DNA of 64,000 nucleotides, from the NCBI GenBank assembly GCA_020523885.1, contig JAJAPY010000013.1, forward strand, positions 1 through 64,000. The letters run 5' to 3'. The position numbers were made by a program, and so were the translations under genes. Every line of letters begins with the position of its first letter. Positions within the stretch are counted from its first letter, which is position 1. Shown here one piece after another: positions 1-64,000 of this stretch. Below the pieces are notes generated by a model, which ran no database searches, had not been told where the DNA came from, and saw only the letters and a list, made by a program, of their open reading frames with translations. Source of the DNA: Candidatus Liberimonas magnetica. GTDB taxonomy: Bacteria; Elusimicrobiota; Endomicrobiia; Endomicrobiales; JAFGIL01.

Positions 1-1
1 A

Positions 2-2797
2 GGGTTTGAATCATATAAGGAAATAAAAATATATCCTGTTGACTTTGCAAGATATTTTTATTTAAAAAACATGGTTAAGGCATCCGCTGAAGCTGGATTT
101 TTAGAAAATGCGGTAAAATATTATGAAGAAGCAGCTAAAATAAATCCCAATGATACAGAACTCCATAAGCTTATGGGCCAGGAGTTTTCAGAATATGGTG
201 ATTCAGCATGGGATGAAGAATATGAAAAATTATATTATACTCAAGCTGTTAAATACTATGAGAAAGCAAAACATTTGCCTGGTTCATTGATAGGAATTGC
301 TTATTGCCACTATTCCCTCGGTTTACTTGCACGCTATGGGAATCATTTAAGAAAAGCAATGGAATATATTGAACAAGCAGAAACAATGGATCCTTTAACA
401 CCTAATACTGCTTACGAAATCTTTAAAAATGTAGTACAGCAGGAGTTAGATAAGCTTGACGGCAATACTCCTGAAATATCGGAAATAAGATCCGGAGATA
501 TTAAAGCCAGGTTGAAAAAACTTGAAACAATCTGGACCCCGTCCAAAAGAAGTTTTGAAAGAACATCAAGTAAAAATATCATCGGGGATACTTTTGAAAA
601 CCGGACGGATACGATACGGCCGATGATAATTCAAGAAGTGAGCCGGGATATTATTAAAGCACGGGCGGAAGATAGGCATGAATTGGTGTATGTTCTCTCA
701 GCCGGCCAGCGTTTAGACGTAGAGTTTATCTATAAAGCAATAGAATCGCAACTTTCCGAACAAGAACGCTCTAAATGGAGTATCACTATTTTAGTTTTAA
801 ATGCGAACGATGTTTCACTGCGTCAAGCAAAAAGAACAATAAACCGGCAAATAATAGATTCAATAAAGCAAAAAAGGCAACCGCTTCAAATAAATACATG
901 TTGTTTACAGATAGATTTTAATAATAAAAACCAAGCAGATAAAATCACAGAATACATTTCCCCGGATGCATTAAATCTCGCCGGTTTAATTGACGGTGTG
1001 CTACATAATATTGGCGGGGCTCCAACTAAAAAAGAAGCACTGCATTACTTTAAACTGCTTCATTTATTTGGGCGGGAAGATTCCTGGTTTGAGACCGATC
1101 AATATTATACGTTGATAATAGATTTACTACGTAGTGTCGGATACAAATTTACGCGGTTGCGGAATATATATTATAAATCTGAAACAAATGAAAGTGGTGT
1201 TAATACTATAGTATCTCAAGGAGAAACAGTCGGTCAGGCAGCGATTCTGCCGAAAAACCTTGGCAAGGTAAACCGTTGGGCGAACGAAGGGAAGAGTGCC
1301 TTAGGGATAGCGCTTCGGATAGGTTTTATAGAGTTCATAGATTCATTTAATCCGATTAATGCGATGAATTTCATATATAGCCATAAGAAGAAAGGAGGAG
1401 CAATATTTGTAGTGAGTATGGGCATAGGGGCGAGCATATTGACGATGGTAACACTTGGTTTTGCAATGCCTTTAGTAACGATAATGATAGGGTTTTTAGT
1501 TGGGGCGTTTGCGAATATAACGACGCATGTGCTATTGGACTTTCATTATATAAACTCGATAGGTTTGGTAGAGAAAGCAAAAGAAGGCGCAGTTGAATTA
1601 GATAAGAACGGTAAAGTTCACACCACAGAGTTAAGGGAAGCGATAGATGAATTCGGGGCGGCGAGCGTAGATGAGAACGGGAACGTGCACACGAATGTAT
1701 ATCTGATGGACAAGCTGCCTGATGACCCGGATAAGTGGGGCCTAAAACCTACGATAATGGTAGATGGGGAACGGGTCTGGGCCAGTGTACGGGAAGGGGC
1801 GCTGGTCTTGTTTGCAGAAGGTCAGGATTTGAGCCAGGTAGCAGGGACAATAAGCGAGACAGTGAGCCCGAAAGGCAGGTTATCCGGGTCTAAGAGGCTG
1901 AGCAGGCAGTTGAAGAGTTTGTTTGGCAAGTTGAATGTGGAGTTAAAGGACAGCGTGTTTAAGCCCGGGATAACGATAGACCATAGTTCAGAAGTATTAT
2001 ATGATGAACAGGGCAAGAAGGTCCTACCCAAAGTATACTATAATGAGCAGGGGAATATGGTAGTACATGTAGAATGGTTTAGGGAAAAACAGGGAGCTAT
2101 AAACAGCAAATCTATTGCATCCGTGCTTGGAGATATGATGACGATAAGGAATGCGGAGAGTGTAGCGATGCCGCAAAACATATATATAAATCTTAACGGG
2201 TTGACAAACAAAAAAGAGCTGATATCTAACCTTGAAGTGTTCAATAAGGCAGGGAACGGGCAGATGATAATAGATGCAAAGATATTTGAGGATTTGGGTT
2301 TAAATGAAACACAGATACATGGGATAGCAGTGCTGGCGCGGAAAAACGGGGTGAAGGTATGTGTGGACCTTACCGGGAAGTCGAAGGAGCAGGGGTTTAG
2401 CGAGAAAGTGGAGGCAGCTAAGTATATGAAACTGGGGTTTTCGGGGTATGCCTTGAGTGTAGGCAAGGAAATGAGCATACATGACTATATATCTGCAGAA
2501 GCTTGGATGAAGGCTGAAGTAATAAGCGGGTATGAGAATTCCGAGCAATTAAAGGCAAAGCTGAGCAGTTCACAAGGTGGGTGCAAGATACTGAACCTGA
2601 GCGATTTGGAAGGGTTGTTGAAAGGCGGGGAAAGGTCAATAATAGCCAGGCTAACTATCACTTCGTTAAGTCGAATATCATACGACACTCTTTCTTCTTC
2701 GGTGTCTTTGCGAGGAGCGAAGCGACGTGGCAATCTCCAAAACGTCGAGATTGCTTCGCCTCTGGCTCGCAATGACAAACCTCACTTAACGAAGTAG
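2..2797 (+). pseudogene. Giant TPR/membrane protein, 5' end outside window, 3' end replaced by a repeat
   Basis: The reading frame is open from base 2 through the first ATG at 71, so the gene starts upstream of the window. After the ATG there are 908 codons. The N-terminal part has TPR-like helices (residues about 10-120), a middle region without motifs I recognise, and two adjacent hydrophobic segments rich in Gly, Ile and Val near residues 440-500, so the protein is probably membrane anchored with large soluble parts. From base 2644 the frame is inside a 259-bp repeat, so about the last 50 residues are repeat-encoded and not native. A likely continuation of the gene lies at 2903-3321, between the two repeat copies. 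Long TPR proteins of this type are common in uncultured bacteria; no function can be given. The disruption reading is inference from the repeat boundary. Confidence 0.7.
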
Positions 2798-2902
2798 TGC
2801 TAGGGGGCACCTAAAAACTCATCAGCCCCTCATTACGGTGATTAACTTCAAGATTACAATTATCCAAATTTATAAATTTATAATTAAGAACTCAACAGTT
2901 GA
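2644..2902 (+). repeat. Left copy of a perfect 259-bp inverted repeat
   Basis: Bases 2644-2902 are the exact reverse complement of 3337-3595 (position pairs sum to 6239), and pairing stops at 2643/3596. Inside is a smaller palindromic unit with the TTTGCGAGGAGCGAAGCGAC and CGAGATTGCTTCG blocks, which resembles a MITE-like repeat dispersed in many environmental bacterial genomes. It cuts into the 3' end of the giant TPR gene. Confidence 0.95.
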
Positions 2903-3321
2903 AGAAAGCATATTTAAAAGCGATAACGGAAAAGATGCTGGCGAAAGCGAAGCTGGAAGACCCGGCTCTTGGAGTGGACAGGAAACCGAACGGCCTTGCT
3001 GATGCAGAGTTGGAGAAGCTGCTGGGCCAGGCGCTGTTTGAAGAGAAGAAGAGAGGCGGGGTGCCTATAGCAGGACACATTACGAAAGAAGCGTTTGAAG
3101 CTCAGTATTTACAGGATGGAATGAATGCCGGGCAGGTGTATCTTGCGCTACGTGTTGAGATGTCGAAGTTATGGGAAAACGGGAAAGGGAGCTCCGAAGC
3201 TATAAGTGCGATGATAGACCTGATCCCGTACTTTGGAGAAGCCAGGTTTACCAAAATGACGGAAAAAGAACCTGCTGTCCTGGATGTGAAATCAATAGCC
3301 AAACTATTAGGCGCAGCATAA
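2903..3321 (+). pseudogene. Stranded C-terminal gene fragment between the inverted repeats
   Basis: An open frame of about 139 codons ends at TAA 3319-3321. Its only upstream start is a TTG inside the left repeat (2899), so it has no native start. The peptide is helical and charged (segments such as AKLEDPALGVDRKPNG and NAGQVYLALRVEMSKLWENG). Its orientation and position make it the probable C-terminus of the giant TPR protein, split off when the repeat copy inserted. It could instead be passenger DNA carried between the two repeat arms. No domain is recognised. Confidence 0.6.
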
Positions 3322-3336
3322 AATTGGGGTCAGACC

Positions 3337-3595
3337 TCAACTGTTGAGTTCTTAATTATAAATTTATAAATTTGGATAATTGTAATCTTGAAGTTAATCA
3401 CCGTAATGAGGGGCTGATGAGTTTTTAGGTGCCCCCTAGCACTACTTCGTTAAGTGAGGTTTGTCATTGCGAGCCAGAGGCGAAGCAATCTCGACGTTTT
3501 GGAGATTGCCACGTCGCTTCGCTCCTCGCAAAGACACCGAAGAAGAAAGAGTGTCGTATGATATTCGACTTAACGAAGTGATAGTTAGCCTGGCT
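3337..3595 (-). repeat. Right copy of the perfect 259-bp inverted repeat
   Basis: Exact reverse complement of 2644-2902, with a 434-bp spacer between the arms. The arm overlaps the 3' end of recN: the last codons of recN and its stop (3585-3587) lie inside the repeat. Identity over 259 bp implies a recent origin or ongoing gene conversion. Confidence 0.95.
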
Positions 3596-5258
3596 TACTC
3601 TGCTTGATGAGTTCTGCGGCGTGTTTGCGGGTAGTCTGTGTTATTTCTTCTCCGGACACCATTCTTGAGATTTCTTCTAACCGTTCTTTTTCCTGCAAGG
3701 GTTTTACAGTAACCATAGTTTGTTTATTTTGTTCGATCTTTTCTACTGAAAAATGTTTGCCTGCAAATGAGGCAATCTGGGGAAGGTGTGTTATACATAA
3801 TATCTGGTGATGTTTTGAAAGGTCCTTGAGTTTCTTTCCTATAGTCTGCCCCATTGGCCCGCCGATGCCGGCATCTATCTCGTCAAATACAAGGACAGGA
3901 ACCCTATCTGCTTTGGCAAGGACTGTTTTTAAGGCAAGCATGACCCTTGATGTTTCACCTCCTGAAGCTATGCTCTTAAGGGGTTTCAGGTCTTCTCCGG
4001 GGTTTGCGCAAAACATAAACTCTATCCTGTCCCAGCCATTCGATGAAGGTTCAGGTTCTCTTGAAATGCTGATATCAAAACGGGCTTTTTTCATCCCGAG
4101 GTCTTGTATTTCTTTTTCAACCTGTGCGCTTAGTTTTTTTGCGGTTATTTTTCTTTTGCCGGTAAGGTCTTCACAGAGTTTTATCAGGCCTTTAAGTTCT
4201 TTTTCAAGTTTTTTCTCAAGTTCAAGTTTATTCTGCCCGCTTTGAAGTATAGAAGATAATTCCTGAGAAACCTTGTTCTTATACCCGATTATTTCACTGA
4301 TGTTTTGGCCGTATTTTTTCTTTAACTTGTCTATCAAATACTGCCTTTCAAGCGTGTCATTTAACTTTTTGGGATCGGATTCAAGGCTTTTGGAAAAATC
4401 TTCTATCTCTTTTTCGCATTCCTCAAGCAGGTAGTAGGCGGATTTTACATTTTCCGCTGTCTGTGACAATGACTGGCAAGTATTGTTTATATTTTCCATT
4501 ATTTTCTGGAGTTTTAATATTCTTTGCATGCAGGAACCTTCGCTATAGTAAAGGATGTCTTTTGCTTCCTGGCTTAAGTTTTGTAGTTTGTCGACATTCT
4601 TTAATTTCGGAAGTGTCTGCTCTATCTCTTCTTCTTCGCCCGGATGCAGGTTCGCATCCTCTATTTCTTTTACCTGAAAACTATAAAGGTCTATCAGCCT
4701 TTGCTTTTCCTGTTCTGACATAGTCTGAGATTGTGATTGAAGAAGTATTTCCTTGTAAGACTCGTATTTTTTGCTCAAAATACATGCAGTTTCTTCAAGG
4801 CCGCCAAAGGTATCTAAAATATTTTGCTGATATACACTTTGGATCAAAGTCTGATGCTCATGCTGGCCATGAATATCCACAAGGAATTTGCCGATGTTAT
4901 TTAAGGCTGCAAGGCTTATAGGAAGGTCGTTAGCAAATGCCCTGCTTTTTCCGGAAACATCCATTTCACGCCGCAGGATAAGAGATTCATTTTCCTGGCT
5001 GTCCATACCTATTTCTTCTAAATAGTTTTTAAGGCCTTTCATTTCTGCGATGTCGAATTCTGCTGTTATCATACAGCTTGAAGCACCCTTTTTTATCATC
5101 TGCAAAGACGCCCTATCACCAAGTATCAATCCCAGGGATTCGATAATTATGGATTTCCCTGCCCCTGTTTCACCTGTAAAGATATTCAGCCCTTCCGGAA
5201 ACTCCAGGTGCAAGTCCGATATCAAAGCATAGTTTTTAATGTGCAGGTTTAATAGCAT
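3585..5258 (-). CDS. recN: DNA repair protein RecN
   Basis: A 557-residue SMC-like ATPase acting in double-strand break repair, probably holding broken ends together in the cytoplasm. The N-terminus LHIKNYALISDLHLEFPEG leads into Walker A GETGAGKS (about residue 30). A long central coiled coil follows (about 150-350). The C-terminal half carries the ABC signature region SGGETSRVMLALK and Walker B VLVFDEIDAGIGG, then the conserved CITHLPQIA. Length is usual for the family. The start ATG at 5258 lies just left of the NYN gene (stop at 5262), so the two are probably co-transcribed. The last residues and the stop come from the flanking 259-bp repeat, so the native tail may have been slightly altered. 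Confidence 0.97.
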   Translation of the reverse strand: MLLNLHIKNYALISDLHLEFPEGLNIFTGETGAGKSIIIESLGLILGDRASLQMIKKGASSCMITAEFDIAEMKGLKNYLEEIGMDSQENESLILRREMDVSGKSRAFANDLPISLAALNNIGKFLVDIHGQHEHQTLIQSVYQQNILDTFGGLEETACILSKKYESYKEILLQSQSQTMSEQEKQRLIDLYSFQVKEIEDANLHPGEEEEIEQTLPKLKNVDKLQNLSQEAKDILYYSEGSCMQRILKLQKIMENINNTCQSLSQTAENVKSAYYLLEECEKEIEDFSKSLESDPKKLNDTLERQYLIDKLKKKYGQNISEIIGYKNKVSQELSSILQSGQNKLELEKKLEKELKGLIKLCEDLTGKRKITAKKLSAQVEKEIQDLGMKKARFDISISREPEPSSNGWDRIEFMFCANPGEDLKPLKSIASGGETSRVMLALKTVLAKADRVPVLVFDEIDAGIGGPMGQTIGKKLKDLSKHHQILCITHLPQIASFAGKHFSVEKIEQNKQTMVTVKPLQEKERLEEISRMVSGEEITQTTRKHAAELIKQSKPG

Positions 5259-5261
5259 AGT

Positions 5262-5897
5262 TTATTCTGAAGTTTTAGTATGAAGCCTGTAATCGTTTGG
5301 ATCGATACAATTGTCATAAGTGTTCCTATCAATTTTAATCCAATCTGTTTTATTGATACCGCGTTTGTTTTGTGAAGTAGGGCTAATTGGAAAGGCACTT
5401 GCGATTTTAACCCATCGGTTTTGTTCGTTTGCTATTGACCGGATTTCATCAGCTACTTCAGATAAATCCTGGTCTTGACTGAAAACAACAACTATATCAC
5501 ATTCGTTTCTATGAACAGCTCTAATTATATCTAATGCAATTCTTACATCAATACCCTTTTCTTGTCCTACTAAAACTGTTTGAGATTTCCCGTCCGGCAA
5601 TACTACTGTCTGGTTGCGATAACGCAACGTGCGCGTGAATATCTTAGCATATCTCCCCATAGAGGCAAGTTTGGCAACCCAAAATTCATTCCATTTAGGA
5701 TTGTCCGTATGATCGGGAATTCCGGTATAGAAATTAATTTTACTTATTTGCCAGTTGTTTTGTGTACATATATATTGCGCAAGTTTTAAAATATTATAGT
5801 TAGGATAACTATAGCCAAAAGCCTCTTTAACTGCATGAAAAATATTTTGACCATCTACAAAAATAAATGTTCGTTTGATATGGGGTTCAATAATCAT
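5262..5897 (-). CDS. NYN-domain (LabA/DUF88-like) putative ribonuclease
   Basis: A 211-residue protein with the NYN/PIN-like fold pattern. Acidic motifs are in the expected order: FVDGQNIF near the N-terminus, GIDVRIALD in the middle and VFSQDQDLSEVADE about residue 135-150. These are the metal-binding Asp residues of NYN nucleases, which cleave structured RNA. No extra domain is present. It sits 3 bp upstream of recN on the same strand, so a shared transcript is likely. A terminator-like hairpin precedes it (5917-5953), insulating it from the upstream gene. The Shine-Dalgarno region is weak. Substrate unknown. Confidence 0.85.
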   Translation of the reverse strand: MIIEPHIKRTFIFVDGQNIFHAVKEAFGYSYPNYNILKLAQYICTQNNWQISKINFYTGIPDHTDNPKWNEFWVAKLASMGRYAKIFTRTLRYRNQTVVLPDGKSQTVLVGQEKGIDVRIALDIIRAVHRNECDIVVVFSQDQDLSEVADEIRSIANEQNRWVKIASAFPISPTSQNKRGINKTDWIKIDRNTYDNCIDPNDYRLHTKTSE

Positions 5898-5910
5898 AGA
5901 ATTCTCAAAA

Positions 5911-5953
5911 AAATAACCCCACCCGAGTCCTTATTCAGAAGTCGAGTGGGGGG
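5911..5953 (-). terminator. Rho-independent terminator, minus strand
   Basis: Read on the minus strand, CCCCACTCGA pairs with TCGGGTGGGG (one mismatch region), followed by TTATTTTTTT. It would end transcription from the gene at 6131-6526 before the NYN gene. Confidence 0.75.
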
Positions 5954-6130
5954 CAAATAATAGTGTTAAATTCACTAATAATATAGCAACTTTTATAAAA
6001 ATTGTCAATGCTTAGCTTAATGGGTAAGTTTAATAACATGTTTAGAAATCCTAATGAATAACTAATAAATATTAATTCGGCTGTTATGTTTTGATATCGC
6101 ATTTTGCGGTAGCTGTATTGATTTGTTAGG

Positions 6131-6526
6131 CTATTGTTTGTGAACATATTCAAACTTATCAAGTCCAAGTTCTTTTCTCACATTCTCTCTAACAATTTTC
6201 GCAACCCGACGGACAGATTCTGCGTAATCTTTGGTATCTTTGTTTTTGATAGCCAACATAATCTTTTCAAATTCTTCAGTTTCCTCTTTATAGCAATAGA
6301 GTTGAAACTTAGTCCAACTTGAGGCTATATCGTTTGAAAATTTCTCGTCTTCTGTACGATTTTCGTTGATTGCAAATATTATCGGTAAGAAAGAGAGAAG
6401 AGCATCAAGACGATAGTCCATGCGTTTTTTTAATATTTCGTGGCGGCGATTCAAAAAACTATTCACAAACCAGCTTGCTACTATTATTACAACGGAGAAG
6501 ATAGTAATCCAATCACGATTTTCCAT
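6131..6526 (-). CDS. Small membrane-anchored protein of unknown function
   Basis: A 131-residue protein with one N-terminal membrane segment (about residues 8-25, ITIFSVVIIVASWFVNSF) followed by basic residues and a helical, charged cytoplasmic part. An AAGGAT ribosome-binding site lies 8 bases before the ATG at 6526. I recognise no family. The layout (short TM anchor plus helical tail) is similar to the element gene at 11930-12343, without clear sequence identity. It is a single-gene unit: a terminator follows on its 3' side and about 170 bp without a gene lies upstream. Confidence 0.6.
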   Translation of the reverse strand: MENRDWITIFSVVIIVASWFVNSFLNRRHEILKKRMDYRLDALLSFLPIIFAINENRTEDEKFSNDIASSWTKFQLYCYKEETEEFEKIMLAIKNKDTKDYAESVRRVAKIVRENVRKELGLDKFEYVHKQ

Positions 6527-6695
6527 TTATTTATCCTTTACTTGCTTTATTTATCTATGGATTCCCTATAGTTAATTTCGGGATGACACCATTTTAAGAC
6601 TAATTAATTATTTGAATGATATAAACAAGTTGCTTATCAAATTTGTAATAAATGGTGTTCCCTATCTACTACATTCTAACTACTATCTACTGATT

Positions 6696-7520
6696 TTATC
6701 CTCTCTCGCCCCACTTCAGCTTGGTTCTTAGAACTTTAAGGTATTTGCTGTTTGGGTTAACTATCAGTTTTAACGGGTTTTTGGCTTCTTTGATAAATAT
6801 CAGGTCGTTGATGCCTAATTCATAATTTATCTGCCCGTCAATTGATACGATGGATTCGCTTTGTTTGTTCTTTGGGTCCATTGAAAGGTTTATAGTGTAT
6901 TTGCTAGATATTATAAGAGGTCTTTGCGTTAAGGTATGGGGGCAAATGGGGGTAAGTATGAATAAAGAGAGGTTTGGATGAACTATAGGCCCGTTTGCGG
7001 CAAGTGAATAAGCGGTTGAACCGGTAGGTGATGAAACAATAAGCCCGTCTCCGATATAATCGCCTATGAATTCATCGTTTACTTTGGCTGTTATAGTAAT
7101 AACCCTTGCCTTACTTCCGGAATGTATGATTATATCATTTAGCGCCAGGTGTTTAATGGTTTTTTTCCCGGTTTTTATTGTAATATCAAGCATCATCCTT
7201 TTTTGTATTTTGTATGAGCCTTCTACTATAGCAGGAAGGAGTGAGTAGACCTCCCGTGAATCCGTTTCTGCCATAAACCCCAGTGCTCCAAGATTAATCC
7301 CCAGTACCGGTATTTTATGAATTGAGAGCATTCTTGATGCCTTAAGCATTGTCCCGTCGCCGCCCAGGGTAAGCGCAAAATCCAGGTTCTTAACATTTTG
7401 ATTGGAAGAAGAAATAGGAATGACTTTACAGCCCATGTTTTCCAGTGCGCCGGTAAGTTTTTGCAGCTCTTCCTTAGCCTTCTTTTTCTCAGTATTAAAG
7501 ATAATGCCGACTTTTTTCAT
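6696..7520 (-). CDS. nadK: NAD kinase
   Basis: A 274-residue ATP-NAD kinase making NADP+ from NAD+. The diagnostic GGDGTML motif is at about residue 55, followed by LGINLGALGFMAE. The second family signature SSPTGSTAYSLAANGP is at about residue 165. Length fits the family. An AGAGGAT site precedes the ATG at 7520. It stands alone between two gene-poor stretches (6527-6695 and 7521-7707), neither with a plausible gene. The segment after the signature (NLSLFILTPICPHTLTQRPL) is a normal family feature. Confidence 0.97.
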   Translation of the reverse strand: MKKVGIIFNTEKKKAKEELQKLTGALENMGCKVIPISSSNQNVKNLDFALTLGGDGTMLKASRMLSIHKIPVLGINLGALGFMAETDSREVYSLLPAIVEGSYKIQKRMMLDITIKTGKKTIKHLALNDIIIHSGSKARVITITAKVNDEFIGDYIGDGLIVSSPTGSTAYSLAANGPIVHPNLSLFILTPICPHTLTQRPLIISSKYTINLSMDPKNKQSESIVSIDGQINYELGINDLIFIKEAKNPLKLIVNPNSKYLKVLRTKLKWGERG

Positions 7521-7707
7521 AATATCCTCTTTAAGTTAAACTGCGTTTAACTATGATTACGATGATTAAAAATCTGATTATACAGATTAAAGCAAAAGCA
7601 TTTATGATATTTGTGTAATCTTGACGTTAAATCGTACAATCAACGAGTTATCTTTTTGTAACTTATTACATTATAGCAAAATCCGAAAAAATAATTGAAT
7701 TAGAGAG

Positions 7708-9270
7708 CTATTTTTTATAAGTGTCGATCTTGTATGTTTTGTTTTCATAAAATGTAATTCTAATAGCTCCATTATCAGTTGTAGAATAAATCTTTTTATC
7801 ATTGAATTCATCCGGGTCGTAAAGCGGGTTTTTACCTTTTGAGGCTATAACAACTTCAGGGCTAACGGCAGACATGAATTCCTCGCCCAAGCCTTTCTTG
7901 CCGTGTTTGGGAAGCTCAAGCACTGTTGAACTTAAATCCATATCTGATACGGCAAGTTGTTTCTGAATCCTATAGGGCATATCGCTTGTAAAAAGTATTT
8001 TGTTGCCGTAATATTCAAACTGCAAGACAAGGGAATTATTCTCTCTGTGTTTTGAAACAGTTTTGGGTGACAGGACAGAAAGTTTGCTTTTGTCCGCTAT
8101 AAAGCTGTCTCCTTCCGATACTTTGCTAAAGTATATCCTGCGGTCTCTTATAAAGCTCATAATATTTTTAAAATCATCATCCTGATAAATCGCTTCAGAT
8201 GTAATAATTTGGCTTACCTCAAAATTGTCCGTTATAGCTTCAAGCCCGCCTGTCCTTGGAACTGTAAAATTTGTGATTATTATTTTATCGAGTTTTTTTA
8301 CTCCCTGGCCCCAGAGATATGGGCATACTATCCTTTGCCCGACGTCAAAATAAGGGTTAAAGCTCCCACCTGTGTCTATGAGCCAGTTCTGGCCGTTTGG
8401 GAACCTTATATGTACGGCATCGCCGTAGCCCACGTCTAAGAAAGTTACACTTAACTGCTTTTTTAAACGATAATCATCAATGTAACTTTTACCGAAAGGC
8501 AAAATAAGTGCCGGTATCAGCAAGAATGCCATCCCGGGGTATTTTTTCAGCTTAAATATACCCCACACGAATACGTAGTAGCAGGACAAAAACAAAATCG
8601 AGGGTGTTGGAACTCTTGCCGTTGCAAATGATACATCTGCAAAATAAACTACCAGCCAATAAAGCAGTTTTACCGTAATATTTATCGCTAATGTAACAAT
8701 TGGTGTTAAAAAGGACAATAATGAATTGACTAAATAAAATACAATGCCAAGGCTCGTTAATATCCCGCTAAGAGGGACTATCACCAGGTTGCTTATTATC
8801 CCTATTACGGATATTTTGTTGAAATATAGTGCGAGGAGCGGGTCAACGAATATTTGGGCGGAAATGGATACAAGAAAAAGTCCCATCAGCCATTTTACCC
8901 AGAAATAAGAATTTATAAAAGGCTTAAACAGGATAGGGTATAAATAAACTATGCCAAGCGTAGCTGCAAAGGAGAGCATAAAGCTTGCGGTAAAAAGGGA
9001 TTGCGGGTCAAAGATGAGTATGGTAAGAGCTGCAAGCGAAAGCGACTGGTATATTCCCGATTCTCTTGCAAGCCCTAAAGAGATAATTATAAAAATAGCC
9101 ATCACGCTTGCCCGCAGTATAGGCGGGTTTGCTCCTGTTAATAACATATATAAAATTATGAAAGGGATGGTTAAAAATGCCGCGTATCTTTGCCTCAAGC
9201 CCAACATCCGAAATAGAGTCAGGAAAATAATTACAACGTATGCAACATTGAGGCCACTTACGACTAAAAC
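7708..9270 (-). pseudogene. comEC: ComEC 3' fragment: competence membrane domain and metallo-beta-lactamase domain
   Basis: This is the last 519 codons of the DNA-uptake channel gene, cut off from its start by the 47-kb element. The minus-strand frame begins at the element border with HVLVVSGLNVAYVV, the second half of the conserved H-x-L-x-x-SGL-N/H-V motif of the ComEC competence domain. Six or so membrane segments follow, then LSVTFLDVGYGDAVHIRFPN, the start of the C-terminal metallo-beta-lactamase-like domain, with LIDTGG. The first internal ATG is at 9207 (MLGLRQRYAAF), so a truncated protein of 499 residues is possible but would lack the N-terminal domain and half the motif. Joining codon 9265-9267 to 56692-56694 restores the frame to a 744-residue protein, normal for ComEC. 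Confidence 0.95.
9268..9270. other. Left attachment junction (attL core AAC)
   Basis: Comparing the two element borders, host bases to the left read GACTAA-AAC and element bases continue GTGTGTCC. The same AAC occurs at the right border. Only three bases are shared, which fits a large serine recombinase (2-3 bp core) and not a tyrosine integrase. Crossover anywhere within AAC restores comEC. Confidence 0.85.
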
Positions 9271-9272
9271 GT

Positions 9273-9665
9273 GTGTCCTCCCAACACAATGCAGGTAAAA
9301 AATTATGTATCAGCATGGAGATTACCATTCCTGAGAAGCAGAAGAGGGCTGAAAACAAACCCGGCAAGGACTTCGTTACCTTATATTTTGCCCTTCCCAA
9401 AAACCTGTCAGACAGGCTGGAAGGTCATGCCAAAGATCAGAAGACTACTGAATCAGCAGTCTTGAGGAATATGATTGATGAGTATTTTAGCAAAAACAAA
9501 GGAAAAAGTCTTGATTACAGCCCATTGAAGAAACTGTCAATCCTTGGCATGAAGACCACTCCACGGACTGTTCGCAGAGACCAGGATAAAATGTTAAGGG
9601 ATTTTTCACAAAAGACCGGGAGAAATGTCAGCGAGATTGTGAGAAATGCGATTGAAAAATATTAA
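9273..9665 (+). CDS. Ribbon-helix-helix-like protein; C-terminal part of the recombinase frame in the circular form
   Basis: A 130-residue frame starting at GTG 9273, two bases inside the element; ATG 9315 (MEITIPEKQKRAEN) is an alternative start. It seems to hold two RHH-like units: TLYFALPKNLSDRLEGHA followed by ESAVLRNMIDEYFSK, and TTPRTVRRDQDKMLRDFSQ followed by GRNVSEIVRNAIEKY, each a strand plus two helices. RHH proteins bind DNA as dimers. In the reconstructed circle this frame is continuous with the serine recombinase (GAA 56691-56693, then CGT, then GTG 9273). It could serve as a recombinase DNA-binding tail, a repressor or a directionality factor. No clear ribosome-binding site is visible in the integrated form. 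Fold by motif only. Confidence 0.7.
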   Translation: MSSQHNAGKKLCISMEITIPEKQKRAENKPGKDFVTLYFALPKNLSDRLEGHAKDQKTTESAVLRNMIDEYFSKNKGKSLDYSPLKKLSILGMKTTPRTVRRDQDKMLRDFSQKTGRNVSEIVRNAIEKY

Positions 9666-9680
9666 TTTTGGTTGGTAGTC

Positions 9681-9709
9681 TTGACAAGGCAATTATCGTG
9701 TGGTATAAT
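9681..9709 (+). promoter_or_regulatory. Consensus sigma-70 promoter of the tRNA-like RNA
   Basis: TTGACA at 9681-9686 and TATAAT at 9704-9709 with a 17-base spacer: a perfect housekeeping promoter, predicted start near 9716. It is the best promoter I found in the window and points at the tRNA-like RNA. Confidence 0.85.
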
Positions 9710-9756
9710 ATTAGCAGTCTATCAATGTAAGTGCTAATTAAACGCTTTGATTGTTT

Positions 9757-9842
9757 CATGGTATGGCGGAACTGGCAGACGCGGCAGCCTATCAAGCTGT
9801 TGCACTTTAGTGTGCGTGAGGGTTCAAGTCCCTCTTCCAAAA
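9757..9842 (+). ncRNA. Degenerate class II (Leu-like) tRNA-like RNA
   Basis: The D-arm TGGCGGAACTGGCAGACGC, a long variable arm (GCAC...GTGC) and a perfect T-arm (GAGGG-TTCAAGT-CCCTC, 9818-9834) give a leucine-like class II tRNA body. The anticodon stem GCAGC/GCTGT holds the loop CTATCAA, so the anticodon would be AUC (an Asp codon reader), wrong for a leucine-type body. The 7-bp acceptor stem pairs at only about four positions (CATGGTA with TTCCAAA). It is therefore unlikely to be an ordinary decoding tRNA. A consensus promoter lies 48 bases upstream and a hairpin with a T-run follows at 9930-9982, so the RNA would be roughly 270 nt with the tRNA-like part in its middle. Large phage-associated RNAs such as GOLLD and ROOL are known to occur near or with tRNAs; membership here is untested. 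Confidence 0.6.
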
Positions 9843-9929
9843 ATTCGCCGTTTTTAGCGGCTTTATTATATGTTATAAAAGGAATAATGAAACCATAATT
9901 TTCTATATCTAGACACCTTACCTCTGAAG

Positions 9930-9982
9930 TCGAGTCGCTATCGCTGTCCTGCACGTAGGATATTATGGCGCTCGATTTTTTT
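9930..9982 (+). terminator. Hairpin plus T-run after the tRNA-like RNA
   Basis: TCGAGTCGCTAT pairs with ATGGCGCTCGA (one bulge), then seven T. It would end the RNA begun at 9716, or act as an attenuator before the small ORF at 10011. Confidence 0.65.
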
Positions 9983-10010
9983 ATTTGTAACAAAAGGAGG
10001 TGAGAAGGCA

Positions 10011-10151
10011 ATGAGTCAAAAGAAACCAGAAACAAGACTTGAGTTTCGTTCAGCTGTATCCGGGCGTTTTGTCAAAGATACTTATGGTAAACAACACCCT
10101 AAAACAACCGAACGTGAAAGAGTCCCACTCCCAGGCAAAGGAAGAAAATAG
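10011..10151 (+). CDS. 46-residue basic protein with an SAVSGRFV core
   Basis: ATG 10011 follows a strong AAAGGAGGTGAG ribosome-binding site. The peptide begins MSQKKPETRLEFRSAVSGRF and continues to VKDTYGKQHPKTTERERV. Tiny proteins with an S-A-x-S-G-R-F/Y-V ... H-P-x-T-T pattern are widespread on phages and plasmids, with no firm function that I know. The strong ribosome-binding site and family-like pattern argue that it is real in spite of its size. It lies between two terminator hairpins, so its transcript may be attenuated. Confidence 0.7.
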   Translation: MSQKKPETRLEFRSAVSGRFVKDTYGKQHPKTTERERVPLPGKGRK

Positions 10152-10384
10152 TTAGTTCTCTATGAGGTGGTCATCTTGCATATAACTATTATTAGTGTTG
10201 AAAGGTCGCCACATCCTTTGTAGATCGTACCCTGTGTCCTTATACATTAGGCATGGGGTACGATTATCTAGGGATTGTTTGAAAAGGAGGTTGTAAAAGA
10301 GTATAATCAGCCTATGGGGAATCTAGGGGTGGAATACATATTTAATAGAAGACTATGCCGTTTTCCTGGTGTGGTCTTTTTTGT
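10152..10384 (+). promoter_or_regulatory. Structured non-coding stretch ending in a terminator
   Basis: No gene of size is seen. A hairpin pairs ATCGTACCC (10224-10232) with GGGTACGAT (10256-10264). GAGGTGG near 10165 may pair with CCACATCC near 10209. A terminator closes it: AAGACTATGCC pairs over 11 positions (with GU pairs) with GGTGTGGTCTT at 10349-10378, then TTTTTTG. Possible structured RNA or a 3' untranslated region of the small ORF. Confidence 0.5.
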
Positions 10385-10494
10385 TTGTATGAGATGGAAT
10401 TGGATAGTTGATACATTATGACTTAAAAAAGACTTAAAAAGTAGAAATCTGCGAAGGTTAATACAATAAAATCTACAAAAAAAGGGGTAATTAG

Positions 10495-11346
10495 ATGAAA
10501 AAAATATCATTTTTAATTATTGTTTCTTTGTTATCATTTTTTGCTTGCAATAGAAACATCAATCCAGAAAAGATTCATAGTGATGAGAAAACATCTACTT
10601 ATACATACAAAGATTCTGGCAAATTAGTAACCGGAACAGTATTATATTACGAAACAGACAAAGAGACAAGAAAAAGATATAAAGACGAAGTAGTAGCTAT
10701 TAAAAATGGTTTGAGAGTTAGTGTATGTAAATACTTTCCTAATGGCAAAGTTTCAAATGAGTGGTCTTTTAAAGACGGATTAGTTGATGGTGTAGCTAAG
10801 GCATATTGGGAGGATGGGAAATTATCAGCTTTAACTGAATGGAAAAATGATGAACTAAATGGCGTGTCAAAATCATATAGACAGAATGGTGAACAAGAAA
10901 AAGAAGAAGTTTTTGCGAATGGAGAATTAATACAAGAATATTTGTTCGACGAAAACGGCAATAAAATCATACCACCTATCGAAAAAATAGAGTTGGTTGC
11001 CATTGCCACAGGTTTTTATCCCTATTATGGGCAGCTACCATACACTCCTATCGTTATTATGAAATTCAAAAATATTGATAAAATACCTTTTACTGAAAAG
11101 ATTAAATTTACTGCAACATTCATTTCAAATGGTGAAGAACTGGGAAATGATGTGGAATATTTTGGTGGCGCTGCACCTCTTCAGCCAGGGATTATGAAAC
11201 AGATTAGTTTGCAATGCAATAGAGGATATAATAACCATGCTGTAGTCCTAGAAGCAAATGTTGAGTGTTTAATATATGCTGACAATAAGAAATATAAATC
11301 AATAAAGATCGAAACAAAAGTGCTTAATTCAAGTCTCATACAATAA
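10495..11346 (+). CDS. Lipoprotein-like protein with MORN-variant (YwqK-like) repeats
   Basis: A 283-residue protein with an AAGGGG site before ATG 10495. The N-terminus KKISFLIIVSLLSFFACN is a lipoprotein-type signal, although the residues before Cys are atypical. Residues about 75-155 contain repeats of the toxin/antitoxin YwqK-type MORN variant: YFPNGKVSNEWSFKDGLVDG, YWEDGKLSALTEWKNDELNG and YRQNGEQEKEEVFANGELIQ. The C-terminal 120 residues form a beta-rich domain I do not recognise. It starts the surface-protein cargo block of the element. It probably sits on the inner face of the outer membrane or in the periplasm. Function unknown. Confidence 0.75.
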   Translation: MKKISFLIIVSLLSFFACNRNINPEKIHSDEKTSTYTYKDSGKLVTGTVLYYETDKETRKRYKDEVVAIKNGLRVSVCKYFPNGKVSNEWSFKDGLVDGVAKAYWEDGKLSALTEWKNDELNGVSKSYRQNGEQEKEEVFANGELIQEYLFDENGNKIIPPIEKIELVAIATGFYPYYGQLPYTPIVIMKFKNIDKIPFTEKIKFTATFISNGEELGNDVEYFGGAAPLQPGIMKQISLQCNRGYNNHAVVLEANVECLIYADNKKYKSIKIETKVLNSSLIQ

Positions 11347-11391
11347 GTAATGATATTTACACGCTTGTAACTGAAGTTATTCTTAAAGCTT

Positions 11392-11886
11392 ATGAATAAA
11401 TATAGAACTATAATCATGATGCCTATTGTTTTTGTGTTGATTACAGGATGTGATTCATTTAATCAAGAGATTCGTTTCGCTGAAGAATGGAATGATAATC
11501 CTAAAATTATGTTAGAAAATGCGAAACGAACACTTGCACTAAATAGGATTACAAAAATAATTGAGGTTGGGGGTGTAAGTACTGATATGACTGCAATTGA
11601 ATTTGGAATCATTATCCCTTATCCCAAAGAAACATTGGGCAGAATTAACGTCAATTTTGTTTACATTGACAAAAATAAGAATACAAGGACAACTTTGAGT
11701 GACGATGGAACCAGGTACTTTGTTGGGCCTGAGGGTGAATACTTCGATGTCAAAGACCCAGTTTCTGATATTGGATATTTTAGAGTAGTTTTCCCTATAT
11801 ATAATCCTCTCAAGAGAGGTGATTATTATGTGTGTGCAGAATTCAATGGCAAAGTACTATCCGAAGGCAATTTTACTATAAACTAA
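11392..11886 (+). CDS. Small lipoprotein of unknown function
   Basis: A 164-residue protein with a good lipobox: hydrophobic stretch then LITGC at about residue 19. The mature part is beta-rich and looks like an immunoglobulin-like periplasmic domain (segments such as GRINVNFVYIDKNKN and GDYYVCAEFNGK). No clear ribosome-binding site; it follows the MORN lipoprotein by 45 bp and is probably co-transcribed. No family recognised. Confidence 0.6.
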   Translation: MNKYRTIIMMPIVFVLITGCDSFNQEIRFAEEWNDNPKIMLENAKRTLALNRITKIIEVGGVSTDMTAIEFGIIIPYPKETLGRINVNFVYIDKNKNTRTTLSDDGTRYFVGPEGEYFDVKDPVSDIGYFRVVFPIYNPLKRGDYYVCAEFNGKVLSEGNFTIN

Positions 11887-11929
11887 ATTCAGTATTGACA
11901 TATATACATATAATTTAGGAGAGCATTTT

Positions 11930-12343
11930 ATGGAAATTAAGATAACTGAAATATTAGTAACTATAATAACAGGTATTATTGGGTTACTTATTGGAGTCAA
12001 ACTCGAACGTAATAAAAGATTGCTAGAAATGAAAAAAGAACTATATACAGCATTCCTTGATATAAACGCAGAATATGTATATCATAAGGAAGACAATCTG
12101 CTGAATGAAAAATATACAAAAGTATGCGACAAATTGTGCATTTATGGAGCTAAGGAAGTCTTAGAACTTATATCATTAATTCATGAGAAGAATCATGAAA
12201 ATACAGAATATCAAAATACAGAAAAAGGAAAACATGAATATGCAAAACTGGTAAATGTTATGCGAAAAGATGTGAATACTTCAGGAGTTGAGACAAGAAC
12301 AATTTTAAACATTTTGGAATATTTCTCTACTAAAAGCAGTTAA
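11930..12343 (+). CDS. Short membrane-anchored helical protein
   Basis: A 137-residue protein with one N-terminal membrane helix (about 7-25, ILVTIITGIIGLLIGVKL) and a charged helical remainder. A ribosome-binding site AGGAG lies upstream of ATG 11930. The arrangement (membrane helix followed by a basic linker) matches the host gene at 6131-6526. Unknown family. Confidence 0.6.
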   Translation: MEIKITEILVTIITGIIGLLIGVKLERNKRLLEMKKELYTAFLDINAEYVYHKEDNLLNEKYTKVCDKLCIYGAKEVLELISLIHEKNHENTEYQNTEKGKHEYAKLVNVMRKDVNTSGVETRTILNILEYFSTKSS

Positions 12344-12391
12344 AGCAATAGTTCGCGTCATATTCTATATTATGCCCTAATAGGATAAAAC

Positions 12392-13924
12392 ATGAAAAAA
12401 CTGTTTATATTAATTAGTTTTAGTATTATTTTCTCAATAAATGCTTTTGCCGATATGACCGTCTATTTTATTGACGTTGGTCAAGGAGATTCCGAGTTTA
12501 TTGTTCTACCAAATAGCAAAACAGTTCTTATTGACGGCGGCCCTTCCAGTTCAAACTCATCTAATTTAGCGACCTTTCTCAATTCAAAAAATATAACCAC
12601 TATAGATTATATTGTTTTAACACACCCACATGACGATCATCATAAAGGGCTTCAATGGGTATTCGATAATTGCCAGGTAAACAATTTCTATGACACAAAG
12701 ATGAACAATAGTGGGGCAACTGGTGATGAAACAACACGTGCAAAGGCAGCGAGTGAGCCTGGATGCACTATTGTCTATCCTACAGCTAATGATCTCCTTG
12801 TTTGGGATTCAAGCGTAACGGTTAAAGTTTTGTATGCCTGCCCTAATGCAACTTCCAGCTCGGATGGTACTACGATAAATCAAAACTCTATTGTCCTAAA
12901 AATGACTTATAATGGTGAATCAATATTATTTGCCGGAGATATAGACACAAATGTTGAGGCGACCCTTGTTTCTACTTATGGCAATAATCTATCTGCTAAG
13001 GTGCTCAAAGTTCCTCATCATGGCAGTGCTTATGGCTCAAGTACTGCATTCTTAGATAAGGTGAAGCCTACGCGAGCATATATTGAAGTAGGTGCAAATA
13101 ATTCCTATGGACATCCAGATTCAGGAACAGTAGGTAGATTACAAACAGCAGGTGCAATTGTGTACAGGACAGATACTGCTGGAACAATGTCATATACAAT
13201 TAGCTCTACTACCTCTGTTGATATAACAGCTCCAAGTATTCCGTCAGGATTGTCTGCCGTTGTCGTTTCATCTACAGTAATCAATCTCACCTGGACTGCT
13301 TCAACTGATAATATAGCTATTGCAGGATACCAAATAAGGCGAGGAGGAATTTTTCTGTCTTCTACAACCAGTATAAGTTATACCGACACAGGACTTTCAC
13401 CTTCAACTTTGTATAGTTATATAGCTAAAGCCTATGATGGAGCAGGGAACATTAGCACGCAGTCAAACACTGCAACAGCAACTACAAATTCAGCACCTTC
13501 TGCAGGTGATACTACTCCCCCGAGTCTACCATCAAATCTTTCGGCTACTGTTATTTCGTCATGTACGATAAATCTTACATGGATAACCTCAACGGACAAT
13601 GTAGGTGTTGTCGGATATCAGATTTTTAGAAATAATATGTTTATATCTTCAAGCACTGCTACAAGCTATTCAGATATAGGATTAAATTCGTCTACGCTAT
13701 ATTCCTATACTGTTGCTGCATATGATTCTGCCGGGAATCATAGCTCTAAGTCTACGAGTACAAGTGCAACGACAAACAGTGCTCCCACTGCTTCATCTCA
13801 AAATGTTGTAAAACCGCCTGATCCAGGGGATTTTGTAGGGTCTCCGCAAATAAACTTTGGAGGAACTTCTTCTATCAAGAAGAAAATAAAGGAATTAAAG
13901 AAATACAAAGATGCTCTCAAATAA
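12392..13924 (+). CDS. Secreted ComEC-like metallo-beta-lactamase with two fibronectin type III domains
   Basis: A 510-residue protein with a signal peptide (residues 1-20, cleavage after AFA). The MBL domain (about 21-270) is of the ComEC/Rec2 type: VYFIDVGQGDSEFIVLPNSK, LIDGGP, the metal motif THPHDDHH, GDID and VPHHGSAYGSS. Two FN3 domains follow (about 275-360 and 375-460), each with DNVG/DNIA and a tyrosine-rich strand, then a Pro/Gly linker and a basic tail rich in Lys. Free-standing MBLs of this class are thought to hydrolyse phosphodiesters such as DNA. An exported copy could act on extracellular DNA; that is inference. The carrying element destroys the host comEC, whose C-terminal domain belongs to the same superfamily. 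Its last 14 bases overlap the next gene. Confidence 0.85.
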   Translation: MKKLFILISFSIIFSINAFADMTVYFIDVGQGDSEFIVLPNSKTVLIDGGPSSSNSSNLATFLNSKNITTIDYIVLTHPHDDHHKGLQWVFDNCQVNNFYDTKMNNSGATGDETTRAKAASEPGCTIVYPTANDLLVWDSSVTVKVLYACPNATSSSDGTTINQNSIVLKMTYNGESILFAGDIDTNVEATLVSTYGNNLSAKVLKVPHHGSAYGSSTAFLDKVKPTRAYIEVGANNSYGHPDSGTVGRLQTAGAIVYRTDTAGTMSYTISSTTSVDITAPSIPSGLSAVVVSSTVINLTWTASTDNIAIAGYQIRRGGIFLSSTTSISYTDTGLSPSTLYSYIAKAYDGAGNISTQSNTATATTNSAPSAGDTTPPSLPSNLSATVISSCTINLTWITSTDNVGVVGYQIFRNNMFISSSTATSYSDIGLNSSTLYSYTVAAYDSAGNHSSKSTSTSATTNSAPTASSQNVVKPPDPGDFVGSPQINFGGTSSIKKKIKELKKYKDALK

Positions 13925-14363
13925 AATAAAATTAATTTCAGTTTGTTTACTATTATTATTTGTTGCCATTAACCTAAACGCTGAACCTTCTAAAAAGTTT
14001 GGAGTAGTGTTAGGCGACCCATGGCTTGGCTTGAGATATGATATAAAAGACAATATTGGAACAGAAATAAGGTATACTCTTGACCCTGAAATTAAGGTGT
14101 TATATCTTCGTGGCGATATTAAACTATATAAACGAATATTCTGCGGTTTGGAATATGGGCTAATATCGTTTGACTATGAAGGCATTTCAGGAACTGGCTA
14201 TACCTTAACTCCAATTTTTATCGGGTATAAGATGCCTATTAATAAAAGAATATCATTCTTGTTTGATTTAGGAATAAGTTATATAAAATTATCCTCTGAT
14301 GGTGATTCATTGGGGGGATTTGAATTTCCAATAAATGCTTGGATAGCGATTAATTTATTCTAG
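13911..14363 (+). CDS. Small outer-membrane beta-barrel protein
   Basis: A 150-residue protein with a signal peptide (LISVCLLLLFVAINLNA) and alternating hydrophobic/polar strands typical of an eight-strand barrel (GLRYDIKDNIGTEIRYTL, RIFCGLEYGLISFDYEG), ending in a C-terminal aromatic, INLF. It overlaps the secreted MBL gene by 14 bases, so translation is probably coupled and the two may act together at the surface. No specific family recognised. Confidence 0.65.
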   Translation: MLSNKIKLISVCLLLLFVAINLNAEPSKKFGVVLGDPWLGLRYDIKDNIGTEIRYTLDPEIKVLYLRGDIKLYKRIFCGLEYGLISFDYEGISGTGYTLTPIFIGYKMPINKRISFLFDLGISYIKLSSDGDSLGGFEFPINAWIAINLF

Positions 14364-14365
14364 AT

Positions 14366-14425
14366 ATAGGAAGCAAGGTATATAGGACTGATACTGGCGG
14401 GACTATGGAATACGTGATACCCTAG
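14366..14425 (+). pseudogene. Remnant of a second ComEC-like MBL C-terminus
   Basis: A stop-closed frame encodes GSKVYRTDTGGTMEYVIP. It matches the end of the MBL domain in the upstream gene, which reads AIVYRTDTAGTMSYTI. This looks like the last 18 codons of a lost tandem copy, and implies that the MBL gene was once duplicated here. Confidence 0.65.
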
Positions 14426-14444
14426 AGAATTTAGAAGAGGCAAT

Positions 14445-14987
14445 GTGAGAGAGGAACTTCAGAAATTAATAGATTCGAGTAATTACTCGGATGATTACGA
14501 TTTATATAGGACTCTTTGGATTGCAAAAAATTTACATAAAGGTAGATTTGAACTTGCGCTCAAACATCAAAAAGATGCAGAAAAAGAAGTGAAAACTGAA
14601 GAAGAGTTGTTAGAGTATTGTGATGATATACATTACTATGCTTACCAAGAAAGTCATTTTATTTGGCATTTTTGTCTTTGGCGACTACAAGCTGTTCTTG
14701 AAGGTATTATATCTGTAAAATATCTTCAATCAAAAAATGTAATACATGGTCTCACGAATAAATTAAAAACCATGTTGGAAATGGGTTATACAATTGACCC
14801 TGTTGATAATAATCAATTATTGGAATGGTCTAAATTAAGGAATCAATTGTCTCATTCTCCACCCTCATCTCATAGTCCAGGTCCGCTAGAGGAAAGCGAT
14901 TTAGATGAATATTATGCACTTTGCAAAAGGCTATGTGAAAATTGGGATATCCAATTTACTAAAGTCCATAATAAGCGAAAAACATAG
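14445..14987 (+). CDS. HEPN-like domain protein
   Basis: A 180-residue helical protein starting at GTG 14445 after AGAAGAGG. Near residue 130 is LRNQLSH, which fits the Rx4-6H (R-N-x-x-x-H) catalytic motif of HEPN domains, typical metal-independent RNases or toxin components. The rest is alpha-helical with aromatic residues (HYYAYQESHFIWHFCLWRLQ). No nucleotidyltransferase or antitoxin partner is adjacent, so it could be a solitary HEPN protein or just a structural relative. Function inferred only from the motif. Confidence 0.55.
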   Translation: MREELQKLIDSSNYSDDYDLYRTLWIAKNLHKGRFELALKHQKDAEKEVKTEEELLEYCDDIHYYAYQESHFIWHFCLWRLQAVLEGIISVKYLQSKNVIHGLTNKLKTMLEMGYTIDPVDNNQLLEWSKLRNQLSHSPPSSHSPGPLEESDLDEYYALCKRLCENWDIQFTKVHNKRKT

Positions 14988-15069
14988 TTGGGGGATTCTA
15001 AGAACTGTAGTTTAGAACCCATTTGCATAAGCGCCAACTCTTGACCACACTCATAAAGAAGGAAAATAT

Positions 15070-15834
15070 CTGAAAAAAAGTATATTTTGTTTAATGATAT
15101 TGTGTTTATATTTAGGAATAGCACATGCTTCTGATAAACTATCATTGGAGTACGGCATAGTCTCAAGATATATGTGTCTTTATCAGCCGGTTTTGGTTTC
15201 AAACTCCGCTTTATTCCTGCGATCAGATACAAGCTCTTTCAGGGAAAACAACATCTTTAACCAGTTCAGGGTAAAATATAGAATTAGTGAAGATATTTTT
15301 ATACAAGCAGGCATAATATCGCCTATTCAAATAAGTGATGACATATACACAGGAGATTTTAATTATAGCGTTCTCACATCTCCACAGGTAAATTATAGGC
15401 GCACTTATAAAAGAGTACTGTCTACTGACCTAAAAGGCTATCAGTTGTATGTTAAAGATGAGTTGGTGGAAAACGGGTTTTTATACGGCGGGATAAATTA
15501 TTATGACATTAATTTTAAAGAAGCTGTGTCAAAAAGCCTTTTAAATCTAAATACAAACCAAAACCAGGTAATTTATGATATTAATAATACATATAATATA
15601 TCAGGGGCAAATATTGTGATGGGGGTTGAATACAGGCAGTATGTTTATAAGGGATTGTATGCAGCCGGAGGACTTGAAATTAATACTGATTTAACAAGAA
15701 TGTTTGATTTCACTAAATTTACAGGTGTAACATTAGGCGAAACTACAGACGGGTCCGATTTAACAACAGAGGCAGGAAGGGCAGGCATTGCAGCAAGTTT
15801 TAATATAAACTTGGTGATTGGCTATGAGTTCTAA
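15070..15834 (+). CDS. Outer-membrane beta-barrel-like protein, apparently with a non-ATG start
   Basis: The first ATG (15094) would cut the signal peptide in half. The frame extends upstream to CTG 15070, with AAGGAAAATAT just before it, giving LKKSIFCLMILCLYLGIAHA, a complete signal peptide. I therefore choose 15070 (254 residues). The mature part is rich in Tyr, Asn and alternating strands (YLYGG-type, GVEYRQYVYKGLYAAGGLEI) and ends INLVIGYEF, with terminal Phe typical of outer-membrane barrels. Unknown family. The 3' end overlaps the next gene by 11 bases. Confidence 0.6.
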   Translation: MKKSIFCLMILCLYLGIAHASDKLSLEYGIVSRYMCLYQPVLVSNSALFLRSDTSSFRENNIFNQFRVKYRISEDIFIQAGIISPIQISDDIYTGDFNYSVLTSPQVNYRRTYKRVLSTDLKGYQLYVKDELVENGFLYGGINYYDINFKEAVSKSLLNLNTNQNQVIYDINNTYNISGANIVMGVEYRQYVYKGLYAAGGLEINTDLTRMFDFTKFTGVTLGETTDGSDLTTEAGRAGIAASFNINLVIGYEF

Positions 15835-16288
15835 TTACCCTACGAGAACAGTAAAATGCTTAATATGTGGCAAACGGTTTAAAGGTGTAAATAGTGGCCA
15901 TTTAATAAGTAAACACGGATATAACAGAGAACATCCAGTAGAAGATTATAAGAACGACTATGGCCTTAGAAAAGCTACTTCTGAATATACACGCGGGCTT
16001 ATTGGGAAACTCAAAATTGGAAATAAATACTGGGTTGGAAGAAAGCATAAACGATCCACAAAATTAAAATTAAGATTAGTCCACTTAGGGGTTAAAGAAA
16101 AAGAAGGAATCGGAAAAATTATCAGTAGGGCAAGGATTGGCAATAAGAACGCATTAGGTTATAAGCATACTAAAGCGTTTAAGAAATGGATTTCTGCATT
16201 AAACAAAAAGCTTTGGGCTGAAAACAGGGGAAAATACGGGCAAATAGGGCAAGGTGGGAACAAAAAAGCTTTATTTGTGTCTGAATAA
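15824..16288 (+). CDS. Zinc-finger protein with NUMOD3-like motifs
   Basis: A 154-residue basic protein. ATG 15824 is chosen over the TTG 6 bases earlier because it overlaps the stop of the barrel gene in a coupling arrangement. The N-terminus has CLICGKRFKGVNSGHLISKH, a C2H2 finger like the Ros/MucR type, followed by an EDYKNDYG stretch also usual there. The rest has two copies of a G-N-K-x-x-x-G-x-K-H-x pattern (GNKYWVGRKHKRSTK and GNKNALGYKHTKAFKKW), which resembles NUMOD3, the DNA-binding module of homing endonucleases. No GIY-YIG or HNH nuclease domain is seen, so it may be a nuclease-less DNA-binding derivative. Confidence 0.6.
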   Translation: MSSNYPTRTVKCLICGKRFKGVNSGHLISKHGYNREHPVEDYKNDYGLRKATSEYTRGLIGKLKIGNKYWVGRKHKRSTKLKLRLVHLGVKEKEGIGKIISRARIGNKNALGYKHTKAFKKWISALNKKLWAENRGKYGQIGQGGNKKALFVSE

Positions 16289-16305
16289 TTGATAAGATTA
16301 AATTT

Positions 16306-16761
16306 ATGAAAAGAATAGCCATTATTTTGTTAAGTTCTATCATATTAATAGGAAACTTAAATGCAGAAGAGAAAGGAGTTAAGCTTTATCTTATCAAGGA
16401 CGTAAAACTGCATATTGATACATCCTGGGACGGGGATAGCGGTAAAATGGAAAAAGAGGTACAATCTATCTTAAAGAAAAGCATACCAGAACTAAAAATA
16501 AATAAAGACAGCAAATATACGCTTGATATCAATATAAAGCGGGCAAATGAGCTTCAAGGAATATTTGCTTGCCAATTCTTTCTACGGCTAATAGGTTTTG
16601 GTTTTGACAAAGACCTCGGTGATAGCCTTTACACGAAAGAATATTGGCAATACTCTTATTTTGGGATGTGTGATAATAAGGGCTGGGACGGCCTTATTAA
16701 TGATATATTAACTGATGGCATTAAGGATTTGGCTGTTAAACGGTATAGCAGAGAGAAATAG
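16306..16761 (+). CDS. Secreted protein of unknown function
   Basis: A 151-residue protein with a signal peptide ending LIGNLNA. The mature part has a central hydrophobic, aromatic stretch (IFACQFFLRLIGFGFD) and conserved-looking Trp and Tyr, consistent with a small periplasmic or outer-membrane-associated domain. It is 18 bp after the zinc-finger gene. No family recognised. Confidence 0.5.
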   Translation: MKRIAIILLSSIILIGNLNAEEKGVKLYLIKDVKLHIDTSWDGDSGKMEKEVQSILKKSIPELKINKDSKYTLDINIKRANELQGIFACQFFLRLIGFGFDKDLGDSLYTKEYWQYSYFGMCDNKGWDGLINDILTDGIKDLAVKRYSREK

Positions 16762-16781
16762 AATAAGATGGAGGTTAAATC

Positions 16782-17552
16782 ATGCCAAATGCAAATGATG
16801 CGAAAGACTATTTTAATAGGGGTATTGCATATCACGGCAAAGGAAACTACGATAAAGCAATTAAGATGTTTGAGAAAGCGGTAAGTATCAAACCAGAGTA
16901 TGTGCCAGCCTATAGCATTATGGGCCTTGCTTATGATAAAAAAGGAAACTACGATAAAACAATTGAGATGTGTAAGAGAGCGGTAAGTATCGATCCAAAG
17001 CTTGCAGAAGGCTATAACCTTATGGGTGGAGCATATTACAAAAAAGGAAACTACGATAAAACAATTGAGATGTGTAAGAGAGCGGTAAGTATCAAACCAG
17101 ACTATGCGGCAGCCTATAGCTTTATGGGTATTGCATATGATGAAAAAGGAAACCCTGACAAAGCAATTAAGATGTTTAAGAAAGCGTTAAGTATCAATCC
17201 AAAGGATGCGATAATCTATAAAAGTATGGGCATTGCATATGATAAAAAAGAAAACTACAAAAAAGCAATTAAGATGTTTGAGAAAGCGGTAAGTATCAAT
17301 CCGGAGTTTGTGGAAGCCTATATCAATATGGGTGCTACATATGTTCACAAAGGAAACTACAAAAAAGCAATTAAGATGTTTGAGAAAGCGGTAAGTATCA
17401 AACCAGAGTATGCGGAAGCCTATAGCCTTATGGGGATTGTATATGATGAAAAAGGAAACCCCGACAAAGCAATTAAGATGTATAAGAAAGCTGCCAGACT
17501 TGGAAATAAGTTTTCACAAAAATATTTAAAAAAGCAGGGAATAGATTGGTAA
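16782..17552 (+). CDS. Tetratricopeptide-repeat protein, seven repeats
   Basis: A 256-residue protein built almost entirely of seven 34-residue TPR units (consensus AYxxMGxAYDxKGNYxKAIKMFEKAVSIxP), preceded by GGAGG 8 bases before ATG 16782. It has no signal peptide, so it is cytoplasmic. The repeats are very similar at the DNA level with a period of 102 bases, indicating recent internal duplication. TPR superhelices bind partner peptides; the partner is unknown. The final repeat ends in KKAARLGNKFSQKYLKKQG. Confidence 0.85.
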   Translation: MPNANDAKDYFNRGIAYHGKGNYDKAIKMFEKAVSIKPEYVPAYSIMGLAYDKKGNYDKTIEMCKRAVSIDPKLAEGYNLMGGAYYKKGNYDKTIEMCKRAVSIKPDYAAAYSFMGIAYDEKGNPDKAIKMFKKALSINPKDAIIYKSMGIAYDKKENYKKAIKMFEKAVSINPEFVEAYINMGATYVHKGNYKKAIKMFEKAVSIKPEYAEAYSLMGIVYDEKGNPDKAIKMYKKAARLGNKFSQKYLKKQGIDW

Positions 17553-17641
17553 CTGGATTTAATATCTGTTGCTATTCCCCATTTGAAATTTACACCAGTT
17601 AATTGGTATAGCTCTGACAAACATTGATTCATTTGAAAACC

Positions 17642-17893
17642 ATGCTAAAATTTAAAAATGCTAAATCAGCCTATTGGAACCAATACAGTGAAGATGAATC
17701 AGACTTCGATAATGAAGTCCGGAAAGGGATATGGTTCCGTTCAGATGGTTTTAACCCTCTCCCAGAAGCCCCAGAGGGGTACTTTTGGAATCGTGATAGT
17801 GGCGGTCTTCAATTAGGTGGTCTCCAGACAGGAAAAACAATTACCTACCGATTATGGCATAATAAGTTTGGATATATGCCAGGTTCAGAATAA
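17642..17893 (+). CDS. Small protein of unknown function
   Basis: An 83-residue frame; ATG 17642 is preferred because the upstream extension has no start with a ribosome-binding site. It is rich in Trp, Gly and acidic residues (WNQYSEDESDFDNEVRKGIW, GYFWNRDSGGLQLGG) and has no signal peptide. No family recognised; coding status is likely but not sure. Confidence 0.4.
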   Translation: MLKFKNAKSAYWNQYSEDESDFDNEVRKGIWFRSDGFNPLPEAPEGYFWNRDSGGLQLGGLQTGKTITYRLWHNKFGYMPGSE

Positions 17894-17911
17894 AGTATAA
17901 TGGGGTGAATA

Positions 17912-18079
17912 ATGCCAGAAGATAAAAAGGTAGTATCTACAGAAGAAACCCTGATGACTTTAATGTATGTGCAGGAAGCGATTCTTAATATACTGGAACA
18001 GAAGGACATAGCAAAGCGTGAAGAGGTAATGAAAGAGGTCAATGAGTTGATGGCAGAGAACGCAAAACTGAATCAATAA
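17912..18079 (+). CDS. 55-residue coiled-coil protein
   Basis: ATG 17912 lies 3-8 bases after GGGGTG. The peptide is a single amphipathic helix (EAILNILEQKDIAKREEVMK and onwards). It starts 19 bp after the previous small gene, so the two are probably translated from one transcript. Probably a small oligomeric adaptor; function unknown. Confidence 0.5.
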   Translation: MPEDKKVVSTEETLMTLMYVQEAILNILEQKDIAKREEVMKEVNELMAENAKLNQ

Positions 18080-18132
18080 TAATTTTAAAATGGTTTTGAT
18101 AAAATAATTATTGTAGTAAAAAGGGGTGTGAT

Positions 18133-18642
18133 ATGAAAGATTTTGGCGTGGCTTATTCTATTCATGTAAATAAGTTACTTTCAACACTGACAGTTCATAG
18201 GGATATTTGTGAAGATGTTTTAATGGATAAAACTGTTATTGATAAAATCTCTTTTATATTAGGGTCGAAATATGACCAAACATTTAACGACCGTTTATAT
18301 CATCATGCGCTCTTATGTTTCCCTCTTCAAATTCAATGTCCTTCATACTGTGTGCTCGAAATTGGTTGTGCTGTATCTATTCCTCAATTTAAAAGTCATA
18401 TAAATAGTCTTGAATTTGATTCCTATGGGGACTATGTTGACGATATAATTTCTGGAAAATGGTTAGCTGCATACCTGCAACTCTCGGGTGAGACTATGCC
18501 AGACGGAATTACAGATGAGAATATTAACAAATTCTTTTTTGGGCATTTTTTAGTGGCACTTGAAGAAAATATGATATTTTCAACTATTCTTTGGGTGAAT
18601 AAACCGACAGGTATTGAACTATTTTCTCGGGAACTTATTTGA
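18133..18642 (+). CDS. Protein of unknown function
   Basis: A 169-residue soluble protein, ATG 18133 after AAGGGGTGTG. Cysteine and histidine residues cluster in the middle (HHALLCFPLQIQCPSYCVLE), and the rest is mixed alpha/beta. I recognise no domain. It is the last gene before the defence island. Confidence 0.5.
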   Translation: MKDFGVAYSIHVNKLLSTLTVHRDICEDVLMDKTVIDKISFILGSKYDQTFNDRLYHHALLCFPLQIQCPSYCVLEIGCAVSIPQFKSHINSLEFDSYGDYVDDIISGKWLAAYLQLSGETMPDGITDENINKFFFGHFLVALEENMIFSTILWVNKPTGIELFSRELI

Positions 18643-18786
18643 ATTTAGACTAAAATATACGAAGGAATAAAATGGAAAAACGCCTTCTAAACATTAACGG
18701 GGCAAAGAAATTCTTAATAAAATTATGAAATGGCAAAATATATAATAGAAACAAGGCATGGATAGACATGCAAAGGAGAATTAAAT

Positions 18787-19803
18787 ATGTCAAACAATGA
18801 AATAACAGTTTGGGGAATACATGGCGGTAGAACCGGTGATGCAGATACACTTTTCTTAAAGGATAATTATGTGGGGCTTGGATGGACTGAGATGGGAGAT
18901 CTTTCAAAACTTGGAGCAGATAGGGAAGCGTTTAAATTAGAAGTGAAAAATAAATATCCTGAAAAAGTTGAAGGGGCAATCCCGAATAATGCCGGGCAAT
19001 TGTTCAGGTTTGTTCATGAAATGAAGAAAGGGGACATTATAGTCTATCCTTCAAAAAGAGATAGACAGATTCATATTGGAAAAATTACAGGTGATTATAA
19101 GTTTGATTCAAAAAAAGAACCAGGCTATCCCCATATACGACCTGTTAAATGGTTGAAAGAAATATCCCGAACTAAATTTTCACAAGGTGCTCTTTATGAA
19201 ATGGGAGCAGCAATGAGTTTTTTCCAGGTTAAAACTTATGCAGATGAGTTTTTATCAGCTCTTGAAAGGGAAATACAGCCCACCCCAGTTAAAAAAGACA
19301 TTACTGTAATAGAAGTGTCAAAGAATATTGAAGAAAATACCCGTGATTTCATCATCAAGCAATTGGCACAGGAACTAAAAGGGCATCCTTTATCTGATTT
19401 TGTTGCTCATTTGCTTGAAACAATGGGGTACAAGACAAGAATTTCCCCGGAAGGCCCTGACGGCGGTATAGATATTATTGCACATAAAGATGAGCTTGGT
19501 TTTGAACCCCCAATAGTTAAGGTTCAGGTAAAAAGCAGTGAGGGAAGCATTGGCGACCCGATTGTTTCAGCCCTTTATGGCAAAGTTGCTAAGGAAGAAT
19601 ACGGTTTGCTTGTAACACTTGGCAAATTCACGAATCAAGCAATAAACTTTGCAAAAAGTAAGAGTAATCTCCGGTTAATTGACGGCGATGAGCTTGTTTC
19701 TCTGATACTTGAACATTACGAGCAATTTGATTCTATGTATAAGGGACTTCTGCCACTCAAGAAGGTTTATATTCCAGAGCAGATTGACGAAGTTGAAGAA
19801 TAA
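18787..19803 (+). CDS. Mrr-like restriction endonuclease
   Basis: A 338-residue protein. The N-terminal half (about 1-160) is a PUA/EVE-like domain of the kind that recognises modified bases (GGRTGDADTLFLKDNYVGLG, KKGDIIVYPSKRDRQIHIGK). The C-terminal half is the Mrr-type PD-(D/E)XK nuclease: ISPEGPDGGIDIIAHKDELG gives the catalytic Asp, and VKVQVKSS gives the Q-x-K that replaces E-x-K in this family. Such enzymes cut methylated foreign DNA (type IV restriction). GGAG precedes the ATG by 9 bases. It opens the defence island, next to two methylase systems whose own marks it must tolerate. Confidence 0.85.
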   Translation: MSNNEITVWGIHGGRTGDADTLFLKDNYVGLGWTEMGDLSKLGADREAFKLEVKNKYPEKVEGAIPNNAGQLFRFVHEMKKGDIIVYPSKRDRQIHIGKITGDYKFDSKKEPGYPHIRPVKWLKEISRTKFSQGALYEMGAAMSFFQVKTYADEFLSALEREIQPTPVKKDITVIEVSKNIEENTRDFIIKQLAQELKGHPLSDFVAHLLETMGYKTRISPEGPDGGIDIIAHKDELGFEPPIVKVQVKSSEGSIGDPIVSALYGKVAKEEYGLLVTLGKFTNQAINFAKSKSNLRLIDGDELVSLILEHYEQFDSMYKGLLPLKKVYIPEQIDEVEE

Positions 19804-19944
19804 TTTATTTATTGACGATTTAATGAATTTACTGTTGTATAATTATGCCAAAAAGATGTAGAATAAACTAATAAATTCAGAAACTATATTTAGAAAAGCT
19901 ATTAAAGTGCAGGGTATGTCATTTTATATCGGAGGCGAGTTTAA

Positions 19945-21351
19945 ATGTCAAAAATATCCTCTATTAAGAATTATGATGACTGGACTAGGAAAAAAGTAAA
20001 AGTTACTGATTTATTTCTCGACCCTGAAAATATTCGTCTTCAAGTAGAGGTAAAATCTTCTCAAGAAGCTTTGATAAATGATCTTTTTTTAAATGAAAGC
20101 GCTATGGACGTGCTAGAGAGTATCACTGCTAATGGGTTTTTTCCTGATGAAGTTCCGGTCGTAGTTAAAGAAGATGATAAATACATAGTTTTAGATGGGA
20201 ATAGAAGAGTTGCTGCTTTAAAGGTATTGTTGCGTCCGGAAATTGTGCCATCCAAAGAAGTTAGTATTAAAAAAATACTTAAAACAACAAACCCCTCTAT
20301 CAAGGAAGTCGAAGTTGTTGTTGCTCCTGATCGTGATTCTGTTAGGAAGTTGTTAGCGAGCAAACATACACAAAATACACGTAAACCTTGGAGTACACTT
20401 AGACAAGCTTATTTTTATAAAGCAGAACTTGAGCGTGATAAAACGATACAGGATTTAAGAAATGATTATCCAACTGTAGATATTAATAAATTTATACGGC
20501 TAATCAATATTCATAAAATTGCTAAATCTGTCAAATATGACTCCGATCAGATAACTAAGAAGATTCATAACGAACGCACGTTTCCTTCTTCCACTTTAGA
20601 AAGATTATATGATGATAAACAAATTCGGGATTTTCTCGGTTTTGAATTTGGTGGTGACGGCGAAGTAAAGATAAAAATAGACAAAAAAGAATTTGAGAAA
20701 GGTTTTAAACAAATTGTTCAGGATATAGTAGAAAAAGCTGTCGATTCACGTATTTTAAACAATGAAAAAAACAGAAAGGCATATCTGGATAGTATCCCTC
20801 GTTCAAGTGTCCCTAATCTTGCTAAAGGAAGTAAGGTTTTAACAAGTGCAGATTTTAAAGAAACCCCGCCTCTTTATGGCAAGAAAAGAACAAAGCTAGC
20901 TCCTAAAAATATTAAATTCTCTTTACAATTCCCCGCCCTTAGGAGAATGCTTACCGAATTACAAGAAATTGATTATCATAAATTTCCAAACGCTTCACAT
21001 GATTTGCTTAGGAGTTTCCTAGAATGTGCGCTTAAAGCTTATTTTGAACACTGTGGTAATCCTGTAAAACCATCAAAACAAAGGAATTATGTTTTTTTGA
21101 ATGATGTGCTTACTGCTTTTAAAAACGAAATGGATGTTGAAAAGAATACTCAATTGTACCAAGTTACCCAAAAGGTTATTACAAATTCAACTATGGCTTC
21201 CTATACTGCACAGGCTATGAATGCAACAAACCATAATCCAAGTATTTTTCCCACTGACAAAGAAGTTGAGGATGCCTGGGATACTTTGGAAGTAATATTT
21301 CGCTATATACTAGACCCCAAGCCAAAACAAAATGCAAAAAATAACCCATAA
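19945..21351 (+). CDS. ParB-like N-terminal domain protein
   Basis: A 468-residue protein. The first 130 residues form a ParB/sulfiredoxin-like domain: VTDLFLDPENIRLQ is the box I equivalent, and YIVLDGNRRVAALKVL gives the G-N-R-R motif matching ParB box II (GERR). In ParB this pocket binds CTP or other nucleotides. The remaining residues are helical and basic with no second domain I recognise. A clear GGAGG precedes ATG 19945. The stop overlaps the next gene (Dam-like methylase) by 20 bases, so the two are coupled and probably work together. Not a plasmid-type ParB: no ParA is present. Confidence 0.75.
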   Translation: MSKISSIKNYDDWTRKKVKVTDLFLDPENIRLQVEVKSSQEALINDLFLNESAMDVLESITANGFFPDEVPVVVKEDDKYIVLDGNRRVAALKVLLRPEIVPSKEVSIKKILKTTNPSIKEVEVVVAPDRDSVRKLLASKHTQNTRKPWSTLRQAYFYKAELERDKTIQDLRNDYPTVDINKFIRLINIHKIAKSVKYDSDQITKKIHNERTFPSSTLERLYDDKQIRDFLGFEFGGDGEVKIKIDKKEFEKGFKQIVQDIVEKAVDSRILNNEKNRKAYLDSIPRSSVPNLAKGSKVLTSADFKETPPLYGKKRTKLAPKNIKFSLQFPALRRMLTELQEIDYHKFPNASHDLLRSFLECALKAYFEHCGNPVKPSKQRNYVFLNDVLTAFKNEMDVEKNTQLYQVTQKVITNSTMASYTAQAMNATNHNPSIFPTDKEVEDAWDTLEVIFRYILDPKPKQNAKNNP

Positions 21352-22186
21352 AAGAAATCATAAATTCCATTATAGCCCTTTGAGGTATCCGGGAGGTAAG
21401 ACTTTTTTATTTCCTTTATTTGATAACTTAATAAAAGAGAGTGGATTTGAGAAAGTTACTTATGTAGAGCCGTTTGCCGGTGGATCTGGGGCGGCCCTTG
21501 CTCTGCTTTTTTTGGAAAAGGTTGATCAAATTGTGATTAACGACCTTGATAAAGCAATTTACTCATTTTGGAAATCTGCAATTTATGATTCAGAAAAATT
21601 TATAATAAAATTATTTTCAATACCCATTACTATTAGAGAATGGAAAAAACAGAAATTAATTTATAAAAACCCGCGGTCTGGACAATTTGAACTTGGGTTT
21701 GCAACCTTTTACCTCAATAGGACAAATATATCTGGTATTTTAGATGGTGGTCCAATTGGAGGTATGCATCAAAATGGCAAATGGAAAATAAATGCTAGAT
21801 TCAATAAAGAGGCATTAGCTGAAAAAATACATCAATTATCTCTATATAAAAATAGAATCTCTGTTTGTAATAAAGATGGTATAGAGTTGATTAAGGAATA
21901 TTTAGACAAAAAAAATACTTTTATATATCTTGACCCACCATATTTTGAAAAAGGTGCTATGTTGTATTTGAATCATTATAAGGCAGAAGACCATCAGGCA
22001 CTAGCAGAAATATTAAATAAAAATCCGAAAGCAATTTGGCTACTTACATATGATAATAAAAAAGAGATAAAATCTCTTTATTCGGAAAGAAAGATAGTAA
22101 ATTATTGCTTAAATTATAATGCATATGAATCTCGTATGGGGAAAGAAATTATGATTTTATCCGACACATTGGCAGTAAGGGTATAG
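21332..22186 (+). CDS. Dam-like (D12 class) DNA adenine methyltransferase
   Basis: A 284-residue N6-adenine methyltransferase. PLRYPGGKTFLFPLF and VEPFAGGSGAALALL form the SAM-binding motifs, and DPPYFEKGAMLYLNHY is catalytic motif IV (DPPY). Order and spacing match the alpha group (Dam/D12). Target sequence unknown. The start overlaps the ParB-like gene by 20 bases, so the ParB-like protein may be its specificity or restriction partner. Confidence 0.92.
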   Translation: MQKITHKRNHKFHYSPLRYPGGKTFLFPLFDNLIKESGFEKVTYVEPFAGGSGAALALLFLEKVDQIVINDLDKAIYSFWKSAIYDSEKFIIKLFSIPITIREWKKQKLIYKNPRSGQFELGFATFYLNRTNISGILDGGPIGGMHQNGKWKINARFNKEALAEKIHQLSLYKNRISVCNKDGIELIKEYLDKKNTFIYLDPPYFEKGAMLYLNHYKAEDHQALAEILNKNPKAIWLLTYDNKKEIKSLYSERKIVNYCLNYNAYESRMGKEIMILSDTLAVRV

Positions 22187-22255
22187 CTCAATGCAGGTTG
22201 CGGTAGCATAAGAAAAGATTATAATACCTTAAAATTACATTACTGTGAGGGAAAC

Positions 22256-24067
22256 ATGGCAGAAAAAATACCAGGCAAAAATAAAAAAGAAAGCCAAGAA
22301 TCAGTATTTATGCAGATTATTCAAAGAGGCGTTGATAAAGGGATAATCGTATTATCAGACGATCAATCTAAGGTAACCTACCATTGCTCAAGAGATTATA
22401 CGACAGGTTTTAAGAATCCCGAAGAAAAAGTTAGGGCTTCCTACTTTGTTGAATTGATTCTGGATTATCAATACCCGAAAGAAAGAATAAATTTTGAAGT
22501 TACTGTTCCCAGAAGAACCCCTGAAGACAGGGCAGACATTGTTATTTATGACGATGATGAATTAAAAATACCTTATTTGATTGTTGAGACTAAAAAGGAT
22601 GGCATAACAGATGCTGAGTTTAAGCAAGCAATAGAACAGGCATTTGGCAATGCAAACAGTTTGAGGGGTAAGTATGCCTCTGTTATTGCAGGAACCACAA
22701 GGACAGCATTTGACATTTCAGGATTCAAACCAAGCGAAAGAGAAAAGAATGTTATTTCTGATATTCCAAAGAAATATGGTAAAACTCCCAAATATAGATT
22801 CATTAAAGGTGAAACAGACAAAGAACTAAAAACCATCTCAAGAGAAGACTTGATAAGAACGTTAGGAAAAGCTCATGATACGGTATGGCAGGGTGGTAAA
22901 CTCGCTCCTACCACTGCATTTGACGAAGTTGCAAAGCTGCTTTTCTGTAAATTAAGAGATGAGAAGCTGACCAAAAAGGGTGAAGAGTATAAATTCCAAA
23001 TAGGGACGCATGAATCAGCCGAAGATATTTATAGGCGCATAGATTCAATATACCAGAAAGCGAAGAAAGAAGATTCAGAAGTATTCAAGGAAGATATCCG
23101 TTTAGACCCAAGGGTTGTATATAGTGTTGTTGAACATTTACAGGGGCTTGCCATCAATAAAATTGATTTGGATACAAAAGGCGTAGCCTTTGAAAAATTT
23201 ATGGAAGATTTTTTCAAGGGTAAGATGGGACAGTTTTTTACTCCTCGTGAAATTATTAAATATTGTGTTAATATGATTTCCCCTGATAGGGGCGACCTTG
23301 TTTTGGATCCTTCCTGTGGAAGTGGTGGTTTTCTTCTTAATGCAATGGACAGGGTTAGGAATTATGCAGAAAAGAATTATGATACGCAAGAGGCATACAA
23401 TTACTGGCATGATTTCGCAAAGGATAATCTTTACGGCATTGAGATAAATGACCAAATTGCCCGAGTATGCAAAATGAACATGATTATTCATGATGACGGC
23501 CATACTAATGTAATTAGTACAGATGCCCTTAGTGACTTTGAAGACTTCAAGAAGATTCATGCTAAATTTAAGAAAGACCATTTTGACATAATTCTGACAA
23601 ATCCGCCATTCGGTGCAATCGTAAAATCAACAGAAAAGGATTATCTTGATAAATATATATTAGGTGAAGACAAACAGAATCAAAAAACAGAAATCTTATT
23701 TATCGAAAGGTGTATTAATTTTGTTAAGCCAAAATCCGGTAGGATTGCCATAGTTTTGCCTGATGGTATTCTAACCAATTCTTCTTTACAATATGTGAGA
23801 GACTTCATAATGGAACATTGCCAGATTTTGGCTGTTGTCTCTTTGCCTCAATTTGCGTTCTCTCACTTCGGTGCAGGTGTAAAGTCCTCTCTGGTATTCC
23901 TTCGCCGCAAAGGAGAGAAAGAGAAAATTGAAAAGTATCCTATTTTCATGGCAATTGCTGACCATATAGGATACGATGCTACAGGCAGACAAGACCCGAT
24001 TAATGATTTAGATACTATTTATGAAGAATATCAGAAGTTCCTGAAGAATCCTAAGGGGTATAAGTAA
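22256..24067 (+). CDS. BcgI-like fused nuclease-methyltransferase (HsdR_N plus HsdM)
   Basis: A 603-residue fusion. Residues about 60-170 form an HsdR_N-type PD-(D/E)XK nuclease: RADIVIYDDDELKIPYLIVE then TKK gives D...E-x-K. The C-terminal part is a type I N6-adenine methylase: VLDPSCGSGGFLLNAM (SAM motif I), LTNPPFGA (motif IV), with the HsdM helical region before it. A nuclease and methylase in one chain plus a separate S subunit (next gene) is the BcgI-type (type IIB) layout, not classical type I, which needs an HsdR motor. No helicase is present. Its stop TAA overlaps the S-subunit ATG (TAATG). Confidence 0.9.
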   Translation: MAEKIPGKNKKESQESVFMQIIQRGVDKGIIVLSDDQSKVTYHCSRDYTTGFKNPEEKVRASYFVELILDYQYPKERINFEVTVPRRTPEDRADIVIYDDDELKIPYLIVETKKDGITDAEFKQAIEQAFGNANSLRGKYASVIAGTTRTAFDISGFKPSEREKNVISDIPKKYGKTPKYRFIKGETDKELKTISREDLIRTLGKAHDTVWQGGKLAPTTAFDEVAKLLFCKLRDEKLTKKGEEYKFQIGTHESAEDIYRRIDSIYQKAKKEDSEVFKEDIRLDPRVVYSVVEHLQGLAINKIDLDTKGVAFEKFMEDFFKGKMGQFFTPREIIKYCVNMISPDRGDLVLDPSCGSGGFLLNAMDRVRNYAEKNYDTQEAYNYWHDFAKDNLYGIEINDQIARVCKMNMIIHDDGHTNVISTDALSDFEDFKKIHAKFKKDHFDIILTNPPFGAIVKSTEKDYLDKYILGEDKQNQKTEILFIERCINFVKPKSGRIAIVLPDGILTNSSLQYVRDFIMEHCQILAVVSLPQFAFSHFGAGVKSSLVFLRRKGEKEKIEKYPIFMAIADHIGYDATGRQDPINDLDTIYEEYQKFLKNPKGYK

Positions 24068-25494
24068 TGGAATGCTTTACTGTTTTATCGAATGAAATTG
24101 AAGGCAGGTTAGACTGCTTTTATTATAATCCTGTATTCATCGAATTAGAGAAGAAAATAAGGAGTAAAACTAAAAAAATTCTTGGCGATTATATTCTCAA
24201 TATCGCAGGTGGAGCAACTCCTGAAAAGGACGAATCTGATAAATATTATACTGAATCCCCTAATGAAGGGGTGCCATTCATAAGGGTTCAGAATCTTGGT
24301 GAAGAAGGATTAAAGTTAGATGATTGTAAGTATATTAAGTGCGAAACTCATAATACAATGTTAAAAAGAAGTCAGGTCAAAGAGTATAACCTACTAACCA
24401 AAATTACTGGCGTGGGAAGGATGGCAATATCTTCTATTGCTCCGAAAGGATTTGAAGGTAATATAAATCAACATGTAGTAGTTATGCAAACAAGTGATTA
24501 TGAGACAAGCAAAGTATTGGCTGCATTTTTAAATTCAGACATTGGTGAGAAGCTTGCTTTCCGTCGTTCAACCGGAGGTACGAGACCCGCTTTAGATTAT
24601 CAAGCACTAAAGACCATACCGATAATATTTGAACCTAAAATAGTAGAGATTATGCAAAAAGCCTATGTTGAAAAAAAGAGAAAGGAACAAGAAGCTGAAA
24701 TAATTATTAACTCTCTAAACAACTTTGTTCTTCAGTTACTAAACATTAAAGTTTCGGAAATTAATGATAAATTATGTTTTGTGGTATTTTCAGATGAAAT
24801 TGTAGGAAAAAGATGTGACCCAAAGAAGTATACTGTAAAACCGACAGGAATCATTCAAGCTATATCAAAAGCGAAATATAACACAAAAGAGTTATCTAGT
24901 CTAATACAAGAAACCATATCAGGAGAATGGGGCGAAGATGAAGAAAAGGAAGAACAATTTATTGATTATATCAATTGCAGTGTTCTTAGAAATACGAATT
25001 TTGATAACAGATATAATTTAAATCTGCACGATGTAGCTCAAAGACTTTTACCTCAAGAAAAATATATTAAAACAAAACTTATCAAAGGTGATATTCTAGT
25101 AGAAAAATCTGGTGGTAGCCCAATTCAGCCTGTTGGCAGGGTGGCGATAATACAAGACTCAAATGAAGGTTATGGTTTTAGTAATTTCTTGCAGTGTGTC
25201 AGACTGAATCAAGAAAAGGTGCTTCCCGAATATGTGTTTGCATACTTAAGAGCACTTTATGGATTAGGATATATGGAGTATCTTCAAAACCAGACTACAG
25301 GGATTAAAAATTTGATTATGGAAGAATTTTTATCTATTCAAATACCCTTACCGCCTCTATCTGTCCAAAAAGAAATTGCGAAAATAGTATTGACTAGCAT
25401 TGAGAAAGCAAAACAATTAGAAAAAGAAGCACGGAATATTATAGAAGAGGCAAAAAAAAAGGTTGAAGAAATTATATTAGGGAAAATAGTATGA
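24067..25494 (+). CDS. Restriction-modification specificity (S) subunit
   Basis: A 475-residue HsdS-like protein with two target recognition domains: the first (about 1-200) begins after DCFYYNPVFIELEKKIRS, the second (about 260-440) starts at RCDPKKYTVKPTGIIQ and includes GDILVEKSGGSPIQPVGRVA and FLSIQIPLPPLSVQKEIAKI. Central and terminal helices (EKAKQLEKEARNIIEEAKKK) set TRD spacing. It directs the fused nuclease-methylase to a bipartite site. It is coupled to both neighbours: TAATG overlap upstream and ATGA overlap downstream. Confidence 0.9.
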   Translation: MECFTVLSNEIEGRLDCFYYNPVFIELEKKIRSKTKKILGDYILNIAGGATPEKDESDKYYTESPNEGVPFIRVQNLGEEGLKLDDCKYIKCETHNTMLKRSQVKEYNLLTKITGVGRMAISSIAPKGFEGNINQHVVVMQTSDYETSKVLAAFLNSDIGEKLAFRRSTGGTRPALDYQALKTIPIIFEPKIVEIMQKAYVEKKRKEQEAEIIINSLNNFVLQLLNIKVSEINDKLCFVVFSDEIVGKRCDPKKYTVKPTGIIQAISKAKYNTKELSSLIQETISGEWGEDEEKEEQFIDYINCSVLRNTNFDNRYNLNLHDVAQRLLPQEKYIKTKLIKGDILVEKSGGSPIQPVGRVAIIQDSNEGYGFSNFLQCVRLNQEKVLPEYVFAYLRALYGLGYMEYLQNQTTGIKNLIMEEFLSIQIPLPPLSVQKEIAKIVLTSIEKAKQLEKEARNIIEEAKKKVEEIILGKIV

Positions 25495-26945
25495 TATCTT
25501 TAAAAGGTATTTTTGGTATTTCTTTGGGTGGGTTTCCTTGTATTAGAGGCTATGCTAAACTTGGTGATTTGGCAAAAATATCAAAGGCGAATCCAGGTTT
25601 TCAAAGGGAATTGCTTCCCCATCATAAGAAAGATATTGAAATATTTCTAGATAATCAGGAATACCTATTTTTCTCTGAGATTGTTCTCTCGTGCCCCTTA
25701 TACTACGATTACGGTAAAAAGAATGCAATAAGCGGTCTTAATCCGATAAATAGTATAGGAAATAAGGAAAACTTCAGTTCCAATGTAAATAAGTTAAGTA
25801 TTAAATTTAAGAAGAATACTGATATTGTTGAACTTACTATTGATGAGACAAAAAACGATTTTCTTTTAAGCAGAGTTGACGGTAACCATAGGTTATCTGC
25901 TTCTGATTTGAAGGATTCTTTTAAAGAGTATACTACACCCTTTTGTATAATTCTTTTTTCAGATGACAAATCCGATAAGCGGGATAAAGTGATATTCCAT
26001 AATATTAACTTTCGCTCAATACCTCTGGAGTTTGAACACAGTCTGAAGATATTCCTAGATGATGTTTCTTTATTCTCGGATGATGAGCTTAAAAAGCCAA
26101 GTCTTGGTTGGGCGTACTATTTTGCCAGAAAATTGATGCATGATGACTATCAAAACATATCAGTGCTACACAAGGATGGAAAATACAGGCATATATTAGT
26201 AAATGCAGTAAAATTATTATTGGAAAGGGGAGCAATAAAAGAAAATGAAGATGAACTTAGCAAGATAAGAAATGCTCTTAACAGACTCGATACTATTTAT
26301 TTAAAATATCCTGTAATACACTCAAATTCGGGAATATTCTCAACTATGTTATATTTGCAGATACAAAAAGAGTATCTTATTGAACCTTTTCTTCAATGGG
26401 TTACTAATGACCTTGTTTATGATATAAAGGAAATATCTCCAGAGAGTTTATTAGAAATATTCAATAAGAGGATAGAATCGAGAAGCAGGGAAATATTTAT
26501 TTCAATGGATTTTAATAATAAACATTCAAAGCTTAATTTTAATGTTGTGAGTGATGTCATAGATTCTATAAACCAGAAATATTTCAATAATACTCCTCCT
26601 CTGCAATTAAAGAAAATAAAAGTTGACAACCCTAATGACCCTTGCACATTTCGAATAACCGAAGAAATTGTTTGTAAAATAGAAACATGTGGTTTGTTGA
26701 TAGCCGATCTTACTGGGATGAATTTGAATGTTTACCATGAGTCTGGTTATGCTATGGGCTATATAAAAGGGAAAGGTCTTAGTAATAAGATAATGTTCCT
26801 TTTGTACCATGATAAAAAGGATAGAGATGTAGATAAGAAAGTTGCTTTTAATTTAAGAGATTTTTCTCAATTGAGGTTTTCAAATAGGAAATTACTAAAG
26901 AGCAAAATAAAAGATAGAATATTGAGGCATTATAATCTCTTATAG
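25491..26945 (+). CDS. DGQHR-domain protein fused to a TIR/deoxyribosyltransferase-like domain
   Basis: A 484-residue protein overlapping the S-subunit stop (ATGA). The N-terminal 330 residues look like a DGQHR/DndB-type domain: FLLSRVDGNHRLSASDL carries D-G-N-H-R, and DKVIFHNINFRSIPLE follows as in that family. From about residue 340 there is a Rossmann-like domain: EIFISMDFNN start, then ADLTGMNLNVYHESGYAMGY, the N-x-N-V-x-x-E-x-G-Y-A signature of TIR-like and nucleoside deoxyribosyltransferase-like effectors that cleave NAD or nucleotides. A sensor-like DGQHR domain joined to a putative NAD/nucleotide hydrolase in a restriction operon suggests an abortive back-up. The fusion is seen; the role is inference. 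Confidence 0.75.
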   Translation: MISLKGIFGISLGGFPCIRGYAKLGDLAKISKANPGFQRELLPHHKKDIEIFLDNQEYLFFSEIVLSCPLYYDYGKKNAISGLNPINSIGNKENFSSNVNKLSIKFKKNTDIVELTIDETKNDFLLSRVDGNHRLSASDLKDSFKEYTTPFCIILFSDDKSDKRDKVIFHNINFRSIPLEFEHSLKIFLDDVSLFSDDELKKPSLGWAYYFARKLMHDDYQNISVLHKDGKYRHILVNAVKLLLERGAIKENEDELSKIRNALNRLDTIYLKYPVIHSNSGIFSTMLYLQIQKEYLIEPFLQWVTNDLVYDIKEISPESLLEIFNKRIESRSREIFISMDFNNKHSKLNFNVVSDVIDSINQKYFNNTPPLQLKKIKVDNPNDPCTFRITEEIVCKIETCGLLIADLTGMNLNVYHESGYAMGYIKGKGLSNKIMFLLYHDKKDRDVDKKVAFNLRDFSQLRFSNRKLLKSKIKDRILRHYNLL

Positions 26946-27031
26946 TTTTCCGTTCAGATAAATAATAGCACTGCAATAAAAGCATTGTAAATTTGACTTA
27001 ATTCCCGAAAAATAGTATCTTTACCTCGTAG

Positions 27032-27071
27032 AGTTCGCATTTCATAAGAAGTGCGAACTTTTTCTTTTTTA
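27032..27071 (+). terminator. Strong terminator after the restriction/TIR operon
   Basis: AGTTCGCATTT pairs over 11 positions with AAGTGCGAACT (27049-27059), followed by TTTTCTTTTTT. The rest of 26946-27236 contains no gene I can support. Confidence 0.9.
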
Positions 27072-27236
27072 TGGCATAACTCCCTTATTAGAATACCGTC
27101 AATAAATTATAATATTGTCAATTCATCTGCCCGTATCAAATTAAACTACCCTTAAAACACATTTTATCTGTTTATCACTCTCCTTTCCCCTTAAATTTCA
27201 ACTCCGTCGTAAAACCGGCAAAAGGTTTAAATTGCC

Positions 27237-27923
27237 GTGTTTTTTCCTATTTCCATGGAGTTCAGAAAACTTATGAAATCTGCACCGGGAAAACCGAAGA
27301 AAAAGAGGTTTAACTGGACACTTGACGAAAGCAAGTATCTTTCAACAGAGGAAGTCAAAAAACTCCGGGAAACATGCCTAAAGAGAAGGGATATTGCTGT
27401 TATACGGCATGATTATATTCCCGTGAGAGACTGGTTCATGGTCGAGCTTGGCCTTAATGCCGGGCTTCGTGTTGCTGAAATGGCAAATCTCAAAGTTTCT
27501 GATCTATTCATAGATGAAAACCAGTCTTCTATATCTACTATCGGCAAGGGAAGCAAGAAAAGAGCTGTCTGGATAAGTAAACGCTTCAAAAGAAGCTGTA
27601 TATGGTTTTTAGGCTGGAAGCAGAGAATAGGGCAGAGCATAAGCCCTGATTCCTATTTATTGACTGCGCAGGACAGCAAGAGATTGACTACAAGGGCATT
27701 GCAGAAGGCATTCAAGCGGTGTATGGCAAAGGCAGGGCTGGCAAGCCATTACTCAATACATTGCCTGCGCCACACTTACGGAAGCCATCTCTATGTCTCA
27801 AGCGGTCATGATTTAAGGCTTATCCAGGAACAGCTTGGCCATTCATCTGTAAAGGTAACGGAAGTATATGCAAGTGTAATGGATGTAGATGCAAAAAAAG
27901 CAGTTGAGAGGCTATATAAGTAA
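27237..27923 (+). CDS. Tyrosine recombinase, catalytic domain with short N-terminus
   Basis: A 228-residue integrase-family protein from GTG 27237 (AAAGG about 11 bases upstream); ATG 27255 is an alternative. Catalytic residues are in order: Arg in GLNAGLRVAEMANLK, Lys after STIGKGSKKRAVW, HCLRHTYGSHL (H-x-x-R), LGHSSVKVTEVY (His and the Tyr nucleophile). The usual N-terminal core-binding domain (about 90 residues) is largely missing, with only a basic segment KSAPGKPKKKRFNW before the catalytic domain. It follows the defence island terminator, so it may be a remnant integrase of a nested insertion that brought the island. Confidence 0.85.
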   Translation: MFFPISMEFRKLMKSAPGKPKKKRFNWTLDESKYLSTEEVKKLRETCLKRRDIAVIRHDYIPVRDWFMVELGLNAGLRVAEMANLKVSDLFIDENQSSISTIGKGSKKRAVWISKRFKRSCIWFLGWKQRIGQSISPDSYLLTAQDSKRLTTRALQKAFKRCMAKAGLASHYSIHCLRHTYGSHLYVSSGHDLRLIQEQLGHSSVKVTEVYASVMDVDAKKAVERLYK

Positions 27924-27927
27924 ATAT

Positions 27928-28134
27928 ATGCAAAATGATGAAGAAAAATACAATGAGAGTATAGAAAATATCTTATGCAACAAGGAGTTGGAAACCCTGC
28001 GGGTAAAATTTATCCTGGTGCTATCGGGGCTAACAAAAATAAAGGAGAACAATACCCGAAGGGCAAACATAAGCCTTATTGAAACAATTTTAGATAAGCT
28101 TTACGATATTCTTGTTGCCAAATCTAACAGTTGA
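27928..28134 (+). CDS. Small helical protein after the recombinase
   Basis: A 68-residue protein starting at ATG 27928, just after the recombinase stop. It is helical and charged (NKELETLRVKFILVLSGLTK), without a signal peptide. Probably co-transcribed with the recombinase. Family unknown. Confidence 0.5.
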   Translation: MQNDEEKYNESIENILCNKELETLRVKFILVLSGLTKIKENNTRRANISLIETILDKLYDILVAKSNS

Positions 28135-28160
28135 ATATTTTAATTAAAGGAGGCTATCAG

Positions 28161-30326
28161 ATGACAAAAAAAAATATTGTTTTAAATTTGTTGAGATTTT
28201 CTTTATTGTTATATTTTATTAGTTACCCAATAACTGCCCTTGCCGGATGGCAAACAGTGACGATCGATTCAGGAACAAGCAATTGGGGTGGAAACAACTA
28301 TTCGCTTAAACTCGATTCAAACGGTAATCCGCAAATATCCTATTTTCGCGACGGGTATGTTAAACATGCTAAGTGGAACGGTACAACATGGTCACTCAGT
28401 ACAATAGACTCAACGGGATACTATGGCTCAAAAATATCTATGGATTTGGATTCGAGTAATAATCCACATATAGTTTACACATACACATCAGGAACAACCG
28501 TTTCCTATCTAAAGTATGCCGAATGGACAGGTACTGCGTGGAGCACAAGCACTATAGATTCCCTTGGTTATACAGGTAAAAACGCAAGCATAGAAATTGA
28601 CGCATCTAGTAACCTGAACGTGATTTACAAAAGGACAGACACAGGTGAAATAAAGTATGCCAAGTGGAGCGGTTCCTCATGGACTATTCAGTCAATTGCA
28701 GTTTCAACAACAAGTGCATATATATCGTTTGGTCTGGATAAAAACAATTACCCGAATATATCATATTTTTCTTATCCTAGCGGTGGCTTAAAGAATTTAA
28801 AATGGTCAGGGACAAGCTGGATAACGTTGACAGTTGACACAAATACAAGCGCTGGATACTGTGATTCATTAACGGTTGATTCTAACGGTAACCCACATAT
28901 AGCTTATTATGCATGGCTGGACAAACTAAAATACGCCAAATGGGACAGTACTTCATGGAATACCCAGTTAGTATCATATCCAGGTGGGACAGATGTAAAC
29001 GATATGGAGATAAAAACTGATTCAGCCAATAATCCTCACATAACCTATGTAAACAGAAATGATAGTAATATATACTACGCGAAATGGACAGGTACTTCAT
29101 GGGACATTAAGACTATAGGCAGCATGGGAAGCTATGCTGGCGGCTTTGGCGGGCATCCAAGTATAGCGTTAGATTCGTCTAACAATCCACGCATATGCTA
29201 TATTTATTTCGATACAAACCAATCGCCGATGTACAGCGAAGTAAGGTATGCGAAATATACACCTGATATTTATTATTATATAAAAGGCTATGTCAAAGAT
29301 ATCGGCGGAAACGCGATATCTGGCGTAAATATTGACCTATCAGGTGATAGTGCAGGCAGTTATACCACAACAGCTTCAGGTTACTACGAGTTCCTAAACC
29401 TTCTAAAGGCCGGAAACTATACAATAACACCGTCCAAAACCGATTATTCATTCAGTTCAATAAATAATACTTATGCAAATCTTAGTGCAAACCAAGACAA
29501 CCAGAACTTTACCGGAACTCTTATTACTTATTACATAAAAGGGTATGTTAAAGATACTAATGGTCAAGTCATAAGCGGTGTGACGGTAGCTTTAACCGGT
29601 GATAGTTCACAGCAATACATAACCTCAAGTTCAGGCTATTACGAATTTACAGGGCTATTGTCCGGTTCCTATACCGTTACTCCAACAAAGACAAATTACA
29701 CTTTTTCGCCCGCTTATAATACTTATACGCTCACATCAAACCAGACTAACCAGAGTTTCTCAGGCGACCTTGTGCCGTTAATCTCGGTAAGCGTTTCAAA
29801 CCTTGATTTTGGCGAGCCCAAGGTAGGCGAATCAAAGACGTTATCGTTTACAATAACCAACACAGGCGGCGGAACTTTAAGCGGGACAATAACCAGCGAC
29901 AAAGACTGGCTTACAGTTTCCCCTGCAAGTTTTAGCGCAAGCACAACAACAGTGACCGCTGCCGTAAACACATCCGGACTTACAGGTAAAAATTATACAG
30001 GTATAATAACTATAACATCAAACGGCGGCAATAAAACAGTAACTGTAAGTGTTACACCTACCTGCGTGATAGTATACCCTAACCCGTATAGGATATCCAA
30101 AGGTGCACCGTTAAACTTTTGGGGTACAGGTGTGCCTTTTTGCGAGATAGATATCTATACGCTTACTGGCAATCTTGTCAAAACAATCAGAGAAACAAGC
30201 GGCAATGACAAAGTATCTTGGTCTGCTGAAAATGACAGCAACGAAAAAATAGTTCCTGGGATCTATCTTTACAAAACTAAAAATTTTAGGGAAAACAATA
30301 TCGGCAAATTTACGGTAACAAAATAA
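28161..30326 (+). CDS. Secreted multidomain protein: beta-propeller-like repeats, carboxypeptidase-regulatory-like domains, sorting tail
   Basis: ATG 28161, with AAAGGAGG 10 bases upstream, is preferred over the earlier in-frame start at 28131. The product has 721 residues: signal peptide (about 1-30, ending ALAG); about seven 45-50-residue repeats with NPHI-Y...KYAKWTGTSW, probably one beta-propeller; two carboxypeptidase-regulatory-like domains (IKGYVKDIGGNAISGVNIDL and IKGYVKDTNGQVISGVTVAL); a BACON-like domain with LDFGEPKVGESKTLSFTITN; and a C-terminal domain of FlgD/type IX-sorting type (VYPNPYRISKG, IYTLTGNLVKTI, PGIYLYKTKN). Such tails direct export by type IX-like systems. Probably cell-surface. 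The next gene encodes a PorV-like protein. Confidence 0.85.
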   Translation: MTKKNIVLNLLRFSLLLYFISYPITALAGWQTVTIDSGTSNWGGNNYSLKLDSNGNPQISYFRDGYVKHAKWNGTTWSLSTIDSTGYYGSKISMDLDSSNNPHIVYTYTSGTTVSYLKYAEWTGTAWSTSTIDSLGYTGKNASIEIDASSNLNVIYKRTDTGEIKYAKWSGSSWTIQSIAVSTTSAYISFGLDKNNYPNISYFSYPSGGLKNLKWSGTSWITLTVDTNTSAGYCDSLTVDSNGNPHIAYYAWLDKLKYAKWDSTSWNTQLVSYPGGTDVNDMEIKTDSANNPHITYVNRNDSNIYYAKWTGTSWDIKTIGSMGSYAGGFGGHPSIALDSSNNPRICYIYFDTNQSPMYSEVRYAKYTPDIYYYIKGYVKDIGGNAISGVNIDLSGDSAGSYTTTASGYYEFLNLLKAGNYTITPSKTDYSFSSINNTYANLSANQDNQNFTGTLITYYIKGYVKDTNGQVISGVTVALTGDSSQQYITSSSGYYEFTGLLSGSYTVTPTKTNYTFSPAYNTYTLTSNQTNQSFSGDLVPLISVSVSNLDFGEPKVGESKTLSFTITNTGGGTLSGTITSDKDWLTVSPASFSASTTTVTAAVNTSGLTGKNYTGIITITSNGGNKTVTVSVTPTCVIVYPNPYRISKGAPLNFWGTGVPFCEIDIYTLTGNLVKTIRETSGNDKVSWSAENDSNEKIVPGIYLYKTKNFRENNIGKFTVTK

Positions 30327-30384
30327 AACTGTGTTTCAGTGTAAAAATCGGCATCTTGTTACTGCTGAACAATAAGGAGGCACG

Positions 30385-31323
30385 ATGAAAAATTTTATCT
30401 TGATGACACTTATGTTCTTATGTTTATTATCTTTAGTTGAAAAAAATGTATTTGCAGACAGTTCTGGAAGCGTTGGCGGTGAACTGTTGAAACTAGATTT
30501 AGGCGAACGTGCAATAGGTATGGGCGGCGCATTTTGCGCTGTTTCGGATAATGTTACCGCCATACACTGGAACCCTGCCGGTTTAGCTCAACTGAATCTA
30601 AGAGAAATATCGTTAACTCAATACGATTATGTGTTAGATATGCCTGTCAAATATTTGGGGTTTGCGTATCCTTTAAACAAAAATCACGGTGTTTTAGGTG
30701 TACAGTTTGTACAGCTTACTTCTGACGATATTTATAGGGACGATAATGCTTCTTTACTAGGTAAATTTACGGATGAGAAAACTGCTGTTACATTGAGTTA
30801 CTCGCTTGTTATAAATGATGTGTTGTTATTCGGAATAAATCTGAACACATTATATTCAAGATATGACACATATGAAACAAGCGGCGCGGGTGTTGATATG
30901 GGATTGTTGTACAAAACACCGGTCAAAAATCTTAAACTGGGTGTTGTTGTTAAGAATATTGATGCAAGCATAAAGTTTACAGATGATCTGGAAACAATTC
31001 CTCTCAACCTGACACTCGGGGCATCTTATGCTTTGCTTGACAAAAAACTGATACTTGCGCTTGATACGGACATCTTTAAAGATGCAGGTTCAAAGTTGCA
31101 TCTTGGCTGTGAGTACAACTATGCGCCTGTCAAGAAATGGGATATGCAACTCTCTTTACGGGTCGGGTACCAAAACTCACTTAATTCCGGAAACAGTGCT
31201 CTGATGTCAGGTGTAAATACCGGGTTTGGTATAAGATACAAGAACTACAGTATTGACTATGTTTCGTTACCATATAATGATTTTGGTACAGTTGCAAGAA
31301 CATCTTTAAGCGTAAGATTTTAA
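30385..31323 (+). CDS. PorV/PorQ-family outer-membrane protein
   Basis: A 312-residue protein with a signal peptide (ends VFAD) and the family opening LLKLDLGERAIGMGGAFCAV followed by NVTAIHWNPAGLAQL, diagnostic of the PorV/UPF0164 group. It has beta-barrel strands and a C-terminal Phe (SLSVRF). PorV-type proteins serve as shuttles or receptors of type IX secretion substrates. Good ribosome-binding site (AAGGAGG). It follows the secreted sorting-tail protein by 58 bp, so the pair forms a substrate plus carrier unit. Confidence 0.88.
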   Translation: MKNFILMTLMFLCLLSLVEKNVFADSSGSVGGELLKLDLGERAIGMGGAFCAVSDNVTAIHWNPAGLAQLNLREISLTQYDYVLDMPVKYLGFAYPLNKNHGVLGVQFVQLTSDDIYRDDNASLLGKFTDEKTAVTLSYSLVINDVLLFGINLNTLYSRYDTYETSGAGVDMGLLYKTPVKNLKLGVVVKNIDASIKFTDDLETIPLNLTLGASYALLDKKLILALDTDIFKDAGSKLHLGCEYNYAPVKKWDMQLSLRVGYQNSLNSGNSALMSGVNTGFGIRYKNYSIDYVSLPYNDFGTVARTSLSVRF

Positions 31324-31415
31324 CGTTGGGTACGATAATAACTTTCAAAGGAAGAATATAGCCAGAAGAAAAAGCAGGTATTAGATAATATAAAATAAAC
31401 ACAATCATTTATTTC

Positions 31416-31468
31416 AGGGGCAACGGTAAGTCTGACCCCCAAAGATGAGCCGTTGCCTCTTTCTTTTT
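31416..31468 (+). terminator. Terminator after the PorV-like gene
   Basis: AGGGGCAACGG (31416-31426) pairs with CCGTTGCCTCT (31450-31460), one mismatch, then TTCTTTTT. It marks the end of the secreted-cargo transcript. Confidence 0.85.
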
Positions 31469-31507
31469 AGTAAAACTTATAAATCAGGCATCTGTGTGAT
31501 TGTCATA

Positions 31508-32152
31508 ATGGCAGAAGACTTAGAGAATGATAAGTGGGTTGATATTAAAATATCATTAAGTGCCCTTTCTTCGGGTATAATAAAGGCAAAGAAGCAGCTT
31601 GAAGAATATTCAAAGGAACTCGGCTGGGAAATAGAAACAGCCAAAAAGGGTGTTGTAGACGTTGATGGTGAACGGTGGTATGAAATTACAGTTGCACCTA
31701 AAGGTGGTAAAATAAGCCCGGAGGATTTAAGAGAACGAAGCGATTTAATTAAGGGGTTTGCCGGAGCTATATTGAGAGATACAATCTGCCAGGGTAATGA
31801 AGAGAGATGGCAGAAAAATAACATTAACACATGGGGTTTTACGACTATAGATAAGAAACTATGTCTAAACATATCATTTTATACTATACTTTCCATTGTC
31901 CTTGATTTAAAGAAAGCGATAAAGCTTGACCATGAAAGCCCTAATCTATTCGAAAAAGCATTTGAAATATCTTTGAAAGAATGGTATCTCGAAAACGTGA
32001 AGAAAATCAATGGTCTTTTCGTTTCTGGTGAGGATAAATCTAATGCAGAGCGCTTAACTGTTATTTTAGAAGAAAATGGAATGCCTAAAATTCATTTTGT
32101 GAAAAAAGGATTTACACGGAAGCTCGTAGATTTTCTTTTTTGTGACGATTAA
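31508..32152 (+). CDS. Protein of unknown function
   Basis: A 214-residue protein. I choose ATG 31508 because the longer frame's start (31445) lies inside the terminator stem. It has no signal peptide; the N-terminal helix (SALSSGIIKAKKQLEEYSKE) is amphipathic. The central WYEITVAPKGGKISPEDLRE and the C-terminus are mixed alpha/beta. Not recognised. It is the first gene right of the cargo and may be backbone or cargo. Confidence 0.5.
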   Translation: MAEDLENDKWVDIKISLSALSSGIIKAKKQLEEYSKELGWEIETAKKGVVDVDGERWYEITVAPKGGKISPEDLRERSDLIKGFAGAILRDTICQGNEERWQKNNINTWGFTTIDKKLCLNISFYTILSIVLDLKKAIKLDHESPNLFEKAFEISLKEWYLENVKKINGLFVSGEDKSNAERLTVILEENGMPKIHFVKKGFTRKLVDFLFCDD

Positions 32153-32276
32153 TATTTTAAATTCATAAATATGTTTCTTTCAGTGCAATATTATAAGTTA
32201 AGCGAGTGATTAGGATTTTTACCTTTGTCTGTTATTTAACAAAAATATCATTATTTTTTCGTAAATAGTAGCCTGT

Positions 32277-32297
32277 CTTTTAGGACAATCCTATTAA
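32277..32297 (+). promoter_or_regulatory. TTAGGACA motif 1, upstream of the winged-helix gene
   Basis: CTTTTAGGACAATCCTATTAA ends about 24 bases before ATG 32321. Same motif as at 37237, 37576, 34571 (minus) and 37196 (minus). Confidence 0.6.
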
Positions 32298-32320
32298 AAA
32301 GCATATTTTGCAGTATCTAT

Positions 32321-32896
32321 ATGCGAAAAGAGGTGACGGCAAATTATGAGTGGGTGGCTGAAAGTGCTAGGCGAAAAGCCATTCTATTGAGTTTTAACAG
32401 GCCAATGATTAAATCTGAGATTGAGGAAAAGGTTTCTTCTTTTATTGGTATCAAAGGCAGGGCAAGCGTTAAGCTGAAAGAATTTATTGACAGAGGACTG
32501 ATAGTATTCTCAAATCAGGCAGTAAGAGAAGGCAGGATTTACAGCTTATCCGAAACCGGCAGGGGAATTGCCCTTGAGGTTGCGGAATCAGGCAATTTTC
32601 ATTGGCAGTATTCCGAGCCGGTGCTTGACTGGCGATTATATGGCAGTATTGTTTGCGGTAGGCGAAAGAGAAAAATATTGCATGATATAGTAGAGAAAGG
32701 GCGCATTACTACGATTTTAAAACACTATCATATAAAAGCTGAACTCTTGCGGGATACCCCCCGTAGTTATAGATACAAAATTCTTAATGACTTCCTGAAA
32801 TCAGGGGTTGTGCAGAAGATTATTGAAAAAGGAGTGCCTGTATATGTGCCGACTGAGAAGGCCAGGGAGTTATATTCACTTATTTTTGCGAATTAG
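32321..32896 (+). CDS. Winged-helix DNA-binding protein
   Basis: A 191-residue basic protein with a wHTH: RKAILLSFNRPMIKSEIEEK, GIKGRASVKLKEFIDRGLIV and a wing at GRIYSLSETGRGIALEV (about 15-85). A second wHTH-like repeat may be present in the C-terminal half (RKRKILHDIVEKGRITTILK and YKILNDFLKSGVVQKIIEKG), so it may be a tandem wHTH. Archaeal-style regulators look like this. It is preceded by the TTAGGACA motif, so it may be autoregulated. It converges on the tyrosine recombinase at 32893 with a 4-base overlap. Confidence 0.7.
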   Translation: MRKEVTANYEWVAESARRKAILLSFNRPMIKSEIEEKVSSFIGIKGRASVKLKEFIDRGLIVFSNQAVREGRIYSLSETGRGIALEVAESGNFHWQYSEPVLDWRLYGSIVCGRRKRKILHDIVEKGRITTILKHYHIKAELLRDTPRSYRYKILNDFLKSGVVQKIIEKGVPVYVPTEKARELYSLIFAN

Positions 32897-34122
32897 CTTT
32901 GATTCTTCTTTTTTATATTTATCTTGGTTGATTCTATTTTTTCGTTCATTTTTGCCCATTTCTTTTTTAGCTCTATTCCTTTAGCAGGATCGTTCATTCG
33001 CACCCCTTGTTTATCTAGTTCTATTAACATAGTCTTAATAAAATCTAAAGAAATGTCCTGAAAATCCTTTAGGTTATTGAACTGGTCAGTTAGGCTATTT
33101 ACTTTTTCTTCCAATTCAGTCTTTTTATCAGGGGGCAGTTCTTCAGTCTGGTAGATTTGGTTTTTTAAAATCGCTTTCAAGGTTTCTTCATCTAAGTGTT
33201 CATAGGCCTGGCTCATGTCCTTAGAGTGACCCATGAAGTCAGCAGCCGTGTCCTTGCTTATCTTACCTTCACGTGCCAGCTTGTATAACATCGTGGCTCT
33301 GCTATGTCTCAGGAGATAGTTCCACATATTACGTCCAACCTTATCAGACAGCCCACGCATCCACAAGCTAATAGTAGATTTATCGATTGGTTTGTTTATA
33401 TCCCCCTTACTATGGAAAACATAAACACCAATAGTTCCAAGCCTTTCTTGTTCTTGTTTTAACAGATGCAAATAGCCAGTAGCTTTCTTTACAAACACAG
33501 GCCGAGACCTTTTTGTCTTTGTGGCATAAATATTAACCTCTGAAATGTCTCCATCTATGCTCAGCTTTAAGTCTGCCCACTTCAACAGCCTTGTCTCAAT
33601 GGTCCTTAGTCCAGCTTCAAATTGAACCAAGAAGAATGTCTTATAGAATAGCCTACTTTCATGTTTTAGAATATTCTCAATATCTATTTCGGTAAGCATA
33701 TCTGCGGAAGACATCTTATTTTTATTAGCAGGTTTTGAGATTAGCCTGATATCTTCTAAGTTATTGAATCGAGCTGACCAATCCTTAAAATGCCATTTAA
33801 GAAAATTTCTTAAGTTTATCTTAATGTTATTGCGCGCATAATCACCCATATAGGAATTGTTAAGCAAAACCAGGAAGTTAATAATGTCATTTAAGGTTAG
33901 TTTTGAAAAAGGCTTTTCTGTAACATATCGGATATGTAATACATAGCGCTTGATGTCTGCCAAAGTCTCGGCAGTCATAGAACCATACTTGGCTCTAGCC
34001 GTTCTATATTTTAAATACTGGCTAATAATATCCTGCTCTTTCTTAGGTAGGGAATTATAAAAGAATTCAATCGGCGAGCCCCCTTGTCTGCCTTTCTCGA
34101 ACTTCGGATAATTATTTAGCAT
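32893..34122 (-). CDS. Tyrosine recombinase/integrase (full length)
   Basis: A 409-residue Xer/integrase-type protein. The N-terminal SAM-like binding domain is at about 30-130. The catalytic part holds EAGLRTIETRLLKWADL (Arg), a Lys in TKTKRSRPVFVKK, LLRHSRATMLY (H-x-x-R) and FMGHSKDMSQAYEHLDEE (His and Tyr). The remainder is a coiled-coil tail (PPDKKTELEEKVNSLTDQFN). The sequence style resembles integrases common in archaea and candidate phyla. It may resolve element multimers or handle internal cassettes, since the chromosomal borders fit the serine recombinase instead. Convergent with the winged-helix gene. Confidence 0.88.
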   Translation of the reverse strand: MLNNYPKFEKGRQGGSPIEFFYNSLPKKEQDIISQYLKYRTARAKYGSMTAETLADIKRYVLHIRYVTEKPFSKLTLNDIINFLVLLNNSYMGDYARNNIKINLRNFLKWHFKDWSARFNNLEDIRLISKPANKNKMSSADMLTEIDIENILKHESRLFYKTFFLVQFEAGLRTIETRLLKWADLKLSIDGDISEVNIYATKTKRSRPVFVKKATGYLHLLKQEQERLGTIGVYVFHSKGDINKPIDKSTISLWMRGLSDKVGRNMWNYLLRHSRATMLYKLAREGKISKDTAADFMGHSKDMSQAYEHLDEETLKAILKNQIYQTEELPPDKKTELEEKVNSLTDQFNNLKDFQDISLDFIKTMLIELDKQGVRMNDPAKGIELKKKWAKMNEKIESTKINIKKKNQS

Positions 34123-34366
34123 ATAAGAAGCTATCTATTGAACCTTATAAACGTTTGGAAAAGGCTGTCCATTGTGCTACGCCGGGTAATACTTCCCAAA
34201 CATTGTTAATGGTTAGGAATTGCCTATAAGACCTTAAGCTTAAGACTTTCATATACAGAATCTATCCTTTAAAAATCTTGTTCATAAAATAATATTATAC
34301 AGGCATTTTTACAAACGGAGCATTGTCTAATTCATTCATGAATATCTCTGGTTACAGTATTGCATT

Positions 34367-34540
34367 TTAGTAATAACCCGAATGTTTGTCATACCCGCCG
34401 GTATAGTAGTCCTTGTGGGATTCTACTATGTGGTTGAAAGCAAGCTCTATGTCTTTCAATGTATTTCTTATAGACTCAACATTGCTGCTCATTCGTAGTA
34501 TTGCCTTTTCGCATTTCTTTTCAAGATTTTCGTTTGCCAT
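34367..34540 (-). CDS. 57-residue helical protein
   Basis: A short frame from ATG 34538-34540 on the minus strand: MANENLEKKCEKAILRMSSN and on to a Tyr/Gly-rich tail DYYTGGYDKHSGYY. It is preceded, about 30 bases upstream, by the TTAGGACA motif on the same strand (34571-34590), as are other backbone genes, which supports its being real. Function unknown. The 225 bp between it and 34141 hold no gene I can support. Confidence 0.5.
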   Translation of the reverse strand: MANENLEKKCEKAILRMSSNVESIRNTLKDIELAFNHIVESHKDYYTGGYDKHSGYY

Positions 34541-34570
34541 TTGTTATTTTGTGGTGAATACAGTTTTCTT

Positions 34571-34590
34571 TATATTCGTTGTCCTAAAAC
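34571..34590 (-). promoter_or_regulatory. TTAGGACA motif 2, upstream of the 57-residue gene
   Basis: Minus strand reads GTTTTAGGACAACGAATATA. The core TTTTAGGACA matches the other four copies. Confidence 0.55.
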
Positions 34591-34608
34591 TCGGGCTTGG
34601 CAGAGTGG

Positions 34609-36642
34609 CTACGCATAATTGCCGACGCTGGTGGCTATCACTTTTTTTGTGTTAATTATGCCTGCCTTTTTAAGCTCTTCCTTGATTTTGAGTTCTGTGG
34701 CTTCGTTTGTGGCGACAGAAATTACGCAGGTGCAGTTGTGTTTCAGGCACTTCATTACATTGTAAACTGCTCTCCTGGGTTCTGTCTCAATTTCTATGGC
34801 AATATTCTCATTCTGTTTTTCTATGATTATATCGGCATTTCCATTTACGGGTTCTTCAATCTTAACCTTGTATCCTTGTTTTGAATAGTATTCGGCTATT
34901 TTGTTTTTCCAGTAGCGATGTTCTATGCCTTCGTTTGAGAATTTAGCATCATATCCTGTTTCATTCAGGTGTGCTATTCCCTTGTTTGTGAGCTGTAATG
35001 CCTTAATCATTCCTTTTGCAGTTGTTATCTTTCCTGATTCTACCAGACCCTTTTCAATCAGCCTATCCTTTGTCTTGTTTCCTTCCCTTACATTCAATTC
35101 AAGCCGGTTGTATCTTTCAATTATGTTAGAAGTCGGCATTTCATACACATCTGCCAGGAATTTATTGTAAACAAGGGGTATTTCAATTTTTTGCGAAACA
35201 GGGGGTATAGTATCATGACATGGTGAAATACCCTCAAATTCGCTGAAATTCTTGTTTACAGGGCTGGTAGAGGCGAAATGCCCCTTCATTCTTTCTTTAA
35301 TTATTTCATCTGTTATTACCCCTTTTTGGATAGGAACCAATGGGAATTTTACATGGCAGGGATCAATCCTGTTTTTTATTTTTAGTATTCCTTCGCCGAC
35401 TTTCAGCTTATCAAGATAGATTTCCTGCCCGTTTTCAAGGAACAATGATTTCTTTGAAGCGTAAATGTCATCGCCGTGCTGCAAGCCTAAAGTAATCTGT
35501 GTGTGGCAGTTGCCGAGAATGTATATAGGCAGAAGGCTTGTATGCTGTGTTATGCTTACCAATCCTTCCCCGAATCCTCTTATCTCTCGATATACGTTTT
35601 CCAATGAACTTAAAGATTCCATTTCTATTTTGTTTTTAGGGAAAAGATTATGAATTTCCTCAATGAACAGGACGTGCCTTAATTTATCGCTTTCTCTTTG
35701 CGAGAGCCTGTATAAGTGGATCCATCTCAAAATTATTTCAGTAAAGAAAGTTCTCAAGGGTTTTGGCATTTCCTGGTCAAGTTCTATTATGACGGGTTTT
35801 TCAAGTAACTCTTCAAGCTTTATAGGATGCCTTACATTAAAGCATACTGCATGAGGCCCGAAGGTGAAGCTCTTTAATACCCTTGCTGTGGACTGCTTCC
35901 AGAGCAGCTCTCTTGCGAAAGCATTTGTCTTTTCAAGTTCCTTCAAGCCGTCAAAGAAGTTAGGGTATTTGTCGCCCTGTCCTATGGTAAAACCTGCTTC
36001 TTTGAATTTCTTTTCATAAATCTTCATGAAGAAGTCTGCGACTCCCATACCGGCAAGGTGCGATCTTTCAAGGGCTTCTGTTATTATTGCAAGCCATGTT
36101 TTCCAATGAACATTTGGCGGCGGCCTGAAAGGGTTCCAGTAAAAAGGCGCTGTCATTCTTCCTACTGTGAATACTTGTACATCCTTTAATTCAGGAAATT
36201 TGTCTGAAAGACTTAACAAATTACGGTAGCTTCTTTTCCAGTCAATTACTATAAAGGGGGTTTTGTTCTTTAGCAGGTTAAGGGCGAGAATCATGGCCAG
36301 ATTTGTCTTACCCTCGCCTGTTATTGAGAATATGCCTATCTGTTTTACAAAGTCCTGCTCATTTAGTCCAACCGGACAGACTTCTTTTCCGTTATACAAG
36401 ACGTTCCCGATGGGGAATGTTCCCTTTGCAGATTCTTTGTCAGGCGGAACAAGTAGAATGTTTTCCTTTCCAATGTCTGTTTGCAGATGCTTGAAATATA
36501 GAACCTGAAATATTTCCTCAAGCTCTTTTCTATCTTTCCAGCCACTCGTGAGGTAAGTTTTCCATAAAATGTCTGCTTTCCAGCCTAGTACGGGCTTGAG
36601 CCTCTTGCAAATCTCTTCCGGTGTGAGGTTATTGTTATTCAT
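34609..36642 (-). CDS. HerA-like ATPase fused to a winged helix and PD-(D/E)XK-like nuclease (paralogue A)
   Basis: A 677-residue protein. The P-loop is FSITGEGKTNLA at about residue 110 (Ser in place of the usual first Gly/Ala), and Walker B is HVLFIEEIHNLF at about 350. The arrangement is that of HerA/VirB4-like hexameric DNA translocases. Around residues 505-570 lies a winged helix (ERYNRLELNVREGNKTKDRL). The last 100 residues have HRYWKNKIAEYYSKQGYKVK then GNADIIIEKQNENIAIEIET, a D...E-x-E pattern typical of PD-(D/E)XK nucleases. The start overlaps the upstream gene by 8 bases (ATGNNTAA). A paralogue lies at 52918. Possible roles: DNA transfer motor or HerA-type antiphage nuclease. Confidence 0.8.
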   Translation of the reverse strand: MNNNNLTPEEICKRLKPVLGWKADILWKTYLTSGWKDRKELEEIFQVLYFKHLQTDIGKENILLVPPDKESAKGTFPIGNVLYNGKEVCPVGLNEQDFVKQIGIFSITGEGKTNLAMILALNLLKNKTPFIVIDWKRSYRNLLSLSDKFPELKDVQVFTVGRMTAPFYWNPFRPPPNVHWKTWLAIITEALERSHLAGMGVADFFMKIYEKKFKEAGFTIGQGDKYPNFFDGLKELEKTNAFARELLWKQSTARVLKSFTFGPHAVCFNVRHPIKLEELLEKPVIIELDQEMPKPLRTFFTEIILRWIHLYRLSQRESDKLRHVLFIEEIHNLFPKNKIEMESLSSLENVYREIRGFGEGLVSITQHTSLLPIYILGNCHTQITLGLQHGDDIYASKKSLFLENGQEIYLDKLKVGEGILKIKNRIDPCHVKFPLVPIQKGVITDEIIKERMKGHFASTSPVNKNFSEFEGISPCHDTIPPVSQKIEIPLVYNKFLADVYEMPTSNIIERYNRLELNVREGNKTKDRLIEKGLVESGKITTAKGMIKALQLTNKGIAHLNETGYDAKFSNEGIEHRYWKNKIAEYYSKQGYKVKIEEPVNGNADIIIEKQNENIAIEIETEPRRAVYNVMKCLKHNCTCVISVATNEATELKIKEELKKAGIINTKKVIATSVGNYA

Positions 36643-37171
36643 ACCGCACTACTCCCTCAAGGCTGTTTCCTGAAATCAGTTGTTTCTTCCTTGCGTTTGT
36701 CTTGTAATCATTCATTGCAAACATCAGGTCTTTTCTTAACTCTGCTATATCGCGCCAGCATGATATTTCCTGCTCTCTTTTATCTTTTTCAGAATCCAGT
36801 ATGCTTTTTTCGATGTCATTCCTTGCTTTGATAATTACTGGTGAGGTTGTGTCACAGAAAAGGTCTTCAAGCTGGAAGAGCCTGCTTCGCTGTCCTGATA
36901 TTGAATAATCTATTTTGTTCAGGTTATTGTATTTTATCCCTATTCTTTCCTTTATCTGCGATATGGTGTTAATGACTGAGCTTTTTGCAAAAGCTGTCTT
37001 GTCAGCAAACAATAGGTCAATTTCGTCTTTGGAATCCCTGCATGATTGCATTTCCATAAACCTATTCAATAGAGTCAGGTCTTCCTTGTCTGCATATATC
37101 GGGATAAAGCCATTATTCTTTTCCTTCTTGCAGTATTCCAAGTCCTTTATGATTTTGTATTCAAGTTTCAT
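36635..37171 (-). CDS. Partner protein of HerA paralogue A
   Basis: A 178-residue helical protein (KEDLTLLNRFMEMQSCRDSK, KARNDIEKSILDSEKDKREQ) with no recognised domain. Its stop overlaps the HerA-like start by 8 bases, so translation is coupled and a complex is likely. Minus-strand motif TTAGGACATAGCTTTTA (37196-37216) sits 25 bases before its ATG. It diverges from the histone-fold gene across a shared 108-bp control region. Confidence 0.6.
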   Translation of the reverse strand: MKLEYKIIKDLEYCKKEKNNGFIPIYADKEDLTLLNRFMEMQSCRDSKDEIDLLFADKTAFAKSSVINTISQIKERIGIKYNNLNKIDYSISGQRSRLFQLEDLFCDTTSPVIIKARNDIEKSILDSEKDKREQEISCWRDIAELRKDLMFAMNDYKTNARKKQLISGNSLEGVVRYE

Positions 37172-37195
37172 CTCTTTTAAGTGGCAATCAGTTCC

Positions 37196-37216
37196 TTAAA
37201 AGCTATGTCCTAATTC
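37196..37216 (-). promoter_or_regulatory. TTAGGACA motif 3, minus strand
   Basis: Minus strand reads GAATTAGGACATAGCTTTTAA, upstream of the HerA operon. It lies 20 bases from the plus-strand copy at 37237, so a divergent control region carries two opposed copies. Confidence 0.6.
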
Positions 37217-37236
37217 ACGGGAAGGGGATAACTTCT

Positions 37237-37257
37237 CTTTTAGGACACTCCTTTTAT
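37237..37257 (+). promoter_or_regulatory. TTAGGACA motif 4, plus strand
   Basis: CTTTTAGGACACTCCTTTTAT, upstream of the histone-fold gene. The frame's earliest ATG (37256) falls inside this motif, which favours a later start at 37280. Confidence 0.6.
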
Positions 37258-37279
37258 GTGGCCCTGCCTGCTTATGTCA

Positions 37280-37450
37280 ATGAAAAAGATAGTTGTAGTT
37301 GAAAGCAGGATAAGGGATTTGATTGAAGGTGTGAGCCTGTCCTCTGATTTTATCCCTGCCTTGAGTTTAAGGGTTGAAACTTTAGTCAAAGAAGCAAAAA
37401 GGAGAGCTGAATCAAATGGAAGAAAGACATTGCAATCAAAAGACCTGTAA
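37280..37450 (+). CDS. Bacterial histone-fold protein (single domain)
   Basis: A 56-residue protein from ATG 37280 (37274 also possible): MKKIVVVESRIRDLIEGVSL, then SSDFIPALSLRVETLVKEAK, and RRAESNGRKTLQSKDL. The order (V-x-S/ESRI-D, DF-x-x-AL-x-x-x-V, A-x-x-R-A-x-x-NGRKTL-x-x-x-DL) matches bacterial singlet histones such as Bd0055 of Bdellovibrio and DUF1931. Those fold as dimers and bind or bend DNA. On a mobile element it could compact or mark the element's DNA. The downstream small Cys-rich gene overlaps its 3' end. Clear family pattern; role is inference. Confidence 0.78.
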   Translation: MKKIVVVESRIRDLIEGVSLSSDFIPALSLRVETLVKEAKRRAESNGRKTLQSKDL

Positions 37451-37565
37451 ATATTGCGGAGAGAAAGTTGAGGGGCTTTTTGAGTCTGTCCGAGTATTTA
37501 GGGGTAGTGTGATTGAAACACGGACAATATGTTTTAGCTGTTATTTTCTTGAACGTTGCATATAA
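37416..37565 (+). CDS. 49-residue Cys-rich zinc-binding protein
   Basis: ATG 37416 lies after AGGAG. The peptide is MEERHCNQKTCKYCGEKVEG... to CFSCYFLERC: C-x4-C-x2-C at the front and C-x2-C at the end, consistent with one zinc ribbon. It overlaps the histone gene by 35 bases in another frame and is probably coupled to it. Confidence 0.6.
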   Translation: MEERHCNQKTCKYCGEKVEGLFESVRVFRGSVIETRTICFSCYFLERCI

Positions 37566-37575
37566 TAAATCCTGC

Positions 37576-37596
37576 CTTTTAGGACACGCCTTTTAT
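37576..37596 (+). promoter_or_regulatory. TTAGGACA motif 5, upstream of ssb
   Basis: CTTTTAGGACACGCCTTTTAT, nearly identical to the copy at 37237. The ssb start is 185 bp further on, after a hairpin. Confidence 0.6.
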
Positions 37597-37631
37597 ATTC
37601 CAATTACCTAAATATTTTAACTCATTTCAGT

Positions 37632-37674
37632 AAAAGCACGGGGTTTCATAAGCAAACCCAATGCGTGCTTTTTA
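37632..37674 (+). terminator. Hairpin in the ssb leader, terminator or attenuator
   Basis: AAAAGCAC pairs with GTGCTTTT and inside it GGGTTT pairs with AAACCC, then TTAGG. It lies between the TTAGGACA motif and ssb, so it may attenuate the transcript. Confidence 0.6.
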
Positions 37675-37780
37675 GGGCGATTTAATTCGTCGAGTATGTA
37701 ATTCTTTCGACTTATTCGGAGATATGGAAAATAAACAGGCTGTTTGTCTCAACAAAAATTGACAAAGGAGGCAAACATTT

Positions 37781-38110
37781 ATGAATAGTTTCTCGTGCAG
37801 TGGCAAGGTATCAAAAATCAGTGAGCCGATTTTCTTAAATGAAAACACAATGGCTCTGCGTTTTACGGTAATGGCGGTAAATGGGCAGGTGGATTCCCAG
37901 GGCAAACCTCGTGCTGATTACGTTCCCTGTATCCTGTTCAATCCGAGTGAGGAGCTACAGGGAGTATTTGCAGGGGATAAAACTGGTTTTGTCGTGGAGT
38001 TTTCAGGGAAAGTATCAAGCACCAACCTGCCTAATCCAAATCAAGGAGGAAAGAAAAGCTTCAGAACAGAAGTAATAGTTTACAAGAACACTCTTCTATT
38101 GAAGAGCTAA
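37781..38110 (+). CDS. ssb: Single-stranded DNA-binding protein (SSB-like OB fold)
   Basis: A 109-residue protein with the SSB-type pattern: FSCSGKVSKISEPIFL, LRFTVMAVNGQ, DYVPCILFNPSEELQGVFAG, FVVEFSGKVSSTNLPN and RTEVIVYKNTLLLKS. It is shorter than chromosomal SSB and lacks the acidic C-terminal tail that recruits partners, as in some plasmid or phage versions. Strong ribosome-binding site (AAAGGAGG). Presumably protects single-stranded DNA during replication or transfer of the element. A terminator follows at 38168. Confidence 0.75.
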   Translation: MNSFSCSGKVSKISEPIFLNENTMALRFTVMAVNGQVDSQGKPRADYVPCILFNPSEELQGVFAGDKTGFVVEFSGKVSSTNLPNPNQGGKKSFRTEVIVYKNTLLLKS

Positions 38111-38167
38111 ATCAAAGAGCAAACAGCCTGTTTGCAGTAGTTTGTCAGCAAAGCAGTAATAATCGGG

Positions 38168-38202
38168 GCCTGCCGGTCTAGTAATGCCGGCAGGTCTTTT
38201 TT
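38168..38202 (+). terminator. Terminator after ssb
   Basis: CCTGCCGG (38169-38176) pairs perfectly with CCGGCAGG (38187-38194), followed by TCTTTTTT. Confidence 0.9.
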
Positions 38203-38220
38203 CTATTGGAGGCAGTAATT

Positions 38221-38754
38221 ATGAACGTATTTGAGTATGAAGGGAAAAAGTGCATTTCAATTAATGGCAAAGATTATTTTTTAATCAGGGGATATGCAAA
38301 GCATTATGACAAATACATTTTTGTGCAGGTTGCAGGGAATACTCCTTTGCATAAAGAGGATATGCCGACAAAAGATTGGGAAATTGTCAGCAGTAAAGCA
38401 GATGATAAAAAGTCATGGATTGCTTATGTCAAAAGCTATTTCAGCTATGACACCGGAAAGGCGACTTCCGTTTTAGCGTTTTTAGGTGCAACAACGGCAG
38501 GCTCATATTATGTTGCGCTTAATTTTATCGCAAAGAAGTTCGGCATAGACCTGCCTGCCGATAAAATACACAAACTTGCTGATAAGTATTCAAAAGGAAA
38601 GAGCGAACATTTCTGCATAAGCGAGTTTGCGGATAACGGGAATACCGGGCAGAGCATGGTTTTAGTTGAGTTTAACGCAGGATTTGACGAAGAAATGGCT
38701 TTTGAAATTCTTAACTTCTCAAAAAAAGGAGATGATAAAAATGAGATTCATTAA
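38221..38754 (+). CDS. Protein of unknown function, backbone
   Basis: A 177-residue protein from ATG 38221, with TTGGAGG before it; the 15-base extension upstream contains the ribosome-binding site itself. Soluble, mixed alpha/beta (EGKKCISINGKDYFLIRGYA, GKATSVLAFLGATTAGSYYV). Unrecognised. The 3' end overlaps the next small gene by 14 bases. Confidence 0.6.
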   Translation: MNVFEYEGKKCISINGKDYFLIRGYAKHYDKYIFVQVAGNTPLHKEDMPTKDWEIVSSKADDKKSWIAYVKSYFSYDTGKATSVLAFLGATTAGSYYVALNFIAKKFGIDLPADKIHKLADKYSKGKSEHFCISEFADNGNTGQSMVLVEFNAGFDEEMAFEILNFSKKGDDKNEIH

Positions 38755-38908
38755 GAAAAAGAGCGTTATGGAATGTGTGAAAACAATTTCGGGAAGAAAG
38801 AGAATCATATCAAGAAGATTTTATCTATGGCTTGACGCAAGAGTCCAAACGGCAATAGAGGACGTCGTAAAAAGAACGGGCGGTAACAAACGAATAGAAG
38901 GATTTTAG
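38741..38908 (+). CDS. 55-residue basic protein, possibly a second histone-fold protein
   Basis: ATG 38741, preceded by AAGGAG, overlaps the preceding stop. The sequence MRFIKKKSVMECVKTISGRK, RIISRRFYLWLDARVQTAIE, DVVKRTGGNKRIEGF can be aligned with the histone-fold order of the 37280 product: a basic start, then I-S-x-x-F-x-x-x-L-D-x-x-V, then A/V-x-R-x-x-x-N-x-R-x. The canonical NGRKTL and DL are only partly kept (GGNKRI). Basic charge fits DNA binding. The histone assignment is tentative. Confidence 0.5.
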   Translation: MRFIKKKSVMECVKTISGRKRIISRRFYLWLDARVQTAIEDVVKRTGGNKRIEGF

Positions 38909-38921
38909 GAGGTAATCGTAT

Positions 38922-39164
38922 ATGAACGGCGAAGAACGCAACAACATTATTACTCATCTTGAAAACTGCGATACGTTTGACGGTTTTGTGATTAAAGATG
39001 AAAAGTGCAGGCAGTATTTTGTGTGTGCCATAACTTTGTTATCAAGGCAGAATGGCAATACATTCCTGCAAAAACTGAGAAGTTTAGGTTGTAAATCCTA
39101 CAAGCGAAAAATAGAGAATGAGGAGGTGGACAACGATGCAGACAGCAAAACAGATGGACAATGA
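38922..39164 (+). CDS. 80-residue protein of unknown function
   Basis: ATG 38922 after GGAGG. Contains two Cys in a helical region (EKCRQYFVCAITLLSRQ) and an acidic tail (ENEEVDNDADSKTDG). It overlaps the methylase-SNF2 start by 29 bases, so it is probably part of that operon. No family recognised. Confidence 0.55.
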   Translation: MNGEERNNIITHLENCDTFDGFVIKDEKCRQYFVCAITLLSRQNGNTFLQKLRSLGCKSYKRKIENEEVDNDADSKTDGQ

Positions 39165-42100
39165 TTTAAAGTCAACTGGCAGGCAGTCAAACAAAAACCT
39201 TAGTTTCAGGTTATACGGTAAAAGCAAACATCAGCAGTATTATACTCCGAACGAATTAGCGGACTGTATCTGTAAGATGCTGCTACCGGCGTTTGACGTA
39301 GAAAACATAGGATACCTTTCCGTGCTTGATCCGACCTGCGGTTCAGGGAGATTATTACTTCCCTGGAAGAATGTAAAAGCGCAGGTTTTAGGGATTGAAC
39401 TGGACAAGGAGATAGCAGTAGTAGCAAAACGGCTTATTGGCAAAGAAAACGTAAGAACAGGGGATTTGCTTGATTACGCCTCTTTACTGAACGGGTTTAA
39501 CCTTGCCGTATCAAACCCGCCTTATGGCATAAGATGGGACGTTAAGGATAAAAGCGTCAGCTTTGAGGCAACGTCTTACGGCGAGTCAATTGAAAGCCAG
39601 TCAGCAACAATAGAGATAATCACGCAGGCGCTTGGCTATAACGGGATTCTTGCAGCGATAATCCCTGCAACTACGTTTACAAACGCAAAAGATAGCGGGT
39701 TAAGGAAACACTTGTATTCAAACTATGACGTTCTGTTAAAAGCAACTCTGAAGAACGTATTTAAGGCAGAGTACAACATAGACGTTGTTGTTGATTTGGT
39801 AATCGCGCAAAAGAGCTATGTCCGTGATGAAAAAGAAAAAGCGGATTACGAAAAGCTTGAGATTGACATAATAAAAGATTTCGGCTGGCAGAATACTCTG
39901 ATTTCCGCAATGAAAAAGATAATTGAAGATAAGAAAATTGAAGTTATGTCTTCCAAAAGCGGCCACGTTCCGTTCCTGAATATGTTAGAGCCAGTTGAAA
40001 CTGAAAACAAGGCAAACATAACGTGCAGGGGCATATCAGGAAATGTATCTACAATAGCGTTGCTTAATTTTATCAATAAAACGGTAGAGGATTACAACGT
40101 AATTCAGGGAGTGCAGACAGGAATAGTTGATGCCTACCTGTCATCGGCTAACCTTATTAAACGAGGAATAAAGCCTGCAATGGAAATGCTGAAACATCTC
40201 GGCTTTAACGCTGAGGCAAAGAAAGAGGATATAGACCGTCTTGAGCGGTTAAAGGAAAAGTATGAGTTTCTTTCAATGCCAATCTATAAGCCAAAGAGCC
40301 ATCAGTTGCTTGCGTATTTTTATGACAAGGAGTACGAAGCTAAAGAAACAGTAAAAGATAAGGAAAATAGAGTGCTTTTTAAGGAAGGCAAAAAATATCA
40401 TCTTCACCCAAGCTGGGTAAGGAGAAAAGAATTAGCCAAGTTAGATAACGTGTATGATGAGCAGTCAAAAAAGAACTTTACAATAAAGACAGAGATTGAT
40501 AGGGGTTATCTTTCAATAAATGTCATAAGCGAGCAGGGTCAGAAAACATTCCGGGAGATAGACCTTGAGGACATAAAGACGTTTATTAAGGTGTTTCCTC
40601 TGCCGGATGTTGAGGACGTAAATGACAAATATCCAAAACTTGTTGAAAGTTATAGAAAAAGAATTGAATCGGAGTTTCCGTTTCTTTTTGACTATCAAAA
40701 AGAGGATTTAGCAAGGCTGGCTCTGAAGAATTTCGGTTATGTTGGCTATGAGATGGGCGGGGGCAAGACAGTAACATCTGTGTGCTGGGCAAAGTTAAGG
40801 AATTATAAGCATGTGCTTATTGTGTGCCAGTCAGGGCTTGTAGATAATTGGCTTAATGAACTGAACAAATTTGGTTTTAAGGTACAAAAGCTTACTACCC
40901 ACAGCTCTGTTGACAAATTAAAGGAACAGAAGAGAGCAGACCAAAAAACAGGTGAAACTATTTATTACATAACAAGTTATGAGTTTCTGTCTTTGGAATC
41001 CGGCAAGAGATACGATCCCTGGGACTGCATAGAGTATGACAAGGACGGCAACATAAGAAGAAAATCTACGGATAATAAATCAGAGAAATGCCCTTTATGC
41101 CACAGAAGTTTTTCGGATGCGATAAAGGAATGTCCTAAATGTAAAGAGCATGAAAAATGGACGGGCAATGTATGCCTTAAATGCGGTTATGTTGCATATA
41201 CCTACACTTCTGAAAGAAAATCATATCCTGCATACAAGCGAATCAGAAAAATGTTTGATGCCGTTATTGTTGATGAAGCGCAGATGGCTAAGACAAAGAA
41301 TTCGCTTAGAGGCAGAGCGGTAAGGGCATTAAAACCAAAAGGGAAGCTGATATTAACAGGCACTTTGATGAAAGGGTACATAACCGACATTTACTGGAAT
41401 GTTGGCTGGCTGCTTGGCTTTGGGAATCCCTTGTTTCCGTACAATTACGTTGGCGGCTCAAAATACTTTCTTAATGAGTTCGGAACTTTTGAGTTTGTGA
41501 CAAAGCAGTTTGAAGATACGTTAAGCGAGGGCAGGGCAAGGTTGATCCCTGAAGTATCAAACTTAAACAGGTTTTGGCGTATTATTGCCTCTTTTGCGGT
41601 AAGAAGATTAAAAGATGAGATGATAGAACTGCCGAAAAAGAACAAAAATATACTTCTTTTGCCAATGCACCAGGAACATGCGGACGTTTATAACCAGTTT
41701 CAGGAATGGGCAACAAAGACAATAAAAAAAGCAATGAACATGGCAGAAAGAAACGGCGGTGAAGTTAATATGGGCGTTATTTCTTCTGCTTTGTGGAAAC
41801 TAAGGTTTGCTGCAACTGTTCCTAACGCAAGGGATTATCTTTGTGATGGCAAAGGGCCTGATGCCGTTTTATCAAACGGTAGTTGGAACAAGGTAAATAA
41901 AATTGTTGAGCTTGCGGAACAGATTAAGCAGAGAAATGAAAAAGTAATAATTTTTTCAGCTTTAAGACCTATGGTGTCTGCTATATGTAAGAAGTTAAGA
42001 GACAAAGGCATTGAGTTCATTCCCATACTATCAAACCATAAAAGCAGCCAGAGGTTTGCAAAGATTGAGGAGTTCAGTGCAAACGGACACACGGCAATTG

Positions 42101-42621
42101 TAACAGGGCTTAACGTTCTTAACCGGGGATTTACAATAACTGCTGCAAATAACGTGATTATTTCGGACATTGAATATACACCCGAATCTACTTTACAGGC
42201 AGAAGACAGAGCGCACAGGACAGGCCAGCAAAAAGAGGTAAACGTTTATTACCTTTTTTCAAAAGGGAGCATAGACGAGCTAATGTTTGAGCTTGTATCA
42301 AAGAAACAGGCAGCAATATCAAATGCAATAGATGGCAAAGCTGCCTATTCTAATCTTGCCGAACTTCTTGAGGGCATGAAAGGCAATATTCAGATGGAAG
42401 TTGCAAAACGGATAACTGTAAACAAGCCAGTTGAAGCTGAAAAAAATGTCATTCCGGTTGCTCTAACAATAACAACTGATTACAAAGAACCTGCAAATAA
42501 CTTATGGAATGAACTATACAAGGCACAGTTAGAGATGTTAAAGAATAAAAGGGCAGAGAAACGAAAAAAAGTCCTTGAACATCTTGCACAGCCAACACTA
42601 TTTGACCAGATGAATAGTTAG
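39136..42621 (+). CDS. DNA adenine methyltransferase fused to an SNF2-type helicase
   Basis: A 1161-residue protein; ATG 39136 has GAGGAGG 8 bases upstream. Residues about 35-330 are an N6-adenine methylase (VLDPTCGSGRLLLPW motif I at about 65; SNPPYGIRWD motif IV at about 128). The C-terminal part is an SNF2 ATPase: YEMGGGKTVTSVCWAK (Walker A, about 540), VIVDEAQMAKTK (about 710), and AEDRAHRTGQQKEVNVYYLF (motif VI, about 1020). Between motifs I and II lies a Cys-rich insertion, CPLCHRSFSDAIKECPKC with a further CLKCGY, one or two zinc ribbons. Probably couples DNA remodelling or translocation to methylation, for element protection or replication. A related mechanism is seen in type ISP enzymes, but no nuclease is visible here. 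Confidence 0.85.
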   Translation: MQTAKQMDNDLKSTGRQSNKNLSFRLYGKSKHQQYYTPNELADCICKMLLPAFDVENIGYLSVLDPTCGSGRLLLPWKNVKAQVLGIELDKEIAVVAKRLIGKENVRTGDLLDYASLLNGFNLAVSNPPYGIRWDVKDKSVSFEATSYGESIESQSATIEIITQALGYNGILAAIIPATTFTNAKDSGLRKHLYSNYDVLLKATLKNVFKAEYNIDVVVDLVIAQKSYVRDEKEKADYEKLEIDIIKDFGWQNTLISAMKKIIEDKKIEVMSSKSGHVPFLNMLEPVETENKANITCRGISGNVSTIALLNFINKTVEDYNVIQGVQTGIVDAYLSSANLIKRGIKPAMEMLKHLGFNAEAKKEDIDRLERLKEKYEFLSMPIYKPKSHQLLAYFYDKEYEAKETVKDKENRVLFKEGKKYHLHPSWVRRKELAKLDNVYDEQSKKNFTIKTEIDRGYLSINVISEQGQKTFREIDLEDIKTFIKVFPLPDVEDVNDKYPKLVESYRKRIESEFPFLFDYQKEDLARLALKNFGYVGYEMGGGKTVTSVCWAKLRNYKHVLIVCQSGLVDNWLNELNKFGFKVQKLTTHSSVDKLKEQKRADQKTGETIYYITSYEFLSLESGKRYDPWDCIEYDKDGNIRRKSTDNKSEKCPLCHRSFSDAIKECPKCKEHEKWTGNVCLKCGYVAYTYTSERKSYPAYKRIRKMFDAVIVDEAQMAKTKNSLRGRAVRALKPKGKLILTGTLMKGYITDIYWNVGWLLGFGNPLFPYNYVGGSKYFLNEFGTFEFVTKQFEDTLSEGRARLIPEVSNLNRFWRIIASFAVRRLKDEMIELPKKNKNILLLPMHQEHADVYNQFQEWATKTIKKAMNMAERNGGEVNMGVISSALWKLRFAATVPNARDYLCDGKGPDAVLSNGSWNKVNKIVELAEQIKQRNEKVIIFSALRPMVSAICKKLRDKGIEFIPILSNHKSSQRFAKIEEFSANGHTAIVTGLNVLNRGFTITAANNVIISDIEYTPESTLQAEDRAHRTGQQKEVNVYYLFSKGSIDELMFELVSKKQAAISNAIDGKAAYSNLAELLEGMKGNIQMEVAKRITVNKPVEAEKNVIPVALTITTDYKEPANNLWNELYKAQLEMLKNKRAEKRKKVLEHLAQPTLFDQMNS

Positions 42622-42644
42622 TAAATACCCAAAAAACGAAAAGC

Positions 42645-42684
42645 AAAAGCCTATCGGGAACTAAAACCCTGGTAGGCTTTTTTT
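42645..42684 (+). terminator. Terminator after the methylase-SNF2 gene
   Basis: AAAAGCCTATCGGG pairs with CCCTGGTAGGCTTTT (a GU and one mismatch), then TTTT. Confidence 0.85.
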
Positions 42685-42706
42685 ACTTAAAAAGGAGGTG
42701 ATTATT

Positions 42707-43189
42707 TTGAATGAAGTAAATAAATGGTATGCGACCTTGATGTTATCTGTACACTGTCTTTGCGAGCAAGGATATAATCCCGAACGGATTATTGATATTG
42801 CAAAACTGCTTGAGCAGAAAACCGGCATAAAAGCAGATTCAGTAATCAGGGAAATTCAAAGAACAATTGACTTTCATATTGACTATGAAAAGCATGAAAT
42901 CAAAAACAGAAAATCGCGTGAAAGAGAAGTTAAACAGCAGGAAAAACACGAGCAAAAGTTCAATGAGCTACCCGCAGACATACAGCATATGATGATAATG
43001 GAAAACAGCGGAAGCTATCACAAGGCGGTTGATGTTTTGGCGAAAAAAGGCAGGAAATATGCCATGTCTTTTGCTGAAAAGCTGAACAAAAACCATAAGG
43101 AGTTTAACCATGTACAGCCCGAAAATCAAAGAGGAATTAATACCGAAGCTCTACAAAATTGCCCGGCAGAAGAACAAGCCCATGACTAA
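42707..43189 (+). CDS. Protein of unknown function
   Basis: A 160-residue helical protein. TTG 42707 is chosen because AAAGGAGGTG lies 7 bases upstream; the alternative GTG (42698) overlaps that site. It has KWYATLMLSVHCLCEQGYNP at the front and a basic coiled-coil middle (KNRKSREREVKQQEKHEQKF). The 3' end overlaps the RHH-like gene at 43110. Unrecognised. Confidence 0.55.
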   Translation: MNEVNKWYATLMLSVHCLCEQGYNPERIIDIAKLLEQKTGIKADSVIREIQRTIDFHIDYEKHEIKNRKSREREVKQQEKHEQKFNELPADIQHMMIMENSGSYHKAVDVLAKKGRKYAMSFAEKLNKNHKEFNHVQPENQRGINTEALQNCPAEEQAHD

Positions 43190-43265
43190 AATTGTCAATG
43201 AGATACTTGAAAGAGAGCTTGCCAGGATTGAGGCTGGAATCAAAAAGGAAGGTGATAACCAATGA
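43110..43265 (+). CDS. 51-residue ribbon-helix-helix-like protein
   Basis: ATG 43110 follows AAGGAG. The product, MYSPKIKEELIPKLYKIARQ, KNKPMTKIVNEILERELARI, EAGIKKEGDNQ, has the strand-helix-helix layout of CopG-like RHH regulators (I-P-K-L-Y-K-I-A-x-x-x-x-x-P-M-T-K-I-V-N-x-I-L-E). It overlaps the gene before and shares its stop with the ATG of the next (ATGA). Probably a local repressor. Confidence 0.65.
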   Translation: MYSPKIKEELIPKLYKIARQKNKPMTKIVNEILERELARIEAGIKKEGDNQ

Positions 43266-43462
43266 CAAAAACAGCTTGTATTTTCAGGAATGAGACAAAC
43301 GAAGTCAGGGAAAGTGGGGTAAAAACTGTTTCACTAATTCCAAAAATGAAGGCAGAAAAGCGATTCAGGGATGATGGCATGTGTCCTGAATGCTTTGCGG
43401 AAATGGTATTGCGTGAAGGCATAACGACTTGTGATTTATGTGGTTATGTTGAATGCGATTGA
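43262..43462 (+). CDS. 66-residue zinc-ribbon protein
   Basis: ATG 43262 overlaps the RHH gene stop. Two Cys pairs (CPECFAEM and CDLCGYVEC) form a likely zinc ribbon. Translationally coupled to the RHH gene. Function unknown. Confidence 0.55.
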   Translation: MTKTACIFRNETNEVRESGVKTVSLIPKMKAEKRFRDDGMCPECFAEMVLREGITTCDLCGYVECD

Positions 43463-43599
43463 AAGGAGTCAAAGGACCTGGGCATGTCTGAAAACTGCCT
43501 GTTTCCCTTTTGATAGTTGGATTTTGCATTTGCATTTTCAGGCTTCATTCCCCCTCATTCCTCTATTCCCCATCAACATCAATATCAGTGCAATGTTCA

Positions 43600-43813
43600 G
43601 TAAATCAACCCCCAGCCCGTAGGGCTGTATATATAACGCACGAAGTGCGAATACAAAAGAAATAATGGCGTAGCCATTAAAGTACTTATAAGGCACTTAT
43701 AACATAGTCCCTCATTGAGCGAACCTCAATGAACGAGTGAAACATCCTGCGAATTAGAGCGGTAGCGAAATGAGAGCTGACTACGGCAATTTAACGGAAG
43801 GCTTACGCCTTCC
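43600..43813. repeat. Array of short perfect hairpins, no gene
   Basis: Hairpins in a row: AGCCC-GTA-GGGCT (43614-43626), CGCAC-GAA-GTGCG (43637-43649), AATGGC-GTA-GCCATT (43664-43678), CATTGAG...CTCAATG (near 43714-43732), GGAAGGC-TTAC-GCCTTCC (43796-43813). Stems are 5-7 bp and loops mostly three bases. Candidates are an origin, a transfer site or RNA processing points. The last stem overlaps the 3' end of the next gene. Confidence 0.6.
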
Positions 43814-44213
43814 TGTGTATCTTCTCCAAAATCTTACCTAACTTCTTGGAATATTCCTCTTCATTCAAATTAATTCCTTTGGCATTCCTGTAATGCTCAA
43901 CCTCAAAATCATTAAGCACTATCCTGTCAAAAGGGTCATAGATATTTCGCAATTCCTTCAAGCGTTCATCAAAGAAATACAGCTTGTTTTCTACCCTGAC
44001 TACTTTAAGCCTTGTTGGCATTGTTGCGCCCATGCGTTCCGCTAAACTTCTTACTCTTTCGGTAAAATACGCTTGGCTTTTACCTTTCTCTATCCATCGC
44101 CCAAACTCCATAATCTCGGCTTCGCATTCTGGGCATTCACATGCCTCGTCAAGTTTTACGCTTGGGTGATATTCGCAATGAGTGCCTGCCTCAGTTTCAT
44201 TATTTTCTACCAT
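43803..44213 (-). CDS. Protein of unknown function with a Cys/His N-terminus
   Basis: A 136-residue protein. AAAGGAGG lies just before the ATG at 44213. The N-terminal part has HCEYHPSVKLDEACECPECE, Cys and His suited to bind one zinc. The C-terminus is basic and helical. It faces left, away from the SIR2-TPR gene. No family recognised. Confidence 0.55.
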   Translation of the reverse strand: MVENNETEAGTHCEYHPSVKLDEACECPECEAEIMEFGRWIEKGKSQAYFTERVRSLAERMGATMPTRLKVVRVENKLYFFDERLKELRNIYDPFDRIVLNDFEVEHYRNAKGINLNEEEYSKKLGKILEKIHRKA

Positions 44214-44643
44214 TTTATTTTAAACCTCCTTTCATTTTTATTCTTTTCTTTTATAAAAAACCCCCGATTATTGGGGGATAATTCCATTACTCCCCCTATG
44301 GATAGAACGGGGGTGGCGGATATGCGGGGGCAGTAAAATAAAGAATAAGCCCAAAAAACTTATATGGCTAGCTGAACGCATTGTGAAGCGCCTTATATGT
44401 TTTTAGCATAGAAGCCGTATCATTTTGTCTTAGGAAGGTATCAAAGAAGTTTAGAATATCTGGCTAACATACCATAAGGTTTTATCCTTAAAATATATCA
44501 GCGCAGGTATCCGTGTGCAATAAAATCAATGCAACGGAGTTTATATATTTTATTATATGGGGTGCTTAATAGCTACATGCTATTGTTCAATCATGTTTCT
44601 TATTCTATAATATGACCAATATAGTCTGCTTTAGGGGAGCATC
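44214..44643. other. Gene-poor control region between divergent genes
   Basis: Contains a minus-facing terminator-like hairpin (CCCCC/GGGGG, 44261-44277, T-run toward the left gene), another G/C-rich inverted stretch (CCCCCTATGG...GGGGGTGG near 44292-44318) and no gene I can support. The SIR2-TPR promoter is expected near 44580-44640, but no clean -35/-10 pair stands out. Confidence 0.5.
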
Positions 44644-46926
44644 ATGCTCTGGAATGGCACAAATAGAAAATATATATGCGAAATAATAAGGGAAAGTTCT
44701 GCCGGAAATGTTGTCTTCCTTGCTGGCGCTGGGGTTTCAATTTTGCCACCCTCTTCTTTGCCTCTTGCTCCCGAATTATCCGGGCTACTTATAAAAAATA
44801 TCTTTCAAGGTGAAGATAAGATACTATCAAACATACCTTTTATAAGACCCGAGATAATTTTTGAGGCTACTAGAAAAGTGATTGGCGATAGAGTGTTCCG
44901 CTTATTTGAGATTTTTAAAAGCGATTTACCAAATGATTGTCACTTGTGCCTATCTGCTTTATGTGCGCCCATATTAACAACAAATTTTGATGAACTGTTT
45001 GAAATAGCATTTGAAATAAATGGCTATAGAAAAGAGTATCATTCAGGGTTAAGTTTGAGTTACACAAATGTTGCATCGGGGCAATTCACCACGCTTGTAA
45101 AACTTCATGGTATCCTTAATCAACCAGAGACAATTATTGCATTTTTATCAAAAATATATGAGGGTATAGATCCTGAAATATACAAATATTGTTATCAGCT
45201 AATCAGGGATAAGATACTTGTAATAATAGGGTACAGTTGCCATGACATGGATGTTTTTGAATTAATAGTTGATTCACAGCCTTCAAAAATAATATGGATA
45301 GATATATCTTTCAGGGATCAACATGATTCACTTCGTCAACAATTGATGAAAAGATTTCAAACTCACCAAGTTTTGTGTAATATTGCAGATTTCTCAAAAT
45401 TATTTCAAAGCACACACAATTATAATAAATCTTTAGACCATGCAAATTCATGGAAAAATTGTTTGGTATCGTTTTATCTATCCCTGACGAAAGAAGAAAT
45501 TGAGAAAATACGCGGTCATATTATGGCTTCTCTTGGATTCGCGGACTATGCTACTACATTATTGGAAAAGTATTTAATAATCAATGCTCAAATATACTCT
45601 ATGAGTGAAAAAACTAAAGATTATGAGCATCTCGCAAAAGATTATTTTGAACTTGGGAAATATAAAAAAGAGGCGTATAGACCTTATGAAGAAGTTTCTG
45701 ATATACTGATGAAAGCATTTCATTTCTACAAAAAAGCTGATAACTGGAAAGGGCAATGCGAAGTACTATGGGAAGTCGGTTTAAAAGCAATTGACAGTTC
45801 GGAATGGAAAAGCGCAGAGCGGTATTTCAATGATTTAGCCGTTATAGCTGAACAAAATCATTTCCAGATATACATGACTTTAGCAAAAATAGGCAAGGCA
45901 TTGCTGCATTATTGGCAGTCTGCAACAGTTGAAGATTTTAAAATAGCGCTGGAAGAATTTGAAAAATCCAGGTCTGTTCTTTCGAAATCAGGAAGATATC
46001 GGGACTTGTTAAAAGTATATCGTTTAATCGCATCAGTCAATTTTGTTAGAGCAAAGTATAAGGAAGCGTTAGAAGCTGATATGAAATGTTATGATATAGC
46101 AAAAGATATAGGCGACTTAAAGGAACAGGCTAATTGTATTCGAGATATGGCTACATGTCTTAGGAATCTTGGAGAATATAAGAAGCCATTCGTTATGTAT
46201 CTTGATTCGCTTAAACTTGGATTCATTGCGCCTGATTTTAATAACTATGGCATTACTATAGGAAATGCATCGGAAATGCTTTTGGAGCAAGGTTTTACTC
46301 AGACTGCATTGGAAGGTGCCAAGCTATCGGTTTATCTTCTGGAAAAGACAAAAAATGAATTATACAAAATATCCTTTCTTCAAGCCTTGTCTCTTGCTTA
46401 TACAAGGTGTGGAAATCAAGACGAAGGACTTAGAACTATTGAGAAAAGTATTGCTCTGGCACATAATATGCATGATTATTTCGAAGAGGCAATTGCAAGA
46501 TACACTAAATCCATAATTCTAGGAGAAAATAAAAGATATTCTGAAATGCTTAATGAATTGAAAAGAACGATGGATTTGGCATCTCGGACAGAAAATAAGG
46601 CAATATACTACCTCAGTAATTCTTTGCTTCTATTTAAAGAAAATCATGTTTTCCCAAAATCGTATCAAACAATAAAGGAAAACATACAGGCATTAGATAC
46701 TATGGGGGCAGAAAATGAAAAGTTAATACTAATTTCAAAAGTGTTTAAGTCATATTTTTTGAACCCATTAAAAAACCCCTTGTTAATATTTTCTTTATTT
46801 GAATTTATATCATTGAAAACTGTCAGATGTTTTATCAAAAGAATAGGTTTTGTTATTTGGCTAAAACTCATTGGAGAGAAAAGATTTCACAATTACTTGT
46901 CTTCTATTGAAAAGATAGCAGAATAA
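44644..46926 (+). CDS. SIR2-like domain protein with TPR repeats
   Basis: A 760-residue protein. The N-terminal 230 residues are a SIR2-like (NAD-binding) domain: VVFLAGAGVSILPP (G-A-G-x-S), PILTTNFDELFEIAF (T-T-N-F-D), TTLVKLHGIL (K-L-H-G) and VIIGYSCHDMDVFE. This Rossmann set occurs in antiphage effectors that deplete NAD+. The remaining residues are TPR-like helical repeats (ANCIRDMATCLRNLGEYKKP, SFLQALSLAYTRCGNQDEG), likely a sensor. Start ATG 44644 with AGGGGAG before it. It stands alone, with long spacers on both sides, as solitary defence genes often do. The layout is that of SIR2-TPR abortive-infection proteins; the trigger is unknown. Confidence 0.82.
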   Translation: MLWNGTNRKYICEIIRESSAGNVVFLAGAGVSILPPSSLPLAPELSGLLIKNIFQGEDKILSNIPFIRPEIIFEATRKVIGDRVFRLFEIFKSDLPNDCHLCLSALCAPILTTNFDELFEIAFEINGYRKEYHSGLSLSYTNVASGQFTTLVKLHGILNQPETIIAFLSKIYEGIDPEIYKYCYQLIRDKILVIIGYSCHDMDVFELIVDSQPSKIIWIDISFRDQHDSLRQQLMKRFQTHQVLCNIADFSKLFQSTHNYNKSLDHANSWKNCLVSFYLSLTKEEIEKIRGHIMASLGFADYATTLLEKYLIINAQIYSMSEKTKDYEHLAKDYFELGKYKKEAYRPYEEVSDILMKAFHFYKKADNWKGQCEVLWEVGLKAIDSSEWKSAERYFNDLAVIAEQNHFQIYMTLAKIGKALLHYWQSATVEDFKIALEEFEKSRSVLSKSGRYRDLLKVYRLIASVNFVRAKYKEALEADMKCYDIAKDIGDLKEQANCIRDMATCLRNLGEYKKPFVMYLDSLKLGFIAPDFNNYGITIGNASEMLLEQGFTQTALEGAKLSVYLLEKTKNELYKISFLQALSLAYTRCGNQDEGLRTIEKSIALAHNMHDYFEEAIARYTKSIILGENKRYSEMLNELKRTMDLASRTENKAIYYLSNSLLLFKENHVFPKSYQTIKENIQALDTMGAENEKLILISKVFKSYFLNPLKNPLLIFSLFEFISLKTVRCFIKRIGFVIWLKLIGEKRFHNYLSSIEKIAE

Positions 46927-47015
46927 GACGTTTCAATATAATTCAGATTGGTTGCAATTAGAAAAGGCAAGGAAGGGCAAAAGCCGAGCCCGGAGGCTCG
47001 GCCTTCAAAAAGCCC

Positions 47016-47297
47016 TCACTTCCTACCTCTTGTTAATTCATCAATCATCGCGGAAGCCTCGGATTTACTGATGTTCTCGCTTTCTTTCAGGTAGCCGTGT
47101 CGTTTGAGAAACTCCACCTGTTTAAAAGTCGCTGGCTGTGTTGCCTGTGAAGCCCTTGCAACGTTCATTACTGCAACCCTTCTGTCCTTGTTTATCTCTT
47201 GGAAGATAGCCAAAGCCACTTCGGTTTTGTTCTCTGCAATCTTATCCAGCTTGCCGTATATGTCAACAAATTCTGTTATGTATTGTTCTTTTTCCAT
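47016..47297 (-). CDS. Small protein with a TxxQxxFLKxxGY motif
   Basis: A 93-residue protein with AAAGGAGG before ATG 47297. The C-terminal half has PATFKQVEFLKRHGYLKE followed by SKSEASAMIDEL, a short motif that recurs in phage and element proteins (T-x-x-Q-x-x-x-L-K-x-x-G ... S-K-x-E-A-S). The N-terminal half is helical. Probably a nucleic-acid-associated accessory protein; exact role unknown. Confidence 0.6.
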   Translation of the reverse strand: MEKEQYITEFVDIYGKLDKIAENKTEVALAIFQEINKDRRVAVMNVARASQATQPATFKQVEFLKRHGYLKESENISKSEASAMIDELTRGRK

Positions 47298-47336
47298 GTT
47301 TCTTGTTTACCTCCTTTTAGTTTTATGACAATGACC

Positions 47337-47696
47337 TCAATACTCCGATTTGAGCAGCAAAACCCCGCCTATGCAGTAGCACTCAAACTCCTTTAAAGGA
47401 AAGTCCGTATATTCCAGCTTCTGCTCAACGATTACGGGCAGGTTGCTGTCCTCTTGGCAGGTTGCCACGGCAGTTTTGTCCTTGTTTACCTTCAAACTCC
47501 AAAGCTGAAAAGGCACGTCTTCAAGCTTGTGCTGGTAGCTTCCTATAAGGTCAATAAGCCAGTATGCCCCTGTCTTGTCAGCCAGATACTTTATGCCATC
47601 TGTAAACTTTAAGCCTGTAAAACTTCGGAAATACTGCTCTGTTCCTGAAAAACCTTTAAGCTCTCTTATCAAATCTTTTTCATTTATTTTATCCAT
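47337..47696 (-). CDS. DUF6876-like small protein
   Basis: A 119-residue protein. It opens with DLIRELKGFSGTEQYFRSFT and continues GLKFTDGIKYLADKTGAYWL with a Leu-Ile-Asp, the pattern of the phage/plasmid family I know as DUF6876. The C-terminus KEFECYCIGGVLLLKSEY is also typical. Function unknown. It is in the same direction as the 47016 gene, 39 bp away. Confidence 0.7.
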   Translation of the reverse strand: MDKINEKDLIRELKGFSGTEQYFRSFTGLKFTDGIKYLADKTGAYWLIDLIGSYQHKLEDVPFQLWSLKVNKDKTAVATCQEDSNLPVIVEQKLEYTDFPLKEFECYCIGGVLLLKSEY

Positions 47697-48071
47697 TTTT
47701 TATACACCTCTTTGTATATGTGGGCTTATGAAAACCCCATAAGCCCCATAGGGGTGCATAAGAGGTGTGGGCGAGATGCGGGTTTCGGAGAAACAAAAAG
47801 GCTTAAAAGCTAAAGGCCGAACGGGAGTGAAACGGACTTCGGAGTCTGAAGGCAGAGCGGGCAAACTGCCAATGCGCAGGCAAACCCGAAGCAGGAAGAC
47901 CTTTTTATGCCTTTTAGCAATCGAAGCCCGTAAATATTCTAACTGCATAAAGATAAAAGCCCAGTCCTGAGACCGAATGCGAAGAGACGGGCGTGCCGTT
48001 GATTACATATCGGCTAATCAACGGGCTATTAAAATGATATAATTGAATAAAATTTATTGGAGGGTATAAAT
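47697..48071. repeat. Second hairpin array, no gene
   Basis: Includes GGGCTTATG/CATAAGCCC (47722-47746), CCCC-ATA-GGGG (47744-47754), GTTTC-GGA-GAAAC (47782-47794), GACT-TCGG-AGTC (47835-47846) and GGCA...TGCC (47851-47870). Same style as 43600-43813: short perfect stems with 3-4 base loops. No open frame of quality. Confidence 0.55.
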
Positions 48072-48353
48072 ATGCATGAAGCGATTGAAGGTATTCTAAA
48101 CATAATTCCCCGTGGTTATGTTTTTGACAGTCATTATGTTATTACACAATTGATAAAAAAGGAATCAGATGTATATCTCAATTTTGCAAGTGCTATAAAT
48201 ACAGAAACTAACAGGACTCTTGTGGCTCATGGCCAGATAGGGCAAGAAATTGCAACATTTCAAGGGGTATTGGTTGAAAGCATTGGAAGGGAATGGTCTG
48301 AAAACATCCATGGTAATTCAAGCGAGTGCGAAGCTTGGAGAAAACTTATATAA
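48072..48353 (+). CDS. Small protein of unknown function
   Basis: A 93-residue protein. I choose ATG 48072, with GGAGG 8 bases upstream. Mixed alpha/beta, no Cys pairs except one near the end (NSSECEAWRKLI). No signal peptide and no family recognised. Confidence 0.5.
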   Translation: MHEAIEGILNIIPRGYVFDSHYVITQLIKKESDVYLNFASAINTETNRTLVAHGQIGQEIATFQGVLVESIGREWSENIHGNSSECEAWRKLI

Positions 48354-48462
48354 GGGACACTCAATCTCTTGATATTTGGGTGCATTCATATCATTCAAAG
48401 TGAATTTAGAAGTGAATTTAGAAAGATTTGATTTTGAAGATATAAAATTGTATTATTAGAGC

Positions 48463-48870
48463 ATGGAAGAACAAAGAAAAACAGTAGTCGAAATAGTGAA
48501 TGGTAACCCTAAATTCCAGAGTGTTATAAAGGAATATCGAGAAAATAAGTTTCTATTAGAAGGTGTTTATCACCCACTCGCATATTTAATAGATGCAGAT
48601 AAGATTGAAAGTGCATGGAAAAAAAATAAGTCGAAGATCAACGCTATCGCACAAGGAATGGCCTTATACAATGATTTTTTTACTGAAGCAATGAATTCAG
48701 TACTTTTGACCGGCGATTCGAGAGTCTCAAAAGAAACAAGTGGAAAATTAGAGAAATGGAAAGGCGTAGTGGAGAAATTATTTCAAGCCGATTATAAAGA
48801 AATTGAAGAAATGAGTAGCAGGCTTGGTCAATATTTGGAATTTATGAATAGAAAGTCACAAGGATTTTGA
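48463..48870 (+). CDS. Helical protein of unknown function
   Basis: A 135-residue charged protein (IVNGNPKFQSVIKEYRENKF, KINAIAQGMALYNDFFTEAM), all helix, no TM segment. No clear ribosome-binding site before ATG 48463. Not recognised. Confidence 0.45.
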   Translation: MEEQRKTVVEIVNGNPKFQSVIKEYRENKFLLEGVYHPLAYLIDADKIESAWKKNKSKINAIAQGMALYNDFFTEAMNSVLLTGDSRVSKETSGKLEKWKGVVEKLFQADYKEIEEMSSRLGQYLEFMNRKSQGF

Positions 48871-48915
48871 TAACTCCAACTAAAAAATTAAAAAATTGAG
48901 AATTATAAAACCGAC

Positions 48916-49476
48916 CTATATTTTCAGCCAGACATACGGCCTGACATTAACCTTTGAATAATACTCATTATTAAGGTTATATCTGCCGTTCATTTCCGTA
49001 ATGGGCGCAAGCCCGTACTTATCTTCAAAACCCTCAACAATCTTTTCTATTGTTTCCGGCATTAGGTTCAGACCTGTCTTTTTAGCAAGCTTAGTTAACA
49101 GTTCTTCTATTGAAAGGTGTTTATTGCCATTGAATGCAGATGGCAGGTAGAAATCGAGGTGGCGGGTTTTTCTGCGATATATGCAATTATAATCGCGGCC
49201 TTTTTTGCTGGTTTCCGTAGGGTGTTCTTTTCTGTATTGCTTTTGATACTCAATAGAGTGTTCACGTACATGTTTTTCCATGCGGTATTGAATACCAGAA
49301 GAAGTTACTTGATACTTTTTAGCCATCGCAATATATATCTGATGCCTACTTGGTAATAAATTTGATAGTTCATTATAAACGCTTTTAAGTTCGATATTGG
49401 AAACATATTTTAGTTTGCATGCCATTTTATTAATTGTTTTTGGGTCGTAAAAAGGGTATTTAAATATTGCGAGCAA
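48916..49476 (-). CDS. Putative DNA-binding protein
   Basis: A 186-residue basic protein from TTG 49476; ATG 49425 (MACKLKYVSN) is an alternative, and neither has a clear ribosome-binding site. Residues about 40-65 could form a helix-turn-helix (RHQIYIAMAKKYQVTSSGIQ), followed by a strongly basic stretch (EYQKQYRKEHPTETSKKGRD). No family recognised. Confidence 0.5.
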   Translation of the reverse strand: MLAIFKYPFYDPKTINKMACKLKYVSNIELKSVYNELSNLLPSRHQIYIAMAKKYQVTSSGIQYRMEKHVREHSIEYQKQYRKEHPTETSKKGRDYNCIYRRKTRHLDFYLPSAFNGNKHLSIEELLTKLAKKTGLNLMPETIEKIVEGFEDKYGLAPITEMNGRYNLNNEYYSKVNVRPYVWLKI

Positions 49477-49659
49477 ATAAATATTTTACAAGAACCTTGA
49501 CAAATTAATTCCGGCGAGGTATACTATTGCTGTAAGTAGGTCATCTTAATATTTTGATTAGAGCGGTTACACCGCAAGGTAAGAGCCGACTATTCAGTAA
49601 ACACCTTTTGCAGAGGTTTTTATTGGTTGGTCGGCTTAAATTGTTTATAGGGGTTAATC

Positions 49660-50763
49660 GTGAGTAAAAAAGAGTCAGATAAAATATCATTTGCCGGGAA
49701 ATATTATAAGATAAAAATAAAAAGTTTATCTGAGATGAAATCAATTATTGATAAGGAATATTATCCAATACAAGTAGGGAAATATTCGGATTTCGTTAAT
49801 AAATATGTTAAAAATGGTCAAATCACTTATTCGGGCAGTAAAGATGAGTTAAATTTTACAAGTCCGGAAAATCTTCTTGGTTCACTATTAAGCTTGAATC
49901 CAATAATTGCAGCTTCTATGGTAGATGTAATAGAAACTGACAAAAATGACAATGATTCTTTGCATATCATAAAAACGAAGACAGATACTGTTAAGTGTCC
50001 GATACAAGAGTGTTCAGATAGGAAAGAATGCTACAAAAAACATGTCATGTCAAAATCCGTCATGGTAATGCACGATCCTGTGTTTTGGGTGGGTAGTTTA
50101 GAGAAAAAGATAGAGCCAATATGTCTTAGAAGGTGTATGAATACGGGTAAATTTTATTGGATGCAAACAAAATATGCTACAGATGCGCGTGGAATATATC
50201 CATGCAGGGATGCTTCTGATTTTTTTGATGAAAACGACATTGATTTAGAATCTATCAGGAAGGAATATAAGCAAGGCAATACAATTATAGATAAGGCATT
50301 TGAAGAAAATAAAATAGAAATTAGCACTTTTAAAAGCATAAACAATAAACAACTTGCGGAAGCTTTTAATGATATATTGCGGTCTTTTGAAATTTGCTTT
50401 TTCGACACTGAAACAATTCCTTCACTCGATAAAGGGTTTCGCACTTTATTAAAACAAGTGCGAGCGAGAATAAAAAGGATGTATCGTAATAAGGAGAATA
50501 CAATCGGCGAGCGTATAAATATGACTAGATCAGGGTATATATTCAAGATAAGAAGAATAAATAAATATTTATTGATTAAATTATTCCCAAATACTTTAAA
50601 GAACACTCAAGACAGGGCGGTTAATTGTCCTATATGTGGATGCAATAGATTTGAAAGAGGTTTTAATGAAGAAGATGATAGATATATAGCGGTATGTGAA
50701 CAATGTTGTCAAATTGTTGAAGAGTTCTTTGATTCATCGAGAGATGAAATACTTCCCATATAA
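49660..50763 (+). CDS. Large Cys-rich protein of unknown function
   Basis: A 367-residue protein from GTG 49660 (GGGG 9 bases upstream). Two zinc-binding sets: a central CPIQECSDRKECYKKH and a C-terminal CPICGCNRF...CEQCC, the latter like a zinc ribbon. The middle is basic and helical (VRARIKRMYRNKENTIGERI). Zinc ribbons plus a basic middle suggest nucleic-acid binding, perhaps in replication; inference only. A strong terminator follows. Confidence 0.55.
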   Translation: MSKKESDKISFAGKYYKIKIKSLSEMKSIIDKEYYPIQVGKYSDFVNKYVKNGQITYSGSKDELNFTSPENLLGSLLSLNPIIAASMVDVIETDKNDNDSLHIIKTKTDTVKCPIQECSDRKECYKKHVMSKSVMVMHDPVFWVGSLEKKIEPICLRRCMNTGKFYWMQTKYATDARGIYPCRDASDFFDENDIDLESIRKEYKQGNTIIDKAFEENKIEISTFKSINNKQLAEAFNDILRSFEICFFDTETIPSLDKGFRTLLKQVRARIKRMYRNKENTIGERINMTRSGYIFKIRRINKYLLIKLFPNTLKNTQDRAVNCPICGCNRFERGFNEEDDRYIAVCEQCCQIVEEFFDSSRDEILPI

Positions 50764-50786
50764 TTAAAGCCTACACTGAATAAGTA

Positions 50787-50846
50787 AGGGGCTAAGTGGT
50801 TTCTGGTTTTGTTTTATAAAAAACCAGCCATTTAGCCCCTTTTTTT
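50787..50846 (+). terminator. Strong terminator
   Basis: AGGGGCTAAGTGG pairs with CCATTTAGCCCCT (one GU) with an inner CTGG/CCAG stem, followed by seven T. It separates the Cys-rich gene from the right-end operon. Confidence 0.92.
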
Positions 50847-50914
50847 ATGCCAAAACAGGGGGGTGATGATTGTCGGGATTGCAGGGCAAAATATTTCTAA
50901 AAGGAGAATGTATC

Positions 50915-51166
50915 ATGAAAATTCAGATTAATAGTGGTAGGCCTTTTCATGTTGTTACAGAACTCAATTTGCCTGATGTTTTTGGATACCAATATTCAGT
51001 ATCGTTTTTAAAGGAATATTTCTCTAAACAGTTGGGAGTTGCGTTATTGGATGTAGTTTTTTCCGACACAATCAGCGAGATGATAGGGATAAATAATGAT
51101 GCAATTTCAATGAAGCGAGCCATATTATTGAAACGTGAGAAGAGAGATTCTAAAAAGCGTAAATAA
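50915..51166 (+). CDS. 83-residue protein, first gene of the right-end operon
   Basis: ATG 50915 after AAAGGAG. No recognised domain; the basic tail (LLKREKRDSKKRK) suggests nucleic-acid contact. The longer frame's TTG start (50870) is rejected for lack of a ribosome-binding site. Confidence 0.55.
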   Translation: MKIQINSGRPFHVVTELNLPDVFGYQYSVSFLKEYFSKQLGVALLDVVFSDTISEMIGINNDAISMKRAILLKREKRDSKKRK

Positions 51167-51226
51167 AATGAGGCGATACTGTGCAAAAGCCCAAATGAAG
51201 TTGAAATTCAAAAAAGGAGGCTCAAA

Positions 51227-51430
51227 ATGCAAGCAAAAGTGCTGGGAGAATTAAAAGATTTCAAAAACGTCCAAGATTTTCAGGATTATTGCCGTGATCT
51301 GATTAAAAAGAAGGAACAAAGACGGATTGAGTTAAAGAACGAAGACAAGACGCTCAAAAAGGAGATTAAAGAGCTGAAAGGAGACATCGGCGACGAAAGC
51401 AGGGAAGAGACCACGACGGAAGAAAAATAA
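51227..51430 (+). CDS. Coiled-coil protein, paralogue 1
   Basis: A 67-residue protein with AAAGGAGG before ATG 51227. The product reads MQAKVLGELKDFKNVQDFQD and continues as a long charged helix, ending GDIGDESREE. The same pattern appears in the protein at 51867 (ILGEMKYFKDVQEYQGQVRK; ADIGGKEKEE), so the two arose by duplication around the acidic gene between them. Confidence 0.65.
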   Translation: MQAKVLGELKDFKNVQDFQDYCRDLIKKKEQRRIELKNEDKTLKKEIKELKGDIGDESREETTTEEK

Positions 51431-51450
51431 TATCTGTAAAGGATGGTGCT

Positions 51451-51864
51451 ATGTTCTTAATAGATGATTTGCATAATTTGGTCAAAGAAGCATTGGTTAA
51501 TCTTGCCAAACCATACGAAACCAACACTGACCTTGAGGCAGTCAGAAAGTATCACGGCAGCAGGGAAGATGACGATTCAAGAAGGGGCCTTGACCGAGAT
51601 TGTCCCGACAATAGCAAGGTGCGGGGGCATTGGTATGTTGATGAAGATGGTTATATTTCAAAAACCCCTCCTGAATCTCCCAATTCGCAGAAAACGTTTG
51701 AAGACTCCCCTGAGTCTGAAAGGCACAGCACGCATGAAGTTCAGTCAGACCTTTCTAATTTCTGTAGCGGGTTTGATGAAGGCGGTCCTTCCAACAGAGA
51801 ATCTGCCAATGACCCGTCTGATTCATCTGAACAATCGAGTTTGTCAGACTTTAGCGGTGATTGA
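51451..51864 (+). CDS. Acidic disordered protein
   Basis: A 137-residue protein. After a helical start (FLIDDLHNLVKEALVNLAKP) it is rich in Asp, Ser, Glu and Pro, low in hydrophobic residues and probably disordered. An overlapping frame at 51464-51913 is less likely, because it lacks a ribosome-binding site and the chosen one fits the gene spacing. It lies between the two coiled-coil paralogues. Possible DNA mimic or assembly linker; speculative. Confidence 0.55.
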   Translation: MFLIDDLHNLVKEALVNLAKPYETNTDLEAVRKYHGSREDDDSRRGLDRDCPDNSKVRGHWYVDEDGYISKTPPESPNSQKTFEDSPESERHSTHEVQSDLSNFCSGFDEGGPSNRESANDPSDSSEQSSLSDFSGD

Positions 51865-51866
51865 AA

Positions 51867-52091
51867 ATGCTCAAGGAGGCAGCAGAAATATTAGGCGAGA
51901 TGAAGTATTTTAAGGATGTGCAAGAATATCAGGGGCAAGTAAGAAAACTCATCAGTGATTTCCTAAGTGAGATTGAAAAGGCTAAAGATACGATTAAGTT
52001 GCGTAAGAAACAAATTAAGAATTTGCGGGCAGACATCGGCGGGAAGGAAAAGGAAGAAAAAACGGATTTTCAGGAGAAAGAAAATCTTTAA
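51867..52091 (+). CDS. Coiled-coil protein, paralogue 2
   Basis: A 74-residue protein. ATG 51867 overlaps the ribosome-binding sequence AAGGAGG; the alternative ATG 51900 would drop the conserved front. The body (SDFLSEIEKAKDTIKLRKKQ) is a long coiled coil related to the 51227 product. Part of the operon reading into the HerA paralogue. Confidence 0.6.
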   Translation: MLKEAAEILGEMKYFKDVQEYQGQVRKLISDFLSEIEKAKDTIKLRKKQIKNLRADIGGKEKEEKTDFQEKENL

Positions 52092-52102
52092 GGAGTTAAC
52101 CA

Positions 52103-52522
52103 ATGAATAATAATAGTAACAATAATCCTAACGATTTTTATGAACAGATTTTCGGGACTCCGCAGGCTAACGCTCAGCCTACGACAATTATTAAAAGAAA
52201 GCTTGTCAGAAGAAACGGAGTTGACAGTCTGATGTACGAGGTGATACAAAAGCTAACCATGGGGCAAGACGGCAATCCGCAATTGCTTATAGAAGAACGG
52301 CACGGGGTTCTCGATGACGGCGCGCCATTCGAAGTTAAAATAGGTTTTACGACCTGTTCACAAGGGCACATCGTGCACCCTGGAAATATAGGATTTTGTC
52401 CCCAGTGTGGCCGCAAATATTGCGTGAAGTGCTGGGATTCCGAGTGTAGTGTATGTCATGTTGATTTGCAGTTTCAAAGCTTGGGCGCATTGACAGACGG
52501 GCACTCAAAACAACTTCGCTGA
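52103..52522 (+). CDS. Zinc-binding protein, paralogue 1
   Basis: A 139-residue protein, AAGGAG before ATG 52103. A front Asn-rich linker leads to a beta-rich part (KRKLVRRNGVDSLMYEVIQK) and a C-terminal cysteine cluster CSQGHIVHPGNIGFCPQCG, CVKCWDSECSVCH, with treble-clef/RING-like spacing for two zinc ions. The 52536 product is a clear relative with the same K-R-x-x-V-x-R/K-x-x-G front and G-H-I-V. It is directly upstream of the second HerA-like fusion. Confidence 0.7.
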   Translation: MNNNSNNNPNDFYEQIFGTPQANAQPTTIIKRKLVRRNGVDSLMYEVIQKLTMGQDGNPQLLIEERHGVLDDGAPFEVKIGFTTCSQGHIVHPGNIGFCPQCGRKYCVKCWDSECSVCHVDLQFQSLGALTDGHSKQLR

Positions 52523-52535
52523 AGGAGGCCACTCA

Positions 52536-52925
52536 ATGAATAAAGATACTGTTTTTTATGGTTCTGGTGAATCTGACAATGGGGATGATAATAAGCCTGT
52601 AAGGAAAGTTATGAAAAGGGTTGCCGTAAAGAGGAAAGACGGGAAAGAGCTTGTTTTGCATGAGGTGATTGTTACCGCATATACCGGGCCTGACAATACG
52701 CCTGACTCTGGGCAGGTCAGTCATTTCGGCACTCTGGATGATAACAGCGTCTATGATGAATCTCTGCCGGTGGTTTCATGCAATAACGGGCATATTGTGC
52801 AGGGATTAATTACCTGTCCGAGATGCAGAAAGACAATGTGCAAAACGCCTGGCTGTCATGGGACTAATTGCGTCGGGATTGAATGCCCTTTTTGTGGGAA
52901 AACTTTTGAGTGCAAATATGGATAA
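52536..52925 (+). CDS. Zinc-binding protein, paralogue 2
   Basis: A 129-residue protein, AAGGAGG before ATG 52536. Front: KPVRKVMKRVAVKRKDGKEL. C-terminal cysteines CNNGHIVQGLITCPRCRKTM, CKTPGCHGTNC, CPFCGKTFEC give two or three zinc sites. Its stop overlaps the HerA paralogue start by 8 bases (ATGGATAA), the same layout as the 36635/36642 pair. The pair is probably translated together, and the zinc protein may be a subunit of the HerA complex. Confidence 0.7.
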   Translation: MNKDTVFYGSGESDNGDDNKPVRKVMKRVAVKRKDGKELVLHEVIVTAYTGPDNTPDSGQVSHFGTLDDNSVYDESLPVVSCNNGHIVQGLITCPRCRKTMCKTPGCHGTNCVGIECPFCGKTFECKYG

Positions 52926-54879
52926 TTTTGACTTCAAGCAAAGAATTCTTCTTAATACTGTAATGAACAGACTCAAGGAAAAGAAAGTGCTTACAGGAGA
53001 AGCTCAAGCGCTCTTCCTTAATGCGTCCTTATCTCCGAGTCCTGAGACTTTTACTGCCTTTTTAGGCTGTGCCGGGGAGTTAATACAGAATGCAGGGAAA
53101 GTATCGCCTTTTTACAAGCCGGATATTAAGGATAATATTCAGGGAGTAATGAAATTCGGTTTTAGTGAAAACGTCATTCCTGTAGGGATAGACATAGGGC
53201 AGTTTCATACCGCAGTTTTCGGCCAGACGCGATCCGGCAAAAGCGTGATGCTTTTTATGATGTTGGCGCAAGCGATGAAGCAAAATAATTCTGTATTCTG
53301 GGTATTTGCAAGAGCCAATGATATAAGAAGACTGCTTCATGTCAGCAATGATATTGTTTTCGTTACTTTTGACGGGCAGATCAGATACAATCCGATTCCA
53401 AAGGATGAGAACCTTGCCCGCTTTACCGACCCTTTTATACAGGCTACAACCCTGTTTGACGGGACAGACAATTATCTTGCCGAGCAGATTTACAGGCTAA
53501 AGATTGAAAAGCCGGAGCCATCATTGTCGGATTTGTACAAGCATATAATGTTTCAGAAGCATTTGACTAACTCACGGCAGGATCAGTACAAGCAGAGTTC
53601 CCTTAACAGGCTGGGAGGCATATTGAGAAGCAAGCTCGGGAATTTCCTGAAAGGCGGGAAGGATTGCTTTGAACAGCTTATAAATCATAATGTAGTCTTT
53701 GAAATGAATGAGTTAAGATCATGGGAACAGGTGCTTGTGGTTAACCTGCTGATTCTTCATCTTTCAGACTGGAAAAGGAAGCATGCATCAGACTTGCACC
53801 ATATTATTGTGCTTGAAGATGCCTCAGCAATTTGCAACATCGCATTTGACAGGAATCCGAGAAAGCCAATCCTTGCGGACAGTTTTGACACATTGGCAAA
53901 AGATGGTTTTCAGTTTATTGTACTTTCCCAGTCGCCAGGTCAAGTGATGCATTTCCTCCACGCAGAAACCGACTGTAAGATTTGCCTTAAACTTTCGAAC
54001 ATGGATGACGCAATTCTTATGGCACATAAGCTCGGCGTGGAAAAAGAGCATTGGGAAAAATTCTTTTGGCTTCCAGCAAGAACAGGGTTTGTCAGCATGA
54101 AGGGGCTTCCGGCATTTCTTTTCAGGATTCCTGAAATACCTCTGATTGATTATTCATGCTTTACTGATGATTGGCTGAAACAGAATAATGCACGGCTTCT
54201 AGGTATAACAGAAGATGAAAACGTTGAAATTGAGGATGAAGAAGCAGAAGATGTTAAGGAAGAACTGAAAAAAGATGAGAGAAAGTTGCTGGAAGCAATA
54301 CATGTGAAGCAGTTTGTTGCTTCTATGGGGATGCTCTCAGAAATAACTGGTTTTGATGTAAGCAAAATCAGTCGTATGTCTAATGTTCTTGCAGAAAGAG
54401 GGTACATTTCAATTTGTGACATTCGAATCGGGAAAAGGCCCTTTCGGTATCCTGTACTTTTGGTGCGGGGATATCAAGCGCTTGGAATTGAGGAAGCTGA
54501 AAAGCAGGAATGTAAGGGCGGGCCAGATCACCGTATTTGGATATTTTTATTTGAGTCAAAGTTTAAGAAAAAGGGCATTAGCGCAGAGCATGAAAGGTTT
54601 TTAGGAGAAGGTCATAGTTCAGACCTTGTTTTGAAGTTATCGGATTATTCCGTAGGGGTTGAGGTTGAGCTTTCTTCCGCTAACACAAAAAACAATCTGG
54701 AAAAGGGATTGAGGCTTGGCTTAAACTACATTATTTTCGGGGCAAAGGACAGGAAAACCTTGCGCGAAATTCAGGCAATTATTAACGATTCATCTGAAGA
54801 GAATAAAAAGAAATGTTTTGCTTATTCGTTGACTGAGATTTACGAAGCAGAAAATATTATGGATTTGATTAAGCTATGA
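52918..54879 (+). CDS. HerA-like ATPase fused to a winged helix and PD-(D/E)XK-like nuclease (paralogue B)
   Basis: A 653-residue protein; ATG 52918 is chosen because it overlaps the zinc-protein stop (the longer frame starts inside that gene). Walker A is VFGQTRSGKSVMLFM at about residue 100, and Walker B is HIIVLEDASAICN at about 300. Next an acidic linker (ENVEIEDEEAEDVKEELKKD), then a winged helix (VASMGMLSEITGFDVSKISR), then the nuclease-like end: HRIWIFLFESKFKKKGIS, SSDLVLKLSDYSVGVEVELS (D...E-x-E). Same three-part order as the 34609 product, so they are paralogues. A motor-nuclease fusion could process double-stranded element DNA or defend against phage. Operon of seven genes with small spacers. 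Confidence 0.8.
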   Translation: MDNFDFKQRILLNTVMNRLKEKKVLTGEAQALFLNASLSPSPETFTAFLGCAGELIQNAGKVSPFYKPDIKDNIQGVMKFGFSENVIPVGIDIGQFHTAVFGQTRSGKSVMLFMMLAQAMKQNNSVFWVFARANDIRRLLHVSNDIVFVTFDGQIRYNPIPKDENLARFTDPFIQATTLFDGTDNYLAEQIYRLKIEKPEPSLSDLYKHIMFQKHLTNSRQDQYKQSSLNRLGGILRSKLGNFLKGGKDCFEQLINHNVVFEMNELRSWEQVLVVNLLILHLSDWKRKHASDLHHIIVLEDASAICNIAFDRNPRKPILADSFDTLAKDGFQFIVLSQSPGQVMHFLHAETDCKICLKLSNMDDAILMAHKLGVEKEHWEKFFWLPARTGFVSMKGLPAFLFRIPEIPLIDYSCFTDDWLKQNNARLLGITEDENVEIEDEEAEDVKEELKKDERKLLEAIHVKQFVASMGMLSEITGFDVSKISRMSNVLAERGYISICDIRIGKRPFRYPVLLVRGYQALGIEEAEKQECKGGPDHRIWIFLFESKFKKKGISAEHERFLGEGHSSDLVLKLSDYSVGVEVELSSANTKNNLEKGLRLGLNYIIFGAKDRKTLREIQAIINDSSEENKKKCFAYSLTEIYEAENIMDLIKL

Positions 54880-54892
54880 TGAATATTGAGGT

Positions 54893-55084
54893 GTTACTAA
54901 ATTCAATAAAAAGCCAAAACTTACCATTTCTATCGCTAGTGTCAATATCGAACAAAAAAATGATGCCCTTACCCTTGAACATCTGCTGGATATCCTTTTG
55001 CTTGCCAAAAAAATAGCAGACAAATCCAAAGAAGAATCTGATAAAATACAAAAACAGTTTCTTGACAATTCAAAACTATTGTAA
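54893..55084 (+). CDS. Small coiled-coil ORF without a standard start codon
   Basis: A 63-codon open frame ends at TAA 55082-55084. Its product, starting near VTKFNKKPKLTISIASVNIE, then EHLLDILLLAKKIADKSKEE, looks natural (amphipathic helix), and the GAGG at 54888-54891 would serve as ribosome-binding site. No ATG, GTG or TTG lies in frame at the expected place: GTT is found at 54893. It may be a mutated gene or use ATT or another rare start. Confidence 0.4.
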   Translation, partial: VTKFNKKPKLTISIASVNIEQKNDALTLEHLLDILLLAKKIADKSKEESDKIQKQFLDNSKLL

Positions 55085-55130
55085 TAAGATGTGAAACGCT
55101 ACAAAAAAATTACAGAAAGGAGGTGATTTT

Positions 55131-56810
55131 ATGCTTGAACCTAATCCGAAACAGAAAGTAAAAGTTGCACTTTATGCGCGTGTTTCAACTGAAGAACAGA
55201 CAAATAACTATTCTCTGGATGCACAGAAGGACTTGCTTATTAAATATGCCAAAGAGAACAACTTTGTTATTACAGGGGAATACATAGACGGCGGTTATTC
55301 AGGAACGAGCGATGACAGGCCGGAATTCCAAAAGATGATGGAAGATGCGAGAGGGGGTAAATTCAATTTGGTGCTGTTTTACAAGTATGATAGGCTTTTT
55401 AGGAACAATAGGCATTTGCTGAATACAGTTGAACAGCTTTCTCAATATGGTGTTGCAATAAAATCAATCACAGAGCCTTTTGACACAAGCAACCCTATGG
55501 GCAAGTGCATGGTCTCAATTTTGGGTAGTATGGCAGAACTAGAGAGGAATAATTTTTTGGAACGCTCGAAGCAAGGCAAATTAAGAAGGTACAGGGAAGG
55601 TTATTATGCCGGGAGCGGAGTTTTTGGCTATGATTATGATAAAGAGACAGATATTCTCACAATAAACACTAATGAGGCAGAAATTGTTAAGCATATTTTC
55701 AGTGAATATATTCAGCCGGAGTCTTCCCTATTAAAGGTTGCAAGAAATTTGAGAAAGCAGGGTTTGAAGACAAAGAAAGGGCTTGAGTTTCAGTCTCATT
55801 GTATTCATGGTATTCTTTTAAATTCAATGTACACAGGAAAATGGTATGCGAATAGATTAGGCCCTAAAAACAGCCTGAAGCCAAGGGATCTATGGATTGA
55901 AGTCAAAGTGCCTGCAATAGTTTCAGAGGAAGAATATAATCTTGCACATAAGCTTCTAAAGGAAAGGCGCATTTATTCCAAAAGAAACGTGAAGTATGAT
56001 TATCTCTTACAAGGGCTAATTAAATGTGGTGCTTGTGGCTCTAAAATATCAGGCACATCAGACAGCTCATTGCCAACAATGATTAATGGCAGGCAGTACG
56101 GGCCTTATTTCAAGCTTTATTACAGGTGTAATCATTACTCAAAAAATCTCTTTGAAAAAAAAATTAGCTGTGATTTGAGATGGATTCAGTCTGAATTGAT
56201 TGACGGTGCTGTCTGGAATAAGGCTGACATCATTCTAAATAATCCTGAAATTATAAGAAAAGCCGTAGAACGGGAAAGAGAATCAATGCCTGAAAGGGAT
56301 GTTTTGCAGAAATCTTTGAAGAAGAATGAGGATGCTCTAAAAAGACTTTGCAGGGAAGAAGAAAGGATAATTGAGGCTTACAGGCGCAATATTATCAGTA
56401 TTGAGCAATTAGACCAGCAGATTAGCGATATAAGGCTGAAGAAGGAGGCTTATAGCCATGAAATTGAAAGAATTGGCCTTCTGCTTGAGGATAAGAAGGA
56501 GAATATTGAAAGTGCCATTGATTGTGTCAGCCAGATAAACAAAGGCATTGGAAAGCTCAATCCTGATATAAAGAAACGGGTCTTGAGGCTTCTTGACACA
56601 AGTGTTGTGGTGAATACCAACGGAAAGGCAAATCTTACCTTTAGGATTCCGCTATCCCTTCCAGAGTCTTTTCCCCCTATTATGTCGGCAGAACATGCAT
56701 CACACCCGCATTTACGAATTTGTTCTTCATTTCATAGCTCAGGTTTTCATCACTCCCGACAAGCATTGGTATCAATAAAGATGCTTCCAAGGCGGGGAAT
56801 TTATCCTTGA
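55131..56810 (+). CDS. Large serine recombinase; tail switched by integration
   Basis: A 559-residue integrase. The resolvase-type catalytic domain has VALYARVSTEEQTNNYSLDA, nucleophile Ser19, and KYDRLFRNN. Recombinase domain about 165-300. A zinc ribbon follows (LIKCGACGSKI...YRCNHYSK...CD, about 300-345), then a coiled coil (EEERIIEAYRRNIISIEQLD, about 400-480). AAAGGAGGTG precedes ATG 55131. The frame crosses the element border: codons 522-559 come from antisense comEC. Codon 521 (GAA 56691-56693) is the last element codon. In the predicted circle the frame continues into the RHH frame at 9273, for 652 residues in total. It probably catalyses integration at the GT/AC core inside AAC in comEC. 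Confidence 0.95.
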   Translation: MLEPNPKQKVKVALYARVSTEEQTNNYSLDAQKDLLIKYAKENNFVITGEYIDGGYSGTSDDRPEFQKMMEDARGGKFNLVLFYKYDRLFRNNRHLLNTVEQLSQYGVAIKSITEPFDTSNPMGKCMVSILGSMAELERNNFLERSKQGKLRRYREGYYAGSGVFGYDYDKETDILTINTNEAEIVKHIFSEYIQPESSLLKVARNLRKQGLKTKKGLEFQSHCIHGILLNSMYTGKWYANRLGPKNSLKPRDLWIEVKVPAIVSEEEYNLAHKLLKERRIYSKRNVKYDYLLQGLIKCGACGSKISGTSDSSLPTMINGRQYGPYFKLYYRCNHYSKNLFEKKISCDLRWIQSELIDGAVWNKADIILNNPEIIRKAVERERESMPERDVLQKSLKKNEDALKRLCREEERIIEAYRRNIISIEQLDQQISDIRLKKEAYSHEIERIGLLLEDKKENIESAIDCVSQINKGIGKLNPDIKKRVLRLLDTSVVVNTNGKANLTFRIPLSLPESFPPIMSAEHASHPHLRICSSFHSSGFHHSRQALVSIKMLPRRGIYP

Positions 56811-57366
56811 TAGTTTTAATAATGTTTTTCCTTAAAGAATAGGCAGCTGATTTGTAAAAAGGAGGCTGCTCATAACCTGTTTTCTCGATTGATTTCGCGT
56901 AAAAAATAGTATATATACCCTTACGGCCCAGGTATTTTGCGTAATTAAATCCTCCCGGGTTAGTTGTTTGAAACGGTGTTTTAATATCCCCGTTCATTAA
57001 AAGGATATCTCCGGGTTCAATATCGTTGATCTGTTTTTCTTTTGGCTTATAATTTATAAGTGTTTTTCCGCCTCTTTTGGCATTATTTAAAGAATAAATA
57101 TCGAGCACAAACGCTACTTTGCCGTTTCTTTCTTCCGGAGGAAGTATTACTCGCCCCCGTAATAGCTGTTTTTGCTGTCCGGCATAGATAGATATGCCGT
57201 CCTTAGAAGGAGGGGAAACAAAAAAACCTTTTAGGTCAAGTATGAGCAAAGTAAAAGCATACAATAAAGTTAAAGTTATTATAGGCCTTTTTGTAATTAA
57301 TTTATAAATAAATATGAAAGGGTTTAAAGAAACATGAAAGGTAAGTTTGGAACTGTTGTTTTCCAT
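56680..57366 (-). pseudogene. comEC: ComEC 5' fragment
   Basis: The first 225 codons of comEC. The native end is GVMHV at the attR core, where three element-encoded residues (LPT) and a stop follow. The N-terminus has membrane helices (IITLTLLYAFTLLILDL) and the OB-fold-like DUF4131 region (LLRGRVILPPEERNGKVAFV, GDILLMNGDIKTPF). The motif LLIPMLVGSDENLSYEMKNK then FVNAGVMHVL is the start of the competence domain. Joined to 7708-9267 it forms the full 744-residue protein. Natural transformation should be lost while the element is integrated. Confidence 0.95.
56692..56694. other. Right attachment junction (attR core AAC)
   Basis: Element sequence TCGGCAG-AAC is followed by host comEC ATGCATCACACC. 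The shared triplet with attL is AAC; the bases on either side differ (G versus A before, G versus A after). Both fragments of comEC join in frame at the triplet. Confidence 0.85.
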
Positions 57367-57376
57367 TATACGAAGT

Positions 57377-57883
57377 TTAAACGGCTTGTTTTGTGCCCTT
57401 AAGCAAGACTAAAGCAGTCAGAATAAATAGTACAGAAGCCAGGACAGGCATCCACACAGGAGCTATCCACGGGACGGGGATCAAGAATAGGACATCTAAT
57501 GTAAATAAAAAAGGCGGCCAACCGATCAATAATTTTAGAAAAATGTAGTAGAAAATATCCCAAACCCCAAAAGGTAGAAGAAAAAAAGCAAGTTTTTCTT
57601 TCCATGTGTTTCCGGATATAAATGCTACAGTAAAAAGAATAACCATTGTTGATACTTCCCGGAATATTTCAGTCAAAAGAATGTCTAATGGAATTGGATT
57701 TAGAAAAGGTGTTTTTGCAAATATTATGTAGGGGAATGAGAGTTTAAGTGGTATGCTAAAACCGGAAGGGTAAAATAGTTGCCTTAAGTATACTACAACG
57801 GATGCTTCAAGATATCCAAAGGCAATACCGAACAATGTTACCAAAAATGTTTTTTTATAATTATCTTTGGATATTTCAAGCAT
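57377..57883 (-). CDS. Small multi-spanning membrane protein
   Basis: A 168-residue protein with four to five membrane segments (FLVTLFGIAFGYLEASVVVY, MVILFTVAFISGNT, FFLLPFGVWDIFYYIFL, LASVLFILTALVLLKG). It sits between rplA and comEC in the same direction, 13 bases from rplA. No family recognised. Confidence 0.7.
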   Translation of the reverse strand: MLEISKDNYKKTFLVTLFGIAFGYLEASVVVYLRQLFYPSGFSIPLKLSFPYIIFAKTPFLNPIPLDILLTEIFREVSTMVILFTVAFISGNTWKEKLAFFLLPFGVWDIFYYIFLKLLIGWPPFLFTLDVLFLIPVPWIAPVWMPVLASVLFILTALVLLKGTKQAV

Positions 57884-57896
57884 TCAATAAAAAAAC

Positions 57897-58580
57897 TTAG
57901 AATTTTTGCGTCGTATCAAGCTTAATCCCGGGGCCCATAGTAGATGAAATAGTGATACTTCTTAAATATTGGCCTTTGGAAGAAGCCGGTTTGGCATGTA
58001 CGATTGCTTTTATCAAAGTTTTGGCATTCTCTACCAGGTTTTGAGGAGGGAATGAGGCTTTGCCTATCGAGCAATGTATGATCCCGTAGGAATCATTTTT
58101 ATATTCAACCCGTCCCATCTTAAGCTCTTTGACCGTTCTTTCAAGTTCAAAAGTGACTGTGCCTGATTTAGGGTTTGGCATAAGGCCTTTTGGCCCCAGG
58201 ACTTTACCCAGTTTGCCCAGGTCTTTCATCATATCCGGAGTAGCGACCAGGAAATCGAAATCGAGCCAGCCTTTTGATATTTTTTCTACCATGTCCTGCG
58301 CCCCAACCGCATCTGCTCCTGCAGCCTCTGCTTCTTTTATTTTATCACCGGTGGCTATAACTGCAACCTTGCGGGTCTTGCCTATCCCGAAAGGCAATGC
58401 TATAGTTCCCCTGACCAGCTGGTCGCCCTGTTTTGGGTCTATACCAAGACGGAGATGAACCTCGACAGTTTCATCGAATTTTGCCTTTGCTGTTTGTTTA
58501 CAGAGGTTTATGCCTTCTTCCAAAATGTAGAGTTTTGTTTTATCCACTAATTTTGATGTTTCAACCAGTCGTTTGCTCAT
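57897..58580 (-). CDS. rplA: 50S ribosomal protein L1
   Basis: A 227-residue protein. Signatures [40 protein letters not shown], and [19 protein letters not shown] are those of L1, which binds 23S rRNA at the L1 stalk. It follows rplK with a 55-bp gap, the conserved order rplK-rplA. L1 of bacteria often represses this operon by binding its own mRNA; no site is visible here. Confidence 0.98.
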
Positions 58581-58635
58581 TTATCCTCCAAGTGGTTATA
58601 TTGCGTCCCGCAGTGCGGGACTCCCACAAGTAAAT

Positions 58636-59070
58636 TTATTCTTTTATTACTTCAACACCCATGCTGCGGGCAGTACCTTCGACCATTTTCATCGCTGCTT
58701 CTAAAGTCGTTGCATTTAAATCTGGCATTTTCTGTAAGGCGATCTCTTTGACCTGCTCTTTTGTTATTTTTCCGACTTTGTTTTTGTTCGGCTCGCCGGA
58801 CGCTTTGGCGATACCTGCGGCCTTTTTTACGAGAGCAGGTACGGGTGGCATTTTTGTAATGAATGTAAATGATCTGTCCTCAAAAACAGTTATTACGACC
58901 GGTATGGTCATCCCTGCTTCCATGGAAGCGGTTCTTGCATTAAATTGTTTGCAAAAATCCATTATGTTCACGCCTTGCTGTCCTAAAGCCGGGCCCACTG
59001 GCGGCGCAGGATTTGCATTTCCTGCAGGAATTTGCAGTTTTACCTGTGTTTTTACTTTTTTCTGTGCCAT
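58636..59070 (-). CDS. rplK: 50S ribosomal protein L11
   Basis: A 144-residue protein with the N-terminal L11 signature [20 protein letters not shown] then [20 protein letters not shown]. The C-terminal rRNA-binding domain has [20 protein letters not shown]. Part of the GTPase-associated centre. Order nusG-rplK-rplA is conserved across bacteria. Confidence 0.98.
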
Positions 59071-59168
59071 ATTAGGTACTCCTTATTTGAAGATTAAGAA
59101 AATTGCAAAATTTAGAAGATTTATAGGTTTTAATTTTTAAAATATTCTAATTTTCAAATTTTTAATTT

Positions 59169-59702
59169 TTATAGTTTTTCAACTTGAAGGTAATGAAGTT
59201 CTACGGGGGTTGGCCGCCCGAAGATCGTCACCATGACTTTTAACTTTCCTTTTTCTTCATTTACTTCTTCAACAATGCCTATAAAATGCTTGAAAGGCCC
59301 TTCTATTATCCTTACATTTTCTTCTTTTTCAAATGTGACCAAAGGCCTTGGCTTTAAACCATGAGGTGCTGCGACAATGTCTATGAGGTTCTTTACTTCA
59401 TCTTCCGGCATCGGAGCAGGTTTTACCCCGCCTAAAAAGCCTGTCACTCCGGCGGTATTTCTTACAAGCCAGTATGTTTCGTTGTTCATTACCATTTCCA
59501 TGAAAACATAGCCCGGATAGAATTTACGTTTTTTCACGTGTTTTTTATTTCTTTTTATCTCGACTACTTCTTCAGTAGGCACCAATATCTGAGCGATCTG
59601 ATCTTGGATCCCAAGATTTGCTACGGCTTTATCTAGATTTGATTTTACCCGGTCTTCATGTCCTGAATATGTATGAACTACGAACCACTGACGTTCTGCC
59701 AT
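59169..59702 (-). CDS. nusG: Transcription elongation/antitermination factor NusG
   Basis: A 177-residue protein. The NGN domain starts ERQWFVVHTYSGHEDRVKSN, and the RNA polymerase-contacting region is FYPGYVFMEMVMNNETYWLV. The KOW domain at the end has NVRIIEGPFKHFIGIVEEVN. Usual length. Downstream of secE on the same strand. Confidence 0.98.
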   Translation of the reverse strand: MAERQWFVVHTYSGHEDRVKSNLDKAVANLGIQDQIAQILVPTEEVVEIKRNKKHVKKRKFYPGYVFMEMVMNNETYWLVRNTAGVTGFLGGVKPAPMPEDEVKNLIDIVAAPHGLKPRPLVTFEKEENVRIIEGPFKHFIGIVEEVNEEKGKLKVMVTIFGRPTPVELHYLQVEKL

Positions 59703-59710
59703 TGTGTACT

Positions 59711-59798
59711 CCTCTATATTACGGTAAACGGTTGATGGTAGAAGGTAGATGGTAGGTCTTTACCGTCTCCCGTTTACCTTCTACCGTCTCCCTTGTTT
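59711..59798. repeat. Inverted repeat in the secE-nusG gap
   Basis: GGTAGAAGGTA (59738-59748) pairs with TACCTTCTACC (59770-59780), and GGTAAACGG and CCGTTTACC also occur. A self-complementary spacer within the transcript. Confidence 0.6.
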
Positions 59799-59990
59799 TT
59801 ATAATAACACCGAAAGTATTCTAGCTAGCACAAAATCTGCAAAACCTACAAATACCGCTACGATAACGACTAAAACAATAACTATGATTGTAGATGCTAT
59901 GGCTTCTTTTCGCGATAACCATGTGACTTTGCGGAGTTCGGCATACGCATCCATAAAAAATTGAATTACTTCCTTAAACCATACATTCAT
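59799..59990 (-). CDS. secE: Preprotein translocase subunit SecE
   Basis: A 63-residue SecE of the short form with one membrane helix. FMDAYAELRKVTWLSRKEAI is the conserved cytoplasmic motif (E-L-R-K-V-x-W), and STIIVIVLVVIVAVFVGFAD is the membrane segment. It forms part of the SecYEG channel. Located between trnW and nusG as in many bacteria. Confidence 0.96.
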   Translation of the reverse strand: MNVWFKEVIQFFMDAYAELRKVTWLSRKEAIASTIIVIVLVVIVAVFVGFADFVLARILSVLL

Positions 59991-60189
59991 AATTTTCCTC
60001 TGCTGCTATTAATAATTTTTTAGTGGAACTCTTCTCCCGCCTTGCGGGATCCCGCTATAGCTGGACTTTGAATAATGTGACATACCACCATCATTAACAT
60101 TCATGAGCCTTCACATAAGGCTTCGGCTCACACGTCCCCAATTTCATTAATGGGGCTTGCCCTCCGTAGCTTTAGCGAAGGAGGGTAAA

Positions 60190-60261
60190 CGGGAGTGGGA
60201 GGACTCGAACCCCCAGTCCCGGTTTTGGAGACCGGTGGTTTACCAATTAACCGACACTCCC
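60190..60261 (-). tRNA. tRNA-Trp (CCA)
   Basis: Minus strand: acceptor GGGAGTG with CACTCCC; anticodon stem-loop CCGGT-CTCCAAA-ACCGG gives anticodon CCA; T-arm GGGGG-TTCGAGT-CCTCC. Discriminator G at 60190. No encoded CCA tail. trnW between rpmG and secE is a common arrangement. Confidence 0.96.
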
Positions 60262-60454
60262 TTATGTCGCGCCCCGCCCATGGCGGGACTTACCCGCCTT
60301 CGGCGGGATTGTTCCGGCTCGAAATGTAACTTGCTCGCCGGAACGCTCCTAGAGGGAAACTAAGTTTCCCTTCTACGTTCTGCAAAGAAGTAAAAACTTC
60401 TTTGCCTCACTGAACCCTTCTAAGTTGTATATAAGAAAGACTCGTAGGTTTACT
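60262..60454. repeat. Row of perfect inverted repeats between rpmG and trnW
   Basis: CCCGCC/GGCGGG twice (60270-60308), TTCCGGC/GCCGGAA (60311-60343), AGGGAAAC/GTTTCCCT (60353-60372), GCAAAGAAGT/ACTTCTTTGC (60382-60405). Some may be processing or termination points for the minus-strand transcript. Confidence 0.65.
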
Positions 60455-60613
60455 TTATTTTGTTTCTTTATGTAAAGTATGTTTATCGCAATTAGAGCAA
60501 TATTTCTTTACTTCAAGCTTCTTTTCTTTTTTCTTCCCAATTGCATAATGATAATTTCTGTTTTTACAGACACCACATGCCAAAATTACTATCGTTCTAT
60601 CTTTTTTTGCCAT
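60455..60613 (-). CDS. rpmG: 50S ribosomal protein L33
   Basis: A 52-residue protein read on the minus strand: [52 protein letters not shown]. The two Cys pairs (CGVC and CSNC) are the zinc-binding C+ form of L33. It lies between tuf and trnW, its usual place. Confidence 0.95.
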
Positions 60614-60696
60614 TTTTAACACCTTGTCATGGGTCTTGAGTTTTGAGCAGTGTGTTTATTAGACACAAGACTCACGGCTCACGACTCGCATTATTT

Positions 60697-61902
60697 TTAT
60701 TCAACTATTTCCGTTACTACACCTGAGCCTACAGTGTGTCCGCCCTCACGTATTGCAAACCTGAGCTGTGTTTCCATAGCTATAGGCGTTATGAGCTCTA
60801 TATCCATCGCCACGTTGTCTCCGGGCATTACCATCTCTACTCCGGCCGGTAACTGGCATATACCTGTAACGTCCGTTGTCCTGAAATAAAACTGCGGCCT
60901 GTAATTCTTGAAAAACGGCGTATGCCTTCCGCCTTCCTCTTTCGTAAGCACATACACCTGGCTTTTGAACTTCTTGTGCGGCTTTATTGTACCGGGCGCT
61001 GCTATTACCTGCCCGCGTTCCACCTGTTCCTTATCTATCCCGCGCAGTAACATCCCTATATTGTCTCCTGCCTGTGATTCATCCAGCAGTTTCCTGAACA
61101 TTTCAAGCCCCGTAGCCACTGATTTCCTGGTCTCCTGTATTCCTATGATCTCTACTGCGTCGCCTACCTTTACTTTGCCGCGTTCCACTCTTCCGGTAGC
61201 CACTGTTCCGCGTCCGGTTATCGTGAACACGTCTTCTACGCTCATCAAAAACGGTTTGTCTATAACTCTCTCCGGTAACGGTATAGTATCATCACATGCC
61301 TGGATTAGCTTCAGTATCGCGCCTTCGCCTATTTCCGACTTATCTCCCTGCAAGGCCTTTATTGCGCTGCCTCTTATTACGGGTATCTTATCGCCAGCAA
61401 ACTGGTACTTCGTTAAAAGTTCCCTTACTTCCATCTCCACCAGGTCCAACAGGTCCTTGTCATCTACTGCATCTACCTTGTTCAAAAATACTACTATGTG
61501 CGGCACGTTAACCTGCCTGGCTAACAGTATATGTTCCCTCGTCTGCGGCATAGGCCCGTCTACCGCACTTACCACAAGTATCGCTCCGTCCATCTGCGCA
61601 GCTCCGGTTATCATGTTCTTTACGTAGTCCGCATGGCCGGGGCAATCTATATGTGCATAATGCCTCTTTTCCGATGAATATTCAACATGGCTTACCGCTA
61701 TCGTCAAGATCTTCGTGTCGTCCCGCCGGCCCTGCGATTCGCTCGCCTTTGCTACCTGATCATAACTTATATAGCTTGCCAGCCCCTTGCTTTCCAATAC
61801 CTTTGTTATCGCTGCTGTCAACGTAGTTTTGCCGTGGTCTACGTGTCCGATCGTCCCAATGTTTACATGCGGTTTCGTCCTGTCAAATTTTGCTTTTGCC
61901 AT
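60697..61902 (-). CDS. tuf: Elongation factor Tu
   Basis: A 401-residue translational GTPase. It has [20 protein letters not shown] (P-loop), [20 protein letters not shown] (G3), [13 protein letters not shown] (G4) and GSAIKA (G5). It delivers aminoacyl-tRNA to the ribosome. The family insertion and C-terminal barrel are intact ([20 protein letters not shown]). It follows fusA in the str operon order. Confidence 0.99.
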
Positions 61903-61917
61903 ACTAAACCTCCAAAG

Positions 61918-61990
61918 TCAGACTAGAGACTTCAGACTACTGACTACAGACTTTTTAGGTCTGTTGTCTGAAGTCTGTCGTCTGCAGTCT
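61918..61990. repeat. Inverted repeat in the fusA-tuf gap
   Basis: AGACTTCAGAC pairs with GTCTGAAGTCT across a region of repeated CAGACT words. No gene. Confidence 0.65.
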
Positions 61991-61993
61991 ATA

Positions 61994-64000
61994 TTATGTT
62001 TTCCTGTCTAATATTTTATCAGCTATCTGTTTTGGAACCTCTTCGTAGTGCGAAGGTTCCATGTTGTAATTTCCTCTGCCTTGAGTCAATGAACGGATAG
62101 AAGTAGAATACCCGAACATCTCTGAAAGAGGAACAAGCCCTTTTATATGCTGAACTTTGTTTTTTAATTCCATCCCCTTGATTTTGCCGCGGCGTGAATT
62201 CAAATCTCCGATAGCATCCCCCATGTATTCTTCAGGAACTATTATTTCTATTTTCATGATAGGCTCCAGAATCATCGGGTCAGCTCTTTTTGTGCCTTCC
62301 TTAAAAGCCATTGATCCTGCTATCTTAAATGCCATTTCAGATGAATCAACTTCATGATACGAACCGTCAAAAAGAGTTACCTTAACATCTACTACAGGAT
62401 AACCTGCCAATACACCTGAGCTCATAGCTTCTTTTACGCCTTTCTCAACCGCAGGTATGTATTCTCTCGGTATAGAGCCGCCGACTATCTTATTGATAAA
62501 TTCAAAACCTTTTCCGTGTTCGTTAGGCTCAACTTTCAGCCACACATCTCCGTACTGGCCGCGTCCGCCTGTCTGCCTGATATACTTGCCCTGCACCTCG
62601 GCTGATTTCTTTATTGTCTCTCTGTATGCGACCTGGGGCCTTCCTACATTTGCGTCAACGCTGAACTCTCTTTTAAGGCGGTCAACTATAATTTCTAAAT
62701 GAAGCTCACCCATACCGGAAATAATAGTCTGGCTGGTCTCTTCATCGGTTTTTACACGGAATGTCGGGTCTTCTTCTACAAGCCTGCCTAAAGCAACCCC
62801 CAGTTTTTCTTCGTCGGCTTTTGATTTTGGCTCTATAGCCACGAATATGACCGGTTCAGGGAAATGCATTGTTTCAAGCGCTATCGGATGATCCTCATCA
62901 CAAAGAGTCTCTCCTGTCGTTGTCAACTTGAGCCCAACAGCCGCAGCTATGTCGCCTGCAAAGACCTTTTTTATCTCTTCGCGTTTGTCTGCATGCATAT
63001 GAAGGATCCTGGATATTCTTTCTTTCTTGCCCTTTCGTGAATTATGTACATAAGAACCGCATTCGAGGGTCCCTGAATAGACTCTGAAATACGTGACTTT
63101 ACCCACAAACGGGTCGGTCTGTATCTTAAATGCCAGAGCACAGAAAGGGTCGTCATCGCTTGCTTTTCTTGTTATTTCTTTTTCAGTTTCAGGGTCAATG
63201 CCAACGATCTCTTTTACTTCAAGAGGGGACGGCAGATAATCGCAGACAGCATCTAACAGCGGTTGTATAGCTATATTCTTAAATGCAGAACCGCAAAGCA
63301 CCGGGACGAATTTATTTTCAAGAGTACCTTTCCTGATGGATTCTTTTATTGTGGCTACATCTACGGGGTTTCCTTCGACATAATTTTTCATTATACTTTC
63401 ATTTATATCTGACAGGTGTTCCAGTAATTTATCGTGGTGATGGAGAGCAGACTTCTGATAATCTTCAGGTATAGTATCTGAAACGCTGTATTTTATATCC
63501 ATGCCTGAACCTTCCCAGATATATGTTTTCATTTCAACCAGATCTATAATACCTTTAAATGTATCCTCTGCCCCGATAGGTATATGTATGGGTAACGGCT
63601 GTGAACCAAGCCGTTTCTTTATCTGTTTTATTAACTGGGGATAGTTTGCCCCTGTGCGGTCCATCTTATTCGCAAAAGCAAGCCGCGGAACTCCGTACCT
63701 GTCAGCCTGCCGCCACACTGTTTCTGACTGAGGCTCAACTCCGCTGACCGAATCAAATACTACGATAGCTCCGTCAAGGACCCTTAAACTACGTTCAACT
63801 TCTGCGGTAAAATCCACATGACCGGGAGTATCAATTATATTTATCTGGCAGTCTTTCCATTCGGCATAAGTTGCTGCAGCGGTAATTGTGATGCCTCTTT
63901 CCCGTTCCTGTTCCATCCAGTCCATGGTAGTGGTGCCTTCATGGACCTCACCCATTTTGTAGATACGCCCGGTATAATAAAGTATCCGCTCCGTAGTCGT
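61994..64000 (-). CDS. fusA: Elongation factor G, N-terminus beyond the window
   Basis: The minus-strand frame is open to base 64000: the sequence before the first in-window Met reads [20 protein letters not shown], the usual EF-G stretch after the P-loop. It continues with [40 protein letters not shown] (G3) and [12 protein letters not shown] (G4). Domains II to V are complete at the C-terminus ([20 protein letters not shown]). At least 669 codons are present. It is the translocation GTPase. Confidence 0.98.

What the first reader, a model, noticed from the sequence alone, without database searches (positions are those of the whole stretch)
9681..9982. Perfect sigma-70 promoter driving a degenerate tRNA-like RNA next to attL
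TTGACA-17-TATAAT leads, 48 bases on, into a class II tRNA body with an intact D-arm, variable arm and T-arm, but a broken acceptor stem and an AUC anticodon on a Leu-type body. A hairpin with seven T ends it. An ordinary tRNA would not look like this, and neither would a random relic with a perfect promoter and terminator. It may be a structured RNA with a tRNA-like domain, possibly related to GOLLD or ROOL, or a decoy tRNA.
Basis: partly seen in the sequence, partly recalled or inferred. Interest (0 to 1): 0.7.

Follow-up and report, generated by a model that had tools for sequence, protein, structure and literature searches.

The report
Leucine-type tRNA-like RNA, acceptor broken
Near one end of a 47-kb mobile element that splits a DNA-uptake gene lies a transfer-RNA-like gene of the leucine type, with a strong promoter but a broken amino-acid-accepting end and a rewritten anticodon, so it probably cannot work as an ordinary tRNA and is either a kept tRNA mimic or a young relic.

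Summary
Window 9681-9709 is a perfect TTGACA-17-TATAAT promoter; 9757-9842 is a class II tRNA body with anticodon AUC; a strong hairpin with seven T follows at 9926-9982. A leucine-tRNA covariance model scores it 72 bits (real leucine tRNAs 85-98, serine/tyrosine tRNAs at most 55), so it is of leucine lineage. Its acceptor stem pairs at 4 of 7 positions, a chance level; 42 of 43 other tRNAs of the genome pair at 7 of 7. It lies 487 bases inside a 47.4-kb serine-recombinase defence element precisely inserted in comEC.

GOLLD and ROOL are not supported, and no Ro (TROVE) protein was found. The perfect promoter is not odd: two host tRNA genes have 12/12 promoters too. No homologue of the AUC form was found.

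All eight departures from the known leucine-tRNA letters fall in the acceptor (5) or anticodon (3), none in 51 other sites (naive p = 3e-6). That fits poorly with random decay, so a non-translating tRNA mimic is my slightly preferred reading (0.42) over a young relic (0.38). Selection cannot be shown from one copy.

Noted in passing: a large phage family of tRNA-like RNAs with one fixed acceptor and hypervariable interiors.

The parts
9681..9709 (+). sigma-70 promoter TTGACA-N17-TATAAT with extended -10 TG
   Evidence: sequence
9721..9752 (+). leader that can form a hairpin (AUCAA/UUGAU and AAGUG/CGCUU by eye); start site inferred near 9716
   Evidence: sequence; not tested; not the predicted minimum-energy fold
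9757..9763 (+). 5' acceptor strand CAUGGUA, mismatched at positions 1, 2 and 6 of 7
9766..9782 (+). D arm; every letter occurs at that place in real leucine tRNAs
9784..9800 (+). anticodon arm GCAGC-CUAUCAA-GCUGU, 5/5 paired; anticodon AUC at 9791-9793
9801..9817 (+). class II variable arm, stem GCAC/GUGC
9818..9834 (+). T arm GAGGG-UUCAAGU-CCCUC
9835..9842 (+). 3' acceptor strand UUCCAAA and discriminator A73; no CCA encoded (neither do the host's leucine tRNAs)
9847..9861 (+). small hairpin GCCGUUUUUAGCGGC with a weak U tract, possible first terminator
9926..9982 (+). strong intrinsic terminator-like hairpin and T7
9315..9665 (+). ribbon-helix-helix protein gene directly upstream
9268..9270 (.). 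left junction (attL core GTT) in comEC
   Evidence: joining the flanks at GTT gives an open 744-aa ComEC
56692..56694 (.). right junction (attR core GTT) in comEC
55131..56810 (+). large serine recombinase of the element

Best explanation
A tRNA gene of the leucine lineage, carried by a serine-recombinase defence element, has lost what translation needs and is now transcribed as a tRNA-like RNA. Shown: leucine lineage, broken acceptor, non-leucine anticodon, intact D, T, anticodon and variable arms, strong promoter and terminator sequences, place in the element. Inferred: with mispairs at 1-72, 2-71 and 6-67 the RNA should be a poor substrate for 5' and 3' end maturation, CCA addition and charging, so it does not decode. 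What it keeps is the elbow (D and T loops with U8-A14, G18-G19 and U54-U55-C56) and the long variable arm, the part that tRNA-handling proteins grip. It would act as a tRNA mimic that occupies such a protein, for example a tRNA-cleaving or tRNA-processing enzyme of the element, the host or an incoming phage. The partner is unknown, and transcription itself is predicted, not observed.
For: Leucine model 72.3 bits against 85-98 for real leucine tRNAs and at most 55 for serine/tyrosine tRNAs. All 8 departures from the leucine-tRNA repertoire are in the acceptor (5 of 14 sites) or anticodon (3 of 3), none in 51 other sites; Fisher p = 3e-6 if sites are independent; real divergent leucine tRNAs do not show this pattern. 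Anticodon and variable stems differ in sequence from relatives' leucine-CAA tRNAs yet stay fully paired, with double changes. Predicted pairing: T arm 0.99 and anticodon arm 0.96, acceptor 0.26 against 0.80-1.00 in real leucine tRNAs. Own perfect promoter and strong terminator. The surroundings are a defence island.
Against: A single copy with no homologue in 59 relatives, phages, plasmids, a genome-collection pattern scan, or 13 loci with related recombinases, so selection cannot be shown. The p value shrinks to about 0.02 (own estimate) if the eight changes came in three block events. The fold is no more stable than shuffled sequence (z -0.3 to -0.6). No partner protein was identified; a neighbouring HEPN-like protein match is sub-threshold.
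Confidence: 0.42

Rival explanations
1. A young relic: a leucine tRNA gene carried as cargo by the element (or a chimera of a tRNA body with other flanks) was disabled a short time ago. It still has its promoter and terminator but the RNA does nothing.
For: Broken tRNA genes and fragments at mobile elements are common (PMC9897764), and the same genome has a second one, a truncated tRNA-Leu copy on contig C8. Host tRNA genes have equally perfect promoters. No homologue. Acceptor pairing at chance level. Fold no better than shuffled.
Against: Placement of changes is not random: all three anticodon bases changed and none of 51 architecture sites; all broken pairs are in one stem of five (0.017 by chance).
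Confidence: 0.38
2. An aberrant tRNA that is still charged with leucine and reads aspartate (GAU/GAC) codons, a mis-decoding RNA that would harm translation.
For: A73 and the elbow, reported leucine identity elements in bacteria (own knowledge), are intact; the anticodon loop keeps U33 and A37-A38. Tolerance of other anticodons on class II bodies is known from allo-tRNAs (PMC7609411).
Against: Three acceptor mispairs including 1-72 and 2-71 should block maturation and CCA addition; only a Met tRNA deviates from 7/7 among host tRNAs.
Confidence: 0.08
3. A leader or attenuator: the tRNA-like domain and terminator control the 46-aa reading frame at 10011-10151, which has a strong ribosome site after the terminator.
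For: Order promoter, structured RNA, terminator, Shine-Dalgarno, small ORF. The ORF has distant plasmid relatives, best 62% over 34 residues.
Against: No antiterminator alternative seen in the folds; the terminator stays in the centroid.
Confidence: 0.05
4. A piece of a known large structured RNA (GOLLD, ROOL) or a bacterial Y RNA with a Ro protein.
For: These contain tRNA-like domains (own knowledge).
Against: No Rfam match other than tRNA even at permissive thresholds; no TROVE (Ro) protein in the genome.
Confidence: 0.02

Closest known systems
Bacterial tRNA-Leu (class II tRNA)
   Same: D arm, T arm, variable arm, A73, U33, tertiary-contact bases; 75-79% identity over the body to leucine-CAA tRNAs of the same order
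   Different: acceptor 4/7 paired, anticodon AUC is not a leucine anticodon (all leucine anticodons have A35)
Irregular allo-tRNAs and the allo-tRNA-UAU pseudogene of Edaphobacter C40 near a transposon gene (reviewed in PMC7609411)
   Same: class II-like body, non-cognate anticodon, stem-destabilising changes, link to mobile DNA, proposed non-translational role
   Different: those are serine-type with a 12-bp 8/4 or 9/3 acceptor domain; this is leucine-type 7/5 with a broken acceptor
tRNA gene fragments left by integration (PMC9897764)
   Same: broken tRNA gene close to a mobile element junction
   Different: here the whole body is present and the element's target is comEC, not a tRNA gene
Bacterial Y RNAs (YrlA) with Ro protein
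   Same: tRNA mimic with elbow but no working acceptor (own knowledge)
   Different: no TROVE protein in the genome, no Y-RNA match

Membership tests
functional tRNA-Leu | leucine-type body by covariance model | tested here: met
   72.3 bits, above all serine/tyrosine tRNAs
functional tRNA-Leu | paired acceptor stem | tested here: not met
   4/7 against 7/7 in 42 of 43 host tRNAs
functional tRNA-Leu | leucine anticodon (A35) | tested here: not met
   anticodon AUC
allo-tRNA | 12-bp acceptor/T domain in 8/4 or 9/3 form | tested here: not met
   T stem of 5 pairs; no alternative register pairs the acceptor beyond 5/7
GOLLD / ROOL | match to the Rfam models | tested here: not met
Y RNA / Ro system | TROVE-domain Ro protein in the genome | tested here: not met
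   (control rang in Deinobacterium chartae)
non-translating tRNA mimic | elbow architecture kept while translation-specific parts changed | tested here: met
non-translating tRNA mimic | conservation of that state between independent copies | tested here: inconclusive
   no second copy found
tRNA relic left by integration | a second partial copy of the same tRNA at the other end of the element | tested here: not met
   no second copy in the window

The most novel reading that the evidence does not exclude
A defence island carries its own leucine-derived tRNA mimic that cannot be charged or decode but presents a tRNA elbow and class II variable arm, serving as a decoy for tRNA-attacking enzymes or as a regulatory partner of an island protein.
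Probability: 0.15. Interest if true: 0.7.

Novelty: new variant of a known kind. Interest (0 to 1): 0.38.

Why it matters
If kept as a mimic, it would be an RNA component of a phage-defence island and a test case for non-translational tRNAs on mobile elements, a proposal made earlier for irregular allo-tRNAs (PMC7609411). If a relic, it is a clean example of a broken tRNA gene that an annotation program reports as tRNA-Asp. Either way the automatic 'tRNA-Asp' label is misleading.

Tried and rejected
GOLLD/ROOL and other Rfam families: none. Y RNA with Ro: no TROVE protein. Leucine bodies with a CTATCAA loop elsewhere: 0 in genome contigs; of 72 IMG/VR matches to a looser pattern, 70 were unrelated sequence and two (L090, L103) had a leucine-type D arm; L090 led to the unrelated phage family noted below. 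Related elements through the serine recombinase: no close relatives in viral contigs, two distant ones (26% and 24%) in genome contigs, about 35% identity in the phylum, none of the 13 loci read with a leucine-like RNA near the recombinase. The ribbon-helix-helix protein has no relative in 340 genomes of the phylum, viral contigs or plasmids. A host tRNA-Leu-CAA with an intron was suspected at C8:1265 but that is a truncated tRNA-Leu-TAA copy. A repeat GCAGYCTATCAA in the leader and anticodon arm (9714, 9784) was judged within chance by a rough estimate.

Full report
What was checked. The sequence at 9681-9982 holds all the parts described. The promoter is an exact TTGACA-17-TATAAT with a TG before the -10, the only such site in 64 kb (about 0.12 expected by base composition). 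ARAGORN reads 9756-9843 as 'tRNA-Asp (atc)' and Rfam's tRNA model gives 36.6 bits, the lowest of 44 matches in the genome, where the next lowest is 50. The strong hairpin 9926-9979 with T7 is a good terminator candidate; a weaker hairpin at 9847-9861 comes first.

What it is by descent. A covariance model built from 18 leucine tRNAs of the host and its order scores the RNA 72.3 bits. Real leucine tRNAs score 85-98, the host's serine and tyrosine tRNAs at most 55. It is therefore leucine-type, and 'tRNA-Asp' is an artefact of reading the anticodon. The host has leucine tRNAs TAA, TAG, GAG and CAG; no CAA gene was found, though a search with a relative's CAA gene was made.

What is broken. The acceptor strands CAUGGUA and UUCCAAA pair at 4 of 7 positions, which two unrelated strands would reach with probability 0.24; 42 of 43 other host tRNAs pair at 7 of 7, the exception being a Met tRNA at 6 of 7. 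A version with a 2-base bulge (UUU-CA-UGG with CCAAAA) can be drawn but is not the predicted fold. Predicted acceptor pairing is 0.26 against 0.80-1.00 in real leucine tRNAs, and the whole fold is no more stable than shuffled sequence. The anticodon AUC differs from every leucine anticodon at all three places.

What is kept. D, anticodon, variable and T stems are fully paired, with two-sided changes relative to leucine-CAA tRNAs of relatives in the anticodon and variable stems. Of 68 sites compared outside the variable arm and discriminator base, eight carry a letter not seen in the 18 leucine tRNAs: five in the acceptor, three in the anticodon triplet, none in the other 51 (Fisher p = 3e-6 if sites were independent; about 0.02 by my estimate if they are three block events). 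Random decay of a tRNA gene does not predict this, whereas loss of the translation-specific parts with the body kept does. The split into sites was chosen after looking, and one copy cannot prove selection, so I hold the mimic and the young-relic readings almost level (0.42 and 0.38).

Promoter argument. Host tRNA-Met and tRNA-Leu-TAA have 12/12 promoters as well. A perfect promoter is what a tRNA gene in this genome can have, working or recently disabled.

Surroundings. The RNA lies 487 bases inside a 47.4-kb element. ComEC's N-terminal part is at 56680-57366 (-) and its C-terminal part at 7708-9207 (-); joining the flanks at the shared GTT (9268-9270 and 56692-56694) restores an open 744-residue ComEC. 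A large serine recombinase (55131-56810) stands at the right end. The cargo is a defence island: DNA methyltransferases and a specificity subunit, an Mrr-type nuclease, PD-Lambda-5-like and SIR2 proteins, HerA/Mad8-like ATPases and an SNF2 helicase. A search for serine recombinase with comEC returned among others the streptococcal prophage of PMC4260502, which I recall as inserted in comEC. The gene directly upstream of the RNA is a ribbon-helix-helix protein.

Relatives. DNA comparison with 59 related genomes gives only ordinary leucine tRNAs among the loci read. Phage and plasmid collections give only short body matches. Thirteen loci around related serine recombinases hold no leucine-like RNA.

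Known systems. No GOLLD, ROOL or other Rfam family matches, and no Ro protein was found for a Y-RNA reading. [quoted passage not shown] these are serine-type with a different acceptor layout. tRNA fragments at integration sites are common (PMC9897764), but there the tRNA is the integration target, which it is not here.

Verdict. It is a new variant of a known kind: a broken or repurposed tRNA gene on a mobile element.

Noticed in passing
L090:1500-3500 (-) and loci L164-L283 (IMG/VR): A large family of phage tRNA-like genes: one near-invariant acceptor stem (AGTCAGG/CCTGACT), leucine-like D arm and fixed T arm, but a hypervariable interior in place of the anticodon and variable arms. 152 members in 92 loci, 143 distinct interiors, 65-162 nt, 130 intergenic, only 23 called by ARAGORN; canonical tRNAs lie in some of the same contigs. 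It looks like a natural tRNA scaffold carrying variable RNA; two literature searches aimed at it turned up no description.
   Followed up: partly
window 9270-56694: 47.4-kb serine-recombinase element with many defence genes splits comEC at its conserved HVL-SGL motif; the host presumably cannot take up DNA while it is integrated.
   Followed up: partly
window 56692-56810: The serine recombinase frame runs about 38 codons past the right junction into comEC DNA, so its C-terminus would change on excision.
   Followed up: no
L146:1220-1310 and contig C8:6057 of the genome: A truncated copy of tRNA-Leu-TAA, promoter included, lies 4.8 kb upstream of the intact gene, which suggests another element that integrated in this tRNA.
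   Followed up: partly
window 27237-27923 and 32893-34122: Two tyrosine integrases inside the element suggest nested or composite islands.
   Followed up: no
window 10279-10385: A second promoter-like site (11 of 12) followed by about 70 bases and a terminator-like hairpin, possibly another small RNA.
   Followed up: no
window 10011-10151: A 46-aa ORF with a strong ribosome site right after the terminator; unannotated relatives on three plasmids.
   Followed up: partly
window 9714-9725 and 9784-9795: GCAGYCTATCAA occurs at the presumed transcription start and again across the anticodon loop; probably chance.
   Followed up: partly

Follow-up and report, generated by a model that had tools for sequence, protein, structure and literature searches.

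The histones known in bacteria are nucleoid proteins of the chromosome. Two small genes on a putative integrative element in the genome of Candidatus Liberimonas magnetica raise the question of whether a histone could have its function for a mobile element and not for the cell. The initial annotation of the window, i.e. the whole 64,000-nt stretch of DNA analysed here, had proposed two histone-fold-like proteins, and both ORFs are present where it placed them (37280-37450, 56 aa, referred to as H1; 38741-38908, 55 aa, referred to as H2). The translation of H1 is MKKIVVVESRIRDLIEGVSLSSDFIPALSLRVETLVKEAKRRAESNGRKTLQSKDL, with the C-terminal end NGRKTLQSKDL, and that of H2 is MRFIKKKSVMECVKTISGRKRIISRRFYLWLDARVQTAIEDVVKRTGGNKRIEGF, with the C-terminal end GGNKRIEGF. 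In total, we favour, with a probability of roughly 0.58, the reading that H1 is an archaeal-type face-to-face (FtF) histone, a tetramer- and ring-forming alpha3 class known mainly from archaea, carried and regulated by the element, that H2 is a degenerate relative, and that both package or remodel element DNA.

The element and its relatives

The element extends from about 32.2 to 56.8 kb (roughly 24 kb; Table 1). The mobile-element setting suggested by the initial annotation is borne out by the gene content, which includes two recombinases (one tyrosine and one large serine recombinase) and two HerA-like ATPases, and by a patchy distribution: only four of 334 phylum genomes have the core of HerA and 178-aa genes, and the elements in two of these genomes (G097 and G140) combine this core with a serine recombinase. 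The suggestion that the two small genes form a pair between the HerA and SSB genes is correct for H1, but H2 lies downstream of SSB and of the 177-aa gene. No long direct repeats bounding the element were found. Insertion of the element by splitting of a ribosomal operon was considered and dropped, because rplJ is elsewhere on the same contig.

Three related elements share the HerA/178-aa core, and none of their ORFs had a convincing histone-profile score. We conclude that the histones are an accessory of the element rather than part of its core, and that elements of this type can do without them. SSB and SNF2 fusions also occur widely on mobile elements that have no histones. The SNF2-methylase had no strong relative in the phylum, and viral contigs scanned with H1, the FtF alignment, SSB, the SNF2-methylase and the HerA alignment gave no match. 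For HerA-like ATPase 1, a match to CedD, the NCBIfam model of a DNA-translocating ATPase, was obtained with an E-value of 3.5e-26, far below the cut-off of that model; therefore, a role in DNA import or exchange is possible.

Table 1. Features of the locus, with positions in the window
Feature	Position	Strand	Remarks
Perfect motif copy	32278..32296	+	24 nt before ATG at 32321 (191-aa gene)
191-aa protein, winged-helix-like by eye	32321..32896	+	Homologue in G097 element; no Pfam match
Tyrosine recombinase	32893..34122	-	Phage_integrase, E 7e-11
Motif core TTTTAGGACA	34589-34580	-	39 nt before 57-aa gene at 34540 (-)
HerA-like ATPase 1 (DUF87), 677 aa	34609..36642	-	Domain matches
178-aa partner of HerA-like ATPase 1	36635..37171	-	Conserved in three related elements
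Weaker motif copy, 3 mismatches	37197..37215	-	25 nt before ATG of 178-aa/HerA operon, divergent to H1
Perfect motif copy	37238..37256	+	23 nt before H1 ATG
H1, 56 aa, very probable FtF-type alpha3 histone	37280..37450	+	pI 10.0, net +4; R42, N46, R48, T50, D55 and exact C-terminal length kept
49-aa CxxC/CxxC zinc-ribbon-like ORF	37416..37565	+	Overlaps H1 3' end; no Pfam family above cut-off
Perfect motif copy	37577..37595	+	Between H1 cluster and SSB; 185 nt before SSB ATG
SSB-like OB-fold protein, 109 aa	37781..38110	+	NCBIfam single-stranded DNA-binding protein model, E 1.7e-6, well below curated cut-off
Intrinsic-terminator-like hairpin	38165..38198	+	After SSB
177-aa protein, no family assigned	38221..38754	+	Directly 5' of H2
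H2, 55 aa, divergent histone-like protein	38741..38908	+	pI 11.0, net +10; without KTxxxxD/alpha3 end
80-aa ORF, no family assigned	38922..39164	+	3' of H2
N6-methyltransferase fused to SNF2 helicase (SNF2-methylase), 1161 aa	39136..42621	+
SIR2-like + TPR protein, 760 aa	44644-46926		Defence-like gene within element
HerA-like ATPase 2	52858..54879	+
Large serine recombinase	55131..56810	+	Right part of element

A motif specific to the element precedes H1

The 19-bp motif TTTTAGGACANNCCTNTTA has three mismatch-free copies in the 3.39 Mb genome, and all three are inside the element. When up to three mismatches were allowed, the window contained six matches versus 1.4 expected, and no shuffle gave six; because the motif was derived from these copies, this count only shows that they stand out. 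Most plausibly, the motif serves the element as an operator or promoter. Because it is element-specific and precedes H1, H1 looks tied to the element's own expression; the link of H2 to the motif is indirect because H2 is downstream of SSB and of the terminator-like hairpin.

H1 is without a clear ribosome site, and an alternative in-frame ATG is present at 37256. We placed the start at the ATG at 37280 because the resulting distance of 23 nt between motif and ATG is similar to the 24 and 25 nt at two other starts.

Two further features are located around the SSB gene. A strong hairpin with a subsequent T run is present at 37632-37672, between the third perfect motif copy and SSB (z = -3.5), and could be a terminator or the end of a short RNA that starts near the motif. 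Moreover, the palindrome AACAGGCTGTTTG / AAACAGCCTGTTTG is present on both sides of SSB, at about 37736-37750 and 38119-38135, possibly for autoregulation.

H1 is very probably an FtF-type histone

In phmmer searches of the PDB, H1 matched four distinct histone sequences; the best match was HTkC (9f2c, E 8.9e-5), and other matches were to Bd0055 (8fvx, 8cmp) and HLp (9qt0). In the Pfam search with H1, no model other than PF00808 was listed up to E 10, and because this match is below the family cut-off it was left out of the proof that H1 is a histone. Helices were predicted for residues 3-17 and 24-50 in the single-sequence model of H1.

The residues that define FtF histones are, in profile numbering, R48, N52, R54, T56 and D61 (PMC11390915). 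In the alignment, their counterparts in H1 are R42, N46, R48, T50 and D55, all of which are present and, together with D23, L28, A39 and A43 (H1 numbering), identical in the 14 aligned sequences. In HLp, R49, N53, R55 and D62 make up the tetramer interface and the RD clamp (PMC12701072). Moreover, the last residue of H1 is at the position at which, in the D4GZE0 model, the C-terminal carboxylate is engaged (PMC11390915). By contrast, bacterial dimer histones such as Bd0055 are without R48 and N52 (PMC11390915).

Using profiles built without H1, H1 scored 65.1 bits with archaeal-type FtF histones, 36.5 bits with bacterial FtF histones and 38.9 bits with dimer histones, while Bd0055 scored 51.5, 44.0 and 84.0 bits, respectively, with a dimer profile that includes HBb as a member. 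In a maximum-likelihood tree, H1 was outside the dimer clade (98/89) as well as outside the bacterial FtF clade (96/96), and was positioned among the archaeal-type rows, where resolution is weak and which, like the entire tree, is based on 60 columns only. Because of its FtF residues, its profile scores and its position in the tree, we conclude that H1 is not a Bd0055-type dimer histone, and its sequence identifies it with high confidence as an FtF-type histone. Thus, the initial annotation of H1 as a bacterial singlet histone of the Bd0055 type was right about the histone but not about the class, which is archaeal-type FtF by residues, profiles and tree.

Two other classes do not fit H1. A comparison with DUF1931 had also been suggested; however, no DUF1931 match was obtained up to E 10 and H1 consists of a single 56-aa fold, while DUF1931 pseudodimers have two folds per chain. 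Similarly, the C-terminal helical tetramerisation domain of phage histones is absent, as H1 and H2 end at or before the position of alpha3.

A tblastn search of plasmids with H1 gave 76 records, the best of which had 44-48% identity, and the FtF histones of haloarchaeal plasmids are 42-48% identical to H1. When this search was relaxed to E 10, all matches listed up to E 0.2 were haloarchaeal, and the bacterial plasmid records among the matches listed (E. coli, Streptomyces) had E 3 or worse. The haloarchaeal relatives are named 'DUF1931 domain-containing' in RefSeq. One relative in a named genome was found, in the archaeal MAG SI037_bin40, and no recognisable relative of H1 was detected in the phages, viral contigs and bacterial plasmids searched.

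The host has a chromosomal histone of a different class

The host chromosome encodes its own histone (G000:C3:3214-3396), which falls into the dimer clade together with the nearest family member that has been sequenced. By sequence, this histone is of the Bd0055-type dimer class and, therefore, different from H1. Further FtF histones were found in the phylum; at the four FtF loci viewed with their flanks (G319, G281, G282 and G279), they are encoded by single genes, and by eye no recombinase is nearby. At one of these loci (L083:3346-3600 (-), G319:C47), the archaeal-type FtF histone adjoins an 84-aa ORF that by eye is SWIB-domain-like, i.e. another eukaryote-like chromatin protein.

With the host's histone in mind, H1 could be a stealth or host-directed nucleoid protein that blends the element into host chromatin or tunes host genes without a special packaging role, and plasmid-borne H-NS-type proteins are the model for such a protein. 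Because the host has its own chromosomal histone, an added H1 could mix with it or compete in host chromatin and, moreover, plasmid-borne FtF histones are common in haloarchaea (PMC11390915). However, H1 and the host histone differ in class, and the promoter-proximal motif that is common to element genes fits expression at an element stage better than constant expression. We consider a stealth or host-directed function of H1 unlikely.

H2 is probably histone-derived

H2 starts inside the last codons of the preceding gene and has the Shine-Dalgarno sequence AAGGAG. A start that overlaps the end of the preceding gene is common in operons. H2 has no close relative in any collection searched and, therefore, its assignment is tentative, as it was in the initial annotation, which had proposed H2 as a second histone. 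The best PDB match of H2 among 177,635 sequences was the FtF histone HTkC (9f2c, E 0.024), and with a profile built without H1 or H2 it scored 14.9-15.8 bits. The best of the composition-preserving shuffles of H2 reached 11.8 bits (0 of 20,000 reached the H2 score), and the next-best ORF among 4,510 background ORFs, a non-histone, scored 5.5-6.4 bits, i.e. ~9 bits below H2. As for H1, the archaeal FtF profile came first (15.8 bits, versus 8.7 bits for bacterial FtF and 3.1 bits for dimer histones). In the alignment, R45, N49 and R51 of H2 correspond to R48, N52 and R54 of the FtF tetramer interface and are kept. In total, a divergent histone is plausible.

Could H1 be a real FtF histone and H2 an unrelated small basic helical DNA-binding protein that resembles a histone by chance? 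H2 is without the T and D of RxTxxxxD and without the entire one-turn alpha3 end, its identity to the nearest relatives is 20-28%, and BLASTP aligned it with H1 over 29 residues only. No credible orthologue was found in the viral contigs, genome contigs, plasmids, phages and 149 related genomes searched. Moreover, the single-sequence model of H2 is poor (pLDDT 59); its predicted helices (7-19 and 25-46) match those of H1, at low confidence. Foldseek and VIA-align gave no match with the single-sequence models of H1 and H2, which neither supports nor refutes the assignment because a monomer with two helices offers such searches too little signal. The hhalign probability of H2 with the FtF alignment, in which H1 is included, was 78%. 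However, the best match of H2 in the PDB is a histone, its profile score is far above those of background ORFs and shuffles, the residues kept are those of the FtF interface, and H1 is only 1.3 kb away. Thus, a chance likeness is rather improbable and H2 is likely to be histone-derived. We use this term rather than FtF histone because the FtF-defining feature (RxTxxxxD and alpha3 end) is missing; tentatively, H2 is probably a divergent FtF histone in which the end of the fold was lost. A frameshift was considered as the cause of the missing end and rejected, since by eye the other frames after NKR do not contain anything like KTVxxxDL; the ribosome site of the next gene directly follows the end of H2.

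A possible role in packaging of element DNA

As it has its own histone and a second, very basic protein, the element may come equipped for DNA packaging. In the favoured reading of H1 and H2 as element-borne packaging or remodelling proteins, H1 would form a dimer and then a ring-shaped tetramer by means of R42, N46, R48 and the C-terminus, and this tetramer would bind or wrap ~60 bp of DNA without sequence specificity, both by analogy with HLp and HTkC. HLp FtF tetramers wrap about 60 bp (PMC12701072). H2 keeps the residues that reach across the tetramer interface, without the C-terminal partner surface. Because this surface and the alpha3 end are lost, a homotetrameric ring of H2 is unlikely, and H2 would more likely pair with H1 or coat DNA alone. 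When the element is active, the histones would be made together with SSB, the HerA ATPases and the SNF2-methylase, and element DNA would most likely be packaged or remodelled by the histones during replication or transfer, as SSB and the ATPases act. The action of H1 and H2 on element DNA, taken by itself, is tentative, with chances slightly short of even, and its purpose is our interpretation. A more elaborate version, in which H1 forms FtF rings, H1-H2 heterodimers cap or open these rings and the SNF2-methylase remodels them as a two-part element chromatin separate from the host's dimer-histone nucleoid, is speculative and we consider it improbable.

That H1 and H2 are passenger genes acquired by chance and without a present function for the element, as their absence from the three related elements could indicate, is very unlikely, because H1 has all FtF hallmark residues despite <50% identity to its relatives and is preceded by the element-specific motif, and because a good ribosome site precedes H2, whose start overlaps the gene before it.

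Implications

Uncultured genomes are the source of most bacterial histones; hence, absence from the collections that were searched does not prove uniqueness. To our knowledge, FtF histones on extrachromosomal DNA were previously known only from haloarchaea. In the literature searched, no histones are described on bacterial integrative elements, apart from phage histones and the haloarchaeal plasmid copies (PMC11390915). We conclude that the class of H1 is known, while this member and its setting are new, and that H2 is a probable new histone variant. If H2 is confirmed as a histone, its missing alpha3 end would place it outside the five alpha3 categories of PMC11390915. Since the element has an FtF histone and its host uses another class, whether a histone can work for a mobile element instead of the cell becomes directly testable. 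Moreover, the element-borne H1 points to a possible path for histone genes from archaea to bacteria or vice versa.

Comparison with known systems

The archaeal FtF histones, i.e. HTkC of Thermococcus kodakarensis (PDB 9F2C), D4GZE0 of Haloferax volcanii and the haloarchaeal plasmid copies, are nearest to H1. They share with H1 the length, the lack of a tail, the R/N tetramer residues, RxTxxxxD and a short alpha3 ending in DL; by contrast, H1 is encoded on a bacterial integrative element and has arginines (R10, R12) in place of the alpha1 lysines, while H2 differs from them in being without the alpha3 end. The bacterial FtF histone HLp of Leptospira perolatii (PDB 9QT0-9QT2) has tetramer residues (R49, N53, R55) and an RD clamp that are kept in H1; however, HLp-type sequences form their own clade (96/96) and have a loop 1 that is two residues longer. 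The bacterial dimers Bd0055/HBb (PDB 8FVX, 8CMP) are, like H1, alpha3-type histones with an RKT motif but are without R48 and N52, the equivalents of which are both present in H1. Finally, phage histones (PMC11390915) resemble H1 and H2 in being encoded on mobile DNA, and H2 in being without RxTxxxD, but have an extra C-terminal helix for tetramerisation that neither H1 nor H2 has.

Follow-up and report, generated by a model that had tools for sequence, protein, structure and literature searches.

We found that a gene for a cysteine-rich zinc (Zn) protein and a gene for a FtsK-HerA superfamily motor (HerA B) form a conserved pair, which tends toward the integrase end and is usually near a second motor (HerA A) paired with a coiled-coil protein. 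We analyzed the pair in a stretch of 64,000 nucleotides from Candidatus Liberimonas magnetica (the window), where it belongs to an operon best explained as the B-motor module of integrative elements belonging to a family with two FtsK-HerA motors. Our best guess at a putative function, a tentative one that could well be right, is that the module serves DNA translocation and moves the element independently of a type IV secretion system.

The operon and the element that carries it

The operon comprises seven co-directional genes on the + strand (50915-54879, Table 1) with intergenic gaps of 60, 20, 2, 11, 13 and -8 nt, and good ribosome-binding sites could be read at most of the starts. A strong terminator sets it apart from the upstream gene. 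The start of CC2 was corrected to 51867 and that of HerA B, at first placed at 52858, was moved to 52918, within the Zn2 stop. The original prediction counted eight co-directional genes. Seven of them stand, but the eighth, a coiled-coil-like frame, has no ATG, GTG or TTG start and is a doubtful gene; the ATG at 54876, which overlaps the HerA B stop, opens a different frame of 46 aa. The predicted duplications were confirmed, with CC1 and CC2 (43% identity, E 2.5e-9) and Zn1 and Zn2 (29% identity, E 1e-8) being paralogues. Their interpretation as paired subunits did not hold, because each of the relatives examined has just one Zn protein, and a CC1/CC2 pair is seen here alone. Both doublings look like local duplications and not like a conserved pairing.

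Table 1. Positions of the operon, its element and the flanking host gene in the window
Feature	Position	Strand	Details
Intrinsic terminator, 5' boundary of operon	50786..50846	+	RNA fold -33.4 kcal/mol, z -7.8, then T run
Small basic protein, first gene	50915..51166	+	83 aa, pI 9.7; ORF with AGGAG ribosome-binding site
Coiled-coil CC1	51227..51430	+	67 aa; ORF; CC2 paralogue
Acidic low-complexity protein	51451..51864	+	137 aa; pI 4.5, charge -17
Coiled-coil CC2	51867..52091	+	74 aa; ORF; CC1 paralogue
Zn protein 1 (Zn1)	52103..52522	+	139 aa; predicted beta-meander, then C-terminal binuclear Cys-rich domain
Zn protein 2 (Zn2)	52536..52925	+	129 aa; tandem paralogue of Zn1
HerA B, FtsK-HerA superfamily ATPase	52918..54879	+	653 aa; DUF87 E 4e-5
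Coiled-coil-like frame, doubtful gene	54890..55084	+	
Large serine recombinase, probable integrase	55131..56810	+	PF00239, PF07508, PF13408
comEC N-terminal half (host)	56680..57366	-	ends ..AGVMHVL
comEC C-terminal half (host)	7708..9285	-	resumes ..HVLVVSGLNV
HerA A, sister motor	34609..36642	-	domain order as HerA B; 16 kb off, same element
Coiled-coil partner of HerA A	36635..37171	-	family in 39 of 46 genomes with the HerA family
Tyrosine recombinase beside HerA A	32893..34122	-	PF00589 E 7e-11

A stretch of about 47 kb in this Elusimicrobiota genome has the operon at its right end, immediately followed by a large serine recombinase gene whose 3' end overlaps a comEC fragment. With an integrase at one end and a target gene split in two (the only comEC copy in the genome), this stretch is an integrative element. 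The original prediction made no mention of this context. Direct repeats of at least 8 bases were absent from the comEC junctions, which is compatible with a short serine-integrase core, and a search for clt-like direct repeats near the operon returned just short two- or three-copy matches explicable by chance.

The HerA B motor recurs in at least seven phyla. A Cys-rich FYVE/RING-like gene lies directly upstream of it in 16 out of 16 cases in the first set and in 11 out of 12 in a held-out Planctomycetota set, compared with 0 of 51 and then 1 of 19 HerA A-type motors (that one spurious) and 6 of 364 background ORFs. Since many independent genomes have the Zn-HerA order, the operon is more than chance. 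These counts bear out the expectation that the Zn protein belongs with the DNA motor; scattering of the genes in relatives would have spoken against it, and the Zn-HerA pair stays together. In 14 of 16 cases the two motors share a contig, at a distance of 3-27 kb. In the window, L008, L111 and L071, the B module is closely followed by an integrase (which in L071 adjoins tRNA-Ser); in L112/L130 and L108/L127, an integrase lies within a few kb of it.

Outside the window, the small basic gene was seen only in the UBA5214 sister, where a homologue (26% identical; phmmer E about 2e-4, from a search of a small set) occupies the same place (L008:1878-2123) and a short acidic ORF is also found at the corresponding place (L008:2153-2395). 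Among the relatives, no counterpart was found of CC1, CC2 or the acidic sequence itself. The neighbors of the B module vary by relative and include membrane, vWA, Hsp70 and ThiF/JAB genes. We rejected a conserved membrane partner, as no significant pair was obtained among the membrane and vWA neighbors of different phyla. No Zn gene accompanies two remote plasmid motors, one from Exiguobacterium and one from E. coli (with dynamin and HNH genes), which branch separately.

The motor and its zinc partner

HerA B combines a FtsK-HerA ATPase (residues about 61-432), a winged helix and a PD-(D/E)XK-like nuclease domain. Its DUF87 match is above the cut-off and assigns it to the FtsK-HerA superfamily of ATPases. 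G107-K108 are invariant, in line with a RecA-type core with Walker A/B motifs, and K108, D569, E582 and E584 are invariant in a six-row alignment. The AF2 model (pLDDT 85) matched over residues 61-432, with Z scores of 26-30, the folds of DndH-C (VIA Z 30.4), VirB4 (27.7), TrwB (26.6) and HerA (25.9), followed by HerA-SIR2 (Z about 22-25) and STIV B204 (Z about 19). There was no Pfam match to a HAS barrel in HerA B, and the 60 N-terminal residues were modelled as helical with low confidence. Canonical HerA is accompanied by an adjacent NurA gene, whereas NurA is absent from the Pfam and NCBIfam matches of the operon and the gene adjoining HerA B is that of the Zn protein in 16 out of 16 relatives. 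In L112, a separate plasmid-type ORF with PF13814 (Replic_Relax) follows HerA B. Assignment of the fused C-terminus to Replic_Relax was not adopted, as hhalign against the single L112 sequence lent it no profile support; our literature search found no paper joining HerA with replication-relaxation.

The Cys pattern of the Zn family is conserved over 17 proteins and its spacing is RING/FYVE-like, in agreement with the RING-like spacing noted originally. One relative scores as FYVE with an E of 2e-5 (25.0 bits, just under the 27.8-bit cut-off), and the zinc-domain scores of Zn1 and Zn2 are below any cut-off. Zn2 is the copy that adjoins the motor, in the same position as in the relatives. Prokaryotic RING/FYVE-like binuclear treble-clef proteins have this Cys spacing in common with the Zn proteins, but the N-terminal beta-meander here is of no known fold: the Zn1 model (AF2, pLDDT 73) matched no PDB fold with E ≤ 0.001. 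No E1, E2 or Ubl gene was identified in the window element, and the Lentisphaerae module adjoins ThiF-, JAB- and ubiquitin-like genes. The layout had been described as unrecognized, and our literature search gave no match to it. We did not find the pairing of a Zn-finger protein with a DNA motor described; it probably helps the element to move its DNA.

What the module may do

HerA B would assemble into a ring and pump the double-stranded DNA of the element, with its winged helix selecting this DNA and its PD-(D/E)XK domain cutting or trimming it. The Zn protein may serve as a small adaptor through which the motor docks to DNA or to a partner, which, depending on the lineage, could be a membrane protein, a chaperone or a signalling protein. 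The small basic, acidic and coiled-coil proteins may act as lineage-specific regulators. The most likely job would be DNA transfer: after excision, the motors would move element DNA out of the donor, and this export might need no classical type IV secretion system, in the way that has been proposed for ICETh1 and its TdtA.

Several observations count for transfer, namely the Zn-HerA B adjacency, the A/B proximity and the nearby integrase, a motor fold near VirB4, TrwB, HerA and DndH with active-site residues kept, the match of HerA A to the DNA-exchange ATPase CedD (E 3.5e-26, far below the CedD cut-off) and the Replic_Relax ORF of L112. A further point for transfer is that the donation of DNA from an integrative element is driven by the HerA-like TdtA together with the nuclease NurA (PMC5365140). 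The host genome has no VirB4 (one weak self-match, 23 bits against a cut-off of 643) and no match to PF03432 or PF08751, the two relaxase families searched, which favors transfer without a type IV secretion system. Against transfer, no membrane segment was predicted in any protein of the operon and a simple hydropathy scan found no multi-span membrane protein in the element, so an export channel is not identified here. Moreover, comEC, the uptake channel needed by a transjugation-type recipient, is broken by the element.

The closest comparison, ICETh1 of Thermus thermophilus (TdtA and NurA, transjugation), is likewise integrative and small. It encodes a motor of the HerA/FtsK type together with a nuclease, an integrase and R-M genes, moves DNA, and has had no type IV secretion system described for it (PMC5365140). 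It differs in having one motor, a separate NurA and no HTH domain, whereas both motors here carry a winged helix and a nuclease as fused domains; neither of the partners present here, the Zn protein and the coiled-coil protein, is reported for it. The Ced system of Sulfolobales resembles our element in its two paralogous, co-occurring HerA/VirB4-like ATPases (CedB and CedD). Unlike the element, Ced is chromosomal, pilus-linked and used for import, with TM segments and CedA channel proteins, and its published description includes neither a Zn protein nor a nuclease domain. VirB4 and TrwB (VirD4) of type IV secretion share the motor fold (VIA Z 26-28), but the VirB4 N-terminal domain, a TM domain, the VirB2-B10 genes and a relaxase of the two searched families are all missing here.

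The lack of an export channel in the window element would also fit a role in segregation or resolution, in which HerA A and HerA B work with neighboring recombinases, like FtsK with XerCD, in dimer resolution, in driving excision or integration, or in segregating the excised circle. In the window and several relatives, HerA A has a tyrosine recombinase as its neighbor (the family of this recombinase occurs in 16 genomes), and an integrase adjoins many B modules. We consider this role unlikely, since the recombinases adjoining B modules are of unrelated types (serine and tyrosine), and the recurring nuclease domain and the membrane genes beside B in many relatives would be left unexplained.

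It is similarly improbable that the motor and nuclease are defensive cargo directed at incoming DNA, which they would cleave while the Zn protein acts as sensor or adaptor. DndH-C is the best fold match of HerA B, and the PADLOC mad8 HMM matches both HerA A and HerA B; these matches suggest defense equally and count against transfer, as do the Hsp70, vWA and ThiF/JAB neighbors, which are typical of conflict systems. The element also carries type I R-M and SIR2 cargo. However, A and B stay together, often by integrases, while the defense cargo differs between elements, which is a better fit to core mobility genes than to cargo. Although the motor fold and the mad8 matches are shared with the DndH, mad8 and HerA-SIR2/DUF4297 defense motors, HerA B recurs near integrases with a second motor and has the Zn protein as its partner, with no adjoining Dnd/MADS partners found (among nine window proteins scanned with PADLOC, mad8 and a general methylase were the only matches). 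A literature search on mad8 gave nothing relevant.

Finally, HerA B is very unlikely to be the packaging ATPase of an unrecognized virus or satellite: its superfamily includes packaging ATPases such as STIV B204 and it has a weak terminase PHROG match (E 2e-4), but no capsid or portal gene was recognized in the element, no relatives of HerA B or Zn1 (nor a match to the HerA A alignment) were found in viral_contigs, and the phage records hold no HerA B relatives.

Returning to DNA transfer, it is possible, if rather doubtful, that these are an undescribed, phylum-spanning class of integrative elements, of which at least two lie in competence genes, and that they move DNA by two dedicated FtsK-HerA motor-nucleases, one run by a coiled-coil protein and the other by a RING/FYVE-like Zn adaptor, with no type IV secretion system. 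Should the Zn protein prove to be a genuine adaptor of the RING/FYVE type, a ubiquitin-like module (in the Lentisphaerae version) would be tied to a DNA motor. Recognizable conjugation genes are often missing from the elements of poorly cultured phyla such as Elusimicrobiota, Zixibacteria, Planctomycetes and Lentisphaerae. The conserved motor-nuclease pair with its dedicated partners is a marker by which elements of this kind can be found, as well as a testable candidate mechanism for the movement of their DNA.

The operon and its motor

The original prediction of eight co-directional genes at 50915-55084 held for seven. On re-reading the sequence, seven well-supported genes follow one another with intergenic gaps of at most 60 nt (with the CC2 start taken as in the table), and the HerA B start overlaps the Zn2 stop by 8 nt. 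The proposed eighth gene (54890-55084) lacks a standard start codon in its frame and was left out of the count. The two predicted duplications were borne out by sequence comparison: the coiled-coil proteins CC1 and CC2 are paralogous (E 2.5e-9), as are the zinc proteins Zn1 and Zn2 (E 1e-8). The upstream transcript is closed by a terminator.

In the structure model of HerA B, the ATPase of the operon (pLDDT 85), the motor (residues 61-432) matches the fold of DndH-C (Z 30.4, 2.6 A, 315 residues), VirB4 (Z 27.7), TrwB (26.6) and HerA (25.9). Given these matches, the name HerA is a loose one. The C-terminal half, a winged helix plus a PD-(D/E)XK-like domain, shares homology with the corresponding half of HerA A, the second motor of the same element (hhalign 99.8%). 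The motor and nuclease residues are intact, and D569, E582 and E584 of the PD-(D/E)XK-like domain are invariant in a six-row alignment. The Zn family shares a binuclear Cys pattern, and one member almost reaches the FYVE cut-off. Zn1 is predicted to form a beta-meander plus a Zn domain, a fold with no significant match in the PDB.

Features of the operon, the surrounding element and the UBA5214 sister element
Feature	Position	Size	Strand	Remark
Terminator	50786-50846			upstream of operon; RNA fold -33.4 kcal/mol, z -7.8
Basic protein		83 aa	+	first gene of operon
CC1		67 aa	+	coiled-coil
Acidic low-complexity protein		137 aa	+	charge -17
CC2	start 51867	74 aa	+	coiled-coil
Zn1		139 aa	+	
Zn2		129 aa	+	
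HerA B	start 52918	653 aa	+	ATPase
comEC halves	7708-9285 and 56680-57366			split by element
Tyrosine recombinase	32893-34122			beside HerA A and coiled-coil pair (34609-37171)
HerA A	34609-36642			second motor in element
Coiled-coil partner of HerA A	36635-37171			
SIR2-TPR protein	44644-46926			element cargo
UBA5214 comM parts	L008:10250-10852 and L133:1444-2160			N-terminal part on separate contig

The Zn-HerA B pair in relatives

An alignment search with HerA A gave 47 loci from many phyla; a HerA B profile run against 32 of the genomes from these loci then picked out B-type motors (relatives of HerA B), and their surroundings were read. Immediately upstream of 16/16 B-type motors, in one of them (L055) across an intervening membrane gene, lies a protein of 130-214 aa that is rich in Cys (7-12 residues), compared with 0/51 A-type motors and 6/364 other large ORFs. 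Because some Zn genes had already been seen before the B list was fixed, a held-out test was run on 294 Planctomycetota genomes. Counting new B-type motors above ~120 bits with upstream DNA present, 11/12 had the Zn protein, the sole miss being a gene fragment. The one match among 19 A-type motors was a spurious frame. Two weaker matches (82-85 bits, no Zn gene) were excluded as probably belonging to another family.

The B motors co-occur with HerA A: in 14/16 first-set cases the two lie 3-27 kb apart on the same contig, and the remaining two B motors are on short contigs. A motors form a single clade (SH-aLRT 100), and B motors fall on one side of a weakly supported branch (75) in a tree with long branches. 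The pair is present in Elusimicrobiota, Zixibacteria, Lentisphaerae, Kiritimatiellota, Neomarinimicrobiota, Planctomycetes and Acidobacteria.

Its gene neighbours differ: small membrane proteins in many relatives, vWA, GrpE and Hsp70 genes in Planctomycetes, and a tubulin-like protein in one relative. Downstream of a Lentisphaerae pair (L123:5375-7729) are ubiquitin-like, JAB-like (a weak match) and ThiF-like genes; by our own reading, the first would encode a ubiquitin-like start and a GG end. A Pontiellaceae element with both motors encodes an Orc/Cdc6-type protein (L109:6914-8491; PF09079, E 6e-21).

An element in comEC

Directly after the operon lies a large serine recombinase gene (PF00239, PF07508 and PF13408 matches), whose 3' end overlaps comEC in its N-terminal half. 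This half ends ..AGVMHVL, and the remaining half takes up at ..HVLVVSGLNV near 9285. This places the operon at the right end of a ~47 kb integrated element. The split comEC is the sole copy in the 3.39 Mb Elusimicrobiota genome (the window is contig 13), and natural DNA uptake has probably been lost through the split. A tRNA-Asp with the unusual anticodon ATC is predicted near the element's left end (9756-9843). Elsewhere, identical ORFs in opposite orientation (2485-2810 and 3429-3607) form an inverted repeat of at least 150 bp adjoining the large 71-2797 gene. Several B modules of relatives also lie close to an integrase. A tyrosine recombinase next to the HerA A/coiled-coil pair recurs in many relatives, divergently transcribed in some.

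The sister element of UBA5214 (Elusimicrobiota) carries both motors, 27 kb apart. Its B operon starts with a small basic gene, a short acidic ORF, a membrane protein, a Zn protein and HerA B, followed by a membrane protein, a lipoprotein-like protein, a serine recombinase and a comM fragment, consistent with insertion in comM. Mobile elements inserted in competence genes are a known theme, and on these two cases both Elusimicrobiota elements appear to sit in such genes, unlike one Zixibacteria element, which sits by a tRNA-Ser gene.

Possible roles of the module

We tentatively rank DNA transfer first among the explanations, at slightly less than an even chance. The HerA B ring would pump DNA selected by its winged helix and processed by its nuclease domain, and the Zn protein may serve as adaptor. 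Two known systems come closest: TdtA-NurA, through which the integrative element ICETh1 donates DNA (PMC5365140), and the motor pair CedB/CedD (PMC11868833). Neither VirB4 nor a relaxase of the two main families searched is present in the host genome, so the classical transfer route is not at hand; a simple hydropathy scan showed no channel protein in the ~47 kb element, which counts against transfer. That the motor instead acts in Xer/FtsK-like segregation seems doubtful. The element also carries type I R-M genes, an MTase-SNF2 protein, an SSB-like protein and the SIR2-TPR protein, likely a defence gene; that the module is itself a defence system we consider just as unlikely as segregation. 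DNA packaging by the motor is highly improbable.

FtsK-HerA motors are already known from mobile and defence systems. The layout had been put forward as unrecognised, and we found neither the two-motor arrangement nor the Zn-motor pair described in the literature covered, which mostly excluded subscription journals.

Follow-up and report, generated by a model that had tools for sequence, protein, structure and literature searches.

A serine recombinase gene that probably spans its own attP and exchanges a DNA-binding tail upon integration into comEC

How serine integrases choose and remember the direction of recombination has long been asked, and in practice it limits what genome engineering can do with them. 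The window, that is, the whole stretch of 64,000 nucleotides analyzed here (Candidatus Liberimonas magnetica, Elusimicrobiota; contig JAJAPY010000013.1, positions 1 to 64,000), brings this question down to a single gene: a large serine recombinase (LSR) whose reading frame crosses the right border of an integrated element. Does integration exchange the end of the recombinase itself, and what would the free element encode in its place? If true, recombination itself would edit the C-terminus of the enzyme.

The element in comEC and the recombinase gene at its right border

The element and its insertion site comprise the following features.

9268..56694: integrated mobile element of 47.4 kb in comEC (common core AAC; comEC restored by joining the flanks; comEC continuous in relatives)
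9268-9270: attL core (AAC)
56692-56694: attR core (AAC), within the recombinase frame
7708..9270, minus strand: C-terminal part of comEC, severed from its start
56692..57366, minus strand: N-terminal part of comEC

The core common to attL and attR is exactly AAC (3 bp). Joining the host flanks gives an uninterrupted ComEC of 745 amino acids, which reads through the junction (...NAGVMHVL followed by VVSGLNVAYVV...) without a stop. In 35 of 39 further genomes searched within the order, the gene is also unbroken across the insertion point, and the closest relatives are 67-68% identical; by this comparison, attB in comEC is confirmed. The borders are of the kind expected for LSR attachment sites, with a short core adjoining the LSR gene, a host gene interrupted, and an excision that restores it. 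Competence genes are enriched among LSR targets, a preference that comEC (and comM, described below) fits (PMC10083194).

Several other features were observed in the element. A tRNA-like gene (9756-9843), called as tRNA-Asp(atc) yet with a long, leucine-like body, is preceded by a perfect match to a TTGACA-17-TATAAT promoter (promoter-like, 9681-9709). Further in, 12392-13924 encodes a secreted-looking metallo-beta-lactamase plus fn3 protein, the first domain of which we take to resemble the ComEC C-terminal type. Two tyrosine recombinase genes (27237-27923 and 32893-34122) are also present.

The LSR ORF, as integrated, occupies 55131-56810 (559 codons) and is made up of two parts.

55131..56693, plus strand: element-encoded part of the LSR, codons 1-521 (Resolvase 7e-41, Recombinase 2e-16, Zn_ribbon_recom 4e-10)
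56694..56810, plus strand: tail of the integrated form, codons 522-559 and stop, from antisense comEC

Its start carries a near-perfect Shine-Dalgarno sequence (-12.9 kcal/mol). The domain order is that of the LSR class: the catalytic Resolvase domain comes first, and the Recombinase and zinc-ribbon domains lie after it. All of them lie in codons 1-521 and are kept on integration, which separates the gene from suicidal integrases, and attP sits in the recombinase frame, not in a repressor gene as in phage BPs. Codon 521 is GAA (56691-56693), and host antisense-comEC codons 522-559 follow. In comparisons with homologues, recognizable LSR homology stops at about residue 510; the enzyme core is thus complete before the crossover, and attP starts where the enzyme ends. 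No homologue above about 37% identity was found for this LSR in IMG/VR, genome contigs, phages, and plasmids.

The predicted circle form and its RHH tail

The opposite end of the element carries an ORF whose product resembles RHH proteins.

9271..9665, plus strand: predicted tail of the circle-form LSR, codons 522-652 with the stop (RHH protein, preceded by the attP right arm and a linker)
9273..9665, plus strand: RHH ORF as integrated, start at GTG 9273 or ATG 9315, both lacking a Shine-Dalgarno sequence
9366..9509, plus strand: probable first RHH unit, approximately residues 32-79 (PHROG matches; strand-helix-helix layout in a low-confidence model)
9567..9662, plus strand: probable second RHH unit, approximately residues 99-130 (RHH_3 at 99-130, RHH_1 at 113-130; low-confidence model)

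When the element ends are joined, codon 521 is followed by CGT and GTG 9273, and the frame stays open to TAA at 9663-9665, giving 652 residues; the LSR frame thus passes across attP into an element-encoded tail. The sequence-only reading had given this same GAA-CGT-GTG junction and length, together with the antisense-comEC origin of codons 522-559, and its coordinates and frame were all correct. As no contig of the genome contains the joined attP, the circle is inferred and not observed, and the 652-residue form is the predicted product of the free circle.

The RHH ORF matches RHH_1 (1.6e-5) and RHH_3 (2.8e-5) with scores above the curated cut-offs (25.2 bits against 20.5 and 24.4 against 21.6, respectively), as well as PHROG repressor families. 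Judging from these profiles and from a structure model of low confidence (pLDDT 54), the protein probably consists of two RHH units in tandem. A Shine-Dalgarno sequence is absent at both GTG 9273 and ATG 9315, in the integrated and circle forms alike, while about 69% of the genes in the window have one. No close homologue of the RHH protein was found in 341 genomes of the phylum, phages, plasmids, or IMG/VR.

Tails of related recombinases in the phylum and in phages

LSRs approximately 28-35% identical to that of the window occur in many genomes of the phylum. At all 26 loci with a recognizable target (16 miaB, one mtaB-like, one comM, and eight tRNA genes), the LSR frame runs into the target and the stop lies inside it, so that an attP outside the recombinase frame, which would have spoken against the sequence-only reading, was encountered in no phylum homologue with a readable target. 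One miaB ORF was called by Pfam and the tRNA-Gln of genome G122 by ARAGORN, the remaining tRNA targets and the mtaB-like gene being called by reading the sequence. Where the target is a tRNA gene, attP and attB may supply the same stop, and only protein-gene targets can therefore prove a swap.

Such a case is provided by two genomes (G149 and G150) with two LSR elements in tandem at miaB. The LSR adjoining miaB ends in ...LSRSDAR and a stop, whereas the same LSR type before the left end of the next element reads ...LSRSD-DLWIGFRLALYKFLKTLYT before its stop. As read from this pair, the 20-residue element tail of miaB-LSRs is replaced by AR and a stop upon integration. Across 21 distinct sequences, this tail contains neither stop nor gap; its pN/pS is 0.40 when read in the LSR frame and 0.78 and 1.65 when read in the others, and the third-position excess is significant at p~0.002 (ten representatives, <80% identical). 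Very probably, therefore, this tail past the crossover truly belongs to the coding sequence of the LSR.

Side observations were made at some of these loci. In G118-G160 (e.g., L069-L075 and L101-L130), an inverted copy of the LSR 3' end, attP, and tail often lies about 320 bp upstream of the miaB-LSR, and many more att-like copies are scattered or in series; this suggests that miaB harbors arrays of LSR cassettes as well as modules that can invert. The comM element of G331 and the tRNA-Gln element of G122 have a distant ATPase in common with the window element, and their LSR frames cross attR; their left ends were sought in these two genomes and not located. Two truncated comM N-terminal fragments, L059 (G331:C3:251993-252709) and L060, end in the same foreign peptide (GTQYDI..), and the comM C-terminal half beside the LSR is on a contig other than those of the fragments. 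One further LSR, L025, is 784 aa long; its additional C-terminal region gives only a sub-threshold match to HTH_ParB, and this LSR was excluded from the evidence.

A profile of the phylum LSRs was used to search IMG/VR. It recovered phages (L208-L211; G343-G346) in which the LSR (703 aa) continues in one ORF into a tandem XRE-HTH tail. In these phages, the LSR gene is internal to the contig, and on contigs of sufficient length lysis genes on the opposite strand come next. The isolated Paenibacillus larvae phage Harrison also has LSR and HTH_3 in one gene (53.5% identical over 98%). A close relative of the LSR-HTH phages, IMGVR_UViG_3300013884_000012 (G341), is a record of 47,225 bp that reads as a provirus and stops exactly at gene ends, host flank lying outside it. 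Its LSR, 92% identical to that of a phage relative over residues 3-542, closes the record at the right, with its tail replaced: the DNA follows the free form up to CGAACCGCCA, then diverges, and the LSR ends in ...RTARDSYWL and a stop. At the left end, the HTH tail (position 1-423, 84% identical) comes first, with an ATG of its own, and the same lysis genes follow it there. Pfam detects no HTH in this LSR and HTH_3 (1e-21) in the left-end protein. A pN/pS of 0.15-0.18 indicates purifying selection on the HTH tail.

By these comparisons, the separation of an LSR tail by integration is real and recurrent, and its RHH version is a single case. The sequence-only reading had placed attP within a coding fusion and proposed that integration parts the catalytic portion from a DNA-binding tail, which both the junction and the homologues support. 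It had also suggested looking for homologues that are fused when free and tail-less when integrated; these were found with an XRE-HTH tail (L208-L211 and Harrison fused, G341 split to its two extreme ends), but not with an RHH tail.

Other phage LSRs were also noted. Among the IMG/VR loci L146-L207, several ORFs end in GGFEPPIGI- or GFEPTTFRL-type peptides, as though the frame had run on into a tRNA gene at attR; it seems common outside this phylum, too, for attP to lie within the 3' end of the LSR. In Acetoanaerobium phage ANDSL2_ph1, a related LSR lacks the HTH tail, and its 3' end overlaps a comM fragment; this N-terminal fragment (L225:5601-6161) comes directly after the LSR and before the endolysin gene.

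Possible roles of the tail and comparison with known systems

The window element is, in our view, probably the RHH version of an LSR gene built across its own attP, with a tail swapped by integration. In the free circle, the gene would encode a 652-residue protein composed of LSR, linker, and tandem RHH. Crossover in comEC would cut the gene at codon 521 and substitute 38 host-derived residues for the RHH tail, leaving the RHH ORF alone at the opposite end, 47 kb away. As long as the element remains free, the tail might bind element DNA and tether or auto-regulate the enzyme; loss of the tail might then act as an automatic signal that integration has happened. Thereafter, the tail-less LSR would be competent for excision with a partner, and the free RHH protein would be, at most, weakly translated.

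It has to be considered whether the open frame is only incidental, with attP overlapping the LSR 3' end, the stop lost into attP, and an independent RHH gene lying in phase by chance. RHH transcription-factor genes are common beside integrases, as are attP sites overlapping the 3' end of LSR genes, and many LSR frames enter tRNA genes with no sign of function. A random frame of the element has a probability of 0.47 of running 15 or more codons without a stop, so that an in-frame open fusion to the neighboring gene is expected in about 16% of cases (about 1 in 6). Taken with the lack of a close homologue of the RHH protein or of the LSR (none above about 37%), this makes the window alone suggestive, and no proof. 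Nevertheless, the end of the LSR at attP and an RHH ORF without a Shine-Dalgarno sequence favour a real fusion, since a separate RHH protein would lack a ribosome site in both forms. In two other LSR groups, the tails encoded past attP show conservation in the LSR frame, and phages have DNA-binding tails fused across attP; these homologues make the LSR-RHH fusion much more likely, and incidental read-through is, on balance, unlikely.

What a genuine tail would do is a matter of weaker preference. The RHH and XRE-HTH folds suggest tethering or autoregulation in the free element: with the units bound close to attP or to the LSR promoter, less LSR would be expressed or the enzyme would stay anchored to its own DNA, an effect that integration would lift. 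Both are typical repressor folds, the PHROG matches of the RHH ORF are repressors, and such a role accounts for unrelated DNA-binding folds serving as tails. On the other hand, both an operator and DNA binding by the tail are putative, and the miaB-LSR tails, of about 20 residues, are not DNA-binding domains; we regard this role as possible, and hold it tentatively. Alternatively, the RHH tail could be a directionality factor (RDF), the fused enzyme favouring attL x attR and being restrained in attP x attB, with free RHH protein as the excision partner of the tail-less LSR. In its favour, the RHH ORF sits just inside the left end; against it, RDF activity is not known for the RHH family, and the known RDFs of serine integrases have, to our knowledge, no sequence signature in common. 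Artificial integrase-RDF fusions do reverse direction and lower attP x attB recombination; by analogy, though, a free form so fused would integrate poorly (PMC5737554), and we consider a role as RDF rather improbable. As the tails differ among LSR groups (short helix-like, XRE-HTH, RHH), a function common to them is conjecture. That serine integrases widely carry an element-encoded DNA-binding tail (RHH, XRE-HTH, or other) across attP, such that integration turns a tethered or self-regulated enzyme with a tail into a tail-less one plus a free DNA-binding protein, and no separate regulator is needed for directionality or for a memory of lysogeny, is a speculative generalization that we would put forward with some doubt. 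The isolated phages Harrison and Paisley, which have the LSR-tail architecture, make the idea directly testable, and natural LSR-tail pairs could yield integrases with built-in one-way or self-limiting behavior.

Several known systems resemble the one proposed here in part. In mycobacteriophage BPs, attP lies inside the repressor, a lysogeny gene, and integration likewise gives a C-terminally different protein, which in BPs forms a lysogeny switch; there, however, the repressor and not the recombinase is cut, and what is lost is a degradation tag rather than a DNA-binding domain (PMC4557955). The archaeal suicidal tyrosine integrases (SSV/pTN3-type) also have att in their own integrase gene, which is split on integration, but the catalytic gene is destroyed, whereas here the core stays whole and the tail alone changes (PMC8371274). 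Engineered serine integrase-RDF fusions carry an extra C-terminal domain too, and theirs strongly affects direction, although they are artificial and permanent, and their partner is a proven RDF (PMC5737554). Closest in architecture are the Paenibacillus phages Harrison and Paisley and IMG/VR L208-L211, with LSR and DNA-binding tail in one ORF when free and a relative split in a provirus; they differ in having a tandem XRE-HTH tail in place of RHH, and an LSR only about 29% identical to that of the window. The integrase of myxophage Mx8 has its C-terminus replaced on integration, with attP in int, but it belongs to the tyrosine family, and its tail is not known to carry a DNA-binding domain. 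In the literature search, no description was found of an LSR-RHH fusion, in agreement with the sequence-only reading, which knew of no serine recombinase gaining or losing an RHH tail, nor of a serine integrase whose tail is swapped, or whose DNA-binding tail is removed, by integration. Overall, attP within a lysogeny gene (BPs) and within archaeal integrases is already known, while the loss of a DNA-binding tail by a serine integrase through integration is apparently new.
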